DNA of 64,000 nt from Crambe crambe (lineage: Eukaryota > Porifera > Demospongiae > Poecilosclerida > Crambeidae). The notes under the pieces are model-generated. The model had not been told where the DNA came from. It did no database searches and worked only from the letters and a program-made list of their open reading frames with translations. Made by a program: the position numbers and the translations under genes. Below are positions 1 to 64,000 of this stretch, in pieces; position 1 is the first letter of the stretch, and the number at the start of each line of letters is the position of its first letter. The stretch lies in contig OZ004593.1 in the NCBI GenBank assembly GCA_963924555.1, positions 6,997,295 through 7,061,294 of the forward strand, in the 5' to 3' direction.

Positions 1-955
1 CACTCATATCACTACCCCACAACAGTGTCCTCAGCTTATTCTGGCCCCTACCACACAGAATGACTCTGACTCTGAAATACAAACAACCCCTCAAGCCAAT
101 GGAGGGAAAGATGTGGTGTTCGATTCTCATATCATGGACCCCTTTTCAGATTCTTGCACAGGAGAAGAGAGGAAAATAGCCACTTTACCTTGTGGGGAGG
201 CAAAAGGACATGGCTTGCTGGCGAGAGACACAATTAACACCAATGGACTTGACTTAAGGTTAGGTGCCATTTGTTATTTAATGTTATGAGAACTGTTGAG
301 TGATTTTGTAATTCTATCTTCCTCCAGTCAATGTGATATGGTTGACTACAGTCAAATCAAGGTAACACAAGACAAACCTGCCGCAGAAGAGTGTGGAGCA
401 CTGGAAGGAATTATTCAGGAACTCTCCCTACTCAAGTAAGCTAGTAGTAAAATTCTTGTGTAAATTATACGTATGGTTGGGGCATTAACTGATAGTATGC
501 AGGGTTCTCCCCAGGATTTATCAAAGCCATAGGGGCAAGACCATATAATTATCATGAAGAGTTTTCTGAGATGGCTCTTGGTGTAAAAGCCAGCCACCAG
601 TAAAGCACAGTGGCAAGATATAAGGCATAGCTGAAGGCATAGTGGCAAGACATAAGGCATAGGGGGAAGAACTGAAGGCAGAGTGGCAAGACATAAGGCA
701 TAGGGGGAAGAACTGAAGGCATAGTGGCAAGACATAAGGCATAGGGGGAAGAACTGAAGGCATAGGGGCCCGCTATGCCTTAAGATGCCTGGGGAGAACC
801 CTGGTATGGTTCACACACAAAAGTGCTCTATCAAATTATGATAAAAATGCACATTAAAGAAGATACTAATTGTTGTATGTTCCAGTGAATTTATATTGAA
901 GAGTAAGAGGGAACTTGAGAGTGTTGGGAGACAGTATGTAAAGAACAGACCATAA
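1..955 (+). CDS. 3' part of an unrecognised protein gene (partial)
   Basis: Three exons can be joined in frame: 1-258, 328-435 and 886-955, with GT donors and AG acceptors and a TAA at 953-955. The readable part (about 145 residues) is polar and low in complexity at its start (rich in T, Q, S and D) and ends with a charged helical tail reading EFILKSKRELESVGRQYVK. If the donor at 436 is not used, the frame stops at 437-439, so two C-termini are possible. I do not recognise the family; one tyrosine sits in an acidic DMVDYSQI context, which could be a phosphotyrosine motif, but that is inference. The gene starts upstream of the window. The last intron contains a short inverted-repeat element. 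Confidence 0.5.
500..803. mobile_element. MITE-like element, 16-bp terminal inverted repeats
   Basis: The ends are exact inverted repeats: CAGGGTTCTCCCCAGG at 500-515 and its reverse complement at 788-803. Both sides are flanked by the direct repeat GTATG (495-499 and 804-808), as expected for a target-site duplication. The interior holds about four copies of a 41-bp minisatellite (roughly 605-770) and no coding capacity. CAGGG...CCCTG ends resemble hAT transposons, but hAT normally makes 8-bp duplications, so the superfamily is uncertain. It lies inside the last intron of the partial gene. Confidence 0.7.
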
Positions 956-1359
956 GCATGAAGCTAACAACAGTGTCTCGTGTCTTGGTGGGTACAGTAG
1001 TACTATAGTCTTGGAGGATAAAAGACTATAATTATAACAAGTAAGCATTAATTATATATCATTGTACCTCTGTTAGTTCTTGCCTGTGAAGTCATGTTAG
1101 TATATCAAAATCATCTCTCTGCAAGGGTAAACAGAATGGAATTGAGGTCAAAGGGTTAATGGTGAAAGGAATGACTGCAGAAGCCATAGCTAATGACACC
1201 CATATCAATGGAATTCAACAATTCCTTTCTCAGCCCAATTATACTACACACAGTAAAGGCTCTACAAGTGCAGTCACCCGAAACAGAATGAGAGGCGCCT
1301 AAAGTCACTCAAACATCCAGTGGACTTCCAAAACAAATCAGCATCATCTTAGCATGCAT
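956..1359. other. intergenic, convergent 3' ends
   Basis: This 404-bp stretch lies between the stop of the partial plus-strand gene and the stop of IMP3 on the minus strand. It should hold both 3' untranslated regions. I see no open frame, RNA gene or repeat that I can support. Confidence 0.5.
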
Positions 1360-2472
1360 CTATAACCGTATTAAGGAAGATACAAGGGGGTGAAATCTGA
1401 CCGCTTCATTGTAATCCAGGACATGAGCTCTGATCTTTGAAGTATCTGTCCATGTGATAAAATCCTCCAGGTTCCTGGTCACTAAAAGTGCTGGGTCAGT
1501 CACTACATCTGGTCCTACTCTAACATCTATATTCAGTCACGAGTTAAGAAACTAGGTGGCATGAAAGTAGCGCAGGGTTTTGTACACCTGCAGTTGTAGA
1601 ACAGCTGTAGACAGGAAGGACATCAATATTGCCATTATTATTATTATTATTCTCATCACACACACACACACGATAATCATACATAGAGGATACGACCTTG
1701 TTCAATAAATTTGATGGCGTCAGATAGTGTCTGGGCCATCCTCAGCTTGACCATTAGCACTGGAAGTCTTCTCCTGCATTTCATAATGGAATTTCTGTGA
1801 TTATGAAGACTACTATCCAGTTAGCATTTTGAAATTTGAAGTGACACGCATGAATGCATGGTCAGCAGGTGTGATCATTAAAGGTACATGAAAGTAAAAC
1901 AAAAATGGATGTCATTTATAGATGATGGCAAGTAGTGGCATTGCTGTAAGTAACCACATCGGCTCCAAGCATTCTACATTGCAGCATATGCCTAGAAAGT
2001 GGAGAAGCCATGACCGCTGTGCTTCCACTGCCTCATCTACACATCTTACTGGCAAAATGCTGAGACTGTTATCTTATCACATAGTTCCAGATTCTTACGA
2101 GAAGGAATGAGACCCATGCTATAACTGAAAATCTTCTTAATAACATCATAATTGGTCAAACAGTTAACCCACAGCTTTTCAAGTAGTTGAGTGGTAGTGT
2201 TATTCCGAAATGGATCTCTTGCATCCAACTCTTTTAATCTTGCTGTAGTAGCTTTTACTAATCCAACCAACTTGTTGTACCTGGTAGATCAGAGAAGCGT
2301 CCATTTAGCTGGTGTGCATGTTCTAGTACACTAACTTGCTGTAGTCTTCTCTTTTGGTGATTCTATATCTCCTGAGTACCTGGACCTCCCTTACATTCTT
2401 GTCTACCTTCCATGAAATGAAATCTACTTTCTTAAGCAGCCTTTGCTCATGGTACTTCAGTTTTCTAACCAT
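1360..2472 (-). CDS. IMP3: U3 snoRNP protein IMP3 (five exons)
   Basis: IMP3 belongs to the U3 snoRNP of the small-subunit processome and helps pair U3 snoRNA with pre-18S rRNA in the nucleolus. Exons on the minus strand: 2472-2336, 2280-2173, 2124-2050, 1773-1697 and 1526-1360; phases join exactly to 187 residues (human 184). The start [18 protein letters not shown], the middle [14 protein letters not shown] and the later [18 protein letters not shown] match the family closely; the last two lie in the S4-like RNA-binding region. The extreme C-terminus after [14 protein letters not shown] departs from the usual acidic tail, so the last exon end may be wrong or a further exon missed. The gene is split so finely that no long open frame reveals it. 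Head-to-head with Notch. Confidence 0.9.
1634..1671. repeat. (TTA)n plus (CA)n microsatellite
   Basis: About six TTA triplets are followed by about eight CA dinucleotides, inside the last intron of IMP3. Confidence 0.9.
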
Positions 2473-2792
2473 CTTTCCTGCCCGGGTCGAAGTTCAAATT
2501 TCAAACCACGTGTTAAAATTTACGGAGCTACAGTCACGATATGCGACGAATAGGCGGATGTGAATGCATTTTGCAATTTGGCCTAACCCATACGGTGAAT
2601 TGAAGTAGCTGTACACTAATCGTATAAACAACGAGTCTTAGTGGTGTTGTGTTATTTGTCAAGACCCTGCGAGGTACTGGTTACAGGTGTTGTATTGCAG
2701 GAAGATTTTGTTAGTTTGGACGAGAAGCGAGCGTATTTAACGGATCGTCACGATCAGGATCCAGGACTTGACTGCTGAGAGATCGAGCAGAA
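2473..2792. promoter_or_regulatory. divergent promoter region IMP3 / Notch
   Basis: This 320-bp gap separates the two start codons and must hold both promoters and 5' untranslated regions. I see no TATA box or other clear factor site. Confidence 0.5.
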
Positions 2793-5700
2793 ATGGAGTT
2801 CCCGCAGTTATATGCGGCGATTGTGGCTTGTTTCTTTATAGTGGTGTGCTCTACTGCAGGTAAAGTATGCATGTATTATCGTCTAGTTGCTTGAGGGATC
2901 GGGACTTGGGTAGGGGAAGTGTAGCGAATAGCGCATTCATCGATGCGAAAGTTAATGCGTTGTGCCTGGGTAGTCATGAATATAGGGCTAAAATGTATAG
3001 GCAGTTGGCAAACTGCAAGTTTTGCAGAGGGAACAGTTGCTAAAGTGTGTATTTCAACATGTCATGCATGAATGGATGTAGCCTGTGTGTGTGAGCTTAC
3101 CCCCTCACTTGCTGGCCTGGGAGGGTGGTATGGTATTGGGTTACATTAGTGCACGGTGTAATGGAACCAATTACAGAGTGCATTCTTCTGAAGGGAATGA
3201 ATGTCCGGGAGCCTAAATAGAGCACTGGTAGTGCTGTATACCTGGTACACAACTCTCAATACACTCTCTGATAGGTATGTTGGAGTAGTTGGGTCCACCC
3301 AGTGAATTCCTAATCTAATCAACACATGCCTTCTCATGCCTGATGATGTCTATTTCGGAGTGGTTTGGTGAAGAGCTAGCTTGGGGCTAATCACTCTTTG
3401 TTCCACCATAAATATTTGCTCCTCTGAGAGATAATTGTAATTAGGGACTGGAGTGAGTAAGTTCCCATCCCATATTAGTAGTGGAGTAGTAGTCTCCGAC
3501 TGGAATGATCTTTTAACATTTATGCAGTCTGGCTGGTACGTCTGCCTTGCTTTCCTGTGTGTTTATGACGTTGTATGTTTTCTCTTTCTGCAGAGCTTCC
3601 CTGCAGTCCTCCCTGTCAGAATGGTGTGTGTCAAGCTGACCATGGTCGACTCTCCTGCAGGTATGTCAGTTACACCCCTCACACATTATCAGTGCATGCA
3701 CTTGCTTGCATAGGCATGTGTTTATTCAGCTGATGAGCTGAAGTCTTGTGGTTTGTATTAGCAACTTTGAGCCCTCACTTCCTTGTTAGATCAAAGCCCC
3801 AGGCAGCAACCCTCTATTAGTCCAGGTACAGTGGACATTGATGTGCCTTATGTGTCAAGGGTCTGTAGCAGACAAGTCTATAGAGCTCTGTTGTTGTTGT
3901 ACTGTAATAGCATTCTCTTGGCTCTTTTGGCACTTGCAGCTTGTTTATTGGATCCTGTTCTTAATTTGTTCTCTCTCCTGCCTTGACTCCTTTGATCTCG
4001 TACTTACTAACTCTCTGAATTGCTTTCAAATTGGCACCTACGTGTCAAGGTGATGGGTCCCACGTGACCAGGGTCATGGTGTTGGCTGCTCAAAGTTGTG
4101 ACTTGACTTCACTTTGAGGTCCATTCCTTTGGGCTGCACCCTTCTAGGTTAAGGGGTCAATATTGCTAGTAGGGATGCATGTCTATGTGTCGGTCTATTC
4201 TCATATTAAAACTTTCTACTCCTCTATGTCTCTCCCATGCATGTCCCATCACGATGCAGCTGTCAGCCCAATTGGTTTGGTGATGCTTGTAACATCAGTG
4301 TGTGTGAAAGGGAGAGTGGATACTGTGAAAATGGAGGTACCTGTGTCATTAACCCAAGCAACTCTTCTGTCGCTGGCTGTATTTGTCCACCCTATTTCGC
4401 AGGAGATCGCTGCCAGTTGATTCCTCACCATGGTAAGTAACAGGGAGGTTGATGCAAAGGAAGGGAATATTCATCAGTGGGTGTTCATTGCAGGGGTTGC
4501 TGGGGATGTGGGTTGAGAGGGGAAATAGGATTTAGTGGTGCCAAGTCTTCTTGTGGTAGTGAGATGAGTGCAGCTTTGTACTTCCTTTGGTCATGTTGAT
4601 GAGAAGTGGTTGTTTGTAGGCAGAGGCCAGCTAAGTAGATGCAAGTAGAGGCTCTTGTTTGGAGTAAGCTAAATGCTGTGTTTAATGGGTGGGTTCCTTG
4701 AGTGGGAAGAGCAATTTAAAGCAAATTCATAATCTATAATGTCTAGGTGGTGGGCAGTGAGTGGTTTCCACCAGTGCTATAGAGTTGATGAATATTTGTG
4801 GAATCGTGGGCAAAGGTTGTAGACTGGAGTCTGTATGTCATTCTTGGCAGTGGTGCTATCTCAGATAGACATAGTGTTCAGGGCCCTGGCTGTCTGTGTT
4901 CTTCTTGGGTGCTGGCATGTGGACATGGGAGTCACTGTGTTCTCTCAGGGCCAGGGCTCACCTTTCTGGCACTGCTAGAGCCCAGCCATCAATGGACCAA
5001 GTGACAATGAGAGTTCATTGTTTACCATAGTTATTGAAATGATGTGTTGATATAATGGGATGATTATTAAATTTTATTTCTCGTTGGAAATTGTTATTTT
5101 TTTTAATAGTCTTAAGTACACATTCCAACTTCTAGAATTGGTAACTGCTCAACTTTTGAATCAACAGAAATTGCATACCAACTTGTTGCTTGTTTTTAAA
5201 ATTTGTTAGTTTAGTTGCTGTGTGGAATAATGTGGCATTATTTCGATGGGAAAGTTGTCCATAATGAAAGGAGGAAGTTAGGTACAGTGGAAGTCTCCTT
5301 CCTAAGTAGTGTGCTTGATGATGGCTTATGGGTGAGGGGTGAGAGTTGAAAGTGATTTAGAGGAATGGAGGGATGGGGAGTTTCTATCCTGACCATTAAC
5401 CACTTGATTGTGGTTATGTTGGGCTCTGGGTGGATGACGAATCAGCGTTCATAATGATAAACTTTGTGTTTGTGTCTGGGCATTTCTCTACTTCCTTTAT
5501 GAATAATAGTGTCATTCGTGTGTTGACTTATGCAATTTTTCCTTTATTAGATGACTGTAGGAACTATTCGTGTGGTTCAGGTGACTGCTATGGGTCTGCT
5601 GATGGTCCCAAGTGTGTTTGCCCTGAGGATAGATATGGTCCAAACTGTAACTTCCGTGGAAGTGATCCATGCAAAGATCGACGAGTACAGGACTGTTTTC

Positions 5701-8700
5701 ATCATGGGAGATGTTCTCACGACTCCGATGGAGATGTGCTGTGTGATTGTGAGCCAGGCTATCAAGGGTTTTTCAATTGTGAGAGGCCTGAATCTCGTAA
5801 CAACACTTGCTTACCCGACCCTGGCCCCTGTGGCAATGGAGGTACCTGCAACCCTTTTGTCAACTTCCATACCTGTACTTGTCCTGCCAGTAAGTCTTTG
5901 CAGCATCTGAAACTGATACCTATTTATATTATTAATTTTCCCACAGGTTTTATGGGTGAAAATTGTATGGAAGAATTTGATGTTTGTGAAAATGCATGTG
6001 AAAATGGCGGTATATGCTCACCTATTGCTGAAGGTCACTACTTCAGCTGTTCTTGTCCTTCCAAGTATACTGGTCAACGTTGTGAGACACTGTTGGAGAG
6101 TGACAGTAACTCTGGCACATGTCCCCACCAGTACTGTCTGAACAATGGCACTTGTAAGGTGGTGAATGATTCTTTGGCCTGTGAATGTGTTGGTGGATTT
6201 GGTGGGGACCGTTGTGAAGTGTTGGACAGGTGTGCTAGTAGTCCCTGTTCTAATAATACTCGTCCTCCCCACTGTTGCAATAATGCTGGTGGCTATGAGT
6301 GTGTGTGTGCAGATGGCTGGGAGGGACCTTTATGTGATGTGGATGTGAATGAGTGTCAGAGATCTCCGTGTGGTGATGGCGAGTGTATCAATGTGCCGGG
6401 AGGATTTAGGTGCGAATGTCCTCACGGGACCACAGGTCCTACCTGTGAGACAGCACTGATGACAAACTGTTCAGCAGAGTTGTGTAGCGAGGGAGGAGAA
6501 TGCCAGGTCAACAGTAAGGGTATTATCTTCTGTCACTGTTTTGTTGGCTTTACTGGATCTAACTGCGAGGTTCCATGTGAGTCCACTAAACGCATGCATA
6601 CACATGAGTTCCTGTACTGTGGAAGCTATTTAATGTGTGTGTCACCACACATATCAAAATATGGTTAATTGAATTTGCACGTATTGGCTCTCTGTGAATA
6701 TTAGTTTGCCAGCCAGTGTAAACATGTGCTTACACTATTCACAGAGTTGCCATGGTAATGCAGCATTTTATTAAGGTGGGAGCCCTGACTATCTTGAGAG
6801 ATGAATGTATTAAAAAATAAACATTCTCCCAGTGCTGGAAATTATGAATTACGTTTTATTGGTGTAGTGTGTTCTCGGCCAGAATGTCGGAGTCTAGCTG
6901 GCAACGGACAATGTAATGTAAGTTGCAGGATTGTTTGCTGAACGAATCAAGTGAATGATGCTTATTTGTGGCTGTTCTATAGGAGCAGTGCAATGTCAAA
7001 GAGTGTGGATTTGATGGCTTGGACTGCAATGTTGTAGAAGTCAACCCATGGGACAATTGTCCTCGAGCTGCTTTCTGCAGTCGACGGTACCGAGACGGTG
7101 TCTGTCATGTGGAGTGTAATGTACCAGAGTGTCTTTATGATGGCATGGAGTGTTCTCCAACTGTGCAAGAGTGCAACAGAAGTCAGGAGTGCCAAAGATT
7201 GGTGGAAGATGGCACTTGTCAGTCCCAGTGCTACACCTCACAATGTTTATACGATTTTCAAGACTGCCAGAATCAAAACCACAACTTTGTAAGGCTGATT
7301 GAATTATCGCTGTATCAGACATTCATGTTTGATGTTATGTAGGTCAAGAACAGATTGGTCCTGGTGTTGTTTTCACACCCTAACGAACCCTTTACCGGTC
7401 AAAGGAAACTTGAATTTCTGCAAGCCTTGGGGAAACTGACCAACAGCATTCCGGTGTTAGAAGATGTGAAGAACCTGACTTCACGTGACCTACAGCAGCA
7501 AAATATCCTACCACCTGCTGATCCAAACCAGCTGTAAGTCCATCATCATGCCATGTGATTGTGATATTCTCTTTACCTAACTTATCTTGCTCCTTGCAGC
7601 ATCTATCAAGTAACTGTGCGTCTTGACATCAGCCAGTGTAGATTTCAGTGTCCAACGAATGCTCAAGATGTAAGCTAGATAGCTTTATAAGGCACTCCTT
7701 ACTGTGATTGAATCAATTACTTCCTCAGGCGGTGGACTGGATCTATGCAGCCATAGCTAGTGGAAGTCCTGACTTGGGCCCCTTTTCTGTGCAGAATGCC
7801 AAGTGTGAGTTTTTAATATTATGATGCGTGTTGCCATTTTGAAATAATGGTTATACGTGGTTGCAGCTGAAGGGGATCCTCCTTTCCCCTGGTACTATGT
7901 GGTGGTTGGTGTGGCCCTGCTCTTTGTGGTTTTATCCATTGGTGTGGTTGGTATCATTCTTGGGAAAAGGAAACGTGTGACTGCTAAAATATGGCGACCT
8001 ACAAGTCCTTCATCTGAAGGAGATCATGCCTCCCCACGCACAGCCACCGGGTGGCAGTCCTCATCCAGAGCGTCCGACTCTTTTGATGAGTGAGTTTGAG
8101 TTTTGCCTACCGACAGATTGGCTTCCATTTTCCTGTGTATGATCTTTTAGGAAACTGGATTCCAAGGATTACATGGAAACTGGAGCTAAGAAAGCCAAGA
8201 TGACTTCCAAGCCAGGATTTGTCAAGTGGGAGGATGATAAACTACAGGACAGCACAGATTCCACTGGTGTTGTGATCGGTCAACGGGGTCGTGATGCACG
8301 AGAGTGGGGGGTGATGCATACACAAGATGTCAGCAAACTGATTGAACAGTATAAGCGTCACAATGGGAGTGGAAACCTGAATGTTAATGCTCCTGGACCT
8401 GGAGGATTCACTCCACTCATGTTAGCAGTGATGCGTCGACGTGGTGCTTACTCCTATCTCAACTGCCAGTCTCGTAGTTCCTCTGAGTCCAGTTCGGATG
8501 ATCAGACTGCTCTCATACCTTCTGTTCCTCTTGGTACTCCTCGCCACTTGATGTTTCCTCCAGTGGACAGATCTGTCACTGACTTGCTGGATGCTAAAGC
8601 AAACTTGGACTGCACCAACGACTACGATCAGACTGCCCTGCATTTAGCTGCTGCTACATCCAGGCCAGAGTATGTGGACATGTTGATGGAGGCAGGGGCT

Positions 8701-10445
8701 AACCCAAACATACAGGACAAGTGGGGTCAGACTCCACTCCATGCAGCCATAGGAGCTGGTGGAGAGGGTTCCTTCATGGTGAGTCCATTAGTGTGGGTGG
8801 CACCAGCGAGAGCGTAATTGTGTTTTGGTTTAGTAGTGTCATGCTATTGGAAGATTCCATGTCAGCTCATGTCTGGCTCCATTTTTTAAATATATATTTT
8901 TGCAGGTCCTGCTGAACTATCCACAAACCAAGATCAATATTAAATCTGATGGAGGCATCACACCTCTCATGGCTGCTGTCAAGATGGTGAATGGTTTCAT
9001 GGTCAAGCAGCTGCTTAAGAAAGACTCTGAGCTGATATCCACTACCGACAACGAGGGGCGGACTGCGGTCCACTGGGCAGCAATGGTGGACAATGTGGAG
9101 GCCTTGCGCATGCTAGTCAGTCGTGGTCCAGATACCATCAAGGATGCCCAGGATCACAAGGTGCAGAGAGAGACCTTGCATAGTTTGAGACATAGGTTAT
9201 ATCATGGGTTCTTTAGTTGATGATGCCTTTCTGTACTTGTAGGGTCAGACGGCACTCTTTCTAGCATGTCGTGAAGGATCTGTCATGTGTACCAAACATC
9301 TGCTCGACTGTTTTGCTAATGCCACACTATTTGATAACCTGGATCAGTCCCCTATGCAGATAGCAATGAAGAACCAATATAGTGACATCGTGGAGCTGTT
9401 GAGAGCCAGCTCACATGGGCCGATGCCCCCATACAGGTTGATGCCAGCAGGTCCTGGTTATCCCATGTCTGCCGAGATGGCCTCCTATCCGGCATCACAG
9501 CCACCACAACAGCAGCTCCTGGTCACTCCACCCACTTCCAATAAGAGGAAGAAGTCCAAACTTCCTGCAAGCAATGGACAGCTTCATGGCAAGTATAAAC
9601 AGCAACAATCTTCTTATTCACCTTCCTCTCAACTACACAATGAATCCATTGCCATGTCAGAGCTGCATCATAATGCCCCTTCCAGCACTCATCCTCCCTA
9701 CACCTCCCACCACTCTCCCCCACACTTTCCAACACCGCTCACCTCCTCAAACTATCCGTCTGCCACAGCCACTTCAGTCCACTCTCCTCCCCTGCCTCCT
9801 CATTGCCAGCCTCCCGTTACCTCTGCTCATTATCCTTCTTCTTCTTCTACGCATGTTGATACATCTTGTGTGACAACCCCTGGTCCTGATCACCCAACCT
9901 ACTCCATCTCCACACCTACCACCTCAGGCTACTCCAATCCCACCCCTCCCACGTACGACCCTCATCATCAGCACCCCATCCTTGCCGAGGATTCTTCTGG
10001 TTCCATCCCCCACACCACCGTCAGCTCTTCCTTGCCTCACCACTCCATGATGGAGGGCTATCCAATTTACCCTGGTGCAGCTGCCAATGTCGGAATGGGC
10101 ACACAACCCCTTCAACACTTCACTGGAGCTGAGATGTATCCTGTCAGTACATCTGTGGGAGTTGGATCTGATCCTGCTGGAACTGCAACTACTTCCTATG
10201 TGCCCACTGCCCACTCACCCCCTCAGTCTGGGGGCAGCATATCACAAAACAGTCCCGTCTCCACATTTCACTCCCCGCCCAATTCTTATAATAGTCCACA
10301 GAGCCTGACTCCCTCTCCTGATTCTCAGAGTGCCGGAACTACCAACAGTGTGCTCAATGCTCTGGGAACTGTCCATGTTGAGGTACCTTACAACTACCAC
10401 CATCATAACATGTACCAGCAAATGATGGGAAGCACACCTGTCTGA
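2793..10445 (+). CDS. NOTCH: Notch receptor
   Basis: Single-pass receptor whose cleaved intracellular part acts with CSL/RBPJ in the nucleus. Fourteen exons join in phase to 1425 residues: 2793-2859, 3594-3660, 4260-4432, 5551-5889, 5947-6576, 6868-6917, 6983-7288, 7343-7533, 7600-7669, 7729-7804, 7867-8089, 8151-8778, 8906-9160, 9243-10445. Order: signal peptide; ten EGF repeats, one with the calcium-binding start DVNECQ; three LNR modules; NOD/NODP region (VTVRLDISQCRFQC); a membrane segment after PFPWYYVVVGV; basic stop KRKR; RAM motif KIWRP (the PhiWxP CSL anchor); about seven ankyrin repeats; and a long Pro/Ser/Thr tail ending in LTPSPDS, which resembles an Fbw7 degron and PEST region. 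Ten EGFs are few beside 36 in fly or human. No RxRR furin site is visible in the NOD-NODP linker. Poly-C lies 77 bp past the stop. Confidence 0.96.
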
Positions 10446-10743
10446 TCCAAGGTCTCCCAATACACACCAATTGTCTCACAACCACCACCACCCACCTAAC
10501 TTCAATCTCCACTGTTACATTCCCCCCCCCCCCCCCCCCCCCCCATAATGTTGTACAGTACATACCTAAATTATCATGGAACTTCCCAAAAACTATTTTT
10601 GTACAAGTCATTTTGCATTAGATGTGTTATAAATGGCACAAAATTTTACTGCTGCACACAATTATTGATTGTCATCCCTTTACTAGTCTTGTGTCAACTT
10701 TATAATTAAATAGTATAAAACGATGTAAAAAAAACACGCTCAT
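10446..10743. other. convergent 3' region of Notch and the START protein
   Basis: The 298 bp between the two stop codons hold the 3' untranslated regions. The only clear feature is the poly-C run at 10522-10544. Confidence 0.6.
10522..10544 (+). repeat. homopolymer run of 23 C
   Basis: Uninterrupted C run in the presumed 3' untranslated region of Notch. The exact length could be a sequencing estimate. Confidence 0.9.
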
Positions 10744-13700
10744 TTAAGAAATTGTTGCATCTTTTTTTGTCTCGGAGTTGAGTGAAGTCGATGTGAGGTA
10801 GTCTCGCAAATAAGCAATAGCCAGTGGCTGTCGTTTGGAGATCAAATTGACTAGTGAACTAGAGATACCGCCAATGTCCACCTGTTCACATTCATTGTAA
10901 CAGATACAGAATCAAGTGGTTATCATTTGTAACCTGCAATAAGTAGGTGAGTTCAGTGTGTAAATTTCCTTGTGAGAGCTTTGGCTCCACCACCCAACCA
11001 CTGCAAAAGATCTGCCATATTCATTAGAAGTCAAATAATAGTATTGATAATTATCTCCACATACCCTGCCACGCTGGAGACGAGATGAAGGAGGACACTC
11101 TGGTGTTTCAATCGATGTACCTACCAGCAACTTTTTGTTGGGCTGGAATTCAACACTCAATCAGAGGACTGATGAAAGCTTAGAGACTGGCTCACCTCTG
11201 AACGCTCACCAATGAGAATACAGAAATCTCTAGCTTGTCTGACAAAGCACTGAGTGGTTTCATGATGGAGATGCACTGTATATTTACAAGGATGGATTAT
11301 AACAGAGGAAGACTTGCTTGTTAAATGACTTACAAATATACAACCCTTCCTCGACTTGCCGCACGATGCGAAGCTCCTATAACAATTATTTACAATATTT
11401 CACTTATCACATCACTTGTGCAGAGAGACCTTGAGCATGTTATCATAAATGAAGCGATGTTGTGGATTTCTCAGACAGTCAAAGACCACCTGAGGTGCAA
11501 GTGGAATGACTCCTTTCCCCACGAAACTAGTGAAAGGTATGTCCTCACTGCTCTTACTCAATAAAAGAACCTCTTTTTCCAGACCAATAAAACTGCATAA
11601 CATTAGAGAGAGTCAATGAATGGGTTAAATAAAAAAGCTCACCGCCAACCGCCAGACTGGTAGGTGAAAGTAGAGGGATCTGAGACATTAAAGGTGCCAA
11701 TATGAAAGACCTCCTCCAGCAAACGAGCTGCCATTTGGTTTGCCAAGGTGCGGAAGTCCACCTCTCCTGAATCCTGCCCTGAAAAATTGTTTCCAAAATA
11801 CTTGGCCTTGCCCCTATCAAGTTTGTACTTACTTGGGTACGAAATATTCTCCTTAGTGATAGACTGATGGTGAAAATCCTGCAAATATGGAAACAAGTTG
11901 GTAAACATAAGAAATGAGTGATTGCATAACAGTATGTGGTTTACTGGACTAGACTGCGCAGCAGCTTTCAGTGGGCCATTGCTATACTTTGGCCGAATAT
12001 GGAGGTTTGGAGTAGAATGGGCAGAAGAAATGGAAGCGTCTTCAGTTTGAATTGGTTCCTGAAGAAGAGATGGAGCTGCAGAATTTTCTGTGAGATCAGA
12101 GGCTCTGGGGTGATCTACTTGGTCTTGATCCCCCTCAGAAGGTGGCGGGGTACCAGGAGGAGTGGAAAATCTGCTCTGTCTCTCAACATTCTGCACAGCA
12201 TCACCATTATCGAGACTGTCTGACTGGGGAGCATCCAGAGAGGAGGGGTCAAAATGCCACTGTGAATCCACCAAACGATTAACTAGTGGATCAGGAAAAG
12301 CAACTTCTGCAGCCATTGTTGTCGCCTTTGCACGAAACTCCTCATTCTTAGGAGAAATTGGTGCTATGACATGACCCTCCACCAAAGCAGCCATTTTCTG
12401 TGGGTCTGCCTTCAATTCACGGTAAAGAGGCTCAGCCAGTCTGCGGAGCTGGTCAACGCACAGAGGTTGTGATTCGGTGACCTTGTTAACTGCAATGGCT
12501 GGAATGTTGCCCTTCAAATCCACACAAGCAGAGTAAGTGACACGACTTGTCTCAGGACTGTTGGGGATGGACTGAATGATGTAGCCACCTGACATCAAGT
12601 TTCCCCGCACATGATCCTTCTGTTCAGGGATACGACTGTCCACAACAGACATTCCCGAAGAAATCCAAGTGCAGGAATCCACTTGCCCAGCAATGGAGAG
12701 GAGACAAAAGTCACGAGGGGAAGTAGGCCAGATTGCTTTGTATAGAAGATGAACGAGTGTCACTGCAGGGGAGATTTTTTGGATCAATCTTGCTTCCTTC
12801 AAGAGTGCGTCCAACTTGGTGGAAAGAACTGGATCCAGGAGGATGTGAAGCAAGAATTCGGGAGGAGCACATATGGTACCTGTCCCTTTAACACTATTCA
12901 ACGGTGGTCCATTTGCATCAGGAAGTTTCTTCATCACACAAATATTCTTCTTAGTGCCTATGTCCACCCAGCCTTCTGACACTCCTTCCTCAACCATTGC
13001 TGTCAACCTATTAGAGCACTCGTCTGCCATATTCAAATACTTGATATCAACTTCTGATTTGGAAGATTCTAAATTGGCCAGAGCTGGAGTTGAGATGGAG
13101 GAAGGGACAGGAGCAGCACTGAGTTCTAGAGAAGAAGTGCTATTTTTGACTTCACTATCCACTTGTTTAGGACTTTCCACAGTGGACACAACAGGATCCT
13201 CATTGCCGGCAAGACGAGGAAGTTGGAGGGAGTAGGCCTTGAAGTTCCTCATAGTGACGTGCTCCCTTAAGGCACAAAGTTGTCCAGTGATTATGTGAGC
13301 TACTTCTTCTGCTGGTTTTGGAAACATCACCATAGTAGCCACACTCACACCTGAGGAAACCACAAACGTCATATCAATGATCGATCGCAGTTATCACCAT
13401 CTGACCAGGTTGATTGAGTGAAGAGAAGAAGAGGCACGACCACAGATAAGGAAGGGAAGATGGCTGCCTGGGCCAAGAAAACAAGTAGCCCATGCCTTCT
13501 TCAGCATACAAATACCTCCAATGAAAGCAGTGGGGATGAAAATTAAGTAATCGGTAAGATTCTTGCCTACCTCTCCATGGTCTCAGTTCTTATTTTCAGT
13601 GGTGCAGACACTAAACTCTCAAAGAATGGCACATACTTCTCAGTCCAGCCGGCCACCTTTGAACGAATAAGCCAAATAGCTCTCTTGACCGGACCTTTTG

Positions 13701-14344
13701 CTGAATCCCTGACAGTTAATTGGATAGCATGTGAGTTAGGGGAAGGTAATTTAACTTTCTGTAATGATGGTAAGTCAAGACCAGGATTCCAGCAAGGCAA
13801 TTCCTTTAGAGAAGACACCAGTGATAAAGCACGCTACATATTTATATGCAAAATAAAACACTTGTACATTGTTGATGTGCCCACATTATACCTTCAGAGT
13901 CAAGTCCACGATAAGAGAGGCGGCATAGACTTCTCCATCTGAATGCAGGAGGTGGGGGGTTTGGAAGGAGAACTGCCGAGAGAATAACCTTACACCCTGA
14001 CTCATTTCCTTGAAAATCCAGCCAGAATTTGGATGGAGTGGCAAGGTCTAAGAACGAAGAAGCGAAGGATGGTCTGCCAGCTACAAGTCTAGAGGTATAC
14101 TGACCTGTGAAAGTACTCGAGCTATCAATTGGTGCACAACTCTAGGTTCAACCTTAGCCTTAGTGTCCTGTAAATAAGCCTCAAATATATTGCTAACAGT
14201 TCTCCTTACACTAATTGATTAATAACTTACTGCTTTCCCACGAAAAAACTTTCTCCAAATCATGGAAAAAGTCAAGATCGAAAACAATAATATTGCAGTG
14301 ATCCACATGGTCAGAGAAAAGTCAGCAAACGACAAAAGAAACAT
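10744..14344 (-). CDS. N-terminally membrane-anchored protein with two START domains
   Basis: Fourteen exons join in phase to 947 residues: 14344-14231, 14167-14105, 14047-13892, 13803-13571, 13515-13406, 13350-11945, 11878-11833, 11778-11643, 11592-11430, 11376-11334, 11275-11196, 11142-11065, 11011-10934, 10881-10744. A hydrophobic stretch near residues 10-32 (TMWITAILLFSILTF) followed by WRKFFRGK looks like a signal anchor. Residues about 40-225 match nothing I know. START domain 1 (about 335-555) carries SPRDFCLL and YSACVDLKGNIPAIAVNKV; a Ser/Pro-rich linker follows. START domain 2 (about 700-930) carries QARDFCIL, SGWVVEP and VDIGGISSSLVNLISKRQP, the usual START C-terminal helix. START domains bind and move single lipids between membranes, so a tethered lipid-transfer protein is the natural inference. 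I do not know a named family with TM-START-START order. Head-to-head with SET. Confidence 0.85.
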
Positions 14345-14473
14345 AATCCTTCTTAAGATAGACAAAAGCGGTAAAGGTCGTCATCCAAGGAACTGATAGC
14401 CCCGCCCATCTTAGCGCCGGAATTACATATACAACACGTCTTATTCTCTAAGGCGCGCGTAAAACCTCTCGGC
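14345..14473. promoter_or_regulatory. divergent promoter START protein / SET
   Basis: The 129-bp spacer holds two GC-rich patches, GCGCGCG near 14453 and a GTAAAGGTCG stretch near 14371 resembling a nuclear-receptor half site. There is no TATA box. Confidence 0.4.
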
Positions 14474-15590
14474 ATGGCAGCAATTGGTCCTCCGGCGGCT
14501 AAAGCGCCTAAAATAGATGGAGCCAATGAAGATGGTCATGGAGCAGATGCTGATAAAGCTATTACAGAAGAAGAACAGATAATGTTGGAGAAAGTAGTGT
14601 CCATTCAACACGAGATTGATCAACTAAATGAGAGAGCATCAGAAGAAATCCTGCACGTGGAACAGAAATACAACAAGCTGCGACAGCCCCAGTATCTTCA
14701 GAGGTCTCAACTAATCACCAACATACCAGATTTCTGGCCCTCTACTGTATCCTCTTTTTAAATCTTTTAGCAAACTAAACCAGCGTCCTTTTCCCTCCTT
14801 AATTCCATCCTAGTTGATGAACAATCCACAGTTTGTGGATCTTTTGAGTGGGGAGGATGAAACAGCACTTCAGTACCTGCAAAATTTAACTGTGGAAGAA
14901 TACGAAGACTCCAAATCGGGCTACAAGATATCTTTAGTAAGGTGTAGCTGGATTGTTGCTTGCTAAGTTGTAACGATGGTTTATTTTGGGGTGCAGTATT
15001 TCAGGCCAAATCCGTATTTTGAGAATGAAGTTATCTCTAAGGAAGTAGTAATGGAAGGGTCAGGAGAGACTGCCGTTATCAACACACCTATACATTGGAA
15101 GGAAGGAAAGGTGTGTCTCTGTGCATGCATGCATGTGTGCTCATGTACTTACCAGGTATAGTGTAACATCATAGGACCTGACAATGCGATCGTCAGTTGA
15201 TCCCGAATCAGAAAGGAAAAGAGGACTAGAGGAATCAGCAAGTTTCTTTAGCTGGTTCTCTGATGATAGCACACTAGAAGAACCAGGAGAGATTATTAGA
15301 GATGACATTTGGCCGAACCCATTACAGTTCTATCTGGTATTACTTTAGTGGCCAACATACACTATTGCAAGCATTCATCTGTTTGTGTACCACCTAGAAC
15401 TCAGAAACAGCACTGAATGAAACGTTTGAAGAGGAAGAAGATGAGGACGAGGATGGACTAGAGGATGAAGAAGAGGACGAGGATGATCCTGTTGGTTATT
15501 GTTAGCAAGTCTTGTGCACGATGGTTATAGTCTTGTTTGTGTGTATTACAGGAGGTAATCGACTTGAGTGACGATGAAGAGGACGTTTGA
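14474..15590 (+). CDS. SET: SET / TAF-I / I2PP2A, NAP-family histone chaperone
   Basis: Nuclear histone chaperone of the NAP1 family and inhibitor of PP2A. Exons 14474-14746, 14814-14936, 14997-15110, 15175-15336, 15398-about 15490 and about 15552-15590 give about 267 residues. The N-terminal dimerising coiled coil starts at [20 protein letters not shown]; the earmuff domain shows [12 protein letters not shown] and FFSWFSD, and [15 protein letters not shown] matches human SET. A long Asp/Glu tail closes the protein. The last splice is uncertain: a GTTGGT donor keeps the acidic end LSDDEEDV, while the GTTATT donor would stop at 15571. PTPA, an activator of the PP2A that SET inhibits, lies 8 kb downstream. 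Confidence 0.93.
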
Positions 15591-15640
15591 ACACATGCAT
15601 CAACCCACACAATATAAAGCTAAGCGCACTCATCACACTT

Positions 15641-15646
15641 AATAAA
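15641..15646 (+). terminator. AATAAA polyadenylation signal
   Basis: A perfect AATAAA hexamer lies 51 bp after the SET stop, the usual place for the SET transcript end. Confidence 0.7.
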
Positions 15647-15777
15647 GCTGGAATACCACGTCTCTTCTGCTATAAGCTTTCACTTCTTTCTTTTGAATAT
15701 TATGGTTGTCTCATTTTAATCTATATATCTTGAAAGGCAATACATCGATGTAAGATTAGTGCGTTTCAGGTGTAATT

Positions 15778-16685
15778 CTATTTATAAGGTTGTTTCTGGG
15801 AACGGGGACGTGAACCGGCAGAGCGGGACTTGGTAGCTGCACTCTGCTGAAGCTGGTAGGCCATAGCATGAATCTTGAATCCATATAATCTGAAATATAC
15901 AGCAAGATCAACAAATGAAATGGGTGGGTAGGAACGAAGGAGCTGTGTGTCTTTGCGTTTGTACTGCTGCATCTCACCTGGGGACAAACTGGTTGGTGGG
16001 TTTAGGAGGGCGTAGTTCAGGGTGGACCATGAATAGCATGTGAGGGAAACCCGTACCGAAGTAAACACCATCTATGTGATGGTGGCGTGAAGACTTGGGC
16101 GTGTACACATCACAGCATTTGGGACAGTATAACTTTACCATCGACTCGCCAGGCACATCAGACAAGCCTATATCAAAAAAGCAACAATTCATTTCGAGTG
16201 TTCACACAATGTATTACCAATGGGCAGGACTGGCTGATTCTCACAAAATACACGTGAACAGTGACCAAAGTCTCCTTGTTGGTACTTCTCGATCTGCACA
16301 CGGAAAATGGGCATCAAAGATCCTCAATGTCACACTGCTGAGAGCTTACCATTTGAGCAAGCCCTCTGTTGGTGAGAATGTAGCGAGCATGAATGAGACC
16401 ATAAAGCATTTCAGCAGCCTGTTCTACTAAATCACTCTGGTTATCTTCAAGCTCATCATCAGGTTCTAAATCCAGGATAGTATCCAGGGCCTGACGGTAA
16501 TGTGGCACTTGTTCATTTAATCCTGTCAAATTGAATTTGTCCTGAATGTAATCCTCGTCCACCTGCAATAAATTTAAGAACTGGAAAGGAAAGATTTCTT
16601 TTTCAAAGCTTACTTCACAAAAAAATTCATTTCCGCGAAGGGAACAGAACCACGAAATCCAAGATACTTCCTCAGAACTGCTCAT
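15778..16685 (-). CDS. CSNK2B: casein kinase II regulatory subunit beta
   Basis: Regulatory subunit of the CK2 tetramer. Exons 16685-16614, 16562-16350, 16293-16218, 16167-15978 and 15889-15778 join to 220 residues (human 215). The N-terminus [14 protein letters not shown] is the conserved CK2 autophosphorylation start. The acidic loop [14 protein letters not shown] is present. The zinc finger has its four cysteines in FGHCSRVFC and [18 protein letters not shown]. The C-terminal tail is rich in Ser, Arg and Gln and differs from vertebrates, as is normal. Head-to-head with POLE3. Confidence 0.97.
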
Positions 16686-16814
16686 CGCGATGCTTCACCG
16701 ATGCTTGTGTTCTGTTTGCAATTGGTTGGGGTGAAAAGGTCACGTCACGTCATTGGCAATTGGCTTCTAAGCAACGCGCATGCTCATACAATGGTGCGCG
16801 TTATTTGGAATAAA
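16686..16814. promoter_or_regulatory. divergent promoter CK2 beta / POLE3
   Basis: The 129-bp spacer holds ATTGG (inverted CCAAT) boxes near 16721 and 16752, a tandem CACGTCACGTCA stretch with a CRE-like half site at 16741-16752, a GGGGTGAAAAGGTCA direct-repeat motif at 16728-16742, and an NRF1-like CGCGCATGC near 16775. There is no TATA box. Factor assignments are inferred from motif shape. Confidence 0.5.
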
Positions 16815-17454
16815 ATGGCAGAGAGACCTGAAGATTTGAGTTTACCAGCTTCTGTGGTTGCTAGAATTATCAAAGATGCAGTAAGAGAATAATAAAAGAT
16901 AAAACATCTTCTATCTATAAGATCATCCATTCAGCTTCCAGAAGGTGTAAATGTGTCTAAAGAGGCACGAACAGCCATAGGCAAGGCCGCCAGTGTATTT
17001 ATTCTTTATGCTACAGCTTGGTATGGTACTTTGGTCATAGCATAACCACTATTATTTATACTCTTGTTTGTACTTAGTGCTAATAATTTTGCTTTGAGGA
17101 GTAAACGTAAGACATTGAGTGCCGGTGATGTTTTTTCTGCTCTGGAGGACATGGAATTGGAGGAATTCATTCCAGAGCTGAAAGAGTGCCTTGAAGGTAT
17201 TTGTGCAGAGGAACATTGCACTTTATGTATTGTTTTATGCTGTTTACAAATTGACTGCTACAGCATACAAACAGGAGCAAAGAGGGAGAAAAGAGGCAGC
17301 AGCTGACCGCAAAAAGAAAGTGCAACTGTCACAAAATCCACCTCCAAATGAACTCCCTAGTCAGATTCCTGCAAGTAGTGATATATCAGAGGTAGATCAG
17401 ACGGCAAGTTCACAGCCCACCACCCTAGCCAGACCGGTTCCCATGATCCAATAA
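16815..17454 (+). CDS. POLE3: DNA polymerase epsilon subunit 3 (histone-fold, CHRAC17)
   Basis: Histone-fold protein that pairs with POLE4 in DNA polymerase epsilon and with CHRAC15 in the CHRAC remodeller. Exons 16815-16880, 16935-17020, 17078-17196 and 17264-17454 give 153 residues (human 147). [20 protein letters not shown], then [15 protein letters not shown] and [18 protein letters not shown] form the three histone-fold helices. The usual basic stretch [17 protein letters not shown] follows. The C-terminal tail is Pro/Ser/Gln-rich rather than acidic as in human POLE3, which is unusual for the family. Confidence 0.95.
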
Positions 17455-17711
17455 TCAGATTCATTCTTTATAACAATCGTATAGGTATTCATAATGATGT
17501 GTAAGGATATATGGAGGAGGGGCAAAGTAGCTGGCTCCTGATCTTGCTAGTAACTGGAAGTGGATCTCTATAGCTCCTTAGTACAGCATCATAGACAGCT
17601 CATAACAACTCTCTTTGGGAGTGTTGATTATAGGTTGACAGTTAACTAGTCGAGATCTACAGTGATAAGGGTGAACGCCCCCTACTTTGAAGGAGGCGTA
17701 TCTCGTTCGCA

Positions 17712-19991
17712 ATGGCTGCAATACCAGCATGGAAGCAAGCACTTCTCGACAGAAAAAAGAAGCAAGAAGAAGAGGAGAAGAAAAATCTAGCCAAAGCCGA
17801 AGAAGCTAAGTTGGCTTCTTTGCCTCCCTGGAAGAGAGCTATAATTTTGCGGGAGAAGCAAGCACAGGATATAGGACTAGTTGAGAGCAACTCTCCAGTT
17901 TTGAAGCGAGTCGCATCAAGCATATTGCAAAATGAAAGGAAAACTATTGAGAAGCAGCAAAAGGGTGAAAGTAAGGACTCTTTTGGCAAGTGGCAGACAG
18001 CAGTAGAAAGGGTGAAGGGTGCTGATTCCCCAATTCTGAACAAGAAGCCTTCTTTAGAGAGGAGAGTAAGCTCTCTAAATTACTCTAGTGACAGTAAGTC
18101 TTCACCCAAACAGCAAGCCAAACTGTCAAGCCAATCATTTTCTGGTGGGAGTCCTAGGTTGGCTAATAAAAATTTAGTGCTCAATCGATGGAGCCATGTT
18201 ATGACAAACGGCCACTCTGATACATGTCAAAAAATGCCGAGGGAGAAGAATTCTTCAGTAAGCACCAGCTCAGCTCCCATAGCAACTTCTCCTCCAAGAA
18301 GTCGTGCACATGATGTTACGACAAATGCCCACTTGGATGCAAGTACAAAAATGCCGAGGGAGAAGAATTCTTCAAGCTCAGCTCCCATAGCAACTTCTCC
18401 TCCAAGAAGTCATGCACGTGTATCATCCCGTCAAGATGAAGAAGATCCTAGTCTTGCAGGTCTGCCAGCTTGGAAAAAAGCCCTCATTCTGAAGAAACGC
18501 CAGCAGCAGCAGAAACCAGAAAGTTCTGCTTCAAAAAATGAACACAAAGAAAACAGCCAACTTGAAGGGGAAGATGAAACTGATGCACCTAGTAAGAGAC
18601 CAGCACCTGTTACCAAAATAGCGAGCAAGCAATCCTCCACAATATCAAAGAGTGAAAAACAACCTGAAGTTATCAATAAGAGCGAAGGAGAGAAAAGTGA
18701 AAGTGGTAATTTGAGACTGATTGAACAGGAAGGGAAAACTCTGCACGCTCCCATTTACAAAGAAGTAGAAGACCAGTGGGCCAATGTCAATGAAGAAGAT
18801 AAAAAATTCAAAGATTTGCCTCTATGGAAACAAGCCCTAATCAAGAGACGACGACGTGATATCGCTAAACGAAGTGGGTTGCCTGTGACAATAACCGAAA
18901 CACTGCCAGTTGCAGAGACTTCTGCAAAGGATGTCAAAGAAGTAACCCGAACAGATGGAAAGAAGCAACCTAGCCGAGTCTCAAAGTCGAAGGTCACAAC
19001 TGAAAAAAGCAAAATCACTTCAAAGAGATCAGTTGGTGGGAAATCTGCATCTAAAAATATCAGCACAGTGACTGATAAATCCAAGAACGAGCAAAAGGCA
19101 AAAGCAAAGGTAGATTCTGCAAAAGTGATTCTTAGACCCACAAAGAGCAGAGATTCGAAGCCTGCAAGGAAAGCACCTTTACCACCTACCCTCAAGAAGG
19201 AAGAACCCGAACCAATGTTTACCTACAGCTTTTCAAAGTCCACACATCACACACTGGATACAGGTGGCTCTGCAAGTGATTCCACTGACTCTGATTTAGA
19301 GGAAGCAGTCATCACTAACCTCGACGAATCCTCGTCTGATGAAGGTGACAGTGGAATAGTTCTCAAGAGCTATACAACTTCTGAGAAATTGCCAGACACC
19401 GATATGAAACGAGGGAGTGTGCAGAAAAGTGAATCCTCGGATGACATCCTGAACAAATCCAAGTCAGTTCTGAAGAAACCTGGCAAAAAAAAGAAAGTAA
19501 GTCTATTTCCCACCCCCAAACACATAATCACTCTGTATGTAATAATTTCATTGCAGCACTTAAGACGTGTCTCGTGGAGCGATAGTGCTCTTATCTCTGA
19601 ATATTACTATCCCAAATACAACTATTCGGACTATGAAGAAATTCACGAAGAGACACCACAAATATCTTCTCATGAGAACTCGGGCCTTTCACAGCGACTC
19701 CATCCTTCACTTCGCCTGTCCAATGATACTAACTCTGATCCCTATCATTATGGCTACAGCCCTTCTGCTTCACCAGAAAGTTCCCTCGCAAATTTCATTC
19801 CGAGCTCACTCTCCTCTTACTCACCTAGAATCTTGGCAAACTATTCTGACCCAATTGAGAGCTCTGATGCTGCCACAGAAGAGGCTGGGATATCCATTAC
19901 TGGAAGCACACAGATGAGCCCAACCAATGAAGTGGACACCGATGATTTCTATGCTGGTCTCACATCCAACACAGCAGCTTTACTGTGGTAG
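17712..19991 (+). CDS. phostensin/taperin-like protein (PP1-docking, actin-associated family)
   Basis: Two exons, 17712-19496 and 19557-19991, separated by a 60-bp intron that has no stop and is a multiple of three, so a retained-intron form stays open. The spliced protein has 739 residues. It opens with MAAIPAWKQALLDRKKKQEE, very like the phostensin start, and repeats the motif four times: IPAWKQALL (residue 4), LPPWKRAII (about 37), LPAWKKALI (about 253), LPLWKQALI (about 373). Near the C-terminus RRVSWSDSALISEYYYP matches the phostensin/taperin tail; RVSW fits the RVxF/W docking motif for protein phosphatase 1. The rest is charged and probably disordered. Vertebrate relatives bind actin ends and PP1; that role here is inference. 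Confidence 0.75.
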   Translation: MAAIPAWKQALLDRKKKQEEEEKKNLAKAEEAKLASLPPWKRAIILREKQAQDIGLVESNSPVLKRVASSILQNERKTIEKQQKGESKDSFGKWQTAVERVKGADSPILNKKPSLERRVSSLNYSSDSKSSPKQQAKLSSQSFSGGSPRLANKNLVLNRWSHVMTNGHSDTCQKMPREKNSSVSTSSAPIATSPPRSRAHDVTTNAHLDASTKMPREKNSSSSAPIATSPPRSHARVSSRQDEEDPSLAGLPAWKKALILKKRQQQQKPESSASKNEHKENSQLEGEDETDAPSKRPAPVTKIASKQSSTISKSEKQPEVINKSEGEKSESGNLRLIEQEGKTLHAPIYKEVEDQWANVNEEDKKFKDLPLWKQALIKRRRRDIAKRSGLPVTITETLPVAETSAKDVKEVTRTDGKKQPSRVSKSKVTTEKSKITSKRSVGGKSASKNISTVTDKSKNEQKAKAKVDSAKVILRPTKSRDSKPARKAPLPPTLKKEEPEPMFTYSFSKSTHHTLDTGGSASDSTDSDLEEAVITNLDESSSDEGDSGIVLKSYTTSEKLPDTDMKRGSVQKSESSDDILNKSKSVLKKPGKKKKVSLFPTPKHIITLYVIISLQHLRRVSWSDSALISEYYYPKYNYSDYEEIHEETPQISSHENSGLSQRLHPSLRLSNDTNSDPYHYGYSPSASPESSLANFIPSSLSSYSPRILANYSDPIESSDAATEEAGISITGSTQMSPTNEVDTDDFYAGLTSNTAALLW
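18180..18425 (+). repeat. in-frame tandem duplication within the phostensin-like gene
   Basis: Two direct copies of about 115-120 bp, both encoding KMPREKNSS followed by SAPIATSPPRS. The copies differ at few positions, suggesting a recent duplication. Confidence 0.85.
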
Positions 19992-20102
19992 AAACTATTT
20001 ATTTAATATCATCACTTTTGTGTTTGTTTAATAATTCTTTTTTTTTATCACATCATAATTTTATGAAAGATTAACTTCAGGTTTATGCATGAAAGATTGA
20101 CT

Positions 20103-20663
20103 TCAGGTTTGTGCATACCAAGTAATATAATTTTGTACTTTCCTCTGAAATGCAGCCCGGTCTGTTCTGTATTGGTCAGCTGCTACAGTGTTTAGTGGGT
20201 CCTCAAAATCACACAAGTCAGTGAAGAGAGAGTTTAGTCCCCAAACTACATCCTTGAGACTACGAGTGGGTAACCAGCCAGTACTATCGAGAGAATGCTC
20301 TCGTAGAATACTCAAGCATATCTTGCCATCTTCAGTAATGTTTGGGTGCCACAAGCACGTCTGACATTGTACCACAGGGGGCTTTATATTGTACTCTGAA
20401 GGGACTCTGATATTAAATAAGAATTTTCCACCTCTCCAGTAGCCCTCATCTGGCTGCACAGTCAAACTGAACTCCCTCAGGTCATCCACATCTTCAAAAT
20501 GTATAGAGCAGGTGGGTGGGAGACAAGACTGAATCTCTGTTACTTCTTGGGTTAAAAATCTGCTTCGCACGCTCATCTGCTTGTCAAAACTGGGAACGGC
20601 ACCTGGTGATGCAGCATCTTTTGTCTTCTGTTTCAACTTGAACATCCTCGACCTCGACCTCAT
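20103..20663 (-). CDS. UBE2F: NEDD8-conjugating enzyme UBE2F
   Basis: E2 that takes NEDD8 from UBA3/NAE1 and passes it, with RBX2, mainly to CUL5. A single exon encodes 186 residues, about the human length. The core shows DEGYWRGGKF, the WHPNIT (HPN) motif and GKICLSILREHS with the catalytic Cys at residue 116, the same number as in human UBE2F; WLPTRSLKDVVWGLNSLF follows. The N-terminal extension begins MRSRSRMFKLKQKTK, corresponding to the E1-docking tail. It has no introns although its neighbours have many. Start codons of UBE2F and Munc18 are 96 bp apart. Confidence 0.96.
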   Translation of the reverse strand: MRSRSRMFKLKQKTKDAASPGAVPSFDKQMSVRSRFLTQEVTEIQSCLPPTCSIHFEDVDDLREFSLTVQPDEGYWRGGKFLFNIRVPSEYNIKPPVVQCQTCLWHPNITEDGKICLSILREHSLDSTGWLPTRSLKDVVWGLNSLFTDLCDFEDPLNTVAADQYRTDRAAFQRKVQNYITWYAQT

Positions 20664-20759
20664 AATTATGATATCACGTGAACAATTATGACCACGCCCT
20701 GCATACCGGCATAAGCTAGAAGCTAGCTAGAGCGTTGAGAGATATATTATTGTTTGAAG

Positions 20760-23725
20760 ATGTCTTTGAAGGAAGTAGTTGCAAAAAGTGAAGAAATACT
20801 GGGTTATAGTCTTTTATGCTTACGTTTTTCTTCCTTAATTTTAGGGGTGCTTCAAGATATATTAGGGAAGCTGCACAAAGATGGTTCATGGAAGGTACCC
20901 AGTATGAATGGTGATAAAGTGGTCTGAAACTTCTATTTCCTTTTAGGTACTTGTTTTGGATGGTCTGAGCACTCGTATTATCTCTGCCTGCTGTAAGATG
21001 CATGATGTGATGAGTATGGGTATCACGTGTAAGTGACTGACTTGTGTAAGGAGCTAATATGTTGCCTGCTTGGAGCATATAACTTTCCTCCCTAATTATG
21101 GTTTGTGATGATGTGGTCTCACATTGTTCTCATAGTGGTGGAGTCTCTGGAGAAGGGGCGGCAACCACTACCTCATTTGGAAGCTGTCTACATAGTTGTG
21201 CCCAACGATTCAGTATGTGTATAGTGTGGCCCTGGTCAGATCCTCTAATGTCAACTATTGTGTTTGTGTAGAGCATTCAAACCCTTATCAAGGATTTCTC
21301 TGGGGACAAGCCTCTCTACAAAGCAGCTCACATCTTCTTTTTAGAGAGTAAAATATCGGTGATCAAATCATTTGATCTTATTATATTGATATTCATTGCA
21401 GAATGTTCTACCAGTCTTTTCTCGAAGCTGGGAGCCAGCAAAGTTGCAAGGAGTGAGTTTTCTATTGTGTTACACACCCGACACTAACACACATGCTACA
21501 CACACACTTACACACAGGGATTGTAACACTGCAAGAAGCCAACATGGCCTTTCTTCCGTACGAGTCCAGAGTGTTCACATTGGACTATCCTGAAGCTTTT
21601 CAGGATTTCTATACTCCTGGCTCTGTGGGGAAGGCTAGTATGGCCGAGAGAATTGCTGACCAACTGGCCACTGTATGTGCTATGTTGGGGGAGTATCCAG
21701 CCGTTAGATACCGCAGGTAAGTTGCTACTACTTATTGGACCAGTTTGCTATGACGATCGATGCAGCGAGTCCACCCAGTTGGCAGACATAGCTGAGGCTG
21801 TTCAAGTCAAACTTGATTCCTATAAAGCCGACAAGAGAGAACTTGGTTCTGTAAGCTTTACGAGTTGCTTTTCTTCTTTCTTTAAGCAATCTTCATTATC
21901 TCTTGCAGGGACCCGAGAAATCAAAGTCTCAGTTGATTATAGTGGACCGAGCATTTGATGTGACTAGTCCTCTTCTCCACGAGTTGACCTACCAGGCAAT
22001 GGTGTACGACTTACTCCCTGTCAAAAACGATGTGTACATGTGAGTCCCGTGATAAAGTTTATTCTCTTGCTGCATTTAAATGGTCTATTCTGTTCAGGTA
22101 TCGTGCAACGACTGGGGATGATCAACAGAAACGACGAGAAGTGATTTTAGATGGTGAGAATTACCTCTGCTCGTGTGCAATACTGAACAATAGTTGATTC
22201 TACTCTAGAAAATGATGAGTTATGGGTGGAGTTGAGTCATCAACACATTGCAGATGTTTCCAAGTATGTTCTGTGCTCCCTTATGTTACATATTATTACT
22301 CCTGTGTATCTCCTTCCAGAGTGGTAGCACAGAAGTTTCAAGATTTTGCCCAAAAAAAGAAATTGAAACATGCCGGAGATCCTGATGTATGTAATGTATA
22401 ATTTACCAGTGTATGCACGACTTACTGTTGATGTGTTAGGTCTCCATCAAAGACCTTGCTCGTCACATTAAACGAGTTCCACAATACCAAAAGGAGCTGC
22501 GTGGGGCAAGTTACTGTAGAGTTGTATGGAAACAATGTCTAATTTCTGTCTATCTGATAATGCAGTATGCCTTGCACATTAAGATGGTTGATAGTTGCTT
22601 GGCTGAATTCCGCAACGGGATAAATGATATGTGCAAAGTGGAACAGAATTTGGCCTTGGGAACTGATGCACAAGGAGAAGCCATTGGTGACCCTATGAAG
22701 GACATAATGCCTTGTCTCTTTGATAAAAAAATCAAGTATGATGACTAAGAGTACAGATCTTTTTAGTTAGTTCTCTCGGTTTCAGAGTGAATGACAAGAT
22801 ACGTCTTCTTATGCTCTTCATTTTGTACAAGAAAGGTGAGTTTTCCATTGTGTAGGAGTCACGGTCATTTTTGGGGTGTACACACACGTCTTAGGTGTCA
22901 GTCGTGACGACTTTACTAAGTTGATGCAACATTCTGAGATTCCTCAAAATGAAAGGTGAGAGGGCCTCCCTACCAAGCTTGTAAAAGTGTGACCATGATT
23001 TCCACTCACTCAGGAATACCTTGTTAAACCTGATGCATTTGGGTTACACTGTCTTGACGGAGGAAAGTGTTAAAGGTGCAAAGAAGAAGCTTCGCCGTAA
23101 GGAACGTCCTGGAGAGAAGTACGAGGTGTCTCGGTGGACTCCACTTTTGCAAGATATAGCCGAGGTGCCAATTTGTAATGGAATTGGTGGAGTTTGTGTT
23201 GACAGTCTTGCAATACTTTAGTATGCAGCTGCAGATGCTTTGGACGAAGGATATTGCTGTTGGCTGCGGGGAAAACCACGGCCATCATCCAGTGTGGGTT
23301 CTATGGGAGCTGTTAGCTCTGGAGCTAGTTCAGGATCGGGTGGAGTGACAGGAACAAGGTTATTGATATTTTAGGGGCTTGATTATTACGTTAGTTGTGC
23401 ATGTATACGCTGCAGCGTTCGACAGCGTTGGAACTGGATTCCTAAGCAGGAAGACAGCAAGGGAGGAGGGGCTACTAGTGTGACTGTTCCAGCCAAGATG
23501 GGGCCCACCATAATCTTGTTTGTTGTAGGAGGTATGACTTACTCTGAGATGCGAGTAGCTTATGAAGCAGCCAGTTCCACTAGCCATCATGTCATTATTG
23601 GTGAGTGTTATTGCCAAATTGAAATCGTATGACTAGATATATTTTATGCAGGATCAACTGCAATTCTGCGATCCAGCGAGTTCCTTAGGCAGCTGAAGGA
23701 CATGAAGCCTTTGGTGTCTGTCTAA
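20760..23725 (+). CDS. STXBP: Munc18 / syntaxin-binding protein (SM family)
   Basis: Sec1/Munc18 protein that clasps syntaxin and guides SNARE assembly at the plasma membrane. Twenty exons join in phase to 616 residues (human STXBP1 594-603): 20760-20787, 20845-20894, 20947-21028, 21136-21212, 21272-21347, 21402-21452, 21518-21716, 21766-21850, 21909-22039, 22098-22153, 22209-22263, 22320-22386, 22440-22505, 22566-22735, 22786-22835, 22895-22955, 23014-23164, 23222-23358, 23416-23600, 23652-23725. Landmarks: [20 protein letters not shown] (domain 1), [51 protein letters not shown] and [13 protein letters not shown]. The intron after 22505 begins GCAAGT, a GC-AG intron required by phase. A Gly/Ser-rich insert precedes the last strand. 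The paralogue (1, 2 or 3) cannot be set. Confidence 0.95.
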
Positions 23726-23836
23726 TGCAGCGAATCAAACTACAAACAATTTTTCTTTTTGCTTTTTTTTTTTAAACCAAAAATAGCTTTAATTAATCAG
23801 TTTGACCTTCGAACCTTACAACGCCATCAATGTTTT

Positions 23837-25681
23837 ATGGCCGAGTCCGAAGTAAAGGGCGAGTCAGTTGGTGAAGCTGCAGGCAAACACGTTTTTAAAA
23901 TACCAGAAAGGGCTATTAAAACAGCTGAAGACTTGGAGAAATGGACTGATAGTCAGGTAGCCAATGCTTGATGAACTAGCGGTATGGAGATTTGTGGTTT
24001 AAAAATCCTTTGTATAGGCTTATGCTGAGCTGTTGGGCTTTATTCAAATTCTCAATGAAGCTGTAGTTGGCAAGAAAATAACCGATGACTTTCCAGTGTT
24101 CCCTGTGAGTTTCTCTTAGTGATCCTGACACAATGCTGCATTGTGATTTGCCGTATAGTGATACTTTACCTTGTTTGAGAAGCTTGCAAGGATGTATGCT
24201 ATCTTTATACCATAGGCCATTGATAAGCTGTTGTCATTGCTGGATACTTTGTCCAAGTGGGTGGATGAGACTCCACCAATTGATCAACCTCAGCGATTTG
24301 GCAATAAGGCCTTTCGCACATGGTGGGAGAAAGTTCGGGATGTCAGTAATAATAATAGTTTTTGCTAATAATTATTGGAATGTTAATTCATAGAAAGCTG
24401 AACCCCTAATTAAGGATCTTCTTCCAGACCACCTTACTGGAGCTTCGGTGGAGCTAATTGTCTACTTTAAGCGTACGTGACACGGAGTAATGAAAATTGC
24501 CGTAATTATTTAATAATTTAGAGGGTTTTGGGAACCCAACACGTATCGATTATGGAACGGGGCACGAGTTTAAGTTTGGTGCTTTCCTGTGTTGTCTGAT
24601 GAAGATGGGTGTGATACACCGTGATGCTGCTGCAGCACTGGTATTGAAAGTCTTTAGTAGGTATGTAAAAAAGGTTTCATGGGTCTATTTACATACATAA
24701 TATTATTTATAGGTACATGGAGCTGTGTCGGAAGTTGCAGAACACTTACAGAATGGAGCCAGCTGGTAGTCACGGAGTATGGGGTTTGGATGACTTCCAG
24801 TTTCTACCTTTCATTTGGGGATCATCACAACTTATAAGTACGTGTGTTGCCATGTAGAAATTTTGATGAAAGTATTTGGGGAGAGAGTGAATTACTTTTC
24901 TCTAGCTTATTGCGTAAATACATAATACTTCATATAATGCTCACTATAAAGATGATCAGGTGTTAATAATTATGACATGGTTTGTTTTACCTTTGGTGTT
25001 ATAATATCATAGATCACCCAAAATTGAAGCCAAAAGACTTCACTTCAGTGGATGTGCCAGAGGACTACAGTAAAGACTACATGTTCATGGCCTGTATCAA
25101 ACACATCAATTCTGTAAGTACAGTGTATTACTGCTGGTTGGCTTCAGTTTACTATTGGACATTTGGTGGCCAGAAACCAGTTCAATGATTATTATCTCAG
25201 GCTCCCCCACTCTTTGTGGGCACCTTATTGGCTCCATTAATAAGGAAGTGTTAACTACTGACAGATCAATTACTGACCATGATCTCATTGCCAGAAATTC
25301 CTTAGGTTCTATATAGCAGTATGTGATCTAATTGCCAGTAGTAGTAGTATTAAATTGCTTCATATCCTGTGGCATGTAATATGTTGTTTTCAGGTCAAGA
25401 GTGGACCCTTTTCGGAGCACTCTAATACTTTATGGGGAATAAGTGGAGTTGCAGAGTGGAGCAAAGTCAATTCTGGTCTCATCAAGATGTTTAAGGCTGA
25501 GGTATGGTATGTTTATGTGATACCATCTATAGCCAGGTGTGGTGTCTTGTTATTTTTCATTATTCATAGACTGCCAATAATATACCCTCATGTTTTCATT
25601 CTTTTTTAGGTCCTGGGAAAGTTTCCAGTAATTCAACATTTCCCATTTGGATCTATGCTAAGTATTGAACCCAATTCCTAA
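23837..25681 (+). CDS. PTPA: PP2A phosphatase activator PTPA
   Basis: Peptidyl-prolyl isomerase-like chaperone that activates the PP2A catalytic subunit with ATP and Mg. About nine exons can be followed from MAESEVKG at 23837 to the TAA at 25679-25681. Conserved blocks: WTDSQ then [49 protein letters not shown] (the active cleft); [36 protein letters not shown]; and the C-terminal [15 protein letters not shown]. All major PTPA motifs are present, so the protein should work. It starts 111 bp after the Munc18 stop on the same strand. Confidence 0.95.
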
Positions 25682-25850
25682 ACTCATTATGAAGTATAGA
25701 CCTCTTTCATGATTAGAGAAAATGCAGAATGCGTCATACAATAGGAAGATAAAATATTTAGCAATAAAACTGGTCCAATAAAAGAGAATAACGTTATACA
25801 GTCATAGTAGCCATGAAACAGAAGAGAGTTAAGAAGTCATTGAAACTGGT

Positions 25851-26717
25851 TTAGAAAGCCAGTATTGGTGCCACTGATGTAGACTTTAGAGGAGATGCAA
25901 GTTTCTGTTGCTGTTCGGACTCGTCAGGCCAATCACTTGTTGGGTTGCTAGGGAGTGCAAACCCTTTGCCAAACATGTACGTAATGAAAGGAGCAGTCTG
26001 GAGGTTCTTAGAAGAGAGATAACCACAAAAGCCAGGTAAGGATTCTAGTGGGCTGGCTTCCAGGCTTGAAGACTTGAATCGTTTAAAATCTTCTGACATC
26101 ATCTCTGTAGATATACAGTCATCTGCACCAAATGCAAATGCTTGTTGATAGTTACGTTTACCAGGAGAGATGGGTCTATTTATTTTGTCAGGATAATCTG
26201 ATTCCCAGCAACTGTCTGAAGTAGACCAATTGTCTGTCATATGAGGGTGAGATGTCATATCAAGAATTTTTGTTTGCCTTCCCACCATTTCCTTCTGGGA
26301 TGATAACTCGGTCTGTGAGTCCCATTCTTGTAAAATATGACCTAGAATGGAACTGACATTGTCAAAGTCCATGGGTTCATCGACAGACTGTGGCGCTGAA
26401 ACTTCAGGTTCATGGTGTTCTACAGCAATTGGGCTTTGTTGTCTGGAGAGGTTCTTTGTCCGCACAGAACTTGTCGGTATACTATCCATAGTGCTTTGGT
26501 CTTGGCCGAAGCTAGCCAACAGTTTAGACGCACTCGTACTTGACTGTGAACTTGAAAGAAGTGAAAATTGCGCTGAGGTTGCTATGTCTTGAGCCGTGTT
26601 CAATACCTTAGATATCAGGAGAGTCTTTCTGAGCGGTAAGTTACCGCTTTTACCTATTGATGTCAGTTTGGAAAGAGAGACTTCTACCACTCTGTTTGCT
26701 TCAAAAAAACCCTCCAT
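25851..26717 (-). CDS. IER2/IER5-like immediate-early response protein
   Basis: Single-exon frame of 288 residues. The N-terminus (EANRVVEVSLSKLTSIGK, then LPLRKTLLISKVLNTAQDI) lines up with the conserved N-terminal IER region, and the last residues APILAF resemble the hydrophobic AF ending of IER2/IER5. The middle is Ser/Gln-rich with nuclear-type basic patches (SPGKRNY, EDFKRFK). Vertebrate IER proteins are short-lived nuclear regulators, also intronless, some working with PP2A. PTPA sits tail-to-tail 169 bp away, which may be chance. A CArG box 114 bp upstream fits serum-response control. Assignment rests on two short ends, so it is probable rather than certain. Confidence 0.62.
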   Translation of the reverse strand: MEGFFEANRVVEVSLSKLTSIGKSGNLPLRKTLLISKVLNTAQDIATSAQFSLLSSSQSSTSASKLLASFGQDQSTMDSIPTSSVRTKNLSRQQSPIAVEHHEPEVSAPQSVDEPMDFDNVSSILGHILQEWDSQTELSSQKEMVGRQTKILDMTSHPHMTDNWSTSDSCWESDYPDKINRPISPGKRNYQQAFAFGADDCISTEMMSEDFKRFKSSSLEASPLESLPGFCGYLSSKNLQTAPFITYMFGKGFALPSNPTSDWPDESEQQQKLASPLKSTSVAPILAF

Positions 26718-26830
26718 AACTTAAATTCACGACTGAGTTTGGTGCTGATTTAGAGAGGCGTATGAGAAAAAAAACCGCCCTTTCAGGGTTCTTTTATGGC
26801 AGTGCAACCGCAATATGCCCCGTCAGCATT

Positions 26831-26840
26831 CCTAATAAGG
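26831..26840. promoter_or_regulatory. CArG box (SRF site) with adjoining Ets-type GGAA
   Basis: CCTAATAAGG is a perfect CC(A/T)6GG box, 114 bp before the IER-like start codon. GGAA overlaps its edge (AAGGAAATT), the arrangement of an SRF plus ternary-complex-factor element. Function is inferred from the motif and its position. Confidence 0.65.
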
Positions 26841-26895
26841 AAATTCCATGATGATCGAGTCGTGTCACGTCGCGCATTTTTCTCGTAAACCGGAA

Positions 26896-26903
26896 TGACA
26901 TCA
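26896..26903. promoter_or_regulatory. CRE/AP-1-like TGACATCA
   Basis: One mismatch from the TGACGTCA CRE, 179 bp upstream of the IER-like start codon and 56 bp beyond the CArG box. Confidence 0.4.
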
Positions 26904-26924
26904 TAATAGATTACATCATAGTTT

Positions 26925-26936
26925 ACGCATGCGCAA
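26925..26936. promoter_or_regulatory. NRF1-like palindrome ACGCATGCGCAA
   Basis: The reverse strand reads TTGCGCATGCGT, a near-perfect NRF1 site, in the same upstream region. Confidence 0.45.
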
Positions 26937-27041
26937 ATGGAAAGAAGACTAAATATTGTGATTAAACTGGCTGTACTGGAGTGAAGAGAGGAGGAGGGAC
27001 TACTCCAAACCAAGACATCTAATATAAGAGTGAAAACACAG

Positions 27042-29213
27042 TTATATAAGTTGATTCATGATCTCTTTTTGCATGACCCTTACCCTATAGCTAAGGTAGT
27101 TTTTAATGTGTTGCTCTTCCTGTGGACTGAATTCCAATAATGTAGATACAGCCCGAACAAGCTGGAGAGCCTCATCTTCACGACTGCACATAAATTTAAT
27201 TACCACATGTTTCAAATACTGGAAATTCACATCTGATGCAATAGCGAATTTGGGAGGTGGCGAAGGAGTGTGCTTTCTCTGCCTGGCATTTTCTTCAGGC
27301 AAATCAGACGTCTTTTGTGATCGCTAAGTATATAAGTTCTAAATGAATACGATTATCATAGCGTATGAAGTCCTAACTTACCAATTCTTTTCTCATATCC
27401 ATGATCTTTTGTTGCTGAACCTTGATAATCTGATAAGTATAATGTGTCAATGAAAATAATAATTGGTTTTAAAGCACTTTACCTTAATTTTTTCTGTCAA
27501 TTCCTCTTCAAGTTGACATTTTTGTTCTCTCGTGACCTTCAGCTGCAATAATCACTCAGTGTGTCACAACGCAACCCTCATACAGAGGTAAAATAACTTA
27601 CTGCATCTTCTGAGTCCGTGGCAGCCGGTCCAACATCAGTAGACTCTATGGGCAGAATGGCCGGTTCTGTTTCAGCTTCACAGAATGTAGTCTGAATGCC
27701 AATGGAGGTAGTTCGGCGAGCCATTCCAGGTGGGCGTGAAATAGGTTCAAGCAGCAAATTTTCTCCTTGTAACTGTTTAAGCTGGTGTTTCAATTCCTTA
27801 ATGTGACTATCCTTCTCCAGGATTAAATCATCCATATCTTGAACTCTCTTGGTGTGACTAGATTGCAGGTACTCCATCTGCGGTGAAGAACACGGGTGAA
27901 AACTGTGTTCACTTTATTAATCATTCCTTATTACTTCACGTGCGAGTCTTTGCTGAGCTTGAGCTTGATGGTCAAATAATGCTTTCAATTCTGCTTTTTC
28001 CCTGTCTTTGTTGGCAGATTCATGTTGTTCCTTCTCTACTTGTTTCATTAGTTCTCTTCTTGCTGCTCTTTCCTCTCTAATTTCAGCTCTAAGTTCCTTG
28101 TTGATTCTGTCTAGTTCTTCCTGGTTGGTATACGTCAAATAATGGACAATGACAGTTGACACGGCTGTTTACAAACCTGTCTGGTAATTAACCTATCAAA
28201 CTCTTCTTCCTTCTCTTTATTTTGTGCTGCAAGCTATAGAAATGTGGAATACATGATGTATCGCACGTTAATTGTGAGAGCTCACTCTTCTTTCCAAGAT
28301 CTGTATCTCCAAGTTACGCGACTGAACTCTCTGCTCAACGTCTGCTACTTCAGAATGAAGACTAGTCACCACCAAGTTTTCGCTAGCACTCTCATAAGCT
28401 TTCAATTGGGACTCAAAATGACTGGCCTTTTTTTCCAACTCTCTATATTTATTCTCTGCCTCAATAATACATTTATCTTTCTGCAATAAAATTGAAAATA
28501 ATAATAATAAAAGATTGCTCCAATCTTACCTCTTCACTCTCCTTTTTCAATTGGCTGAGTTGATTTGTCCAGTTGGAGTAATCTTGCTGTGATTGTTCCT
28601 CTAACTTGGTCATTTTGTTTAGAAGTTCTTGGCACTCCTCCTTGTGGTTCCTTTGTATTGCTGCCTTCTCTATCTCAGCCTCCACTATCTGCATCTTTAG
28701 CTCCGTTAATTGTTTGTCCAATGCAAGTGTACGTTCTTGTAACCTGGATTGTTCAGCAATGTTGGTTTCTGAAAGCTCATTTAACTGTTCATTCAAACCA
28801 CATTTTTCTGCATAAGAGTTGAATCTGAATTTGCTATAGAATCAAATAATTATACTCACCTTGTTCAAGCCTTTTAACTCTAGCTTCCAACACACTTTGG
28901 TAGCTCAAATGTGGCTGGAAACTCAAGTGGCTGGGAATTTCATCTTTCTGTTTATCAAAAGAATTATGAAATAATTTTATACCAAAGAGGTTCACTTCAC
29001 TTGTTCATCCCACTCCAAAGTCTGTGACTGCAGTTCTGGTTCCGAGAGCGTCTGTGGCTGAACAGGAGTCTGGGGACTTTGACTCTCGTTTTTTTCATCA
29101 TTTCCAGATCTGATGACAGACCCAGGAAGCTTACTCGGAGTAAAGGAAACACTTTCTAGTCTGCCTTCGCCTCCTTCTTCTAGCTTCTGTTTCAATTTCT
29201 TGAACATTGCCAC
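27042..29213 (-). CDS. GOLGA1: golgin-97-like coiled-coil protein with C-terminal GRIP domain
   Basis: Trans-Golgi tether recruited by the small GTPase ARL1. The protein starts MAMFKKLKQKLEEGGEG, like the golgin-97/golgin-245 start, runs through about eight exons of heptad-rich coiled coil (blocks at 28796-28500, 28486-28290, 28240-28190, 28130-27950, 27877-27600), then a short KIMDMRKEL helix and the GRIP domain. The GRIP core NFQYLKHVVIKFMCSREDEA contains the invariant Tyr that contacts ARL1. The total coiled coil is shorter than in human GOLGA1. The stop is TAA at 27042. The start codon is 73 bp from that of threonine aldolase on the other strand. Exact exon borders inside the coiled coil were not all fixed. 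Confidence 0.88.
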
Positions 29214-29231
29214 TATCGAGGGCTAGTAGGA

Positions 29232-29245
29232 GGGGTTAAAGGTCA
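29232..29245 (+). promoter_or_regulatory. DR1-like nuclear-receptor site in the golgin / threonine aldolase spacer
   Basis: GGGGTTAAAGGTCA differs at one base from the GGGGTCAAAGGTCA HNF4/RXR direct repeat. It fills much of the 73-bp divergent spacer. Inference from motif only. Confidence 0.4.
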
Positions 29246-29286
29246 ACCACGCCACTTGGGCCTAATTCAAACTGACTCTCACTAGA

Positions 29287-30429
29287 ATGTCACAGGAACA
29301 GGAACGAGTCAGCGATGAGAAGGAAGTCAGGCTTGAATCAGCGGGAGGAAGGCTGCGAGTGGTCGATCTTAGAAGCGACACTGTGACCACGCCCACTCAT
29401 GAAATGAGAGCTGCCATGTTCGACGCCAAAGTTGGAGATGACGTCTTTGAAGATGACCCTACTGTAAAGCTGCTGGAAGGAAAGGCTGCACAAATGCTGG
29501 GGAAAGAGACTGCTCTCTTTGTGGTTTCAGGTACTATGGGAAACCTCATTAGTGTAATGGTGCACTGCTCAAGGAGGGGAGAAGAAGTGTTACTGGGAGA
29601 CCAATCTCACATCAGCCGTTACGAACAAGGAGGTGTTGCTAGTATTGGAGGTGTGCATGCTCGAACAGTAAAAACTATGGAAGACGGCACCCTGGATTTG
29701 AAAGATCTTAAATCAAAATTGATGCCAGATGACGTGCATCATCCTTGCAGTCGTCTAGTCTGTGTAGAAAATACACATAACTTAATGGGAGGTCGAACTC
29801 TGCATCCTTCGTACATGGAGTGTCTGGCTGAAGTAGCCAGAGCTCATAATCTCCTAATTCACGTCGATGGAGCTAGAATTTTTAATGCCGCCACAGCTCT
29901 TGGTGTCCCTGTGACAGAGCTAGTGAAACATGCTGACTCTGTTAGCATATGTCTGTCAAAAGGGCTGGGTGCTCCTGTTGGGTCAATAATTGCTGGAAAC
30001 TCTGTATTCATTAAGAAGGCTCGAAGAGTACGCAAAGCACTGGGAGGTGGCCTGAGACAAGTTGGTGTTTTGGCTGCTCCTGGTCTCATCGCTTTGGAAA
30101 AAATGTCACTCAGATTGCAGGAAGATCATGACAATGCCAAACGATTGGCCAGGGGTTTATCTGAAATGGAAAGCCTAGGCTTGGAAATTTATCCAGAGAA
30201 AGTAGAAACCAACATCGTGTACTTCTCCATTAGTAGTGCTGCTGGTCTTAGTGCTCATCAGGTGGCAGAGAGACTTGCCAGTACAGAGTGGGGTTCAGTT
30301 ATGGTGAAGATTCTTGCAGTGAAAGGTAATCTGATGCGTGCGGTGATACATCATCAAGTTTCTCAAGAGGACATTGATTTATGCTTAAATAAAATGAAGT
30401 TTGTGTTACAAAATGTTTACCTTCGGTAA
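29287..30429 (+). CDS. THA1: L-threonine aldolase (PLP enzyme)
   Basis: Cleaves threonine or allo-threonine to glycine and acetaldehyde. An intronless frame of 380 residues. After about 23 extra residues it enters the fold at VVDLRSDTVTTPTHEMRAAM, a family hallmark; then VGDDVFEDDPTVKLLE, VVSGTMGNL, the PLP-contacting HVDGARIFNAATALG, and SICLSKGLGAPVGS with the Schiff-base Lys. HVDGAR and SKGLGAPVGS are the strongest evidence. The lack of introns contrasts with most neighbours. The C-terminus ends 58 bp before the WDR31 stop on the other strand. Confidence 0.96.
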   Translation: MSQEQERVSDEKEVRLESAGGRLRVVDLRSDTVTTPTHEMRAAMFDAKVGDDVFEDDPTVKLLEGKAAQMLGKETALFVVSGTMGNLISVMVHCSRRGEEVLLGDQSHISRYEQGGVASIGGVHARTVKTMEDGTLDLKDLKSKLMPDDVHHPCSRLVCVENTHNLMGGRTLHPSYMECLAEVARAHNLLIHVDGARIFNAATALGVPVTELVKHADSVSICLSKGLGAPVGSIIAGNSVFIKKARRVRKALGGGLRQVGVLAAPGLIALEKMSLRLQEDHDNAKRLARGLSEMESLGLEIYPEKVETNIVYFSISSAAGLSAHQVAERLASTEWGSVMVKILAVKGNLMRAVIHHQVSQEDIDLCLNKMKFVLQNVYLR

Positions 30430-30487
30430 TGGTGTTTAGTCTTATAACGACAAGGAGTAATTAAAGTTATTCTTTCTATGCTTGTTG

Positions 30488-31988
30488 TTATACATATTTT
30501 GATATAAGTGATAAAGTTGAAGACTTGTCGACATCAGTTTCCAATGCCCACAATGAAATGCCACCAGTGTATGAACTGCAACCGAGACTAAACAAGCCGG
30601 CAGTGTCCAGTGAGTGGATGGATCAACAGTGTAAATATTTATAAACTCACATTTCTCTGTCTGGGGATATCAAGCAAGTCAATGGTCCTGCCTCTGATAA
30701 ATGCTGACAGTGCAATTGTTTGCCTGAATCTAATTCCCATAAGCAGATAGTCGAGTCTCTACCTACAGAAGCAACTCTTAAAAAAAAAAAAAAAATAAAA
30801 AATCCAAGTATGAAAAAATGGGAAATGTCAAGACTCACAACTGAGTATCTTGATGACATAAAAATAAACAACTCTCCACACCTTCGGCATGACCTTTAAA
30901 CTCTCTTAGTGGTTTCTTTTCATTGCGCCTGTCCCAAAGAGTAAGTTCTCCACCTAAACATCCAGAACCACTGCTACCTGCCAAAAACTGTTGCCTGTCA
31001 CTGGAAACGTCGCAACAAGTCTATCGAGTATAAATACATTTGCAATCTACTCAAGATGCTATCTCAATAAATAACGAGTACCCCGACTTACTTGAAGGTA
31101 GTTTTTAGCTCTGAAATGCTGCACTGTGCTACAGGTAGTCAAGTCCCATACTCGAAGGGTCTTGTCTTCACTGGATTGGACCACTGATTTCTCGCCTACA
31201 ATCCACTTCAAGTCTGTGACAAGATTTCTAGGAGCATACATAGAGGAAACAGGTTTGCCAACAACAAGATCCCAGAGGCAGACCGAGTTATCTCGTGAGC
31301 CAGAGCATAGCAATTGAGGGTGTTCTGCACATTATCCGAGAATGAAAGATATGCAGGCCAAAATTTTTTTGCATCACATTTTACCATCACTAGTGCCTAG
31401 AGCAGTCACCCCTAATGTGTGCCCCTGGAGTACTGCAGTTGGCTCTGAAATATGTCCAGTTTGAGAATCAGCACTAGATATACAATCTTGTTCTTCTCTG
31501 GGCCACTTCCATGCATACAAGGAACGGTCACGTGAAGCAGCATGAACCGTTTTAGAATTGTTATTATAACAAATCTATAGAAAGAGTATTATTCACTATG
31601 AGTAGTGCAAACATCAGCCGACTTGCTTCTTTGGGAATGGCTGCCTCAATTCACAAAAGGCTAGTTTCTACAGTAAGACTTACTTTAGTCACGTCCTTAA
31701 CAGGACCCTTGAATTTGGCCTCATGGTGGTTCTTTCCCCAGCAATACAGATTAATATTCTGTTGAAGTGGTGTTACATAATTTACAACGAAACAATAAAT
31801 AAAAAGTTTACCTCATCAGCTCCACCAGATAGAATGAAGTCTTGTCCTGCAGGGCACAGACAGTAAATGGGCCCTAGGTGCAATGGGAGTGGCGCAGTTT
31901 CCTTCAAGCATTCTGAAGTATTATGGACTGCAGCGTTGGGTGAAGCTGATCTGGACTTTTCATCTACTTTGCTTGAATTTCCTCCCAT
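30488..31988 (-). CDS. WDR31: WD-repeat protein WDR31
   Basis: WD40 protein linked to cilia in worms and vertebrates. About eight exons run from MGGNSSKVDEKSRS (an N-myristoylation-type MGGNSS start) to a TAA at 30488-30490. Repeats seen: FILSGGADE; AASRDRSLYAWKW; LLCSGSRDNSVCLWDLVVGK; VVQSSEDKTLRVWDL; GELTLWDRR; RVASVGRDSTICLWELDSGK; and a last strand GGISLWALE. The order matches human WDR31, including LCTGSRDNTLLLWD and TSEDKTLRLWD there. A poly-A tract at 30781-30794 lies in one intron. Exon borders are approximate. Confidence 0.85.
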
Positions 31989-32127
31989 CAGATTATTAAC
32001 AATGCGAAGCTTTTAAATATAGCATAACTTATTTGTAGCTAGCAACAGAAATATCGTCTAAAAACGTATCATTGATAGTGAGAATGCAGCAGCTTAATTC
32101 ATTCAAGACCGCGCCCACCTTGTTGAA

Positions 32128-32135
32128 TGACGTAA
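32128..32135 (+). promoter_or_regulatory. ATF/CRE-like TGACGTAA in the WDR31 / caspase A spacer
   Basis: TGACGTAA lies 47 bp before the caspase A start in the 193-bp divergent spacer. It fits an ATF/CREB-type site by sequence only. Confidence 0.4.
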
Positions 32136-32181
32136 GCGAAGATTAAAGGGAAAGTCCCTCTTCTAAGACCCTAAAGACGGT

Positions 32182-34117
32182 ATGGACCAGAAACAGTTGG
32201 AGTTTAGGAAGCTACTATTCAGAATCAGCGAGAAATTATCTCGTCAGGATTTTGAAGCTCTCACATTTATATGTAGAGATGTTATCTCTGTTTCCCGAAT
32301 GGAGCGAATCAGATCAGCGACCGAGTTATTTCAAGCTTTGACTGAAAGAGGGAAGCTCTCTTCCAAGGATCTGACTTACTTTACTCGTCTATTGACAACT
32401 ATTGGAAAAGAAAGCCTGTTGCTCGATCTCAAAACAGCAGGATACTCTGTCCCGTTATCTCCTTCCCTGCCAACAAGAGACTACCTGTTGCAGGAGTGTC
32501 TCGTCAAGATTGCTCAAGGTCTCTCTTCAACCGAAGTGGACAGACTGATATTTGTGTTACTAGATCCTCTCCATCAAAGTCCAGACAAGATTTTCTCTGC
32601 TACTCAACTGTTTCAGTTGTTGCAACAGAGGCAGTGCATCACGTGTACTAACTTGCGCCCTCTCTATGATGCTCTCCTGGAATTGGGTCGCGTCGATCTC
32701 ACCACTCACATCAACACGTACCTGCAACTAGCTAATCTTCCTTCTTACCAGTTGATTGAGAACAATGGTAAGATTCCGTTCTAGTCCTAGTATAGTATGA
32801 TCTATTATAATTGACACAGGAATGTCAAGACAAGAACCCTTTGCTCCTCCCTTTCCTCCACACCTCGTTGGTGCTTCAACTCCTTCATCTGGTGTGGCTA
32901 GCTATCCGCACGCTTCCATTTCTAGCTCTGGAGACTCTACTTTAGCATCTGATCACTCTGACCTAACCTCTATCGAAGAATCTTCACGTGAAGGTGGAGG
33001 GGGTGCAACACTTCTTGTTTCACCTAGAGCTGCAGAACCCATTGCCCCGTTTGGGCTGAAGTATATTTTCGAGGAAGACAATGAAAGCCAACAGACGCAG
33101 TTATTTCACTCCCTGGCAGTGAAGGAGGGGGAATTAAGGTACAAGGAGCAGGAGATTGAACGGCTACAAAGAGAACTGAGTGAGCAGGTTCAGCGTGGAG
33201 ACAGGGTTATGGAGGAACGAGCTGGAGATCGTGATTTTTACTCAAAGAGTATTCAGGAACTTCAAGCTCACTTAACCATCAAGAATCAGGAAGTGGCTAG
33301 CCTCGTGCGAGAACTGCAGGATTACCACCAACAGATGGCTGCCATGCAGGCTTCATCCCCCGTCAAGGAAGAAGATCTCTACAAGATGGACAAGCAACCA
33401 CACGGGCTCTGTCTCATCTTCAACAATTATGAATTTCATCACCCCTTTGACATGGAGAAAGCTCATCCCTCTAGAGGCGGGGCAAATGTTGACCAGTTCA
33501 ACTTGACCCAAACCTTCAAATACCTCCGTTACGAAGTGATAGTCAAAGAAAACCTCACTGCCCAGCAAATGCAGGACACCCTTTTCGAGATTGCACATCG
33601 GGATCACAAGGGATATGATAGCTTTGTGTGTTGCATCTTGACGCATGGTGAAACCAATGTGGTCCATGGTGCCGATAGCCAAGAAGTGGACCTCTTGCAT
33701 TTTGCTGCAACCATGAAGCTTAGTCCACCACTGAGGGAGAAGCCAAAGATGTTTTTTGTTCAGGCATGTCGTGGTGAAGGGGAAAGTAAGGGTTACGAGA
33801 TACAGAAAGATTCAGGGGGAGCCCAACCTTCCATCACTGCCACTATCCCACAAGAAGCGGACTTTTTTTTTGGCTACGCTACACCAACGGGCAATGCAGC
33901 TTATCGAAGCAAGCGACATGGATCGTGGTACATTTCAGAGCTGTGCAAGGTACTTACACAGCATGCTTACACCCACAACTTAAGTAGCATGATGAAGAAA
34001 GTGAATTACCAAGTGTCCAAGGCCTACACTAAGGAGGGCTTCAAACAATGTCCAGAGTATGTAGATAGGCTACGCAAAGAAGTCCACTTCTTTCATTTCT
34101 TAAAAGGTCAGCTTTAA
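32182..34117 (+). CDS. initiator-type caspase A: two DEDs, coiled coil, caspase domain
   Basis: Two exons, 32182-32767 and 32820-34117, give 627 residues. Two death-effector domains occupy about residues 1-85 and 97-185 (FRKLLFRISEKLSRQDFEAL opens the first). A Ser/Pro linker leads to a heptad-rich helix near 283-365 (EIERLQRELSEQVQ). The protease domain starts at about 383 (HGLCLIFNNYEF). Catalytic His is in CCILTHGE and Cys in FFVQACRGEGE; S1-pocket arginines appear in PSRGGANVD and AAYRSKRHGSW. A QKD-SGG stretch in the subunit linker is a candidate processing site. It resembles caspase-8/10 but with an added coiled coil. All catalytic features are intact. Confidence 0.93.
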
Positions 34118-34165
34118 CTGAAAGTGTGCTGATATTCATATGATTTACTTGAACAAATATTGTTT

Positions 34166-35332
34166 TCATATGGTAACTGTTTTTGCTGGCTCTATTATTT
34201 CTTTGATGACATGAGGTAGCAGCAAATCTTTCACCTGAAAGGAATGAATGCTGATAGTGTTTCATGGGATTAATAAAATGGCCGTACCTCATATTTAAGT
34301 GAAGCTTCATATGTATACTGAATGGTAGTATCAAATATCATGATTCCATTTTGAGACAAGGCCACGATACAGTTTCTTAATCGTGCAATTACTCTTCGCT
34401 CATCTTTGGAGAGCACTGTGATTTGATGATGGTCAGAATTGGTGGCAGGTGCTTGGAACCTTCTTTGAGATCTTTGATGGTCTGTAGATTCATGTGGGCT
34501 AATCCAAACAAATCCGTTGTTCCCTAATATAACACTGGCTCCACATAGTAGATTGTGAAAATGGTTCTTGCAGCGCTTGACAAGACCAGGTGGTACACAA
34601 ACCAAAGTACCTTGAACCAACTTTACTCGTAATAAAAATTAATTTTAAAATTTCTTGTAACACTAACTTTGCCATATTTGAGACTGCGCGTGTGAAGCGA
34701 GAGTGAGCCATCATGGAATACTTGCTGAACTTCAGCCTGCAGGTACTATTTAAATGCTTCACCCTAACAGGAATCCCCACAGGAGCGTACACTAATAAGG
34801 TCTCCTTCGGTAAAGTAGTCTCTCATGTGGAGCTGGTCTTGAACACCCCTCCTTCGAAGTTCTCCTCCTGGTAGGTTAACTGACGACAACAACAGAACTG
34901 ATGAAAGGCGGGAGAAAGTCTCTACTTTCCATCGCTTCTGCTGCACCTACAGCAATAACATCAGGATCTGAAACGGCTTCAACAGCTTTAATGTCATGTA
35001 TAATTATTACCTCTAGTACTCTACCAACCACTACGTCTCCCACTTGACCAGCGTACCTGCAGGCCCTAATTGTCACTCCACTAAATTAAAAAGCATGCAC
35101 ACCTTGACTTCAGTGGTTGGACATATATTAATTTGTTGACTCTCTCTACAGAACCAGCCACTGATGCCCGAATCTCGTCATCCATCAAGTACGTCCCATG
35201 GCCTCTGCACACAACACAGTTCAATCAGCCAATAATCACGACATTATTAATAGTAAACCTCATATATCCAGTATCAGAGGTGATAACATCACCCGGTGAT
35301 ACAAGGTTAGCACAGCTTCTCTCCTCGTCCAT
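34166..35332 (-). CDS. EXOSC2: exosome subunit RRP4 / EXOSC2
   Basis: S1/KH cap subunit of the RNA exosome. It starts MDEERSCANLVSPGDVITSD at 35332 and ends with TGA at 34166-34168. Exons carry YAGQVGDVVVGRV and QQKRWKVETFSRL plus LLLSSVNLPGGELRRRG (S1 domain), HTRSLKYGKL, then GASVILGNNGFVWISP (the KH-type motif) and RVIARLRNCIVAL. About seven short introns interrupt it. The N-terminus is about 20 residues shorter than in human. The stop lies 48 bp from that of caspase A, converging; the start is 72 bp from PNPLA6/7. Confidence 0.93.
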
Positions 35333-35404
35333 CCTCTACACGTGGCTAGCCAGTATACAATTCAACCTTTGAACCTAAAATAATAATTGCCTGGCATAGC
35401 AACG
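35333..35404. promoter_or_regulatory. divergent promoter EXOSC2 / PNPLA6
   Basis: The 72-bp spacer includes CAACCTTTGAACC, whose reverse strand reads GGTTCAAAGGTTG. This could be a weak DR1 or a TCF/LEF-type CCTTTGAA site. There is no TATA box. Confidence 0.35.
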
Positions 35405-38400
35405 ATGGTGGTGTGGTGGGGAGTAGTAGCGATAACTGTACTCCTGGGAGGATTTCTCTGGTATTGCTTAAGGAGATTTCGTATTAAAGGTAGGTTAGAT
35501 AGTTTTATGCACAACTTACTCATTTAGGTAGCACTATTCTAGGAACACCTTCACAACACACTGGAGAGGATAGTAGTCATCATGCTCCTCCAGGGAGAAT
35601 GAGAAAGCGGGATATTGTCCGTTATTATGGCAGAAGGATGATTAGAAAGGTACATAACTTACCAATGTTATGTGCATCAATTAAAACGACTATTTGTGGT
35701 GTAGGCTGGCATGGAGCTTGGGCACCTCAGAAGGCGTCCCAGGGAACGTGTTTTCAGTATAGCAAAACGGTATGTAGCATGTGATTGCGGTGCATGTTAC
35801 TGCAGTGGAATATGAATGTGTCCTTGCCTAGTTGAAAATGGTCATCAGCAGTGTTGGTGATATGTTTACTGTACTGATAATGGTATGCAGTGGCAATTGT
35901 GTAGGTTCCTGCAGGGTCCAGAGATTCCCGAGAGGCAGCTCTACAGAGAGCCACCCGAAGCCTTCTTGGAAGCTGATAATTTGGAGGTCAGTTTATTCTC
36001 CTCTCTGTTTTAGACTGATCGCACTACAATTATGATAGGGAGATACCAATATTCCTGCCGACGTGCTGTATCTCTTAAAGAGTGTCCGGTGAGATCAAGG
36101 AAAAAGTGGTGTGAAGGTGTATTTCAATTGTGCTTTTGTTGGTAGAGCTTTTGGGCACTTTGAGAAGCCACTGTTTATGGAACTTTGTAAGCACGTGGAG
36201 ATAAAGTTTGTACCAGCTGGAGCCATTCTTTTCAGACCAGGTCTGAAAGATGATAGCATATATGTTGTCCGCAATGGTTGCTTAAAGGTCTACATTATTG
36301 AACCAGTCAGTCAAGTTGGTAATTTCAATTGCACACTGGTAATAGGTGTTGTGCATGCTATGCAGGATGGCACAGAGCTGCCTTTGAAAGAGGCTGGCCC
36401 TGGTGACAGTGTTCATAGCATGCTTAGTATTCTGGATGCTCTGACGGGCCACCCTAAGCCATTCAAATCAGTAGCTGCCAAGGCTTTGAGAGATACTTAT
36501 CTGTTACAGTATGTTAACTGTATGGTGTTTGTTCTGCGATCATGCTGTATTTGCAGGGTACACTGTAAGGCCTTTCAAAATTTTTTCGAGGACAATCCGG
36601 ACTCTCTGTTACGGATGGTACAGGTATGCGAGAGGAGCAAAGTCATATTTTGGAGAGTGGTATCGATCTTTAGTATATTACTCGTGGTATAGATCATAAT
36701 GGTTCGGCTTCAGAGGGTTACTTTCCTAGCTCTGAACCACTTTCTCGGTCTTGGGCCAGAGCTCCTCAACCAGGTATGTGTAACGTTAATGAAACTTTTT
36801 TTTTTGTGATAGCATTAATTTTATTTCCCTCAGAAACCAAATTTTTGTTGGGAGTACTCTGTGAGCAAGTTAAAACAGCACTCCTCTCGATTGGAAGATG
36901 TGATGTCAGTGAGCGACGATTCAGTTTCAGCCTCTCATTTCATGAATAGAGATTCTGATTCAGATACTTCCTCTAATACAGTATCAGGAGATAGGCATCC
37001 TGAATCCACCAGAAGACTACATTCAAAAAAACCCATTCATCAAGAACGATCACACCAAGAAAAAGTTTTCATGAAGAACACAGATTCCGATGTTGCAAGT
37101 GATGAGTATTCTGCTTCTCCCAGTGCCAAGCAGAAAGTGGTTGCTATAGACATATCCCAAAATAAGCACTTTACTCACAGGCTTCTTCCAGTCCAGTCTC
37201 CCGAGTTTGACAATGTCATAGATCAGGTCATCTTTTTTCCTTGTTTTTTCTGTGGGGTGGGGGGTTGCCCCATAGCTTGGCTTTAAGTCGGTATAAACTC
37301 TGTCAATGTAGGCAAGAGTTGATCGGCAGGAGTTTTCTGCAGAAGGGTTGATGTATACTGGACCCTCTCCTCCAAGTTCAGTTCCTGCAGGGTCCACCTT
37401 TTCACACTTTGAAAGCAGCGAAGTGCTAAAAGCTGCCACTGAAGACTTGCTGAGGATTTTTCAACTAGAGGTACTGTACTTTTAGTGAGGTACCGTACTT
37501 TTAGTGATTTGAGTGCGAGTGGTTGGTGTTGGTAATGCATGTAGGACGAGTCATTACTCAAGGGTCGTATCCAGCTGATAGAAGTTCCTTCAGCGTCCCT
37601 GTTGGGTCTAGAAGGGGATTTGGAAAATTGTGTTTATTTCATTGCCACTGGGAAGTTAAAAGTGTTTCGGCACACTAGTAAATCAATGCCTGCCAGTTTT
37701 CCTCAGGTAGGTAGGTAGGTAGCGACATTAATTTTAGTGAATATGATGCACTTTCTCCAGGATCTGCTCTATATAGCATACCCTGGAGAATTTTGTGGTG
37801 TTCTCTCAGCTCTTACAGGAGAACCTTCCTTTATAACGATATCTGCTGCTGTGGACTCCTACCTCATAGCCATTACAAAAACCAATCTCTACCAGTGAGC
37901 GTATATTTTCATTGTTTGCAGGTTTGTTTTAGCGAGAGCATTGCTGCAGTATCATGTCTGAGAATCCAAAAGCTGTATGTGGTTTGGCCTATGATTTGGT
38001 ACAACGGCTCTCACCAATCGTGCGACAAATAGACTTTGCACTGGACTGGATGGAACTGGAGGCTGGGAGAGCTCTCTATCGGCAAGATGATGATGCTGAT
38101 TCAGCTTATATAATTTTGAATGGACGTGTTAGATCAGTAGTACGGAAGTCTAATGGAAAGAGGGAGTTGGTGGACGAATATGGGAAAGGAGAAACCATTG
38201 GACTGGTAAGGTTTTAGGGCTTGTCACAAAAATTATATTTCCATGCATCCTAGGTAGAGGTGATGACCAATTCTACTTGTGCAACAACTGTTCATGCCAT
38301 TCGTGACACGGAGCTTGCATGCCTTCCCTCTGGTCTGCTTAACACTATAAAGCTCAAACAGCCCCAGGTGGTGTCAAGGTTAATCCAAGTACTTGGTGAG

Positions 38401-41067
38401 CGCATCTTGGGCAGTTACCACAGAGTCAGCACGCCTCTCTCGACAACTGGACATACTGGCATCCACCTAGCAGGTTTACCATCTATATCATCATGCGTAC
38501 ATGCTGGTAACATTGATTCTCTCTTTGTAGGGCCACCTGAAGCTAAAAAGCACATGATCTCCAACTTGTCTACTGTAGCAGTAGTTCCTATCACTCGTGA
38601 CGTTCCACTTGCTCATTTAACCAGGCACCTCTGCACTGCCATCAATAGTATCGGTTAGTCAATTGCACGGAAAGGTACGTCCACTAACCTGACTTATATA
38701 ATAGCACCCTCTCTGAGGTTAACCAGTGAACTGATAGAGAAGGAGCTCGGTAGTGCAGCTCTGGAAAGGTAGTATCAAATTCCTATATTATGTTGCAAAA
38801 ATATTTACACACGACCAATTTACGTAGCGTGCACGAATTCCGTTTGAGAACGTGGTTGGGTCATCAAGAAGATAACCATAGAATAGTGCTATATCAAGCT
38901 GATGCTGATGTTTCCCCATGGACTGCAAGATGCATTCGGCAGGTTTGAACAGGGAGAGGGATGCTTGATTATGGCAGTTGTTACATCATGTAATACTGTA
39001 GGCAGATTGCATACTTCTTGTTGTGTGGGCCGAAGAGACTCCTTCGGAGCTAATGTCTCATATAGTTAAGCAGGTGGAATCTATATCGGTGAGAGTGCAG
39101 AAAGAACTGGTGCTGCTTCACAAGGAAGGAGTCTTGCATCCTACTGGGACAGTAAAGTGGCTGAATGCCCTTGGGTGGCTCTCTTCTCACTTCCATGTAT
39201 GTGTGTGTGTGTGTCCAACCAATATACATTTGTATTTTTGTAGGTACGCTGCCCACAATCTTTCTTCTATTCTGAACAAGTGAGAGTAGTTTCAGTTTAG
39301 ATACATGCACAGCTAGACTGTTTGAATTCATTGATGTATGATTTTTGCAGGATACTGTGGAAATCGACAGGTCTGTGGTATTATAAAACTGTATCGATTC
39401 TACTGGACGTCTATTATACAGACATTCGGACTTTGCTCGTCTTGCTCGACAGTTGACTGGAACTTCTGTAGGTCTCGTATTAGGAGGAGGTGGAGCTCGA
39501 GGTATTGCTCATGTGGGAGCGCTTAAGGCATTCGCTGAAGCTGGTAATGTCAATTGTGATAACTACAGATAGGGTTATTGTACGTGCCTGTACACAGGTG
39601 TACCAATAGATATGATAGCTGGGACTAGTATCGGAGCTTTTGTTGGTGCTCTATTCTGTGAAGAAAGAGATGCAGAGAAAGTAGAAAGAAGGGCCAGAGA
39701 GTGGTCCAAAGGCATGGCTAGTATAAGTAATCAGGTGATGGATCTCACATACCCATCGACTTCCATGTTTACAGGTATGATCAAATAGGGTGTAAGACAG
39801 TAGACCAGGTTCTAGCCACTCTTGTTTCCAGGAAGAGCTTTTAATGGTCTGATTCATAAAGTATTTGGGGAGAAGCAGATTGAGGTGAGCACGAAAGTCT
39901 CTCCTTGTGTATACATAAGTTTTCAAGCATTATCCCTTAGGACCTCTGGATTCCTTATCTCTGTGTGACTACTGACATTACAGAGTCCAAGATGAGAGTA
40001 CATAGTTCAGGGAGTCTGTGGCGCTATGTTCGTGCCAGCATGTCTCTCTCTGGTTACTTGCCGCCACTCTGTGATCCTGTCGATGGTCATCTCCTACTCG
40101 ATGGCGGCTACGTTAACAATCTCCCAGGTGTGTAGGTAGTACGGCACAGTACCTGATGAAATAATGAGATAATTTGCAGCGGATGTCATTTCGGCACACG
40201 GAGCAGAGACTATCATTGCTATTGACGTCGGATCCCAAGACAATAACGACCTCACTAATTATGGCGACCACATCTCTGGCTGGTATCTGCTGTGGAACAA
40301 AATCAATCCATTTGGAAAGAAGCTTAGAGTGAGTGCATGTGATCTCTGTGCGGTGCAGTAGAATTTATGAAGATCTATCAAGCAGATACCAAACCTCACA
40401 GAAATTCAATCACGTTTGGCATATGTGTCATGTATAAGGCAACTAGAAGCTGTCAAGTCCAACGGCATGTGTGAATATATTCGTCCTCCCATTGACAAGT
40501 ATGATTTTCCAGTCCATAAGGGGTGCACAGCATTTAGAATTTTGTATTACTCATTATTAGCATTGGTACAATTCAGTTTGGCAGTTTTGAAAGTATAGTG
40601 GTAAGTCTGTTCAGTGTGTGTGGATGTTTAGCAAAAGAGGTGTGTATCACGCGCTTGTGCTGCATTTAGCCACTAGGATATCATCACTGTAAGACTGTGA
40701 TGGCTGGATGGCATAATAACCTGAAGATGCACCACTTACTTAGTACTCACTATCAAAGTAATACAAAGCATCAGCGCAGTGATATACTGAACAGGATATC
40801 CAAACAAAATTCCAATTCCGTTCGAGACCTGGTAACTCTGGCAGCTCAGATTCCACTTTCTCAACCGGATAAGGAACTGAGTGCTAGCCGTGGATATTGG
40901 TCGAATCCGGAACTAGATCAGGTAGAAATCGCAACCCAGTGCAGAGTATAATAGTAATGTTAAATTATTGGTAGATATGCAGTGACGGTGATGAAGATGA
41001 TGAAGATAGCGGTGAAACCAAGTTGCCTAAAACTATGTTTACTCTTTCAGACTCTGAACTCACTTAA
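35405..41067 (+). CDS. PNPLA6: neuropathy target esterase-like lysophospholipase (PNPLA6/7)
   Basis: ER-anchored serine hydrolase that deacylates (lyso)phosphatidylcholine. More than twenty small exons run from [20 protein letters not shown] (membrane anchor) to TAA at 41065-41067. Three cyclic-nucleotide-binding-like domains follow: [11 protein letters not shown] with [32 protein letters not shown]; and [20 protein letters not shown]. The patatin domain shows [20 protein letters not shown] (oxyanion loop), [11 protein letters not shown] (GXSXG nucleophile Ser) and [12 protein letters not shown] (Asp of the dyad). [16 protein letters not shown] and [11 protein letters not shown] match the family C-terminal region. 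The tail is acidic ([11 protein letters not shown]). PNPLA6 and PNPLA7 cannot be told apart here. It ends 38 bp before caspase B, converging. Confidence 0.95.
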
Positions 41068-41105
41068 AAATTGAAAATCACAAAAAGTATAATAATATCA
41101 GAGTT

Positions 41106-42889
41106 TCATACTGAAGTGAAGAATTTAATTCCTTTCCTCATTCTAGTAGTGACTTCCATACACTGTTTTACTACTTCTTCTCCACCAGACAATCTGCCTG
41201 CAGCCTGGCTTATCATGTTTGTTACTTTTTCTAGCATCTGTTGTAACGTCAGAGAATATACCGATTGTGGATTCGTCAGTGTTTGTTGGAGTGCATCTGC
41301 GAACCAAGATCCACTTGCAGGACTGGTATAAGCTGGGTTTCCTTCTGTAGAAGCATTAGCAATCAACACGTCACAATCGACATGCAGGATCGGAGCAATA
41401 GGATCTGGTGGGTACAGTTCAGGAGAGTCCACTTCAACGTTGGCTACGCGACATGCCTGAAAGAAAAATAACTTGGGCTTGCCCAGCAATGATGTGTTGG
41501 ACTTTATGGGGTCAATAAACAACGATCGATGCAGAACGACTCCATTACTCCCATAAATTCCAGTTTGATTACCATGAGAGGACACACAACAAACGAAACT
41601 GTCAAATTCCGAGTGATCGAGATTGGCTACTCTGGAGACGAGACTCCTCATGCTGTCGGACGAAAGATCACGATGTAACTTGACTTTGTAATTCAGAAAT
41701 CCAAAGGTCTGTGCAAACAGCTCAGCATCCTTGATAGCACCCTTTCGTTGTTTCAGGCTAACGTGAGGCTTCTGGGGATCAGAATCAAACTTCTCGTTTG
41801 CAATTACAATAGCTAATCCATGTGGGACTCGAACCATGTCGTATAGTGGCACATCATTTTTCGTCCATAATATTTCTTGCAGCTTTGCCAGCTGGCCACA
41901 TAATGAATTCACTTCATCTATCTTCTTCCGAAGCTCGCCTCTCAAAGACTGAATCTCTTTACCACGATCTTCATCAAGTTTGCTATGCAGTTTCTCTATT
42001 TCTTTCTGTTGTCGATCGAGGTGGTTGTCTTGCTCGACAATCTTTGATAAAAGCTGGTGAGTGCTCAATACGGGATCTGGCTGGGAGCTATCAGTTTGGA
42101 TCAAACTACCAGTTGAAGGTGTGTAGAAGTTCTCAGAAGGGGCTGCACCAACAAACAAACAAACAAACACCAAACAAAAGAAGAGTAGATAGTTATTTAA
42201 AACTACGGGCAATGTCACTCACCCTGTTCCTCGGGAGTAGAAAGGCTCATTTTCAAATGTGTCGATTCCCATGCACCTGAAATATAATTATCGATAGAAG
42301 TAGCCAAGTCGAGTCGTCCAATGAGAACAAAGACATGCCTCAGAGGCTGAAGCTGTGTGACACCAACACCAAGAAGGTGGCTTTCTTGAAGTTTGGAAAA
42401 TAATTGCTCTCCTGATTGAATGTCTCTAGCATTTTGGTAATTTATGGATTCACAAATTCCAGCAAAGAAAAGGCTTAAATCACGGATATTATCAGCTGAC
42501 AGACTATCTGATAACTCCCCTAGGAATTTTTTAATTTGAGGCAGTTTAGGTTTTTGGTGTTGAGCAACCGAACAGCTTGTTAACGAGGGAGCAACATCAT
42601 ACGAAGTGGTGGGAGCTGTGGAAAAGCAACTTCTAACACAATCACGTTTGCCAACCTCCTGCAATACTTCCTCCAGAAAAGAGAAGTCGTCCTGCGAGAG
42701 AAGATCCTCACGAGTGGACATCAAGCAGAAAACGTCAAAAGCCGTTCTCGCCTTCTCCAACTGCTGCCTGGGAAGGAAGTCAGAAAGCATAAACTTGATT
42801 TTTTCCACATCAGAATCGCTCATCCTATTTGAAATCTTGTAGAGCCCGTGCCTGAAGGCGAATAATTTCCCTTTGTCATCTTCCTCCAT
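41106..42889 (-). CDS. caspase B: two DEDs, coiled coil, atypical caspase domain
   Basis: Two exons, 42889-42223 and 42142-41106, give 567 residues. I start at MEEDDKGKLFAFRHGLY because the first DED begins there; an in-frame ATG at 42985 would overlap the PIG-C first exon. Two DEDs (about 1-85, 115-205), a coiled coil (KIVEQDNHLDRQQKEIEKL) and a caspase domain from VPHGLAIVIANEKF. The catalytic His (CCVSSHGN) and Cys (FFFQACRV) remain, and QRKGAIKDAE keeps one S1 arginine. But QACxG has become QACRV, and the S1 loop reads PAYTSPASGSW, where caspase-8 has SYRNP, so its arginine is Thr. VEVD-SPE is a possible self-cleavage site. Activity or specificity is probably altered. Confidence 0.9.
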
Positions 42890-42900
42890 TTTCAATTCCT

Positions 42901-42914
42901 TGACCTTTGATCCC
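42901..42914 (-). promoter_or_regulatory. DR1/TCF-like site in the caspase B / PIG-C spacer
   Basis: The reverse strand reads GGGATCAAAGGTCA, one base from the HNF4-type direct repeat. The forward strand contains CCTTTGATC, a perfect TCF/LEF core. It lies inside the 35-bp spacer between the two start codons. Confidence 0.42.
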
Positions 42915-42924
42915 GGGTCCAAAA

Positions 42925-44062
42925 ATGGCTTGGGAAAAGGTGCTTTACAGAAATCAAGATTATCCGGATAATTATGTGGAACCAAGTTACTTTTTAAAGG
43001 AATTGAAAAGAAATTGTAAGATCCTGTACCTCGATTGACCTATTGGCAATGTGCATCTCTATTTCAGTGTATACACCAACTTATACTTTGAGAGAGCTCG
43101 TTTTTTCTTCAGAATGTGTTGTACGACCATTCACATCGTAGGTTAAATTGAAAAATAACGACATTTCTATGTTCTTAATAGAGTTTGTTTGTTTGTATGC
43201 CTTCATTTTTACTCGAAAGAAGGATGGATCAATCCCTTTGTTCTATTTACAATCTGTACATCACTTGCTTTTTTCTTTGCCCTGGCATTTACAGAAGGTA
43301 ACAGTAATAATCAGTGAATACTATAACTTATTTCTGTCATCACAGACGTGATGAAATTTCTGCAGCCGTCCCTGTTTTTACATGGTTTCCTTTGTGGTGT
43401 AGCCCCTATTTTGTGTACTTTAACGCAGTCCATCAGTGACGACACATTATGGGCCATGACTGTAAATGTGAAGATTCTCTCTCTTTTTTGGAGTTATTCT
43501 CTATTTCTTTATGTAGGTAGGTATGCTGATTTTCCACTTGATTTTCTACAATTACAAACAAACAAATCCAGGGTTTGTAATGAAACGACTTTGTATTAGA
43601 AATTAGAATTTTTAATTATAGGGTCTTCAATGCAATATCTTTGAATGCTGCAGTCTTTGCTGCTGTATGTTTGGCATCAATGATGAATGCAGCATTTGAT
43701 GGATTCGTATTAGTTTCTGTTGCCATCAACCTGTTTGTATTCTCTCCAAAATATAACGACGTAAGGACAGAAGTATCAGGTATTAACGAATTTATCAAAA
43801 TTAGTTCTTGGCAGAATATTACCGTATATCTGCTGTTAACTACAATGATTCTATTACTGAACACGTCCCTTCCTGCAACTCTATTTTTCCTTGTGATGAT
43901 CGTGTCTCTCTCATTGATATTTCCGATGTGGCTCTGTTCCTTACAGAATTTAAAGAAGTAAGTAATCGATTTGAAATAATCTTTGTCATAAATAATTTTT
44001 TTAGTAACATATATGGACCTTGGGATGAAGCAGTGATTCATGAAGATGACTATGCTAGCTGA
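42925..44062 (+). CDS. PIGC: GPI-GlcNAc transferase subunit PIG-C
   Basis: Multi-pass ER subunit of the complex that makes GlcNAc-PI, the first step of GPI-anchor synthesis. Six exons, 42925-43015, 43068-43137, 43182-43297, 43346-43520, 43622-43957 and 44005-44062, join in phase to 281 residues (human 297). MAWEKVLYRNQDYPDNYVEP matches the human WQKVLYERQPFPDNYVD start; LCTLTQSISDDTLWAMTV and SLNAAVFAAVCLAS match the membrane core; NIYGPWDEAVIHED is the conserved C-terminus. Several hydrophobic spans fill the protein. It is the last gene before the subtelomere, about 18 kb from the telomeric array. Confidence 0.93.
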
Positions 44063-47000
44063 TAACTATGCTAGCTACTCCTCATGACATCATTTTAATG
44101 ACTTTTTTGAAAAAGTATCAATGATGACAAATTGTTATAACTCCGGGATTACTATGAAATGACATATTAGTAATTCCCTACCACATAAATTCTTCGAATT
44201 CCGTTAAGTCATTAAGGGGTTATTACCGTAATACCATATCTCGAAAACCATCAGATGAAATTACAGATATACAATATACTAGGATATCCCTACAACATAT
44301 TTGGATTAAGGGGTTATTACCGTAATACCATAATCTCGAAAACAAAAATTCCACAAAATTGTAGAAAAAAAATTTGACTGATTTTCTAAAAGTTAAAAGT
44401 CAGTCAATGTGAAGCTGAAGGTTCAATATGCAATGCACCAGCTACATAGGTAAGATTGCTATAGTCATAGCTAATGTTTCCATTTCTAATGGTCCAACCT
44501 TAATTTGTGCTGTGTGTCATCAGTACCAGCTATTCCAGAGCCGCTGCTTATCTCTGCCTCATGTTTGACAACTGTTCTTCAAACTACTGTACAGTGCTAC
44601 TACTTTCACCATGGAAGGATGGGTAGTGGTTAAGAACGATAGGGCTTTGAAAACATTTTATTACTATCCCTGCCTGATGCAAGACAATCGTTCTAAAAAC
44701 TACTTACTAGAACCATAGCATAGCCGGTTACAGTCATAACCAAGAAGTCAAAGACTGAAGGATGAGCCAATGCAGAAGCTGAAAGTACAATATGCAATGC
44801 ACCCGACTGCTGCTGATGCCTAATTGGCCTTGCCGATTACGTATCAAAAGAGTTGGGTTTGCTATCATCGTCTAAAGTGTGTGGTCAACTCGAACAAGAT
44901 ACGTAGGTAAGATTGTGTGTCAAACAGATGTAGTGTTTGCTATCTTCATCTACTGAAGTGTATCATCATCTTGAACCAGCGACTATTACGCAGGATGAAA
45001 TATGCAAAGCTGCATCTTTATCATTTCAGATCTTGATGAAGAAATGTTGACGTAAAGGAGAAACTAAGATCAAAAAAGACAAGGAGATGGACACATTTGT
45101 AGTTAGCTAGACACAGTGACGATGATTGATATTCAGATAGGAAGGGTATAGGGTTATATAAAACTGTTGAAACATAATAGCTACTAAGCTTTGCGAGTGT
45201 TGTCAGAAATAGGCCCATTTTCACAGTGAGATTTGTGTACTTGACTGGTAATTATAATATGATCATTAAGGAAACCTTGAGGCAACCAATGCATTCTGTT
45301 AATTATTAATAGAGAAGTGACCTTCTAAGATGACTATGAATGGGGGATCGTCTCTCCACCTCGTCTGTCTCTCTCTACACCCTGTCTTCTTCTGCAATTG
45401 TTGGGTAATGAAACCAACAAAAAAGAAATGCAATTTAATTGTGCTGCAAGTAGTTTCAGAGTTATGTTTACCTTGTATCATCACTGACATTATTCAAGCT
45501 CTTGTAGTGATCACTTTAGTGGAGAGAGCAAACCTGACCCTTCTGGTACCCAATTGGCAAAGCCAATTAGGCATCAGCAGCAATCAGGTGTATCGGTTGA
45601 TCCCATAGCTTCAAGAAAAAGGAGACTAACTTGTTGCAGATGGTAGTGCTCTGTCAGTCGGTTGGAATACATGAACTCTGCCAACAAACTTGCTATAGGG
45701 CTCCTACTTTAACTGGCATAAAATATCTTGCATACATGTAGATACAATAAACTCCCTCTAATTGGGATCCCTGAAATGAAGCAACCACTGTATCCAGGAG
45801 GTCTCTTCACACAGTGCTTTGCAAGAACTTGGTTGGCAGAGTAACTACAGTTGTAGTTATGTAAACTCTATATTGAGTGCACTACATTAGTTGTCCAACC
45901 AAGATGCAAAATCTAAAAGAACTGTGTAAACTTTGTGTGGCTTTTCCTCAATAGCAGTCAATTTGCGCTTTACATTTGGACAACAACTTGCAATTACAAC
46001 TGCAGCTAACTCTCTTGCAAAGCACTGTATCATGAGGCTGGACCCAATATTTCAGGTTTGTTGTGTATGCAGCAGGAAGCCCTCAATCGTACAAAAGGTT
46101 TGGGGCCCTACAGTTACACAACTGCATATTCATGCCATTACCTATTTCTGACTACTGGCCACACACTGGCTACATACTGGTCACATGGCAAGAGTTATAC
46201 TTGACCTCTGACCTGAAGGACTAGTGAGGATGACATGTCAGACTTAACTGGCCATTACGACATGGTGACGTATTATACTATACTGATGACAAGATAATGT
46301 AGGACTGGCAGGAGTATGGAGAAACATGCAGGAATGGCAGGTCTGAAAGAGTTGACACAACACACACAGTCATCATCTACGTTACACAGATAACACTGAG
46401 ATGCTACTACCTGGTTTTCACTGCACTACACATTCCAACACTTTCCAGCTCAATACGACAACTATAATGTACTGGGATCTTTGGCAATGACCCAGTGAAA
46501 ATATCGAACAAGACAACTTATAGCATACCCTCACACTGCAAATGGACGATAACACACAATCATTACAGCATAAACTAAACAGAAACGTAGTGACTAAATA
46601 AGACCTAAATCTCGAAAAAGCTAGTAATTCTGCTGCTTGGATTGTACTAAATTCATTGGGAAGCTAAACAGCTAGAAACTTTAAGTAGATAGCAAGGTGT
46701 AGCCATATTGACTGCATATCCATACAGCTTTATAGCTCTGGAGAAAGCAACACATTGACAAACTTACTAGAAGGAGTGGCTGCAAGGACGAGCAATGATT
46801 GACATTTATTGAACATTATTAACACAAGCTCTAGAAGGAATAGGAGCTCTGCTAGAACAGGTTCTAGAATGAGAAATAGGGAGTGGCTTACAAAACACGA
46901 CTATATAGTCTAATCTGGGCTGCCATCCTCATGCATGGTGGATCATTTCAGGGCCTGAGGTCCGAGTAATGCAATATTTATATAACACATGTATGTAAAT

Positions 47001-47519
47001 AAGCCAATTAAAGGAGACCCTAGTAAGTTTGTTGGCAGTCCATGTAATATAAATCTGCCAACCAACTTGCAAAGCACTGTCTAGCCTCATCCCCAAGGTT
47101 TGTTTACGATGCCTGGGCCAGCCACCTAACTCTACCAAGTCACAAAACCAATACTGAACTCAATGCACCATTACCTTAACGGTGCTGATTTGTGTGCCAC
47201 AACATCTGTCCCATCGCCACCTATATCATCTCACAGGTTTTGTGTCACGGTAAATTTCTCCTCACCTAATGTAGAGCAAAGGAGATGCACATGAGTCGTC
47301 TTGGTGAGAAAATTTGTTGGCTTCTAGACAGACAAGATGTGCTAAAATTTAGTTCAACTAGCAAATAAAATTCATTCGTGCCATGTTCAACCACGTATGC
47401 ACTCACCTTTGTGATAAGTTTCCAGATTACAAAGAACTCCTATTGGTGATTTGCAAGCATTCCAACTCTTGACATTATTCCCCAAGCCTTGACCAATTTG
47501 GGTTTCAACGGTCAAAATG
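44063..47519. other. gene-free region with scattered repeat fragments
   Basis: I see no gene. A segment GGGGTTATTACCGTAATACC occurs twice, at about 44216 and 44308, as a 90-95 bp tandem duplication. Fragments of the ~1 kb repeat found downstream lie at about 44415-44530 and 44775-44990, and in reverse at about 45540-45600. A CAACTTGCAAAGCACTG-type stretch recurs near 46012 and 47062. The remainder is unremarkable AT-rich sequence. Confidence 0.55.
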
Positions 47520-48865
47520 AATCTAGGCATCATGCTGAACATGCAATGCACCCTACTTCTGCTGATGGCTAATCGGAAAGGCTGATTATGTATCAGAAGA
47601 GTGTCATCATCTACTGAAGTTTGTGATCAACTCAAATCAGCTACGAAGGTAAGATTGTGTGTGACGAATGTAGCATTTCCAACTTGTCTCCACCTTCAGT
47701 ACAGTTGCATAACTGGCTATGGACATTTTAACGAACTGGCTATAGCCAATGTAACTCACCTATGGTTGGACTATCTGAAATGAACCTACGTAGGGGTACC
47801 GGGTTGGAAAGAGGATTTAGCTTCCTGGGCCCTCAAGAAGAGGCTTTCTCCTCCATGGTTTGATTCAAGGCTGATCTCCTGGCTCTTCCAGTCAATGGCT
47901 CATTACTGACCCACCAAAATGGGCTGGTGGCTAAGAACAATAGGGCTATGAAAACAGCTAGCTCCAGCTGGCCACAGTGACAATAGCTAAAGAGATAGAT
48001 ATAGGAAAGGGTTATATGGTCTTTAGTCAGATTTTCCAAATAACAATTGCTGATTTTGAGGGACCTCACATAGGCCTACAGCATTCAAAGACAAGATGCA
48101 AATTTGGACAGAAACAGTGAGAGTTGAAGTCTTTTAGCATTGGACAACCAACTTGCAATTCAGTTAAGACTTGAACTCTGCCAACCAACTTGTATGAAGT
48201 ATACATTGAGACTTACTGAATACAGGGGTTGCCTCATTTCAGGGATCCTAATTAGAGGGAGTTTACTGTATTCATGCAAGTATTGCGACAAATGGGACAA
48301 GGTCCCAACATCAACTTGGGACCAATGGGACCAGGTCCCAACATCAACTTGGGACCACCTTTGTGACAAGTTTCCAGATTACATCCAACTCTTGACATTA
48401 TTTCCCAGAGTGCATCTATGCATCATGCTCAACATTTAGCTTCATATTTGAGTGCTATTGGTCTCGTAATTTTTTTTTGAAATTTCCAGCCTTGGTAAAT
48501 TGCAAAAACAAACAAACAACAAAAACCAAAAAAAAAAAAGAAATAAAAAAACAACAAAAAACCAAAAACATTATGACCAATTTGGGTTTTAACAGTCAAA
48601 AGTGAATCTAGGTATCACACTGAATGCTCAGATTGACATTAGAATGCTACTGGTCTCGTAAAAAAATTGGTGAATTCTATAGCACTGGTAGGAAGACAGT
48701 TTTTGTGACCAATTTGGATTATAATAGTCAAAAAAGTGAGGCTAGACATGCTGGATGTTTAGATTCACATTTGAGTGTTATCCGTCTTGCAAAAAATTGC
48801 ACGTCTATAGCCTTGGTAAATTTCTGAAAATATCTAGGACAAGAAACTGAAGGTTCAATAAGCAA
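47520..48865 (+). repeat. ~1 kb repeat unit, copy 1
   Basis: It begins near AATGCACCCTACTTCTGCTG, then carries in order GGTAAGATTGTGTG, CTGGCTATAGCCAATGTAAC, GGAAAGAGGATTTAGCTTCC, CAAGAAGAGGCTTTCTCCTC and GACAAGATGCAAATTTGGAC. The same blocks recur in the same order twice downstream. No coding capacity is seen. An A/C-rich low-complexity patch lies at 48500-48570. Confidence 0.65.
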
Positions 48866-51654
48866 TACACCCGATTTCTGCTGATGGCTAATTGGCAAGG
48901 CTGATTATGTATCAGAAGAGTTGGGTTTGCTATCATCATCTACTGAATCAACTCGAATCAGCTACAAAGGTAAGATCGTGTGACAAATGTAGCATCCACC
49001 TTCAGTACAGTTGCATAACTTTTAACAAACTGGCTATGGATATTTTAACAGACTGGCTATAGCCAATGTAACTCACCAACGGTTGGACTATCAGAAATGA
49101 ACCTATGTAGGTTGGAAAGAGGATTTAGCTTCCTGGGCCCTCAAGAAGAGGCTTTCTCCTCGGTGGTTTGACTCGAGGCTGATCTCCTGGCGCTTCCATC
49201 TCCCTCGGTAGCCAGTCGATGGCTCCAGATCAAAACGGGCTGGGAGTGGCTAGTGGCTAAGCTATGATAACAGCTCCAGCCTGCCACAGTGACGATCAAA
49301 GTCAATAATATTAATAATGAATAGCTACAAGTTAACAACAAAAACTACACAGATGATGATTGATATAGATATAGGAAAGCTGTAGCAGAGCTGTAGCAGG
49401 GTTATGGTCTTCAGACGATTGAGCTGATTTTGAGGGAGCTCACATAGGCCTACTGCATTCAAAGACAAGATGCAAATTGGACCGAAACAGTGAGAGTTGA
49501 GGGTCTGCATAATTGATATTCGGATAGGAAAGCTGTGGTAGAACTATTTATTTTTTTTAATGCTTCACAATATTTTATTACATCATGACTTGCACAATGA
49601 AAGGGAATGAAAATGTTGAGTTGTATTGTCGGTCTGTCAGGGTGTGTGACAGCCGTCCATGCAGTTAAAAAAGTAGCTAGCTAAAGAGAGGTGGTTGTGG
49701 AAAGTGGGAACATTTAGCACACTGACAGATGAAGTGGAGAGTGCATGGTTATTGGGGTCGTAAGTGGATATAAAGTGAAAGGCAAGAGGTCTGTTTATAT
49801 CCTGTGGGGGCAGCTTGTTCCATCCTAGCGATACGGTTAAAGTAGAAATTCCTACATATATTCTTTTTTGGGTCTTGTAATATTCATTTTCTTATGCTGA
49901 GACCCGATCTTATTTGCTGATCACTGAACGAGATGTATTCACGAATGTCGAAGTCTGCAGTACACAAAACATTACGTCTCTCAGGTCTAACATGTACATT
50001 AGCGGTAGCAGGTTTAACTTGGTCAGTCTCTTCTTGTAATCCGCCTCTGAACCTTTCAAGTTTCTCGATATCCTTTCTATAGCAAGGCTTCCATATTTCT
50101 GAGCAGTAAACCAGCTGAGATCTGACCAGGGATATGTATAACATCTTCTTTTCGTGCATAGAGTTTGTCGAAGAAAAGGTACGTCTCAATAGACCCTAAA
50201 TCTCGTATGTTCTTGCTGTGATATGTCTTACTCCACGTCTGATCAGATGAAATTAGTATTTCCAGATCCTTATCGATTGACCGGGTAGGGATAGGAACGT
50301 TATTAATTTCATAAAGAGAGGGGTCCACTGATTCACCACCTATTCTCATATGGACGCACTTGGATTCATTAAATTTCAGTTTCCATTGTAAGCTCCAATC
50401 GTTCAAGGAATCGAGATCTTCTTGTAGGCAGGCGATGTCCTCTGAAAGCACTTTGCATCGTCAACCAAAGCCATAGCTTTCCAGTGATTCCTATATTTCG
50501 TAACTTTAGTAATAATTGGTGATGGGGCACAGTACCAAATGCTTTAGCGAAGTCAAGTAATATTACGTCTGCCAAGTTACAAGCTCCTTCTTGGTCATAT
50601 ACTTGACTATAGAACATTAGAAGTTGCAGTGATTAACTCTAAACCCAAAATATGCTGCTGACAATTTTGTTTCTATGAATCTATGTATACAAGGCGTTCC
50701 ACGACTTTAGATGCAGTACTAAGCATTGTTGACCATGGCTCTATCTCCTGATTTGAGACACAATGTATTTTCGATTAAGTGGGGATTTTGTGCTGACGTA
50801 GGGAGTTCAGGAACAAGTGGTGCAGTGGCTGGTATATTGCATCTAGTCCCATGGCTTTTCTTGGATCAAGGCAAGAGAGGATCTCTAACACATCCTCTTC
50901 CAGTATCTTCAAATCTGCACAGTCAGGATCGCCTATGGGGAGATTTTCATCGGGTGGCAAGGTGTAGGAGCTCACTGTAAATAAGCTTGTCTTTAGCTGC
51001 CTCATTTTTGTTCACAGGACATTTTCTCCACAATGTATTAAGGCAATTGGACTTATGCCTCAGATCGGCATCAAACCATTTCGGGAATTGGTGATTCTTC
51101 AGTCTCACTCTATGTATAAACTTCTCCATAGCTGATGTAGTTATTAGCTTAAATATTGCCCAGATTAATTCTACATCTTCCGACTCAAAACAAGCACTAA
51201 AGTCCTCATCCATCCATCCAGTCAGCTTTCTGATAATCATAGGCTTCTTACTGCATTCCTGTTTCGTTCTTATATTTAAGTTTAGATGTATTGGGAAGTG
51301 ATCTGATCGTATAGGATCACTGGATGATAGAGCCATTCAGTTAGAAGATTGATATCCAGCTAGAAGATTGAGTCGACGATTGCTATTCAGATAGGAATAA
51401 GGGCCATCTGTGGTAGTGTGATAAGATCATCCAATATACACACAACAATTATAAGGTGGTTTTTGCTAAGACTGGAAACATCAGTGTACCTACAGTTGGA
51501 ATGGCTATGGAAACACAACAGCTACAGCTGTTTAGACTGCCATGGATCGATAAACCGTATAACCGACCAAAATGGGGTGGGAAACTGTCACGACGAATGG
51601 ACAAGAAATCGAATTCAAAAAATGTCACGTGTGAATGGACAAGGTTCAACATGC
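48866..51654 (+). repeat. ~1 kb repeat unit, copy 2, split by a LINE
   Basis: Repeat sequence occupies 48866-49547 and resumes at 51329-51654; without the inserted LINE the unit is about 1.0 kb. Its left part ends ...GGTAGAACTAT and its right part begins AGAGCCATTCAG, contiguous in copy 3. Confidence 0.7.
49548..51328 (-). mobile_element. 5'-truncated, decayed LINE (non-LTR retrotransposon)
   Basis: Three frame-broken minus-strand pieces lie in the expected order. 51330-50947 shows the end of an AP-type endonuclease (IRSDHFPIHLNL) and linker; 50617-50369 contains the reverse-transcriptase block ILLDFAKAFGTVPHHQLLLK, where the usual D is G; 50451-49884 continues with LNDWSLQWKLKFNESKC and the thumb/C-terminal part. 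A T-run at 49551-49558 is the reversed 3' A-tail. The 5' end is truncated within the endonuclease. Frameshifts and stops make it inactive. Jockey/CR1-like by feel; the clade is uncertain. Confidence 0.82.
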
Positions 51655-52560
51655 AATGCACCCGATTTCTGCTGATGGCTAATCAGCAAGGCTGATTACG
51701 TATCAGAAGAGTTGGGTTTGCTATCATCATCTACTGAAGTCTGTGATCAACTCGAATCAGGTACGAAGGTAAGATTGCATGTGTAGCTATAACTAAATAT
51801 TCCATTTCCAACCTCGTGTCCACCTACTGCATAACTTTAACAAACTGGTTACGACATTTCAACAAACTGGCTATAGCCAATGTAACTCACCTACATCAAT
51901 AATGGAAACATCAGCTATAGCTATTTAGACTGCCATTTAACAAACTGGCTATAGCCACGGACTTACGTAGGGGTACCTGCTTGGAAAGAGGATTTATGTC
52001 ACGGTGCTTCCATCTTCCAGAAGAGGCTTTCTCGAGGCTGATCTCCTGGTGCTTCCATCTCCCTGGTCTCGGTGCCCAGTCGATGCAACCAACCAACGAG
52101 CTGGTGGCTAAGAACAATAGGGCTACGAAAACAGCTACACAGTGACAATTGTTCTGAAGTAGATAAAGTCATAAAATAATAATAATAACGAATACAAATT
52201 AACAACAAAATGATATAGGAAAGCTGTAGCAGGGCTATGATCTCCAAATCTGATTTCGAGGTAGGCCTATACTGTAGATGCAAATTGGACCAAAACAGTG
52301 AGAGTCGAGGGTCTGCACAATTGATATTCGGATAGGAAGCTGTGGTAGAACTATAATAGAGCCATCCGTTAGAAGATTCATATCCAGCTAGAAGATTAAG
52401 TCGACAATTTATATTCAGATAGGAATAAGGGCCATCTGTGGTTCCAGCTATATACACACAACAAAAATAAATTATAATGTGGTTTTTGCTAAGACTGGAA
52501 ACATCAGCGTACCAACAGTTGGAATGGCTATGGAAACACAACAGTTACAGGTAGTTAGAC
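51655..52560 (+). repeat. ~1 kb repeat unit, copy 3, with empty LINE site
   Basis: Same block order as copies 1 and 2, starting AATGCACCCGATTTCTGCTG. At 52345-52365 it reads GGTAGAACTATAATAGAGCC, the uninterrupted counterpart of the LINE-split site in copy 2. Confidence 0.7.
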
Positions 52561-53034
52561 TGAACAAACTAGCTATATACTATAACCACAAACCTACAGT
52601 TGGAAATCAGAAATGGAAGCATCAACAATAGCAATTTAGACTGCCATTCAACAAAAAGACTATAACCATTGCATTAATAAACTGGCTATAGCCAATACAC
52701 CTACAGTCGGACCATCAAAAATGGAAACATAAGCTACGTGGCATATTAGACTGACATTAATTTCCATTTAACCATCTAGCTATAGCCATTAACAAACTGG
52801 CTATAGCCGCGGTTGGACAGAGACATCAGCCATGGAAATACCATTTAGACTGCCATTTGGTACCTACAGTACATAGGACCATCACAAATGGAAACATCAG
52901 CTATGGAAACATATTGGCTATAGCTACCACACTGTACCTACGGTTGTACCATCAAAAGTGGAAACATATAGCTATTTAGACCAAACTGGTGAGGCTACTC
53001 TCTATGGCGCTTCCATCTTCCTAGGCTGCCCCGA
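52561..53034 (+). repeat. degenerate ~100-bp repeats
   Basis: Reiterated phrases such as CTGGCTATAGCCA, TGGAAACATCAGCTA and TTTAGACTGCCATT recur about every 80-110 bp. They are related to part of the ~1 kb unit. No gene. Confidence 0.6.
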
Positions 53035-53222
53035 ATGAAAGTTACTGCAGGTTACAGGAGGTTACTGCAGGTTACAGGAGGTTACTGGAGGTTACTGCAG
53101 GTTACAGGAGGTTACTGGAGGTTACAGGAGGTTATCAGAGGTTACTAGGAGGTTACAGGAGGTTACTGCAGTTACAGTAGGTTACTAGGAGGTTACAGGA
53201 GTTATTGCAGGTTACAGTAGCA
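53035..53222 (+). repeat. 10-bp tandem repeat GGTTACAGGA/GGTTACTGCA
   Basis: About 18 copies of a 10-mer alternating between GGTTACTGCA, GGTTACAGGA and GGTTACTGGA. Confidence 0.9.
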
Positions 53223-53308
53223 GTGGAGTAGGAATAGGAAATTTATTGGGGGAGGCAGGAACAATAATAAGTTAATCACAGTAATAGCAACAATCTTTCT
53301 GTCATTAA

Positions 53309-53997
53309 CTAGCCCTAGCCCAAAAATTTTGATGGAATGAAAGTATTGTGGGTATCATATTTTACTGATATCCACAAATTAAACATGTGATCAGAAAGCA
53401 TACACAGAGAGCAATGTACTGATATTAAAGAAATATAATAGCATTGCCCTCTGTTTAAGCTTTCTATCGATATGCTTAGTTTAGCCATACTGATAATTTC
53501 GAAAATATATTGTAAAAGGTCTTCAAAATAACTGACGATTAACATAACTTTTGAAATATCAAGTGTACACAGATAATTTCGATATCATAGCATTGCTCTT
53601 TACGTAAACTTTCTGTTCATATGCTTACTTTCTCCATTCCGACAATTTTCAAAACAAAGGTAAAGGGTCGTCAAAATTCCAACCTACTCATAACTAATGG
53701 TGACTTCTGGCTATCATAACTTTTGAAATATCATGTATATACATACAATTTTAATATCATAGCATTGCTCTTTATGTATGCTTTCTGTTCATATGCTTAC
53801 TTTATCCATTCCGATAATTAAAAAATATGGTAATGTTTCTTCAAAGTTCATAACTGATGGTGACTTCTGGCTATCATAACTTTTGAAATATCAAGTATAT
53901 ACATATAATTTTGATATCATAAAATTTCTCTCTGTGTAAGCTTTCTGCTGATATGCATATTTTGTCCATATTGACAAAATTCTAGGGCTAGGGGCAT
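53309..53997. repeat. ~130-190 bp tandem repeats bounded by inverted telomere-like motifs
   Basis: Four to five degenerate units share TCATAACTTTTGAAATATCA, CATAGCATTGCTCTTTA and TTCATATGCTTACTTT. The left edge (53310-53330) reads CTAGCCCTAGCCCAAAAATT and the right edge (53974-53994) ACAAAATTCTAGGGCTAGGG; these are inverted relative to each other. No coding frame of note. Confidence 0.65.
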
Positions 53998-54179
53998 GGA
54001 GAAGGATCCCTCACCATCCCTCATATATATAATATGATCCCTTATATTCATATACTTGAGTGTTTTATCCCTCAAATTCGCAAATTTGAGTCTTTTTTCC
54101 CCTTATGGTCATATACTTGGAGGATTTTACCCTTAAGTCAACCTCAACTTCATGGATAAATCTTATCTCGATTTAGGGG

Positions 54180-54595
54180 TAAAATATCCATGAGGTTAGG
54201 TTTCTTTAACCTGGGTTGAGGTTTCCAGAGGTAAAATAGCCATGAGGTTATGTATTGTTAACCTGGGTTGAGGTTTCCAGAGGTAAAATAGCCATGAGGT
54301 TATGTCCTGTTAACCTGGGTTGAGGTTTCCAGAGGTAAAATAGCCATGAGGTTATGTCTTGTTAACCTGGGTTGAGGTTTCCAGAGGTAAAATAGCCATG
54401 AGGTTATGTCCTGTTAACCTGGGTTGAGGTTTCCAGAGGTAAAATAGCCATGAGGTTATGTCTTGTTAACCTGGGTTGAGGTTTCCAGAGGTAAAATAGC
54501 CATGAGGTTATCCAACGTTAACCTGGGTTGAGGTTTTCAGAGGTAAAATAGCCATGAGGTTTTGTTTCGTTAACAGGGGTTGAGGTAAAGTATCC
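54180..54595 (+). repeat. 52-bp minisatellite, array A1
   Basis: About eight copies of a 52-bp unit that begins GTTAACCTGGGTTGAGGTTT and includes AGAGGTAAAATAGCCATGAG. Successive starts are 54257, 54309 and 54361, exactly 52 apart. Confidence 0.95.
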
Positions 54596-54599
54596 ATGA

Positions 54600-54870
54600 G
54601 GTTAGTTAAGTATTTATGAAGTCCCTCAAGTCACGGTAATGCACAGTAGATGTCCCTCAAGTCTATTCCTACACTTTGAAGTATTACCAAGTACACTTAA
54701 GTCCCTCAAGTATAGATAAAGACATTCAAAGTCCCTCAAGGCCAGATAGAGATTACGGAAGTCCCTCAAGTCATGGTAATGCACAGTAGATGTCCCTCAA
54801 GTCTATTCCTACACTTTGAAGTATTACGAAGTACACTTAAGTCCCTCAAGTCCATGCATCCGTAGCGCAG
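54600..54870 (+). repeat. GTCCCTCAAG repeat block, copy 1
   Basis: The phrase AAGTCCCTCAAG or TGTCCCTCAAGTCTATTCC recurs nine or so times, in a tandem pair of about 135 bp (54617 and 54753). Confidence 0.85.
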
Positions 54871-54919
54871 GCTGAAGGGGAAGTGCACGCCGTAGCCAGC
54901 CATATGACACACTCAGTAG

Positions 54920-55309
54920 ATGTCCACCAGTCAACCTACCAACAGGCCGGCAACACTGAAAAGACTGTCGAAACGTAAGTCATTTACAGTCTGCACACAC
55001 ACTAGTTCAACTCACGTTGTACCATTCAGATACAAGAAGTTGTGGCCACGCCTTCCCAAAGCACATCAAACTCCACCCCCAGCAAAAAAGAGACGACTCT
55101 ATTCCGAAGAAGAATACTCAATCCTAAAGAGATATTTCGACATTGGCGGAGAGAGGTCTAAAGTGGCAAAACTTTCTGAGTGTGCAGATTTCCTTAGAGA
55201 GTACCAGAGAGATATGCAGTTTGAGGGGAAGGACACAGGACAAGATCAAAAACATGATAAAGCAGAGCAAGTGACAGCAAACCAACAGTTCTTTTTATTT
55301 AAAATGTAA
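54920..55309 (+). CDS. 129-residue open frame in subtelomeric repeats (doubtful gene)
   Basis: Encodes a basic protein with KKRRLYSEEEYSILKRYF and KLSECADFLREYQRDMQFEG. The pattern of a basic stretch, an acidic-start helix and a second helix recalls SANT/Myb-like or transposase-associated DNA-binding regions, but I do not recognise it. An inverted, truncated copy of its middle part lies at about 57185-57255, so it belongs to a duplicated repeat block. It could be a fragment of a mobile-element gene. Whether it is expressed is unknown. Confidence 0.3.
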   Translation: MSTSQPTNRPATLKRLSKRKSFTVCTHTSSTHVVPFRYKKLWPRLPKAHQTPPPAKKRRLYSEEEYSILKRYFDIGGERSKVAKLSECADFLREYQRDMQFEGKDTGQDQKHDKAEQVTANQQFFLFKM

Positions 55310-55775
55310 TCAATCATTCTCACAAAAAACAGTACTAATGTAATCAATCATTCTCACAATTTCTTTCTATTTCTAATCAAGTCTCACAATTCAAATTTTT
55401 CCTCTAGAAATTTAGATACTTTTTGCTGGACATCCCTCCTAGCTATACACTTATCTTTCCCTCCCGGCTTGCACGTCTCGGTGAATATCCTTCATGGATC
55501 CTTCCTGGATATTCTGGGACTTTGAAATTTCAGATACTTCTAGGAGGACAATTGGTGGCCCCCATGGATTCTGAGAGGACAATTGGTGACCCCCATGGAT
55601 TCTGGGAGGACAATTGGTGACCCCCATGGGCCAGATATATCATCCCTCCTAGCTATGACCTTACCTTTCCCTCCTGGCTTGCACATCTCAGTGAATATCC
55701 TTCATGGTTTCGTATTCGATCCTTCCTGGATATTCTGGGACTTTGAAATTTCAGCTCCTTCTTGGAGGATCCAGA
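55310..55775 (+). repeat. subtelomeric block, first copy of the 31-bp / 250-bp family
   Basis: Contains two copies of TAATCAATCATTCTCACA, then ATCCCTCCTAGCTAT, ATATCCTTCATGGATCC and GACAATTGGTGGCCCCCATG in the order seen in the large array from 57253. Confidence 0.8.
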
Positions 55776-56795
55776 GGTAAAATAGCCATGAGGTTATGTC
55801 TTGTTAACCTGGGTTGAGGTTTCCAGAGGTAAAATAGCCATGAAGTTATCCATCGTTAACTTGGGTTGAGGTTTCCAGAGGTAAAATAGCCATGAGGTTA
55901 TGTCTTGTTAACCTGGGTTGAGGTTTCCAGAGGTAAAATAGCCATGAGGTTATCCAACGTTAACCTGGGTTGAGGTTTCCAGAGGTAAAATAGCCATGAG
56001 GTTATGTCTTGTTAATCTGGGTTGAGGTTTCCAGAGGTAAAATAGCCATGAGGTTATGTCTTGTTAACCTGGGTTGAAGTTTCCAGAGGTAAAATAGCCA
56101 TGAGGTTATGTCTTGTTAATCTGGGTTGAGGTTTCCAGAGGTAAAATAGCCATGAGGTTATCCAATGTTAACCTGGGTTGAGGTTTCCAGAGGTAAAATA
56201 GCCATGAGGTTATGTCTTGTTAACCTGGGTTGAGGTTTCCAGAGGTAAAATAGCCATGAGGTTATCCAACGTTAACCTGGGTTGAGGTTTCCAGAGGTAA
56301 AATAGCCATGAGGTTATGTCTTGTTAACCTGGGTTGAGGTAAAATAGCCATGAGGTTATCCAACGTTAACCTGGGTTGAGGTTTCCAGAGGTAAAATAGC
56401 CATGAGGTTATGTCTTGTTAATCTGGGTTGAGGTTTCCAGAGGTAAAATAGCCATGAGGTTATCCAATGTTAACCTGGGTTGAGGTTTCCAGAGGTAAAA
56501 TAGCCATGAGGTTATGTCTTGTTAACCTGGGTTGAGGTTTCCAGAGGTAAAATAGCCATGAGGTTATCCAACGTTAACCTGGGTTGAGGTTTCCAGAGGT
56601 AAAATAGCCATGAGGTTATGTCTTGTTAACCTGGGTTGAGGTAAAATAGCCATGAGGTTATCCAACGTTAACCTGGGTTGAGGTTATCAGAGGTAAAATA
56701 GCCATGAGGTTATGTCTTGTTAACCTGGGTTGAGGTTTTCAGAGGTAAAATAGCCATGAGGTTTTGTTTCGTTAACAGGGGTTGAGGTAAAGTAT
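55776..56795 (+). repeat. 52-bp minisatellite, array A2 with higher-order structure
   Basis: About twenty copies of the A1 unit. The six bases before GTTAA mostly alternate between TGTCTT and TCCAAC/T, giving 104-bp dimers. Two units (near 56336 and 56638) lack the same 10 bp, about 300 bp apart. Confidence 0.93.
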
Positions 56796-56814
56796 CCATG
56801 AGGTTAGTTAAGTA

Positions 56815-56975
56815 TTTATGAAGTCCCTCAAGTCATGGTAATGCACAGTAGATGTCCCTCAAGTCTATTCCTACATTTGGAAGTATTACCAAGTACACTT
56901 AAGTCCCTCAAGTCCATGCAAAGTCCCTAAAGGCCTGATAGAGATTACAAAAGTCCCTCAAGTCATGGTAATGCA
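56815..56975 (+). repeat. GTCCCTCAAG repeat block, copy 2
   Basis: Shorter second copy of the block at 54600-54870. Confidence 0.85.
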
Positions 56976-57252
56976 CAAGAAGTTGTGGCCACGCCTTCCC
57001 AAAGCACATCAAACTCCACCCCTCAACCACCAGCAAGTGTATAGCTAGGAGGGATGTCCAGCCAAAAGTATCTAAATTTCTAGTCCTAATCGAGAGGAAA
57101 AATTTTTTATAATTGAATTGTGAGACTTGATTTTAAATATAAAGAAATTGTGAGAATGATTGATTACATTAGAACTGTTTTTTGTGAGAATGATTGATTA
57201 GTCGAAATATCTCTTTAGGATTGAGTATTCTTCTTCGGAATAGAGTCGTCTC
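56976..57252 (-). repeat. rearranged copy of 55036-55450 with central inversion
   Basis: 56980-57025 repeats AAGAAGTTGTGGCCACGCC in forward orientation. 57047-57250 is the reverse complement of parts of 55087-55447, including the TGATTGATTA motifs and the ORF piece TTCGGAATAGAGTCGTC. After 57253 the forward order resumes. About 165 bp of the ORF is missing. Confidence 0.85.
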
Positions 57253-59050
57253 TTTTTTATCTTTCCCTCCCGGCTTGCACGTCTCGGTGAATATCCTTCA
57301 TGGATCCTTCCTGGATATTCTGGGACCTTGAAATTTCAGATACTTCTAGGAGGACAATTGGTGGCCCCCATGGATTCTGAGAGGACAATTGGTGACCCCC
57401 ATGGGCCAGATATATCATCCCTCCTAGCTATGACCTTACCTTGCACATCTCAGTGGATATCCTTCATGGTTTCGTATTCGATCCTTCCTGGATATTCTGG
57501 GACTTTGAAATTTCAGCTCCTTCTTGGAGGACAATTGGTGGCCCCCATGGATTCTTGGAGGACAATTGGTGGCCCCCATGGATCCTGAGAGGACAATTGG
57601 TGACCCCCATGGATTCTGGGAGGACAATTGGTGACCCCCATGGGCCAGATATATCATCCCTCCTAGCTATGACCTTACCTTTCCCTCCTGGCTTGCACAT
57701 CTCAGTGAATATCCTTCATGGTTTCGTATTCGATCCTTCCTGGATATTCTGGGACTTTGAAATTTCAGCTCCTTCTTGGAGGACAATTGGTGGCCCCCAT
57801 GGATTCTTGGAGGACAATTGGTGGCCCCCATGGATCCTGAGAGGACAATTGGTGACCCCCATGGATTCTGGGAGGACAATTGGTGACCCCCCATGGGCCA
57901 GATATATCATCCCTCCTAGCTATGACCTTACCTTTCCCTCCTGGCTTGCACATCTCAGTGAATATCCTTCATGGTTTCGTATTCGATCCTTCCTGGATAT
58001 TCTGGGACTTTGAAATTTCAGCTCCTTCTTGGAGGACAATTGGTGGCCCCCATGGATTCTTGGAGGACAATTGGTGGCCCCCATGGATCCTGAGAGGACA
58101 ATTGGTGACCCCCATCATCCCTCCTAGCTATGACCTTACCTTTCCCTCCTGGCTTGCACATCTCAGTGAATATCCTTCATGGTTTCATATTCGATCCTTC
58201 CTGGATATTCTGGGACTTTGAAATTTCAGCTCCTTCTTGGAGGACAATTGGTGGCCCCCATGGATTCTTGGAGGACAATTGGTGGCCCCCATGGATCCTG
58301 AGAGGACAATTGGTGACCCCCATGGATTCTGGGAGGACAATTGGTGATCCCCCATGGGCCAGATATATCATCCCTCCTAGCTATGACCTTACCTTTCCCT
58401 CCTGGCTTGCACGTCTCAGTGAATATCCTTCATGGTTTCGTATTCGATCCTTCCTGGATATTCTGGGACTTTGAAATTTCAGATACTTCTAGGAGGACAA
58501 TTGGTGGCCCCCATGGATTCTGAGAGGACAATTGGTGACCAGATATATCATCCCTCCTAGCTATGACCTTACCTTTCCCTCCTGGCTTGCATATCTCAGT
58601 GAATATCCTTCATGGTTTCGTATTCGATCCTTCCTGGATATTCTGGGACTTTGAAATTTCAGCTCCTTCTTGGAGGACAATTGGTGGCCCCCATGGATTC
58701 TTGGAGGACAATTGGTGGCCCCCATGGATCCTGAGAGGACAATTGGTGACCCCCATGGATTCTGGGAGGACAATTGGTGATCCCCCATGGGCCAGATATA
58801 TCATCCCTCCTAGCTATGACCTTACCTTTCCCTCCTGGCTTGCACATCTCAGTGAATATCCTTCATGGTTTCGTATTCGATCCTTCCTGGATATTCTGGG
58901 ACTTTGAAATTTCAGATACTTCTAGGAGGACAATTGGTGGCCCCCATGGATTCTGAGAGGACAATTGGTGACCAGATATATCATCCCTCCTAGCTATGAC
59001 CTTACCTTTCCCTCCTGGCTTGCACGTCTCAGTGAATATCCTTCATGGTT
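57253..59050 (+). repeat. ~250-bp macrosatellite with internal 31-bp repeats
   Basis: Seven or so units, each with ATCCCTCCTAGCTATGACC, CTTGCACATCTCAGTGAATA, TTCGTATTCGATCCTTCCTG and CTGGGACTTTGAAATTTCAG, followed by two to four 31-bp subunits GGACAATTGGTGGCCCCCAT. Open frames here are repeat by-products. Confidence 0.95.
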
Positions 59051-59054
59051 TCAT

Positions 59055-59305
59055 AGAAGGGATGACTAGGGCTAGATGCAACTCGGAAGGGATGACTAGA
59101 GCTAGATTCAACTTGGAAGGGATGTCTAGGGCTAGATGCAACTTGGAAGGGATGTCTAGGGCTAAATGCAACTCAGAAGGGATGACTAGGGCTAGATGCA
59201 ACTCGGAAGGGATGACTAGGGCTAGATGCAACTCGGAAGGGATGACTAGGGCTAGATGCAACTTGGAAGGGATGATTAGGGCAAGATGCAACTCGGAAGG
59301 GCTAG
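59055..59305 (+). repeat. 30-bp minisatellite containing CTAGGGCTAG
   Basis: Eight copies of a 30-bp unit GAAGGGATGACTAGGGCTAG plus ATGCAACTCG. Most units carry 1.7 copies of the telomeric hexamer. The open frame of repeated EGMTRARCNS is a by-product of the array. Confidence 0.95.
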
Positions 59306-59319
59306 ATTTCAAAGTATAT

Positions 59320-59770
59320 AACCTACATGGCTAAATTAGGTGCCCCGGGTTAATACAGGTTGAGGTTATAAACCTACATGGCTAAATTAGGTGCCCCCGG
59401 GTTAATACAGGTTGAGGTTATAAACCTACATGGCTAAATTAGGTGCCCCCGGGTTAATACAGGTTGAGGTTATAAACCTACATGGCTAAATTAGGTGCCC
59501 CCGGGTTAATACAGGTTGAGGTTATAAACCTACATGGCTAAATTAGGTGCCCCCGGGTTAATACAGGTTGAGGTTATAAACCTACATGGCTAAATTAGGT
59601 GCCCCCGGGTTAATACAGGTTGAGGTTATAAACCTACATGGCTAAATTAGGTGCCCCCGGGTTAATACAGGTTGAGGTTATAAACCTACATGGCTAAATT
59701 AGGTGCCCCCGGGTTAATACAGGTTGAGGTTATAAACCTACATGGCTAAATTAGGTGCCCCTGGGTTAAG
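59320..59770 (+). repeat. 52-bp minisatellite, array B
   Basis: Eight to nine near-identical 52-bp units starting GTTAATACAGGTTGAGGTTA and containing CTACATGGCTAAATTAGG and CCCCCGG. Starts repeat every 52 bp (59371, 59423, 59475). Confidence 0.95.
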
Positions 59771-59789
59771 ACCTCAACCTACAGGTTAA

Positions 59790-61345
59790 GGAGATAAGCC
59801 CTCAGATTTCTTCAGGTTTCTTCAGGTTAGGTTCAGGTTAGGTTAGGTTGAGGTTAGAGGTCCAAATCGGCCCGAAGGGCATATGTACACCCCCTAGGGG
59901 ATCTCTATGGCACATGGGGGCAGGGTTAGCTGTCCTGGGGGCAATTTCATCTGGATTACCACGAAATTATCCCTCATGCTTCTCAGGTTATCCCTCCTGA
60001 CTGTTTTCCACCCATTCAGGTTTCTTCAGGTTTCTTCAGGTTAGGTTAGGTTGAGGTTAGGTTGAGGTTAGAGGTCCAAATCGGCCCTAAGGGCATATGT
60101 ACACCCCCTAGGGGATCTCTATGGTACATGAGGGCAGGGTTAGCTGTCCTGGGGGCATTTTCATCCGGACTACCACGAGGTTATCCCCCATGCCTCTCGG
60201 GTTATCCCTCCTGACTGTTTTCCACCCTTTCAGGTTTCTTCAGGTTTCTTCAGGTTTCTTCAGGTTAGGTTAGGTTGAGGTTAGGTTGAGGTTAGAGGTC
60301 CAAATCGGCCTGAAGGGCATATGTACACCCCCTAGGGGATCTCTATGGCACATGAGGGCAGGATTAGCTGTCCTGGGGGCATTTTCATCCGGACTACCAC
60401 GAGGTTATCCCTCATGCTTCTCAGGTTATCCCTCCTGACTGTTTTCCACCCATTCAGGTTTCTTCAGGTTTCTTCAGGTTTCTTCAGGTTAGGTTAGGTT
60501 GAGGTTAGGTTGAGGTTAGAGGTCCAAATCGGCCCTAAGGGCATATGTACACCCCCTAGGGGATCTCTATGGCACATGGGGGCAGGGTTAGCTGTCCTGG
60601 GGGCAATTTCATCTGGATTACCACGAAATTATCCCTCATGCTTCTCAGGTTATCCCTCCTGACTGTTTTCCACCCATTCAGGTTTCTTCAGGTTTCTTCA
60701 GGTTAGGTTAGGTTGAGGTTAGGTTGAGGTTAGAGGTCCAAATCGGCCCTAAGGGCATATGTACACCCCCTAGGGGATCTCTATGGCACATGGGGGCAGG
60801 GTTAGCTGTCCTGGGGGCAATTTCATCTGGATTACCACGAAATTATCCCTCATGCTTCTCAGGTTATCCCTCCTGACTGTTTTCCACCCATTCAGGTTTC
60901 TTCAGGTTTCTTCAGGTTTCTTCAGGTTAGGTTAGGTTGAGGTTAGGTTGAGGTTAGAGGTCCAAATCGGCCCTAAGGGCATATGTACACCCCCTAGGGG
61001 ATCTCTATGGTACATGAGGGCAGGGTTAACTGTCCTGGGGGCATTTTCATCTGGATTACCACGAAATTATCCCTCATGCTTCTCAGGTTATCCCTCCTGA
61101 CTGTTTTCCACCCATTCAGGTTTCTTCAGGTTAGGTTCAGGTTAGGTTAGGTTGAGGTTAGAGGTCAAAATCGGCCCGAAGGGCAAATGTACACCCCCTG
61201 GGGGATCTATAGTGCTCATGGGGGCAAGGTTAAATGTCCTGGGGGGATTTTATTCAGAGGTTATCCCCCATGCTTCTCAGGTTATCCCTCCTGACTGTTT
61301 TCTACCCATTCATGGCTATTTTTGGGGCCCCCTAGGTTTGATCAG
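59790..61345 (+). repeat. ~204-224 bp satellite, seven copies, with TTAGG-like and TTCAGGTTTC subrepeats
   Basis: TCCAAATCGG (last copy TCAAAATCGG) starts at 59861, 60075, 60299, 60523, 60737, 60961 and about 61165. Spacings are 214, 224, 224, 214, 224 and 204. Each unit contains AGGTTAGGTTAGGTTGAGG and one to three TTCAGGTTTC 10-mers, which account for the 10-bp steps. Confidence 0.93.
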
Positions 61346-61896
61346 GTTTGATCAGGTTTGATTATTGGTCGAAAACGACCATGGGGGCCTCGAATTTAGC
61401 CGTGAGGGCATTTTTTTAGTCCTAAGGGACGTTTTTTTAGCCATTAGGGCTCGATATTATCCATGAGGGATGCCATGAGGGCCTTGCTCAAAAGAAAATT
61501 GTAGTTTATCCCCCAAGGTTGGTAACCTGACCCCTGTGGCATCAAAACCCATCCCTCAACTCAAAATAAGACCAGTTTTTAGTCCTAAGGGCCGGGTTAT
61601 GTTGCCACGAGGGATAACCGGGTGCTCATGAGGGCAAGGTTAAGGTAGCTTTAGGGATATTTCCCTCATGCTACCGAACCTGGCCCCCATGCTTATCAGG
61701 TTTGCCCTCAGGCTCGAAACCTAACCTCAGGTTAAACCTGAGGTTTCTTCAGTTTTCTTTAAATCCCTAGTTTTCGAGATCGATTTTGCCCTCAAGGGCC
61801 AAGGTTTCTCGGCATGGGGGCGATTTTTAGCCCTAAGGGAACCTAGGTTTCTTTAGGTTAGGTGAGGCAAAACCTCAGGCATCCCCGACTCCATAG
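61346..61896 (+). other. telomere-proximal transition sequence
   Basis: Single-copy-looking sequence with degenerate phrases such as CATGAGGGC, CCCTAAGGG and AGGTTTGATC. No gene is visible. It ends ACTCCATAG directly at the first telomeric hexamer. Confidence 0.6.
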
Positions 61897-64000
61897 CTAG
61901 GGCTAGGGCTAGGGCTAGGGCTAGGGCTAGGGCTAGGGCTAGGGCTAGGGCTAGGGCTAGGGCTAGGGCTAGGGCTAGGGCTAGGGCTAGGGCTAGGGCT
62001 AGGGCTAGGGCTAGGGCTAGGGCTAGGGCTAGGGCTAGGGCTAGGGCTAGGGCTAGGGCTAGGGCTAGGGCTAGGGCTAGGGCTAGGGCTAGGGCTAGGG
62101 CTAGGGCTAGGGCTAGGGCTAGGGCTAGGGCTAGGGCTAGGGCTAGGGCTAGGGCTAGGGCTAGGGCTAGGGCTAGGGCTAGGGCTAGGGCTAGGGCTAG
62201 GGCTAGGGCTAGGGCTAGGGCTAGGGCTAGGGCTAGGGCTAGGGCTAGGGCTAGGGCTAGGGCTAGGGCTAGGGCTAGGGCTAGGGCTAGGGCTAGGGCT
62301 AGGGCTAGGGCTAGGGCTAGGGCTAGGGCTAGGGCTAGGGCTAGGGCTAGGGCTAGGGCTAGGGCTAGGGCTAGGGCTAGGGCTAGGGCTAGGGCTAGGG
62401 CTAGGGCTAGGGCTAGGGCTAGGGCTAGGGCTAGGGCTAGGGCTAGGGCTAGGGCTAGGGCTAGGGCTAGGGCTAGGGCTAGGGCTAGGGCTAGGGCTAG
62501 GGCTAGGGCTAGGGCTAGGGCTAGGGCTAGGGCTAGGGCTAGGGCTAGGGCTAGGGCTAGGGCTAGGGCTAGGGCTAGGGCTAGGGCTAGGGCTAGGGCT
62601 AGGGCTAGGGCTAGGGCTAGGGCTAGGGCTAGGGCTAGGGCTAGGGCTAGGGCTAGGGCTAGGGCTAGGGCTAGGGCTAGGGCTAGGGCTAGGGCTAGGG
62701 CTAGGGCTAGGGCTAGGGCTAGGGCTAGGGCTAGGGCTAGGGCTAGGGCTAGGGCTAGGGCTAGGGCTAGGGCTAGGGCTAGGGCTAGGGCTAGGGCTAG
62801 GGCTAGGGCTAGGGCTAGGGCTAGGGCTAGGGCTAGGGCTAGGGCTAGGGCTAGGGCTAGGGCTAGGGCTAGGGCTAGGGCTAGGGCTAGGGCTAGGGCT
62901 AGGGCTAGGGCTAGGGCTAGGGCTAGGGCTAGGGCTAGGGCTAGGGCTAGGGCTAGGGCTAGGGCTAGGGCTAGGGCTAGGGCTAGGGCTAGGGCTAGGG
63001 CTAGGGCTAGGGCTAGGGCTAGGGCTAGGGCTAGGGCTAGGGCTAGGGCTAGGGCTAGGGCTAGGGCTAGGGCTAGGGCTAGGGCTAGGGCTAGGGCTAG
63101 GGCTAGGGCTAGGGCTAGGGCTAGGGCTAGGGCTAGGGCTAGGGCTAGGGCTAGGGCTAGGGCTAGGGCTAGGGCTAGGGCTAGGGCTAGGGCTAGGGCT
63201 AGGGCTAGGGCTAGGGCTAGGGCTAGGGCTAGGGCTAGGGCTAGGGCTAGGGCTAGGGCTAGGGCTAGGGCTAGGGCTAGGGCTAGGGCTAGGGCTAGGG
63301 CTAGGGCTAGGGCTAGGGCTAGGGCTAGGGCTAGGGCTAGGGCTAGGGCTAGGGCTAGGGCTAGGGCTAGGGCTAGGGCTAGGGCTAGGGCTAGGGCTAG
63401 GGCTAGGGCTAGGGCTAGGGCTAGGGCTAGGGCTAGGGCTAGGGCTAGGGCTAGGGCTAGGGCTAGGGCTAGGGCTAGGGCTAGGGCTAGGGCTAGGGCT
63501 AGGGCTAGGGCTAGGGCTAGGGCTAGGGCTAGGGCTAGGGCTAGGGCTAGGGCTAGGGCTAGGGCTAGGGCTAGGGCTAGGGCTAGGGCTAGGGCTAGGG
63601 CTAGGGCTAGGGCTAGGGCTAGGGCTAGGGCTAGGGCTAGGGCTAGGGCTAGGGCTAGGGCTAGGGCTAGGGCTAGGGCTAGGGCTAGGGCTAGGGCTAG
63701 GGCTAGGGCTAGGGCTAGGGCTAGGGCTAGGGCTAGGGCTAGGGCTAGGGCTAGGGCTAGGGCTAGGGCTAGGGCTAGGGCTAGGGCTAGGGCTAGGGCT
63801 AGGGCTAGGGCTAGGGCTAGGGCTAGGGCTAGGGCTAGGGCTAGGGCTAGGGCTAGGGCTAGGGCTAGGGCTAGGGCTAGGGCTAGGGCTAGGGCTAGGG
63901 CTAGGGCTAGGGCTAGGGCTAGGGCTAGGGCTAGGGCTAGGGCTAGGGCTAGGGCTAGGGCTAGGGCTAGGGCTAGGGCTAGGGCTAGGGCTAGGGCTAG
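61897..64000 (+). repeat. telomere: perfect (CTAGGG)n, about 350 copies
   Basis: From 61897 to the last base the sequence reads CTAGGG without a visible exception: 2104 bp, 350 full copies plus four bases. The G-rich strand runs 5'->3' toward the end, as required at a right-hand chromosome end. The unit is TTAGGG with the first T changed to C. No TTAGGG unit is seen within the array. The array continues beyond the window or the window is cut at the contig end. Confidence 0.93.

Follow-up and report, generated by a model that had tools for sequence, protein, structure and literature searches.

Among animals, the hexamer TTAGGG is regarded as the ancestral and almost invariant telomeric repeat, an assumption built into probes for telomeres, qPCR primers and checks of assemblies; the ancestral animal telomerase template is 5'-CUAACCCUAA-3'. 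Animal telomerase RNA is conserved as far as the sponges with one architecture, and three sponge RNAs have been described (PMC8480181). Template-driven changes of the telomeric motif have been shown in Mimulus (PMC12169523) and argued for chalcid wasps (PMC8977481). The hexamer CTAGGG is described in an earlier note on the DNA studied here as an unstable variant repeat of human telomeres, which agrees with the literature (PMC7073516, PMC3919612). In the human male germline, CTAGGG blocks are associated with mutation at a rate of 20% per gamete (PMC7073516); the motif lowers the binding of TRF1 and TRF2 in vitro (PMC3919612), the OB folds of BRCA2 show no detectable binding of a CTAGGG oligonucleotide (PMC9192595), and CTAGGG folds into an antiparallel G-quadruplex with a G-C-G-C tetrad (PMC3867476). 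No species with a CTAGGG telomere was found in the open-access literature: in the excerpts retrieved, the motif figures as a variant repeat of human telomeres or as an oligonucleotide used in tests, and one Arabidopsis paper contains it solely in the title of a reference. The motif may be listed in telomere databases such as TeloBase; neither CTAGGG nor CCCTAG appears in the main text of the TeloBase paper. The main text of the genome paper on Crambe crambe (Demospongiae, Poecilosclerida, Crambeidae; PMC12166358) contains no word starting with "telomer", and telomeres are unmentioned in the genome note on Diacarnus erythraeanus, which belongs to the same order.

Our results indicate with high confidence that CTAGGG is the telomeric repeat of Crambe crambe, most likely added by a TERT-based telomerase with a changed RNA template. 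The window, i.e., the whole stretch of 64,000 nucleotides that was analysed (C16:6997295-7061294), ends on the final base of contig C16 (7,061,294 bp), which we infer to be chromosome 13 of this sponge, with the array at the end of the window as its right-hand telomere. The earlier note had described a perfect CTAGGG array with an outward G-rich strand, distal to subtelomeric satellites, and all of this was borne out (Table 1). All 2,104 terminal bases fit (CTAGGG)n, Tandem Repeats Finder reports 100% matches and zero indels, and the G-rich strand runs 5' to 3' toward the contig end; chance is no issue for an array of this length. The other end of C16 carries a CCCTAG array of 6.8 kb. Proximal to the window array lie satellites with 52-bp and 224-bp units, the latter separated from the array by 584 bp without a long tandem array. 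The sequence from the first 224-bp unit up to the array (59802-61896) is shared with the sequence immediately inside the left arrays of C6 (98.6% identity) and C8 (94.2%), and the left array of C9 is attached within a unit of the 224-bp satellite. Further inward, the window holds two caspase-like genes with death-effector-like N-terminal regions (assigned by eye), at 32167-34117 on the forward and 41106-43039 on the reverse strand, ca. 7 kb apart.

Table 1. Terminal array and subtelomeric features of the window (positions within the 64,000-nucleotide stretch).
Feature	Positions	Strand	Remarks
Subtelomeric 52-bp satellite arrays	54178..56788	+	Arrays at 54178-54586 and 55770-56788
Subtelomeric 31-bp repeats	57440..58970	+	Nested in 253/433-bp higher-order units
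Subtelomeric satellite, 52-bp unit	59315..59769	+	8.8 copies, 99% matches
Subtelomeric satellite, ~224-bp unit	59802..61312	+	7 copies
Distal subtelomere	61313..61896	+	Junction ...CCATAG/CTAGGG; identical junction base at the C6 and C8 left ends
Terminal telomere array (CTAGGG)n	61897..64000	+	350 perfect units at 61897-63996, then CTAG to base 64000

The published assembly odCraCram1.1 comprises 143.20 Mb in 124 scaffolds and 18 chromosomes, and was built from PacBio HiFi (public reads ERR12015695) and Hi-C data with a consensus QV of 58.1 (PMC12166358). The genome searched in our study holds 143.14 Mb in 119 contigs, the 18 large ones corresponding to the 18 chromosomes of odCraCram1.1. Our reading covered 10 kb at the left end of each of the 18 large contigs and 1.2 kb at the right end of 17, with the window supplying the 18th right end. 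With the window counted, CTAGGG closes 28 of the 36 chromosome ends (15 of 18 left, 13 of 18 right). At the 15 left ends CCCTAG starts within 33 bases of the contig start, and the arrays extend inward to between 4.8 and 9.6 kb, with inserts included in the case of C3 and C13 (see below). A proper terminal array is lacking at the remaining eight ends (C1, C12 and C15 left; C1, C10, C13, C17 and C21 right). The left ends of C1 (positions 1-20000; L010-L011) and C12 (1-10000; L023) show other sequence, then CTAGGG and then CCCTAG, head to head, and are probably scaffold misjoins of two telomeric ends. At the left end of C15 a terminal array is absent from the first 10 kb, which contain just three units at 4.4 kb; the right end of C10 has an inverted CCCTAG piece nearby, and the last 1.2 kb of C1, C13, C17 and C21 contain no CTAGGG array. 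Runs of TTAGGG or CCCTAA of at least three units occur in none of the 18 left ends (first 10 kb) and those of at least two units in none of the 17 right ends (last 1.2 kb). The first 10 kb of four small contigs (C2, C4, C7 and C22, out of ca. 100) contain no array. The proposal that the window array is a telomere, and neither lies inside a chromosome nor arose once through faulty assembly, holds genome-wide: the array is terminal, the other chromosome ends that carry one agree with it, and no end that was read has a TTAGGG run.

The same picture emerges from counts over the whole genome. (CTAGGG)4 gives 40,889 overlapping matches (19,099 forward, 21,790 reverse) vs. none in the reversed control, and (TTAGGG)4 gives two, one per strand, both internal and short (ca. 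four units). Within the 15 left arrays, 15,458 perfect units stand against 46 interruptions, comprising 22 single extra G's, 10 CTAGG units with one G fewer, four ATAGGG units and 10 others, among which are a 14-base TTAGGG block and two inserts of ca. 1 kb (C3 and C13). This block, with two units (L024:5471-5484, on C13), is the only TTAGGG in the arrays proper; two further units lie within the C3 and C13 inserts. Gain or loss of a single G is the slip expected from telomerase or from HiFi reads. Variants made by human telomerase affect positions 1 and 3 of the repeat but not position 2 (PMC3919612), a pattern with which the four ATAGGG units would, by analogy, be in agreement. A scan of public sequences for (CTAGGG)6 found arrays of 6 to 15 units in two viral and 22 bacterial stretches. 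The array begins at the first bases of its contig in only one of these (L073:1-100), a marine MAG contig labelled Spirochaetaceae that opens with eight CCCTAG units followed by mixed CCCTAC, CCCTAG and CCCTAA units; this start resembles a eukaryotic telomere joined to bacterial-looking genes.

The arrays are attached to several kinds of sequence. Nine left arrays (C5, C10, C11, C14, C17, C18, C19, C20 and C21) adjoin a 20-bp satellite family, and at five of these (C5, C11, C14, C19 and C20, assigned by eye for C14 and C19) the satellite CTAATTG meets the array CTAGGG with CTA common to both. The C18 junction shares 1 nt, the C17 junction shares TA, and those of C10 and C21 share nothing or nearly nothing. 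At the C9 left junction, which follows GGGGAT, the array overlaps the native continuation by 2 nt (CT). The left ends of C3, C6, C8, C13 and C16 and the window, for which there is no native copy to compare, were omitted from the junction comparison. An overlap of at least 3 nt is seen in three of eight distinct junction types, for which a simple two-sided model gives P ~0.006, a value to be read with reservation: sorting the junctions into types was done in part by eye, and the types are not wholly independent because different ends have subtelomeres in common and the satellites at the three CTA junctions are related to one another. The CTA junctions are suggestive in that they are what telomerase priming on an exposed CTA would leave.

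The inserts in the left arrays of C3 and C13 represent a single element of 1.0 to 1.1 kb, present in three copies that are 98.6 to 99.2% alike (L014:5393-6496 on C3; L024:6143-7137 and L024:7769-8874 on C13). The element has no long reading frame. One end of every copy adjoins a CCCTAG tract, and two of the three copies have telomere array on both sides, so that the element may be mobile and target telomeres. Each copy contains, as judged by eye, a hammerhead-ribozyme-like motif, on which Rfam made no call; such motifs are of a kind found in Penelope-like elements.

The genome encodes at least part of the machinery known from telomerase-based telomeres. For TERT, two adjoining matches to the RNA-binding domain (PF12009) were found at C6:7555175-7555665 with 57.9 and 34.6 bits. 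The first of these holds one in-frame TAG, possibly lying within an intron, and over 33 residues there is a match to TERT chains in the PDB (E = 3.6e-4). The whole genome was searched for telomerase RNA with RF00024; out of 286 candidates, 27 were scored and nothing matched at E ≤ 0.001, with the control genomes equally silent. A template pattern of about one and a half CTAGGG repeats occurs at 74 sites vs. 12 in the reversed control, many of them palindromic or tandem-repeat in appearance. One template-like sequence, CTAGCCCTAGC, forms a 28-bp tandem array with 13 sites at C12:247631-247980 and recurs at five sites ca. 5 to 18 kb apart at C14:3094231-3128578. Eight of the 74 sites were examined over 353 bases each, and none of them is convincing as a telomerase RNA. 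A loose pattern for a P6.1-type hairpin, as known from vertebrate telomerase RNA, matched four of the eight (L078, L080, L084 and L085). Three of these (L080, L084 and L085) were rejected because the hairpin lies within the template-like site or at most 55 bases from it, and L078 because its hairpin sits in an apparent protein-coding exon on the opposite strand. Rfam returned two weak, sub-threshold matches to unrelated families and no telomerase RNA for the eight sites. With a stricter P6.1-like pattern, 30 sites were found genome-wide vs. 27 in the control, none of them within 600 bases of a template site.

Candidate telomere-binding proteins were found as well. Two POT1-like genes are present, at C20:502097 (L052; 93.9 bits) and C21:151856 (L053; 49.2 bits). 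The C20 gene encodes both DNA-binding OB folds (PF02765 and PF16686) and aligns with the POT1 structure 1xjv over 296 query residues; at the C21 locus an extra, weak POT1-OB-like stretch lies upstream (18.1 bits, under the cut-off). Aligning the C20 protein with 11 of its 12 database relatives, the fragment P0011 being omitted, revealed no change that would clearly account for binding of CTAGGG. The position of human K39 is occupied by C in Crambe and by R in eight of the 11 relatives (by eye). TRF-type Myb domains are encoded at C18:1936517 and C19:2171514, where 201 bases were examined at each locus, with 39 and 42% identity to the human TRF2 Myb domain (E-values 3.5e-7 and 2.7e-5). TRF2 is the best PDB match of both domains, with weaker matches to other Myb proteins in the case of C19. 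Both domains carry unusual residues in the recognition helix. In the telobox segment, human TRF2 has VMIKDRWRT vs. VSLKDKARN (C18:1936487-1936687; L088) and NQLKDKYRN in the two Crambe domains, so that the telobox Trp is replaced by Ala in one and by Tyr in the other. With this Trp lost, one of the two may be no telomere binder at all. A profile search for the TRFH domain (PF08558) gave no match, with the control silent too, and the exact telobox codon pattern had no match either; introns and the altered telobox may explain both results.

A telomerase whose template has changed best explains the CTAGGG arrays, given that sequences for TERT, two POT1-like proteins and two TRF-type Myb domains are all present in the genome. 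TERT-based telomerase would then copy an RNA template reading 5'-...CUAGCCCUAG...-3', which would have arisen from CUAACCCUAA by an A-to-G transition where the template codes for the opening base of each repeat unit. Ends dating from before the change could presumably still have been extended, since G in the alignment region of such a template can form a regular pair with C as well as a wobble pair with T. We infer the sequence of this template, the activity of the telomerase and the acceptance of CTAGGG by the binding proteins. The earlier note had argued that a pure array implies a changed template. That argument stands in so far as CTAGGG is the genome-wide repeat (28 of 36 ends) and none of the ends read carries a TTAGGG array; the RNA gene itself, however, was not found with RF00024 or among the eight of 74 template-like sites. 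The note further took the array to imply shelterin/POT1-type proteins adapted to it; candidates for such proteins are encoded, and they may have changed along with the repeat. A more far-reaching possibility, which we put forward tentatively and consider somewhat doubtful, is that the whole system has switched, with RNA template, TRF-type Mybs and both POT1-like proteins co-evolved to CTAGGG, possibly across a clade of sponges, and with a mobile element perhaps inserting at CTAGGG tracts.

Other explanations have to be weighed against a changed-template telomerase. The arrays may be real and terminal yet maintained mainly by recombination between ends, either ALT-like or by rolling-circle copying of a homogenised array. 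The sharing of subtelomeres between several ends, as at the window junction with its close counterparts on C6 and C8, would fit such exchange, as would the copies of one element beside the CTAGGG tracts of C3 and C13, and the RF00024 search, with 27 of 286 candidates scored, did not reveal a telomerase RNA. However, TERT sequence is present, the arrays are extremely homogeneous over 15,458 units, and the sequences on which they sit are of several kinds, unrelated or in different phase, in many cases with the short CTA or CT overlaps that are typical of priming. Upkeep mainly by recombination, therefore, seems unlikely.

Much less probable still is that the true telomere is TTAGGG and that CTAGGG is merely a proximal variant zone in which the assembly stops. 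Such a zone would have a parallel in human proximal telomeres, which hold variant blocks including CTAGGG (PMC7073516, PMC3919612), and assemblies can end inside long arrays, but up to 9.6 kb of CTAGGG was read without an outward shift to TTAGGG at any of the ends covered, and (TTAGGG)4 occurs just twice in the genome. We give least credence of all to an artefact of assembly or contamination, in which an array derived from a symbiont or from sequencing was attached to sponge contigs. The head-to-head joins on the left of C1 and C12, together with the inverted piece at the right end of C10, do point to the misjoining of some stray telomeric fragments. Nevertheless, 28 of the 36 chromosome ends agree with each other, the arrays run into subtelomere common to several chromosomes, and the assembly rests on HiFi and Hi-C data of high consensus quality (QV 58.1; PMC12166358).

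CTAGGG, thus, is a real and apparently unreported animal telomere motif, one base from TTAGGG. Each unit carries CTAG and, therefore, BfaI should cut the Crambe telomere, unlike a TTAGGG telomere, which makes the claim easy to test. With the motif changes in Mimulus and chalcid wasps, Crambe probably has the mechanism of a template change in common; it differs in being a sponge and in requiring one transition with the size of the unit kept. The human variant is the identical hexamer, but there it forms a block inside TTAGGG telomeres, whereas in Crambe it makes up the entire assembled array at 28 of 36 ends. This raises the question why a repeat that is mutable and poorly bound by TRF in human cells forms the whole telomere here. 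To the canonical animal (TTAGGG)n telomere, with its TERT and H/ACA-type RNA, the likeness is close: both have a terminal hexamer with an outward G-rich strand, GGG is kept, and TERT and POT1 sequences are present. The first base of the Crambe repeat, however, is C instead of T in nearly every unit, and such a clean one-base switch in a sponge offers a natural experiment on the joint change of telomerase RNA, TRF and POT1.
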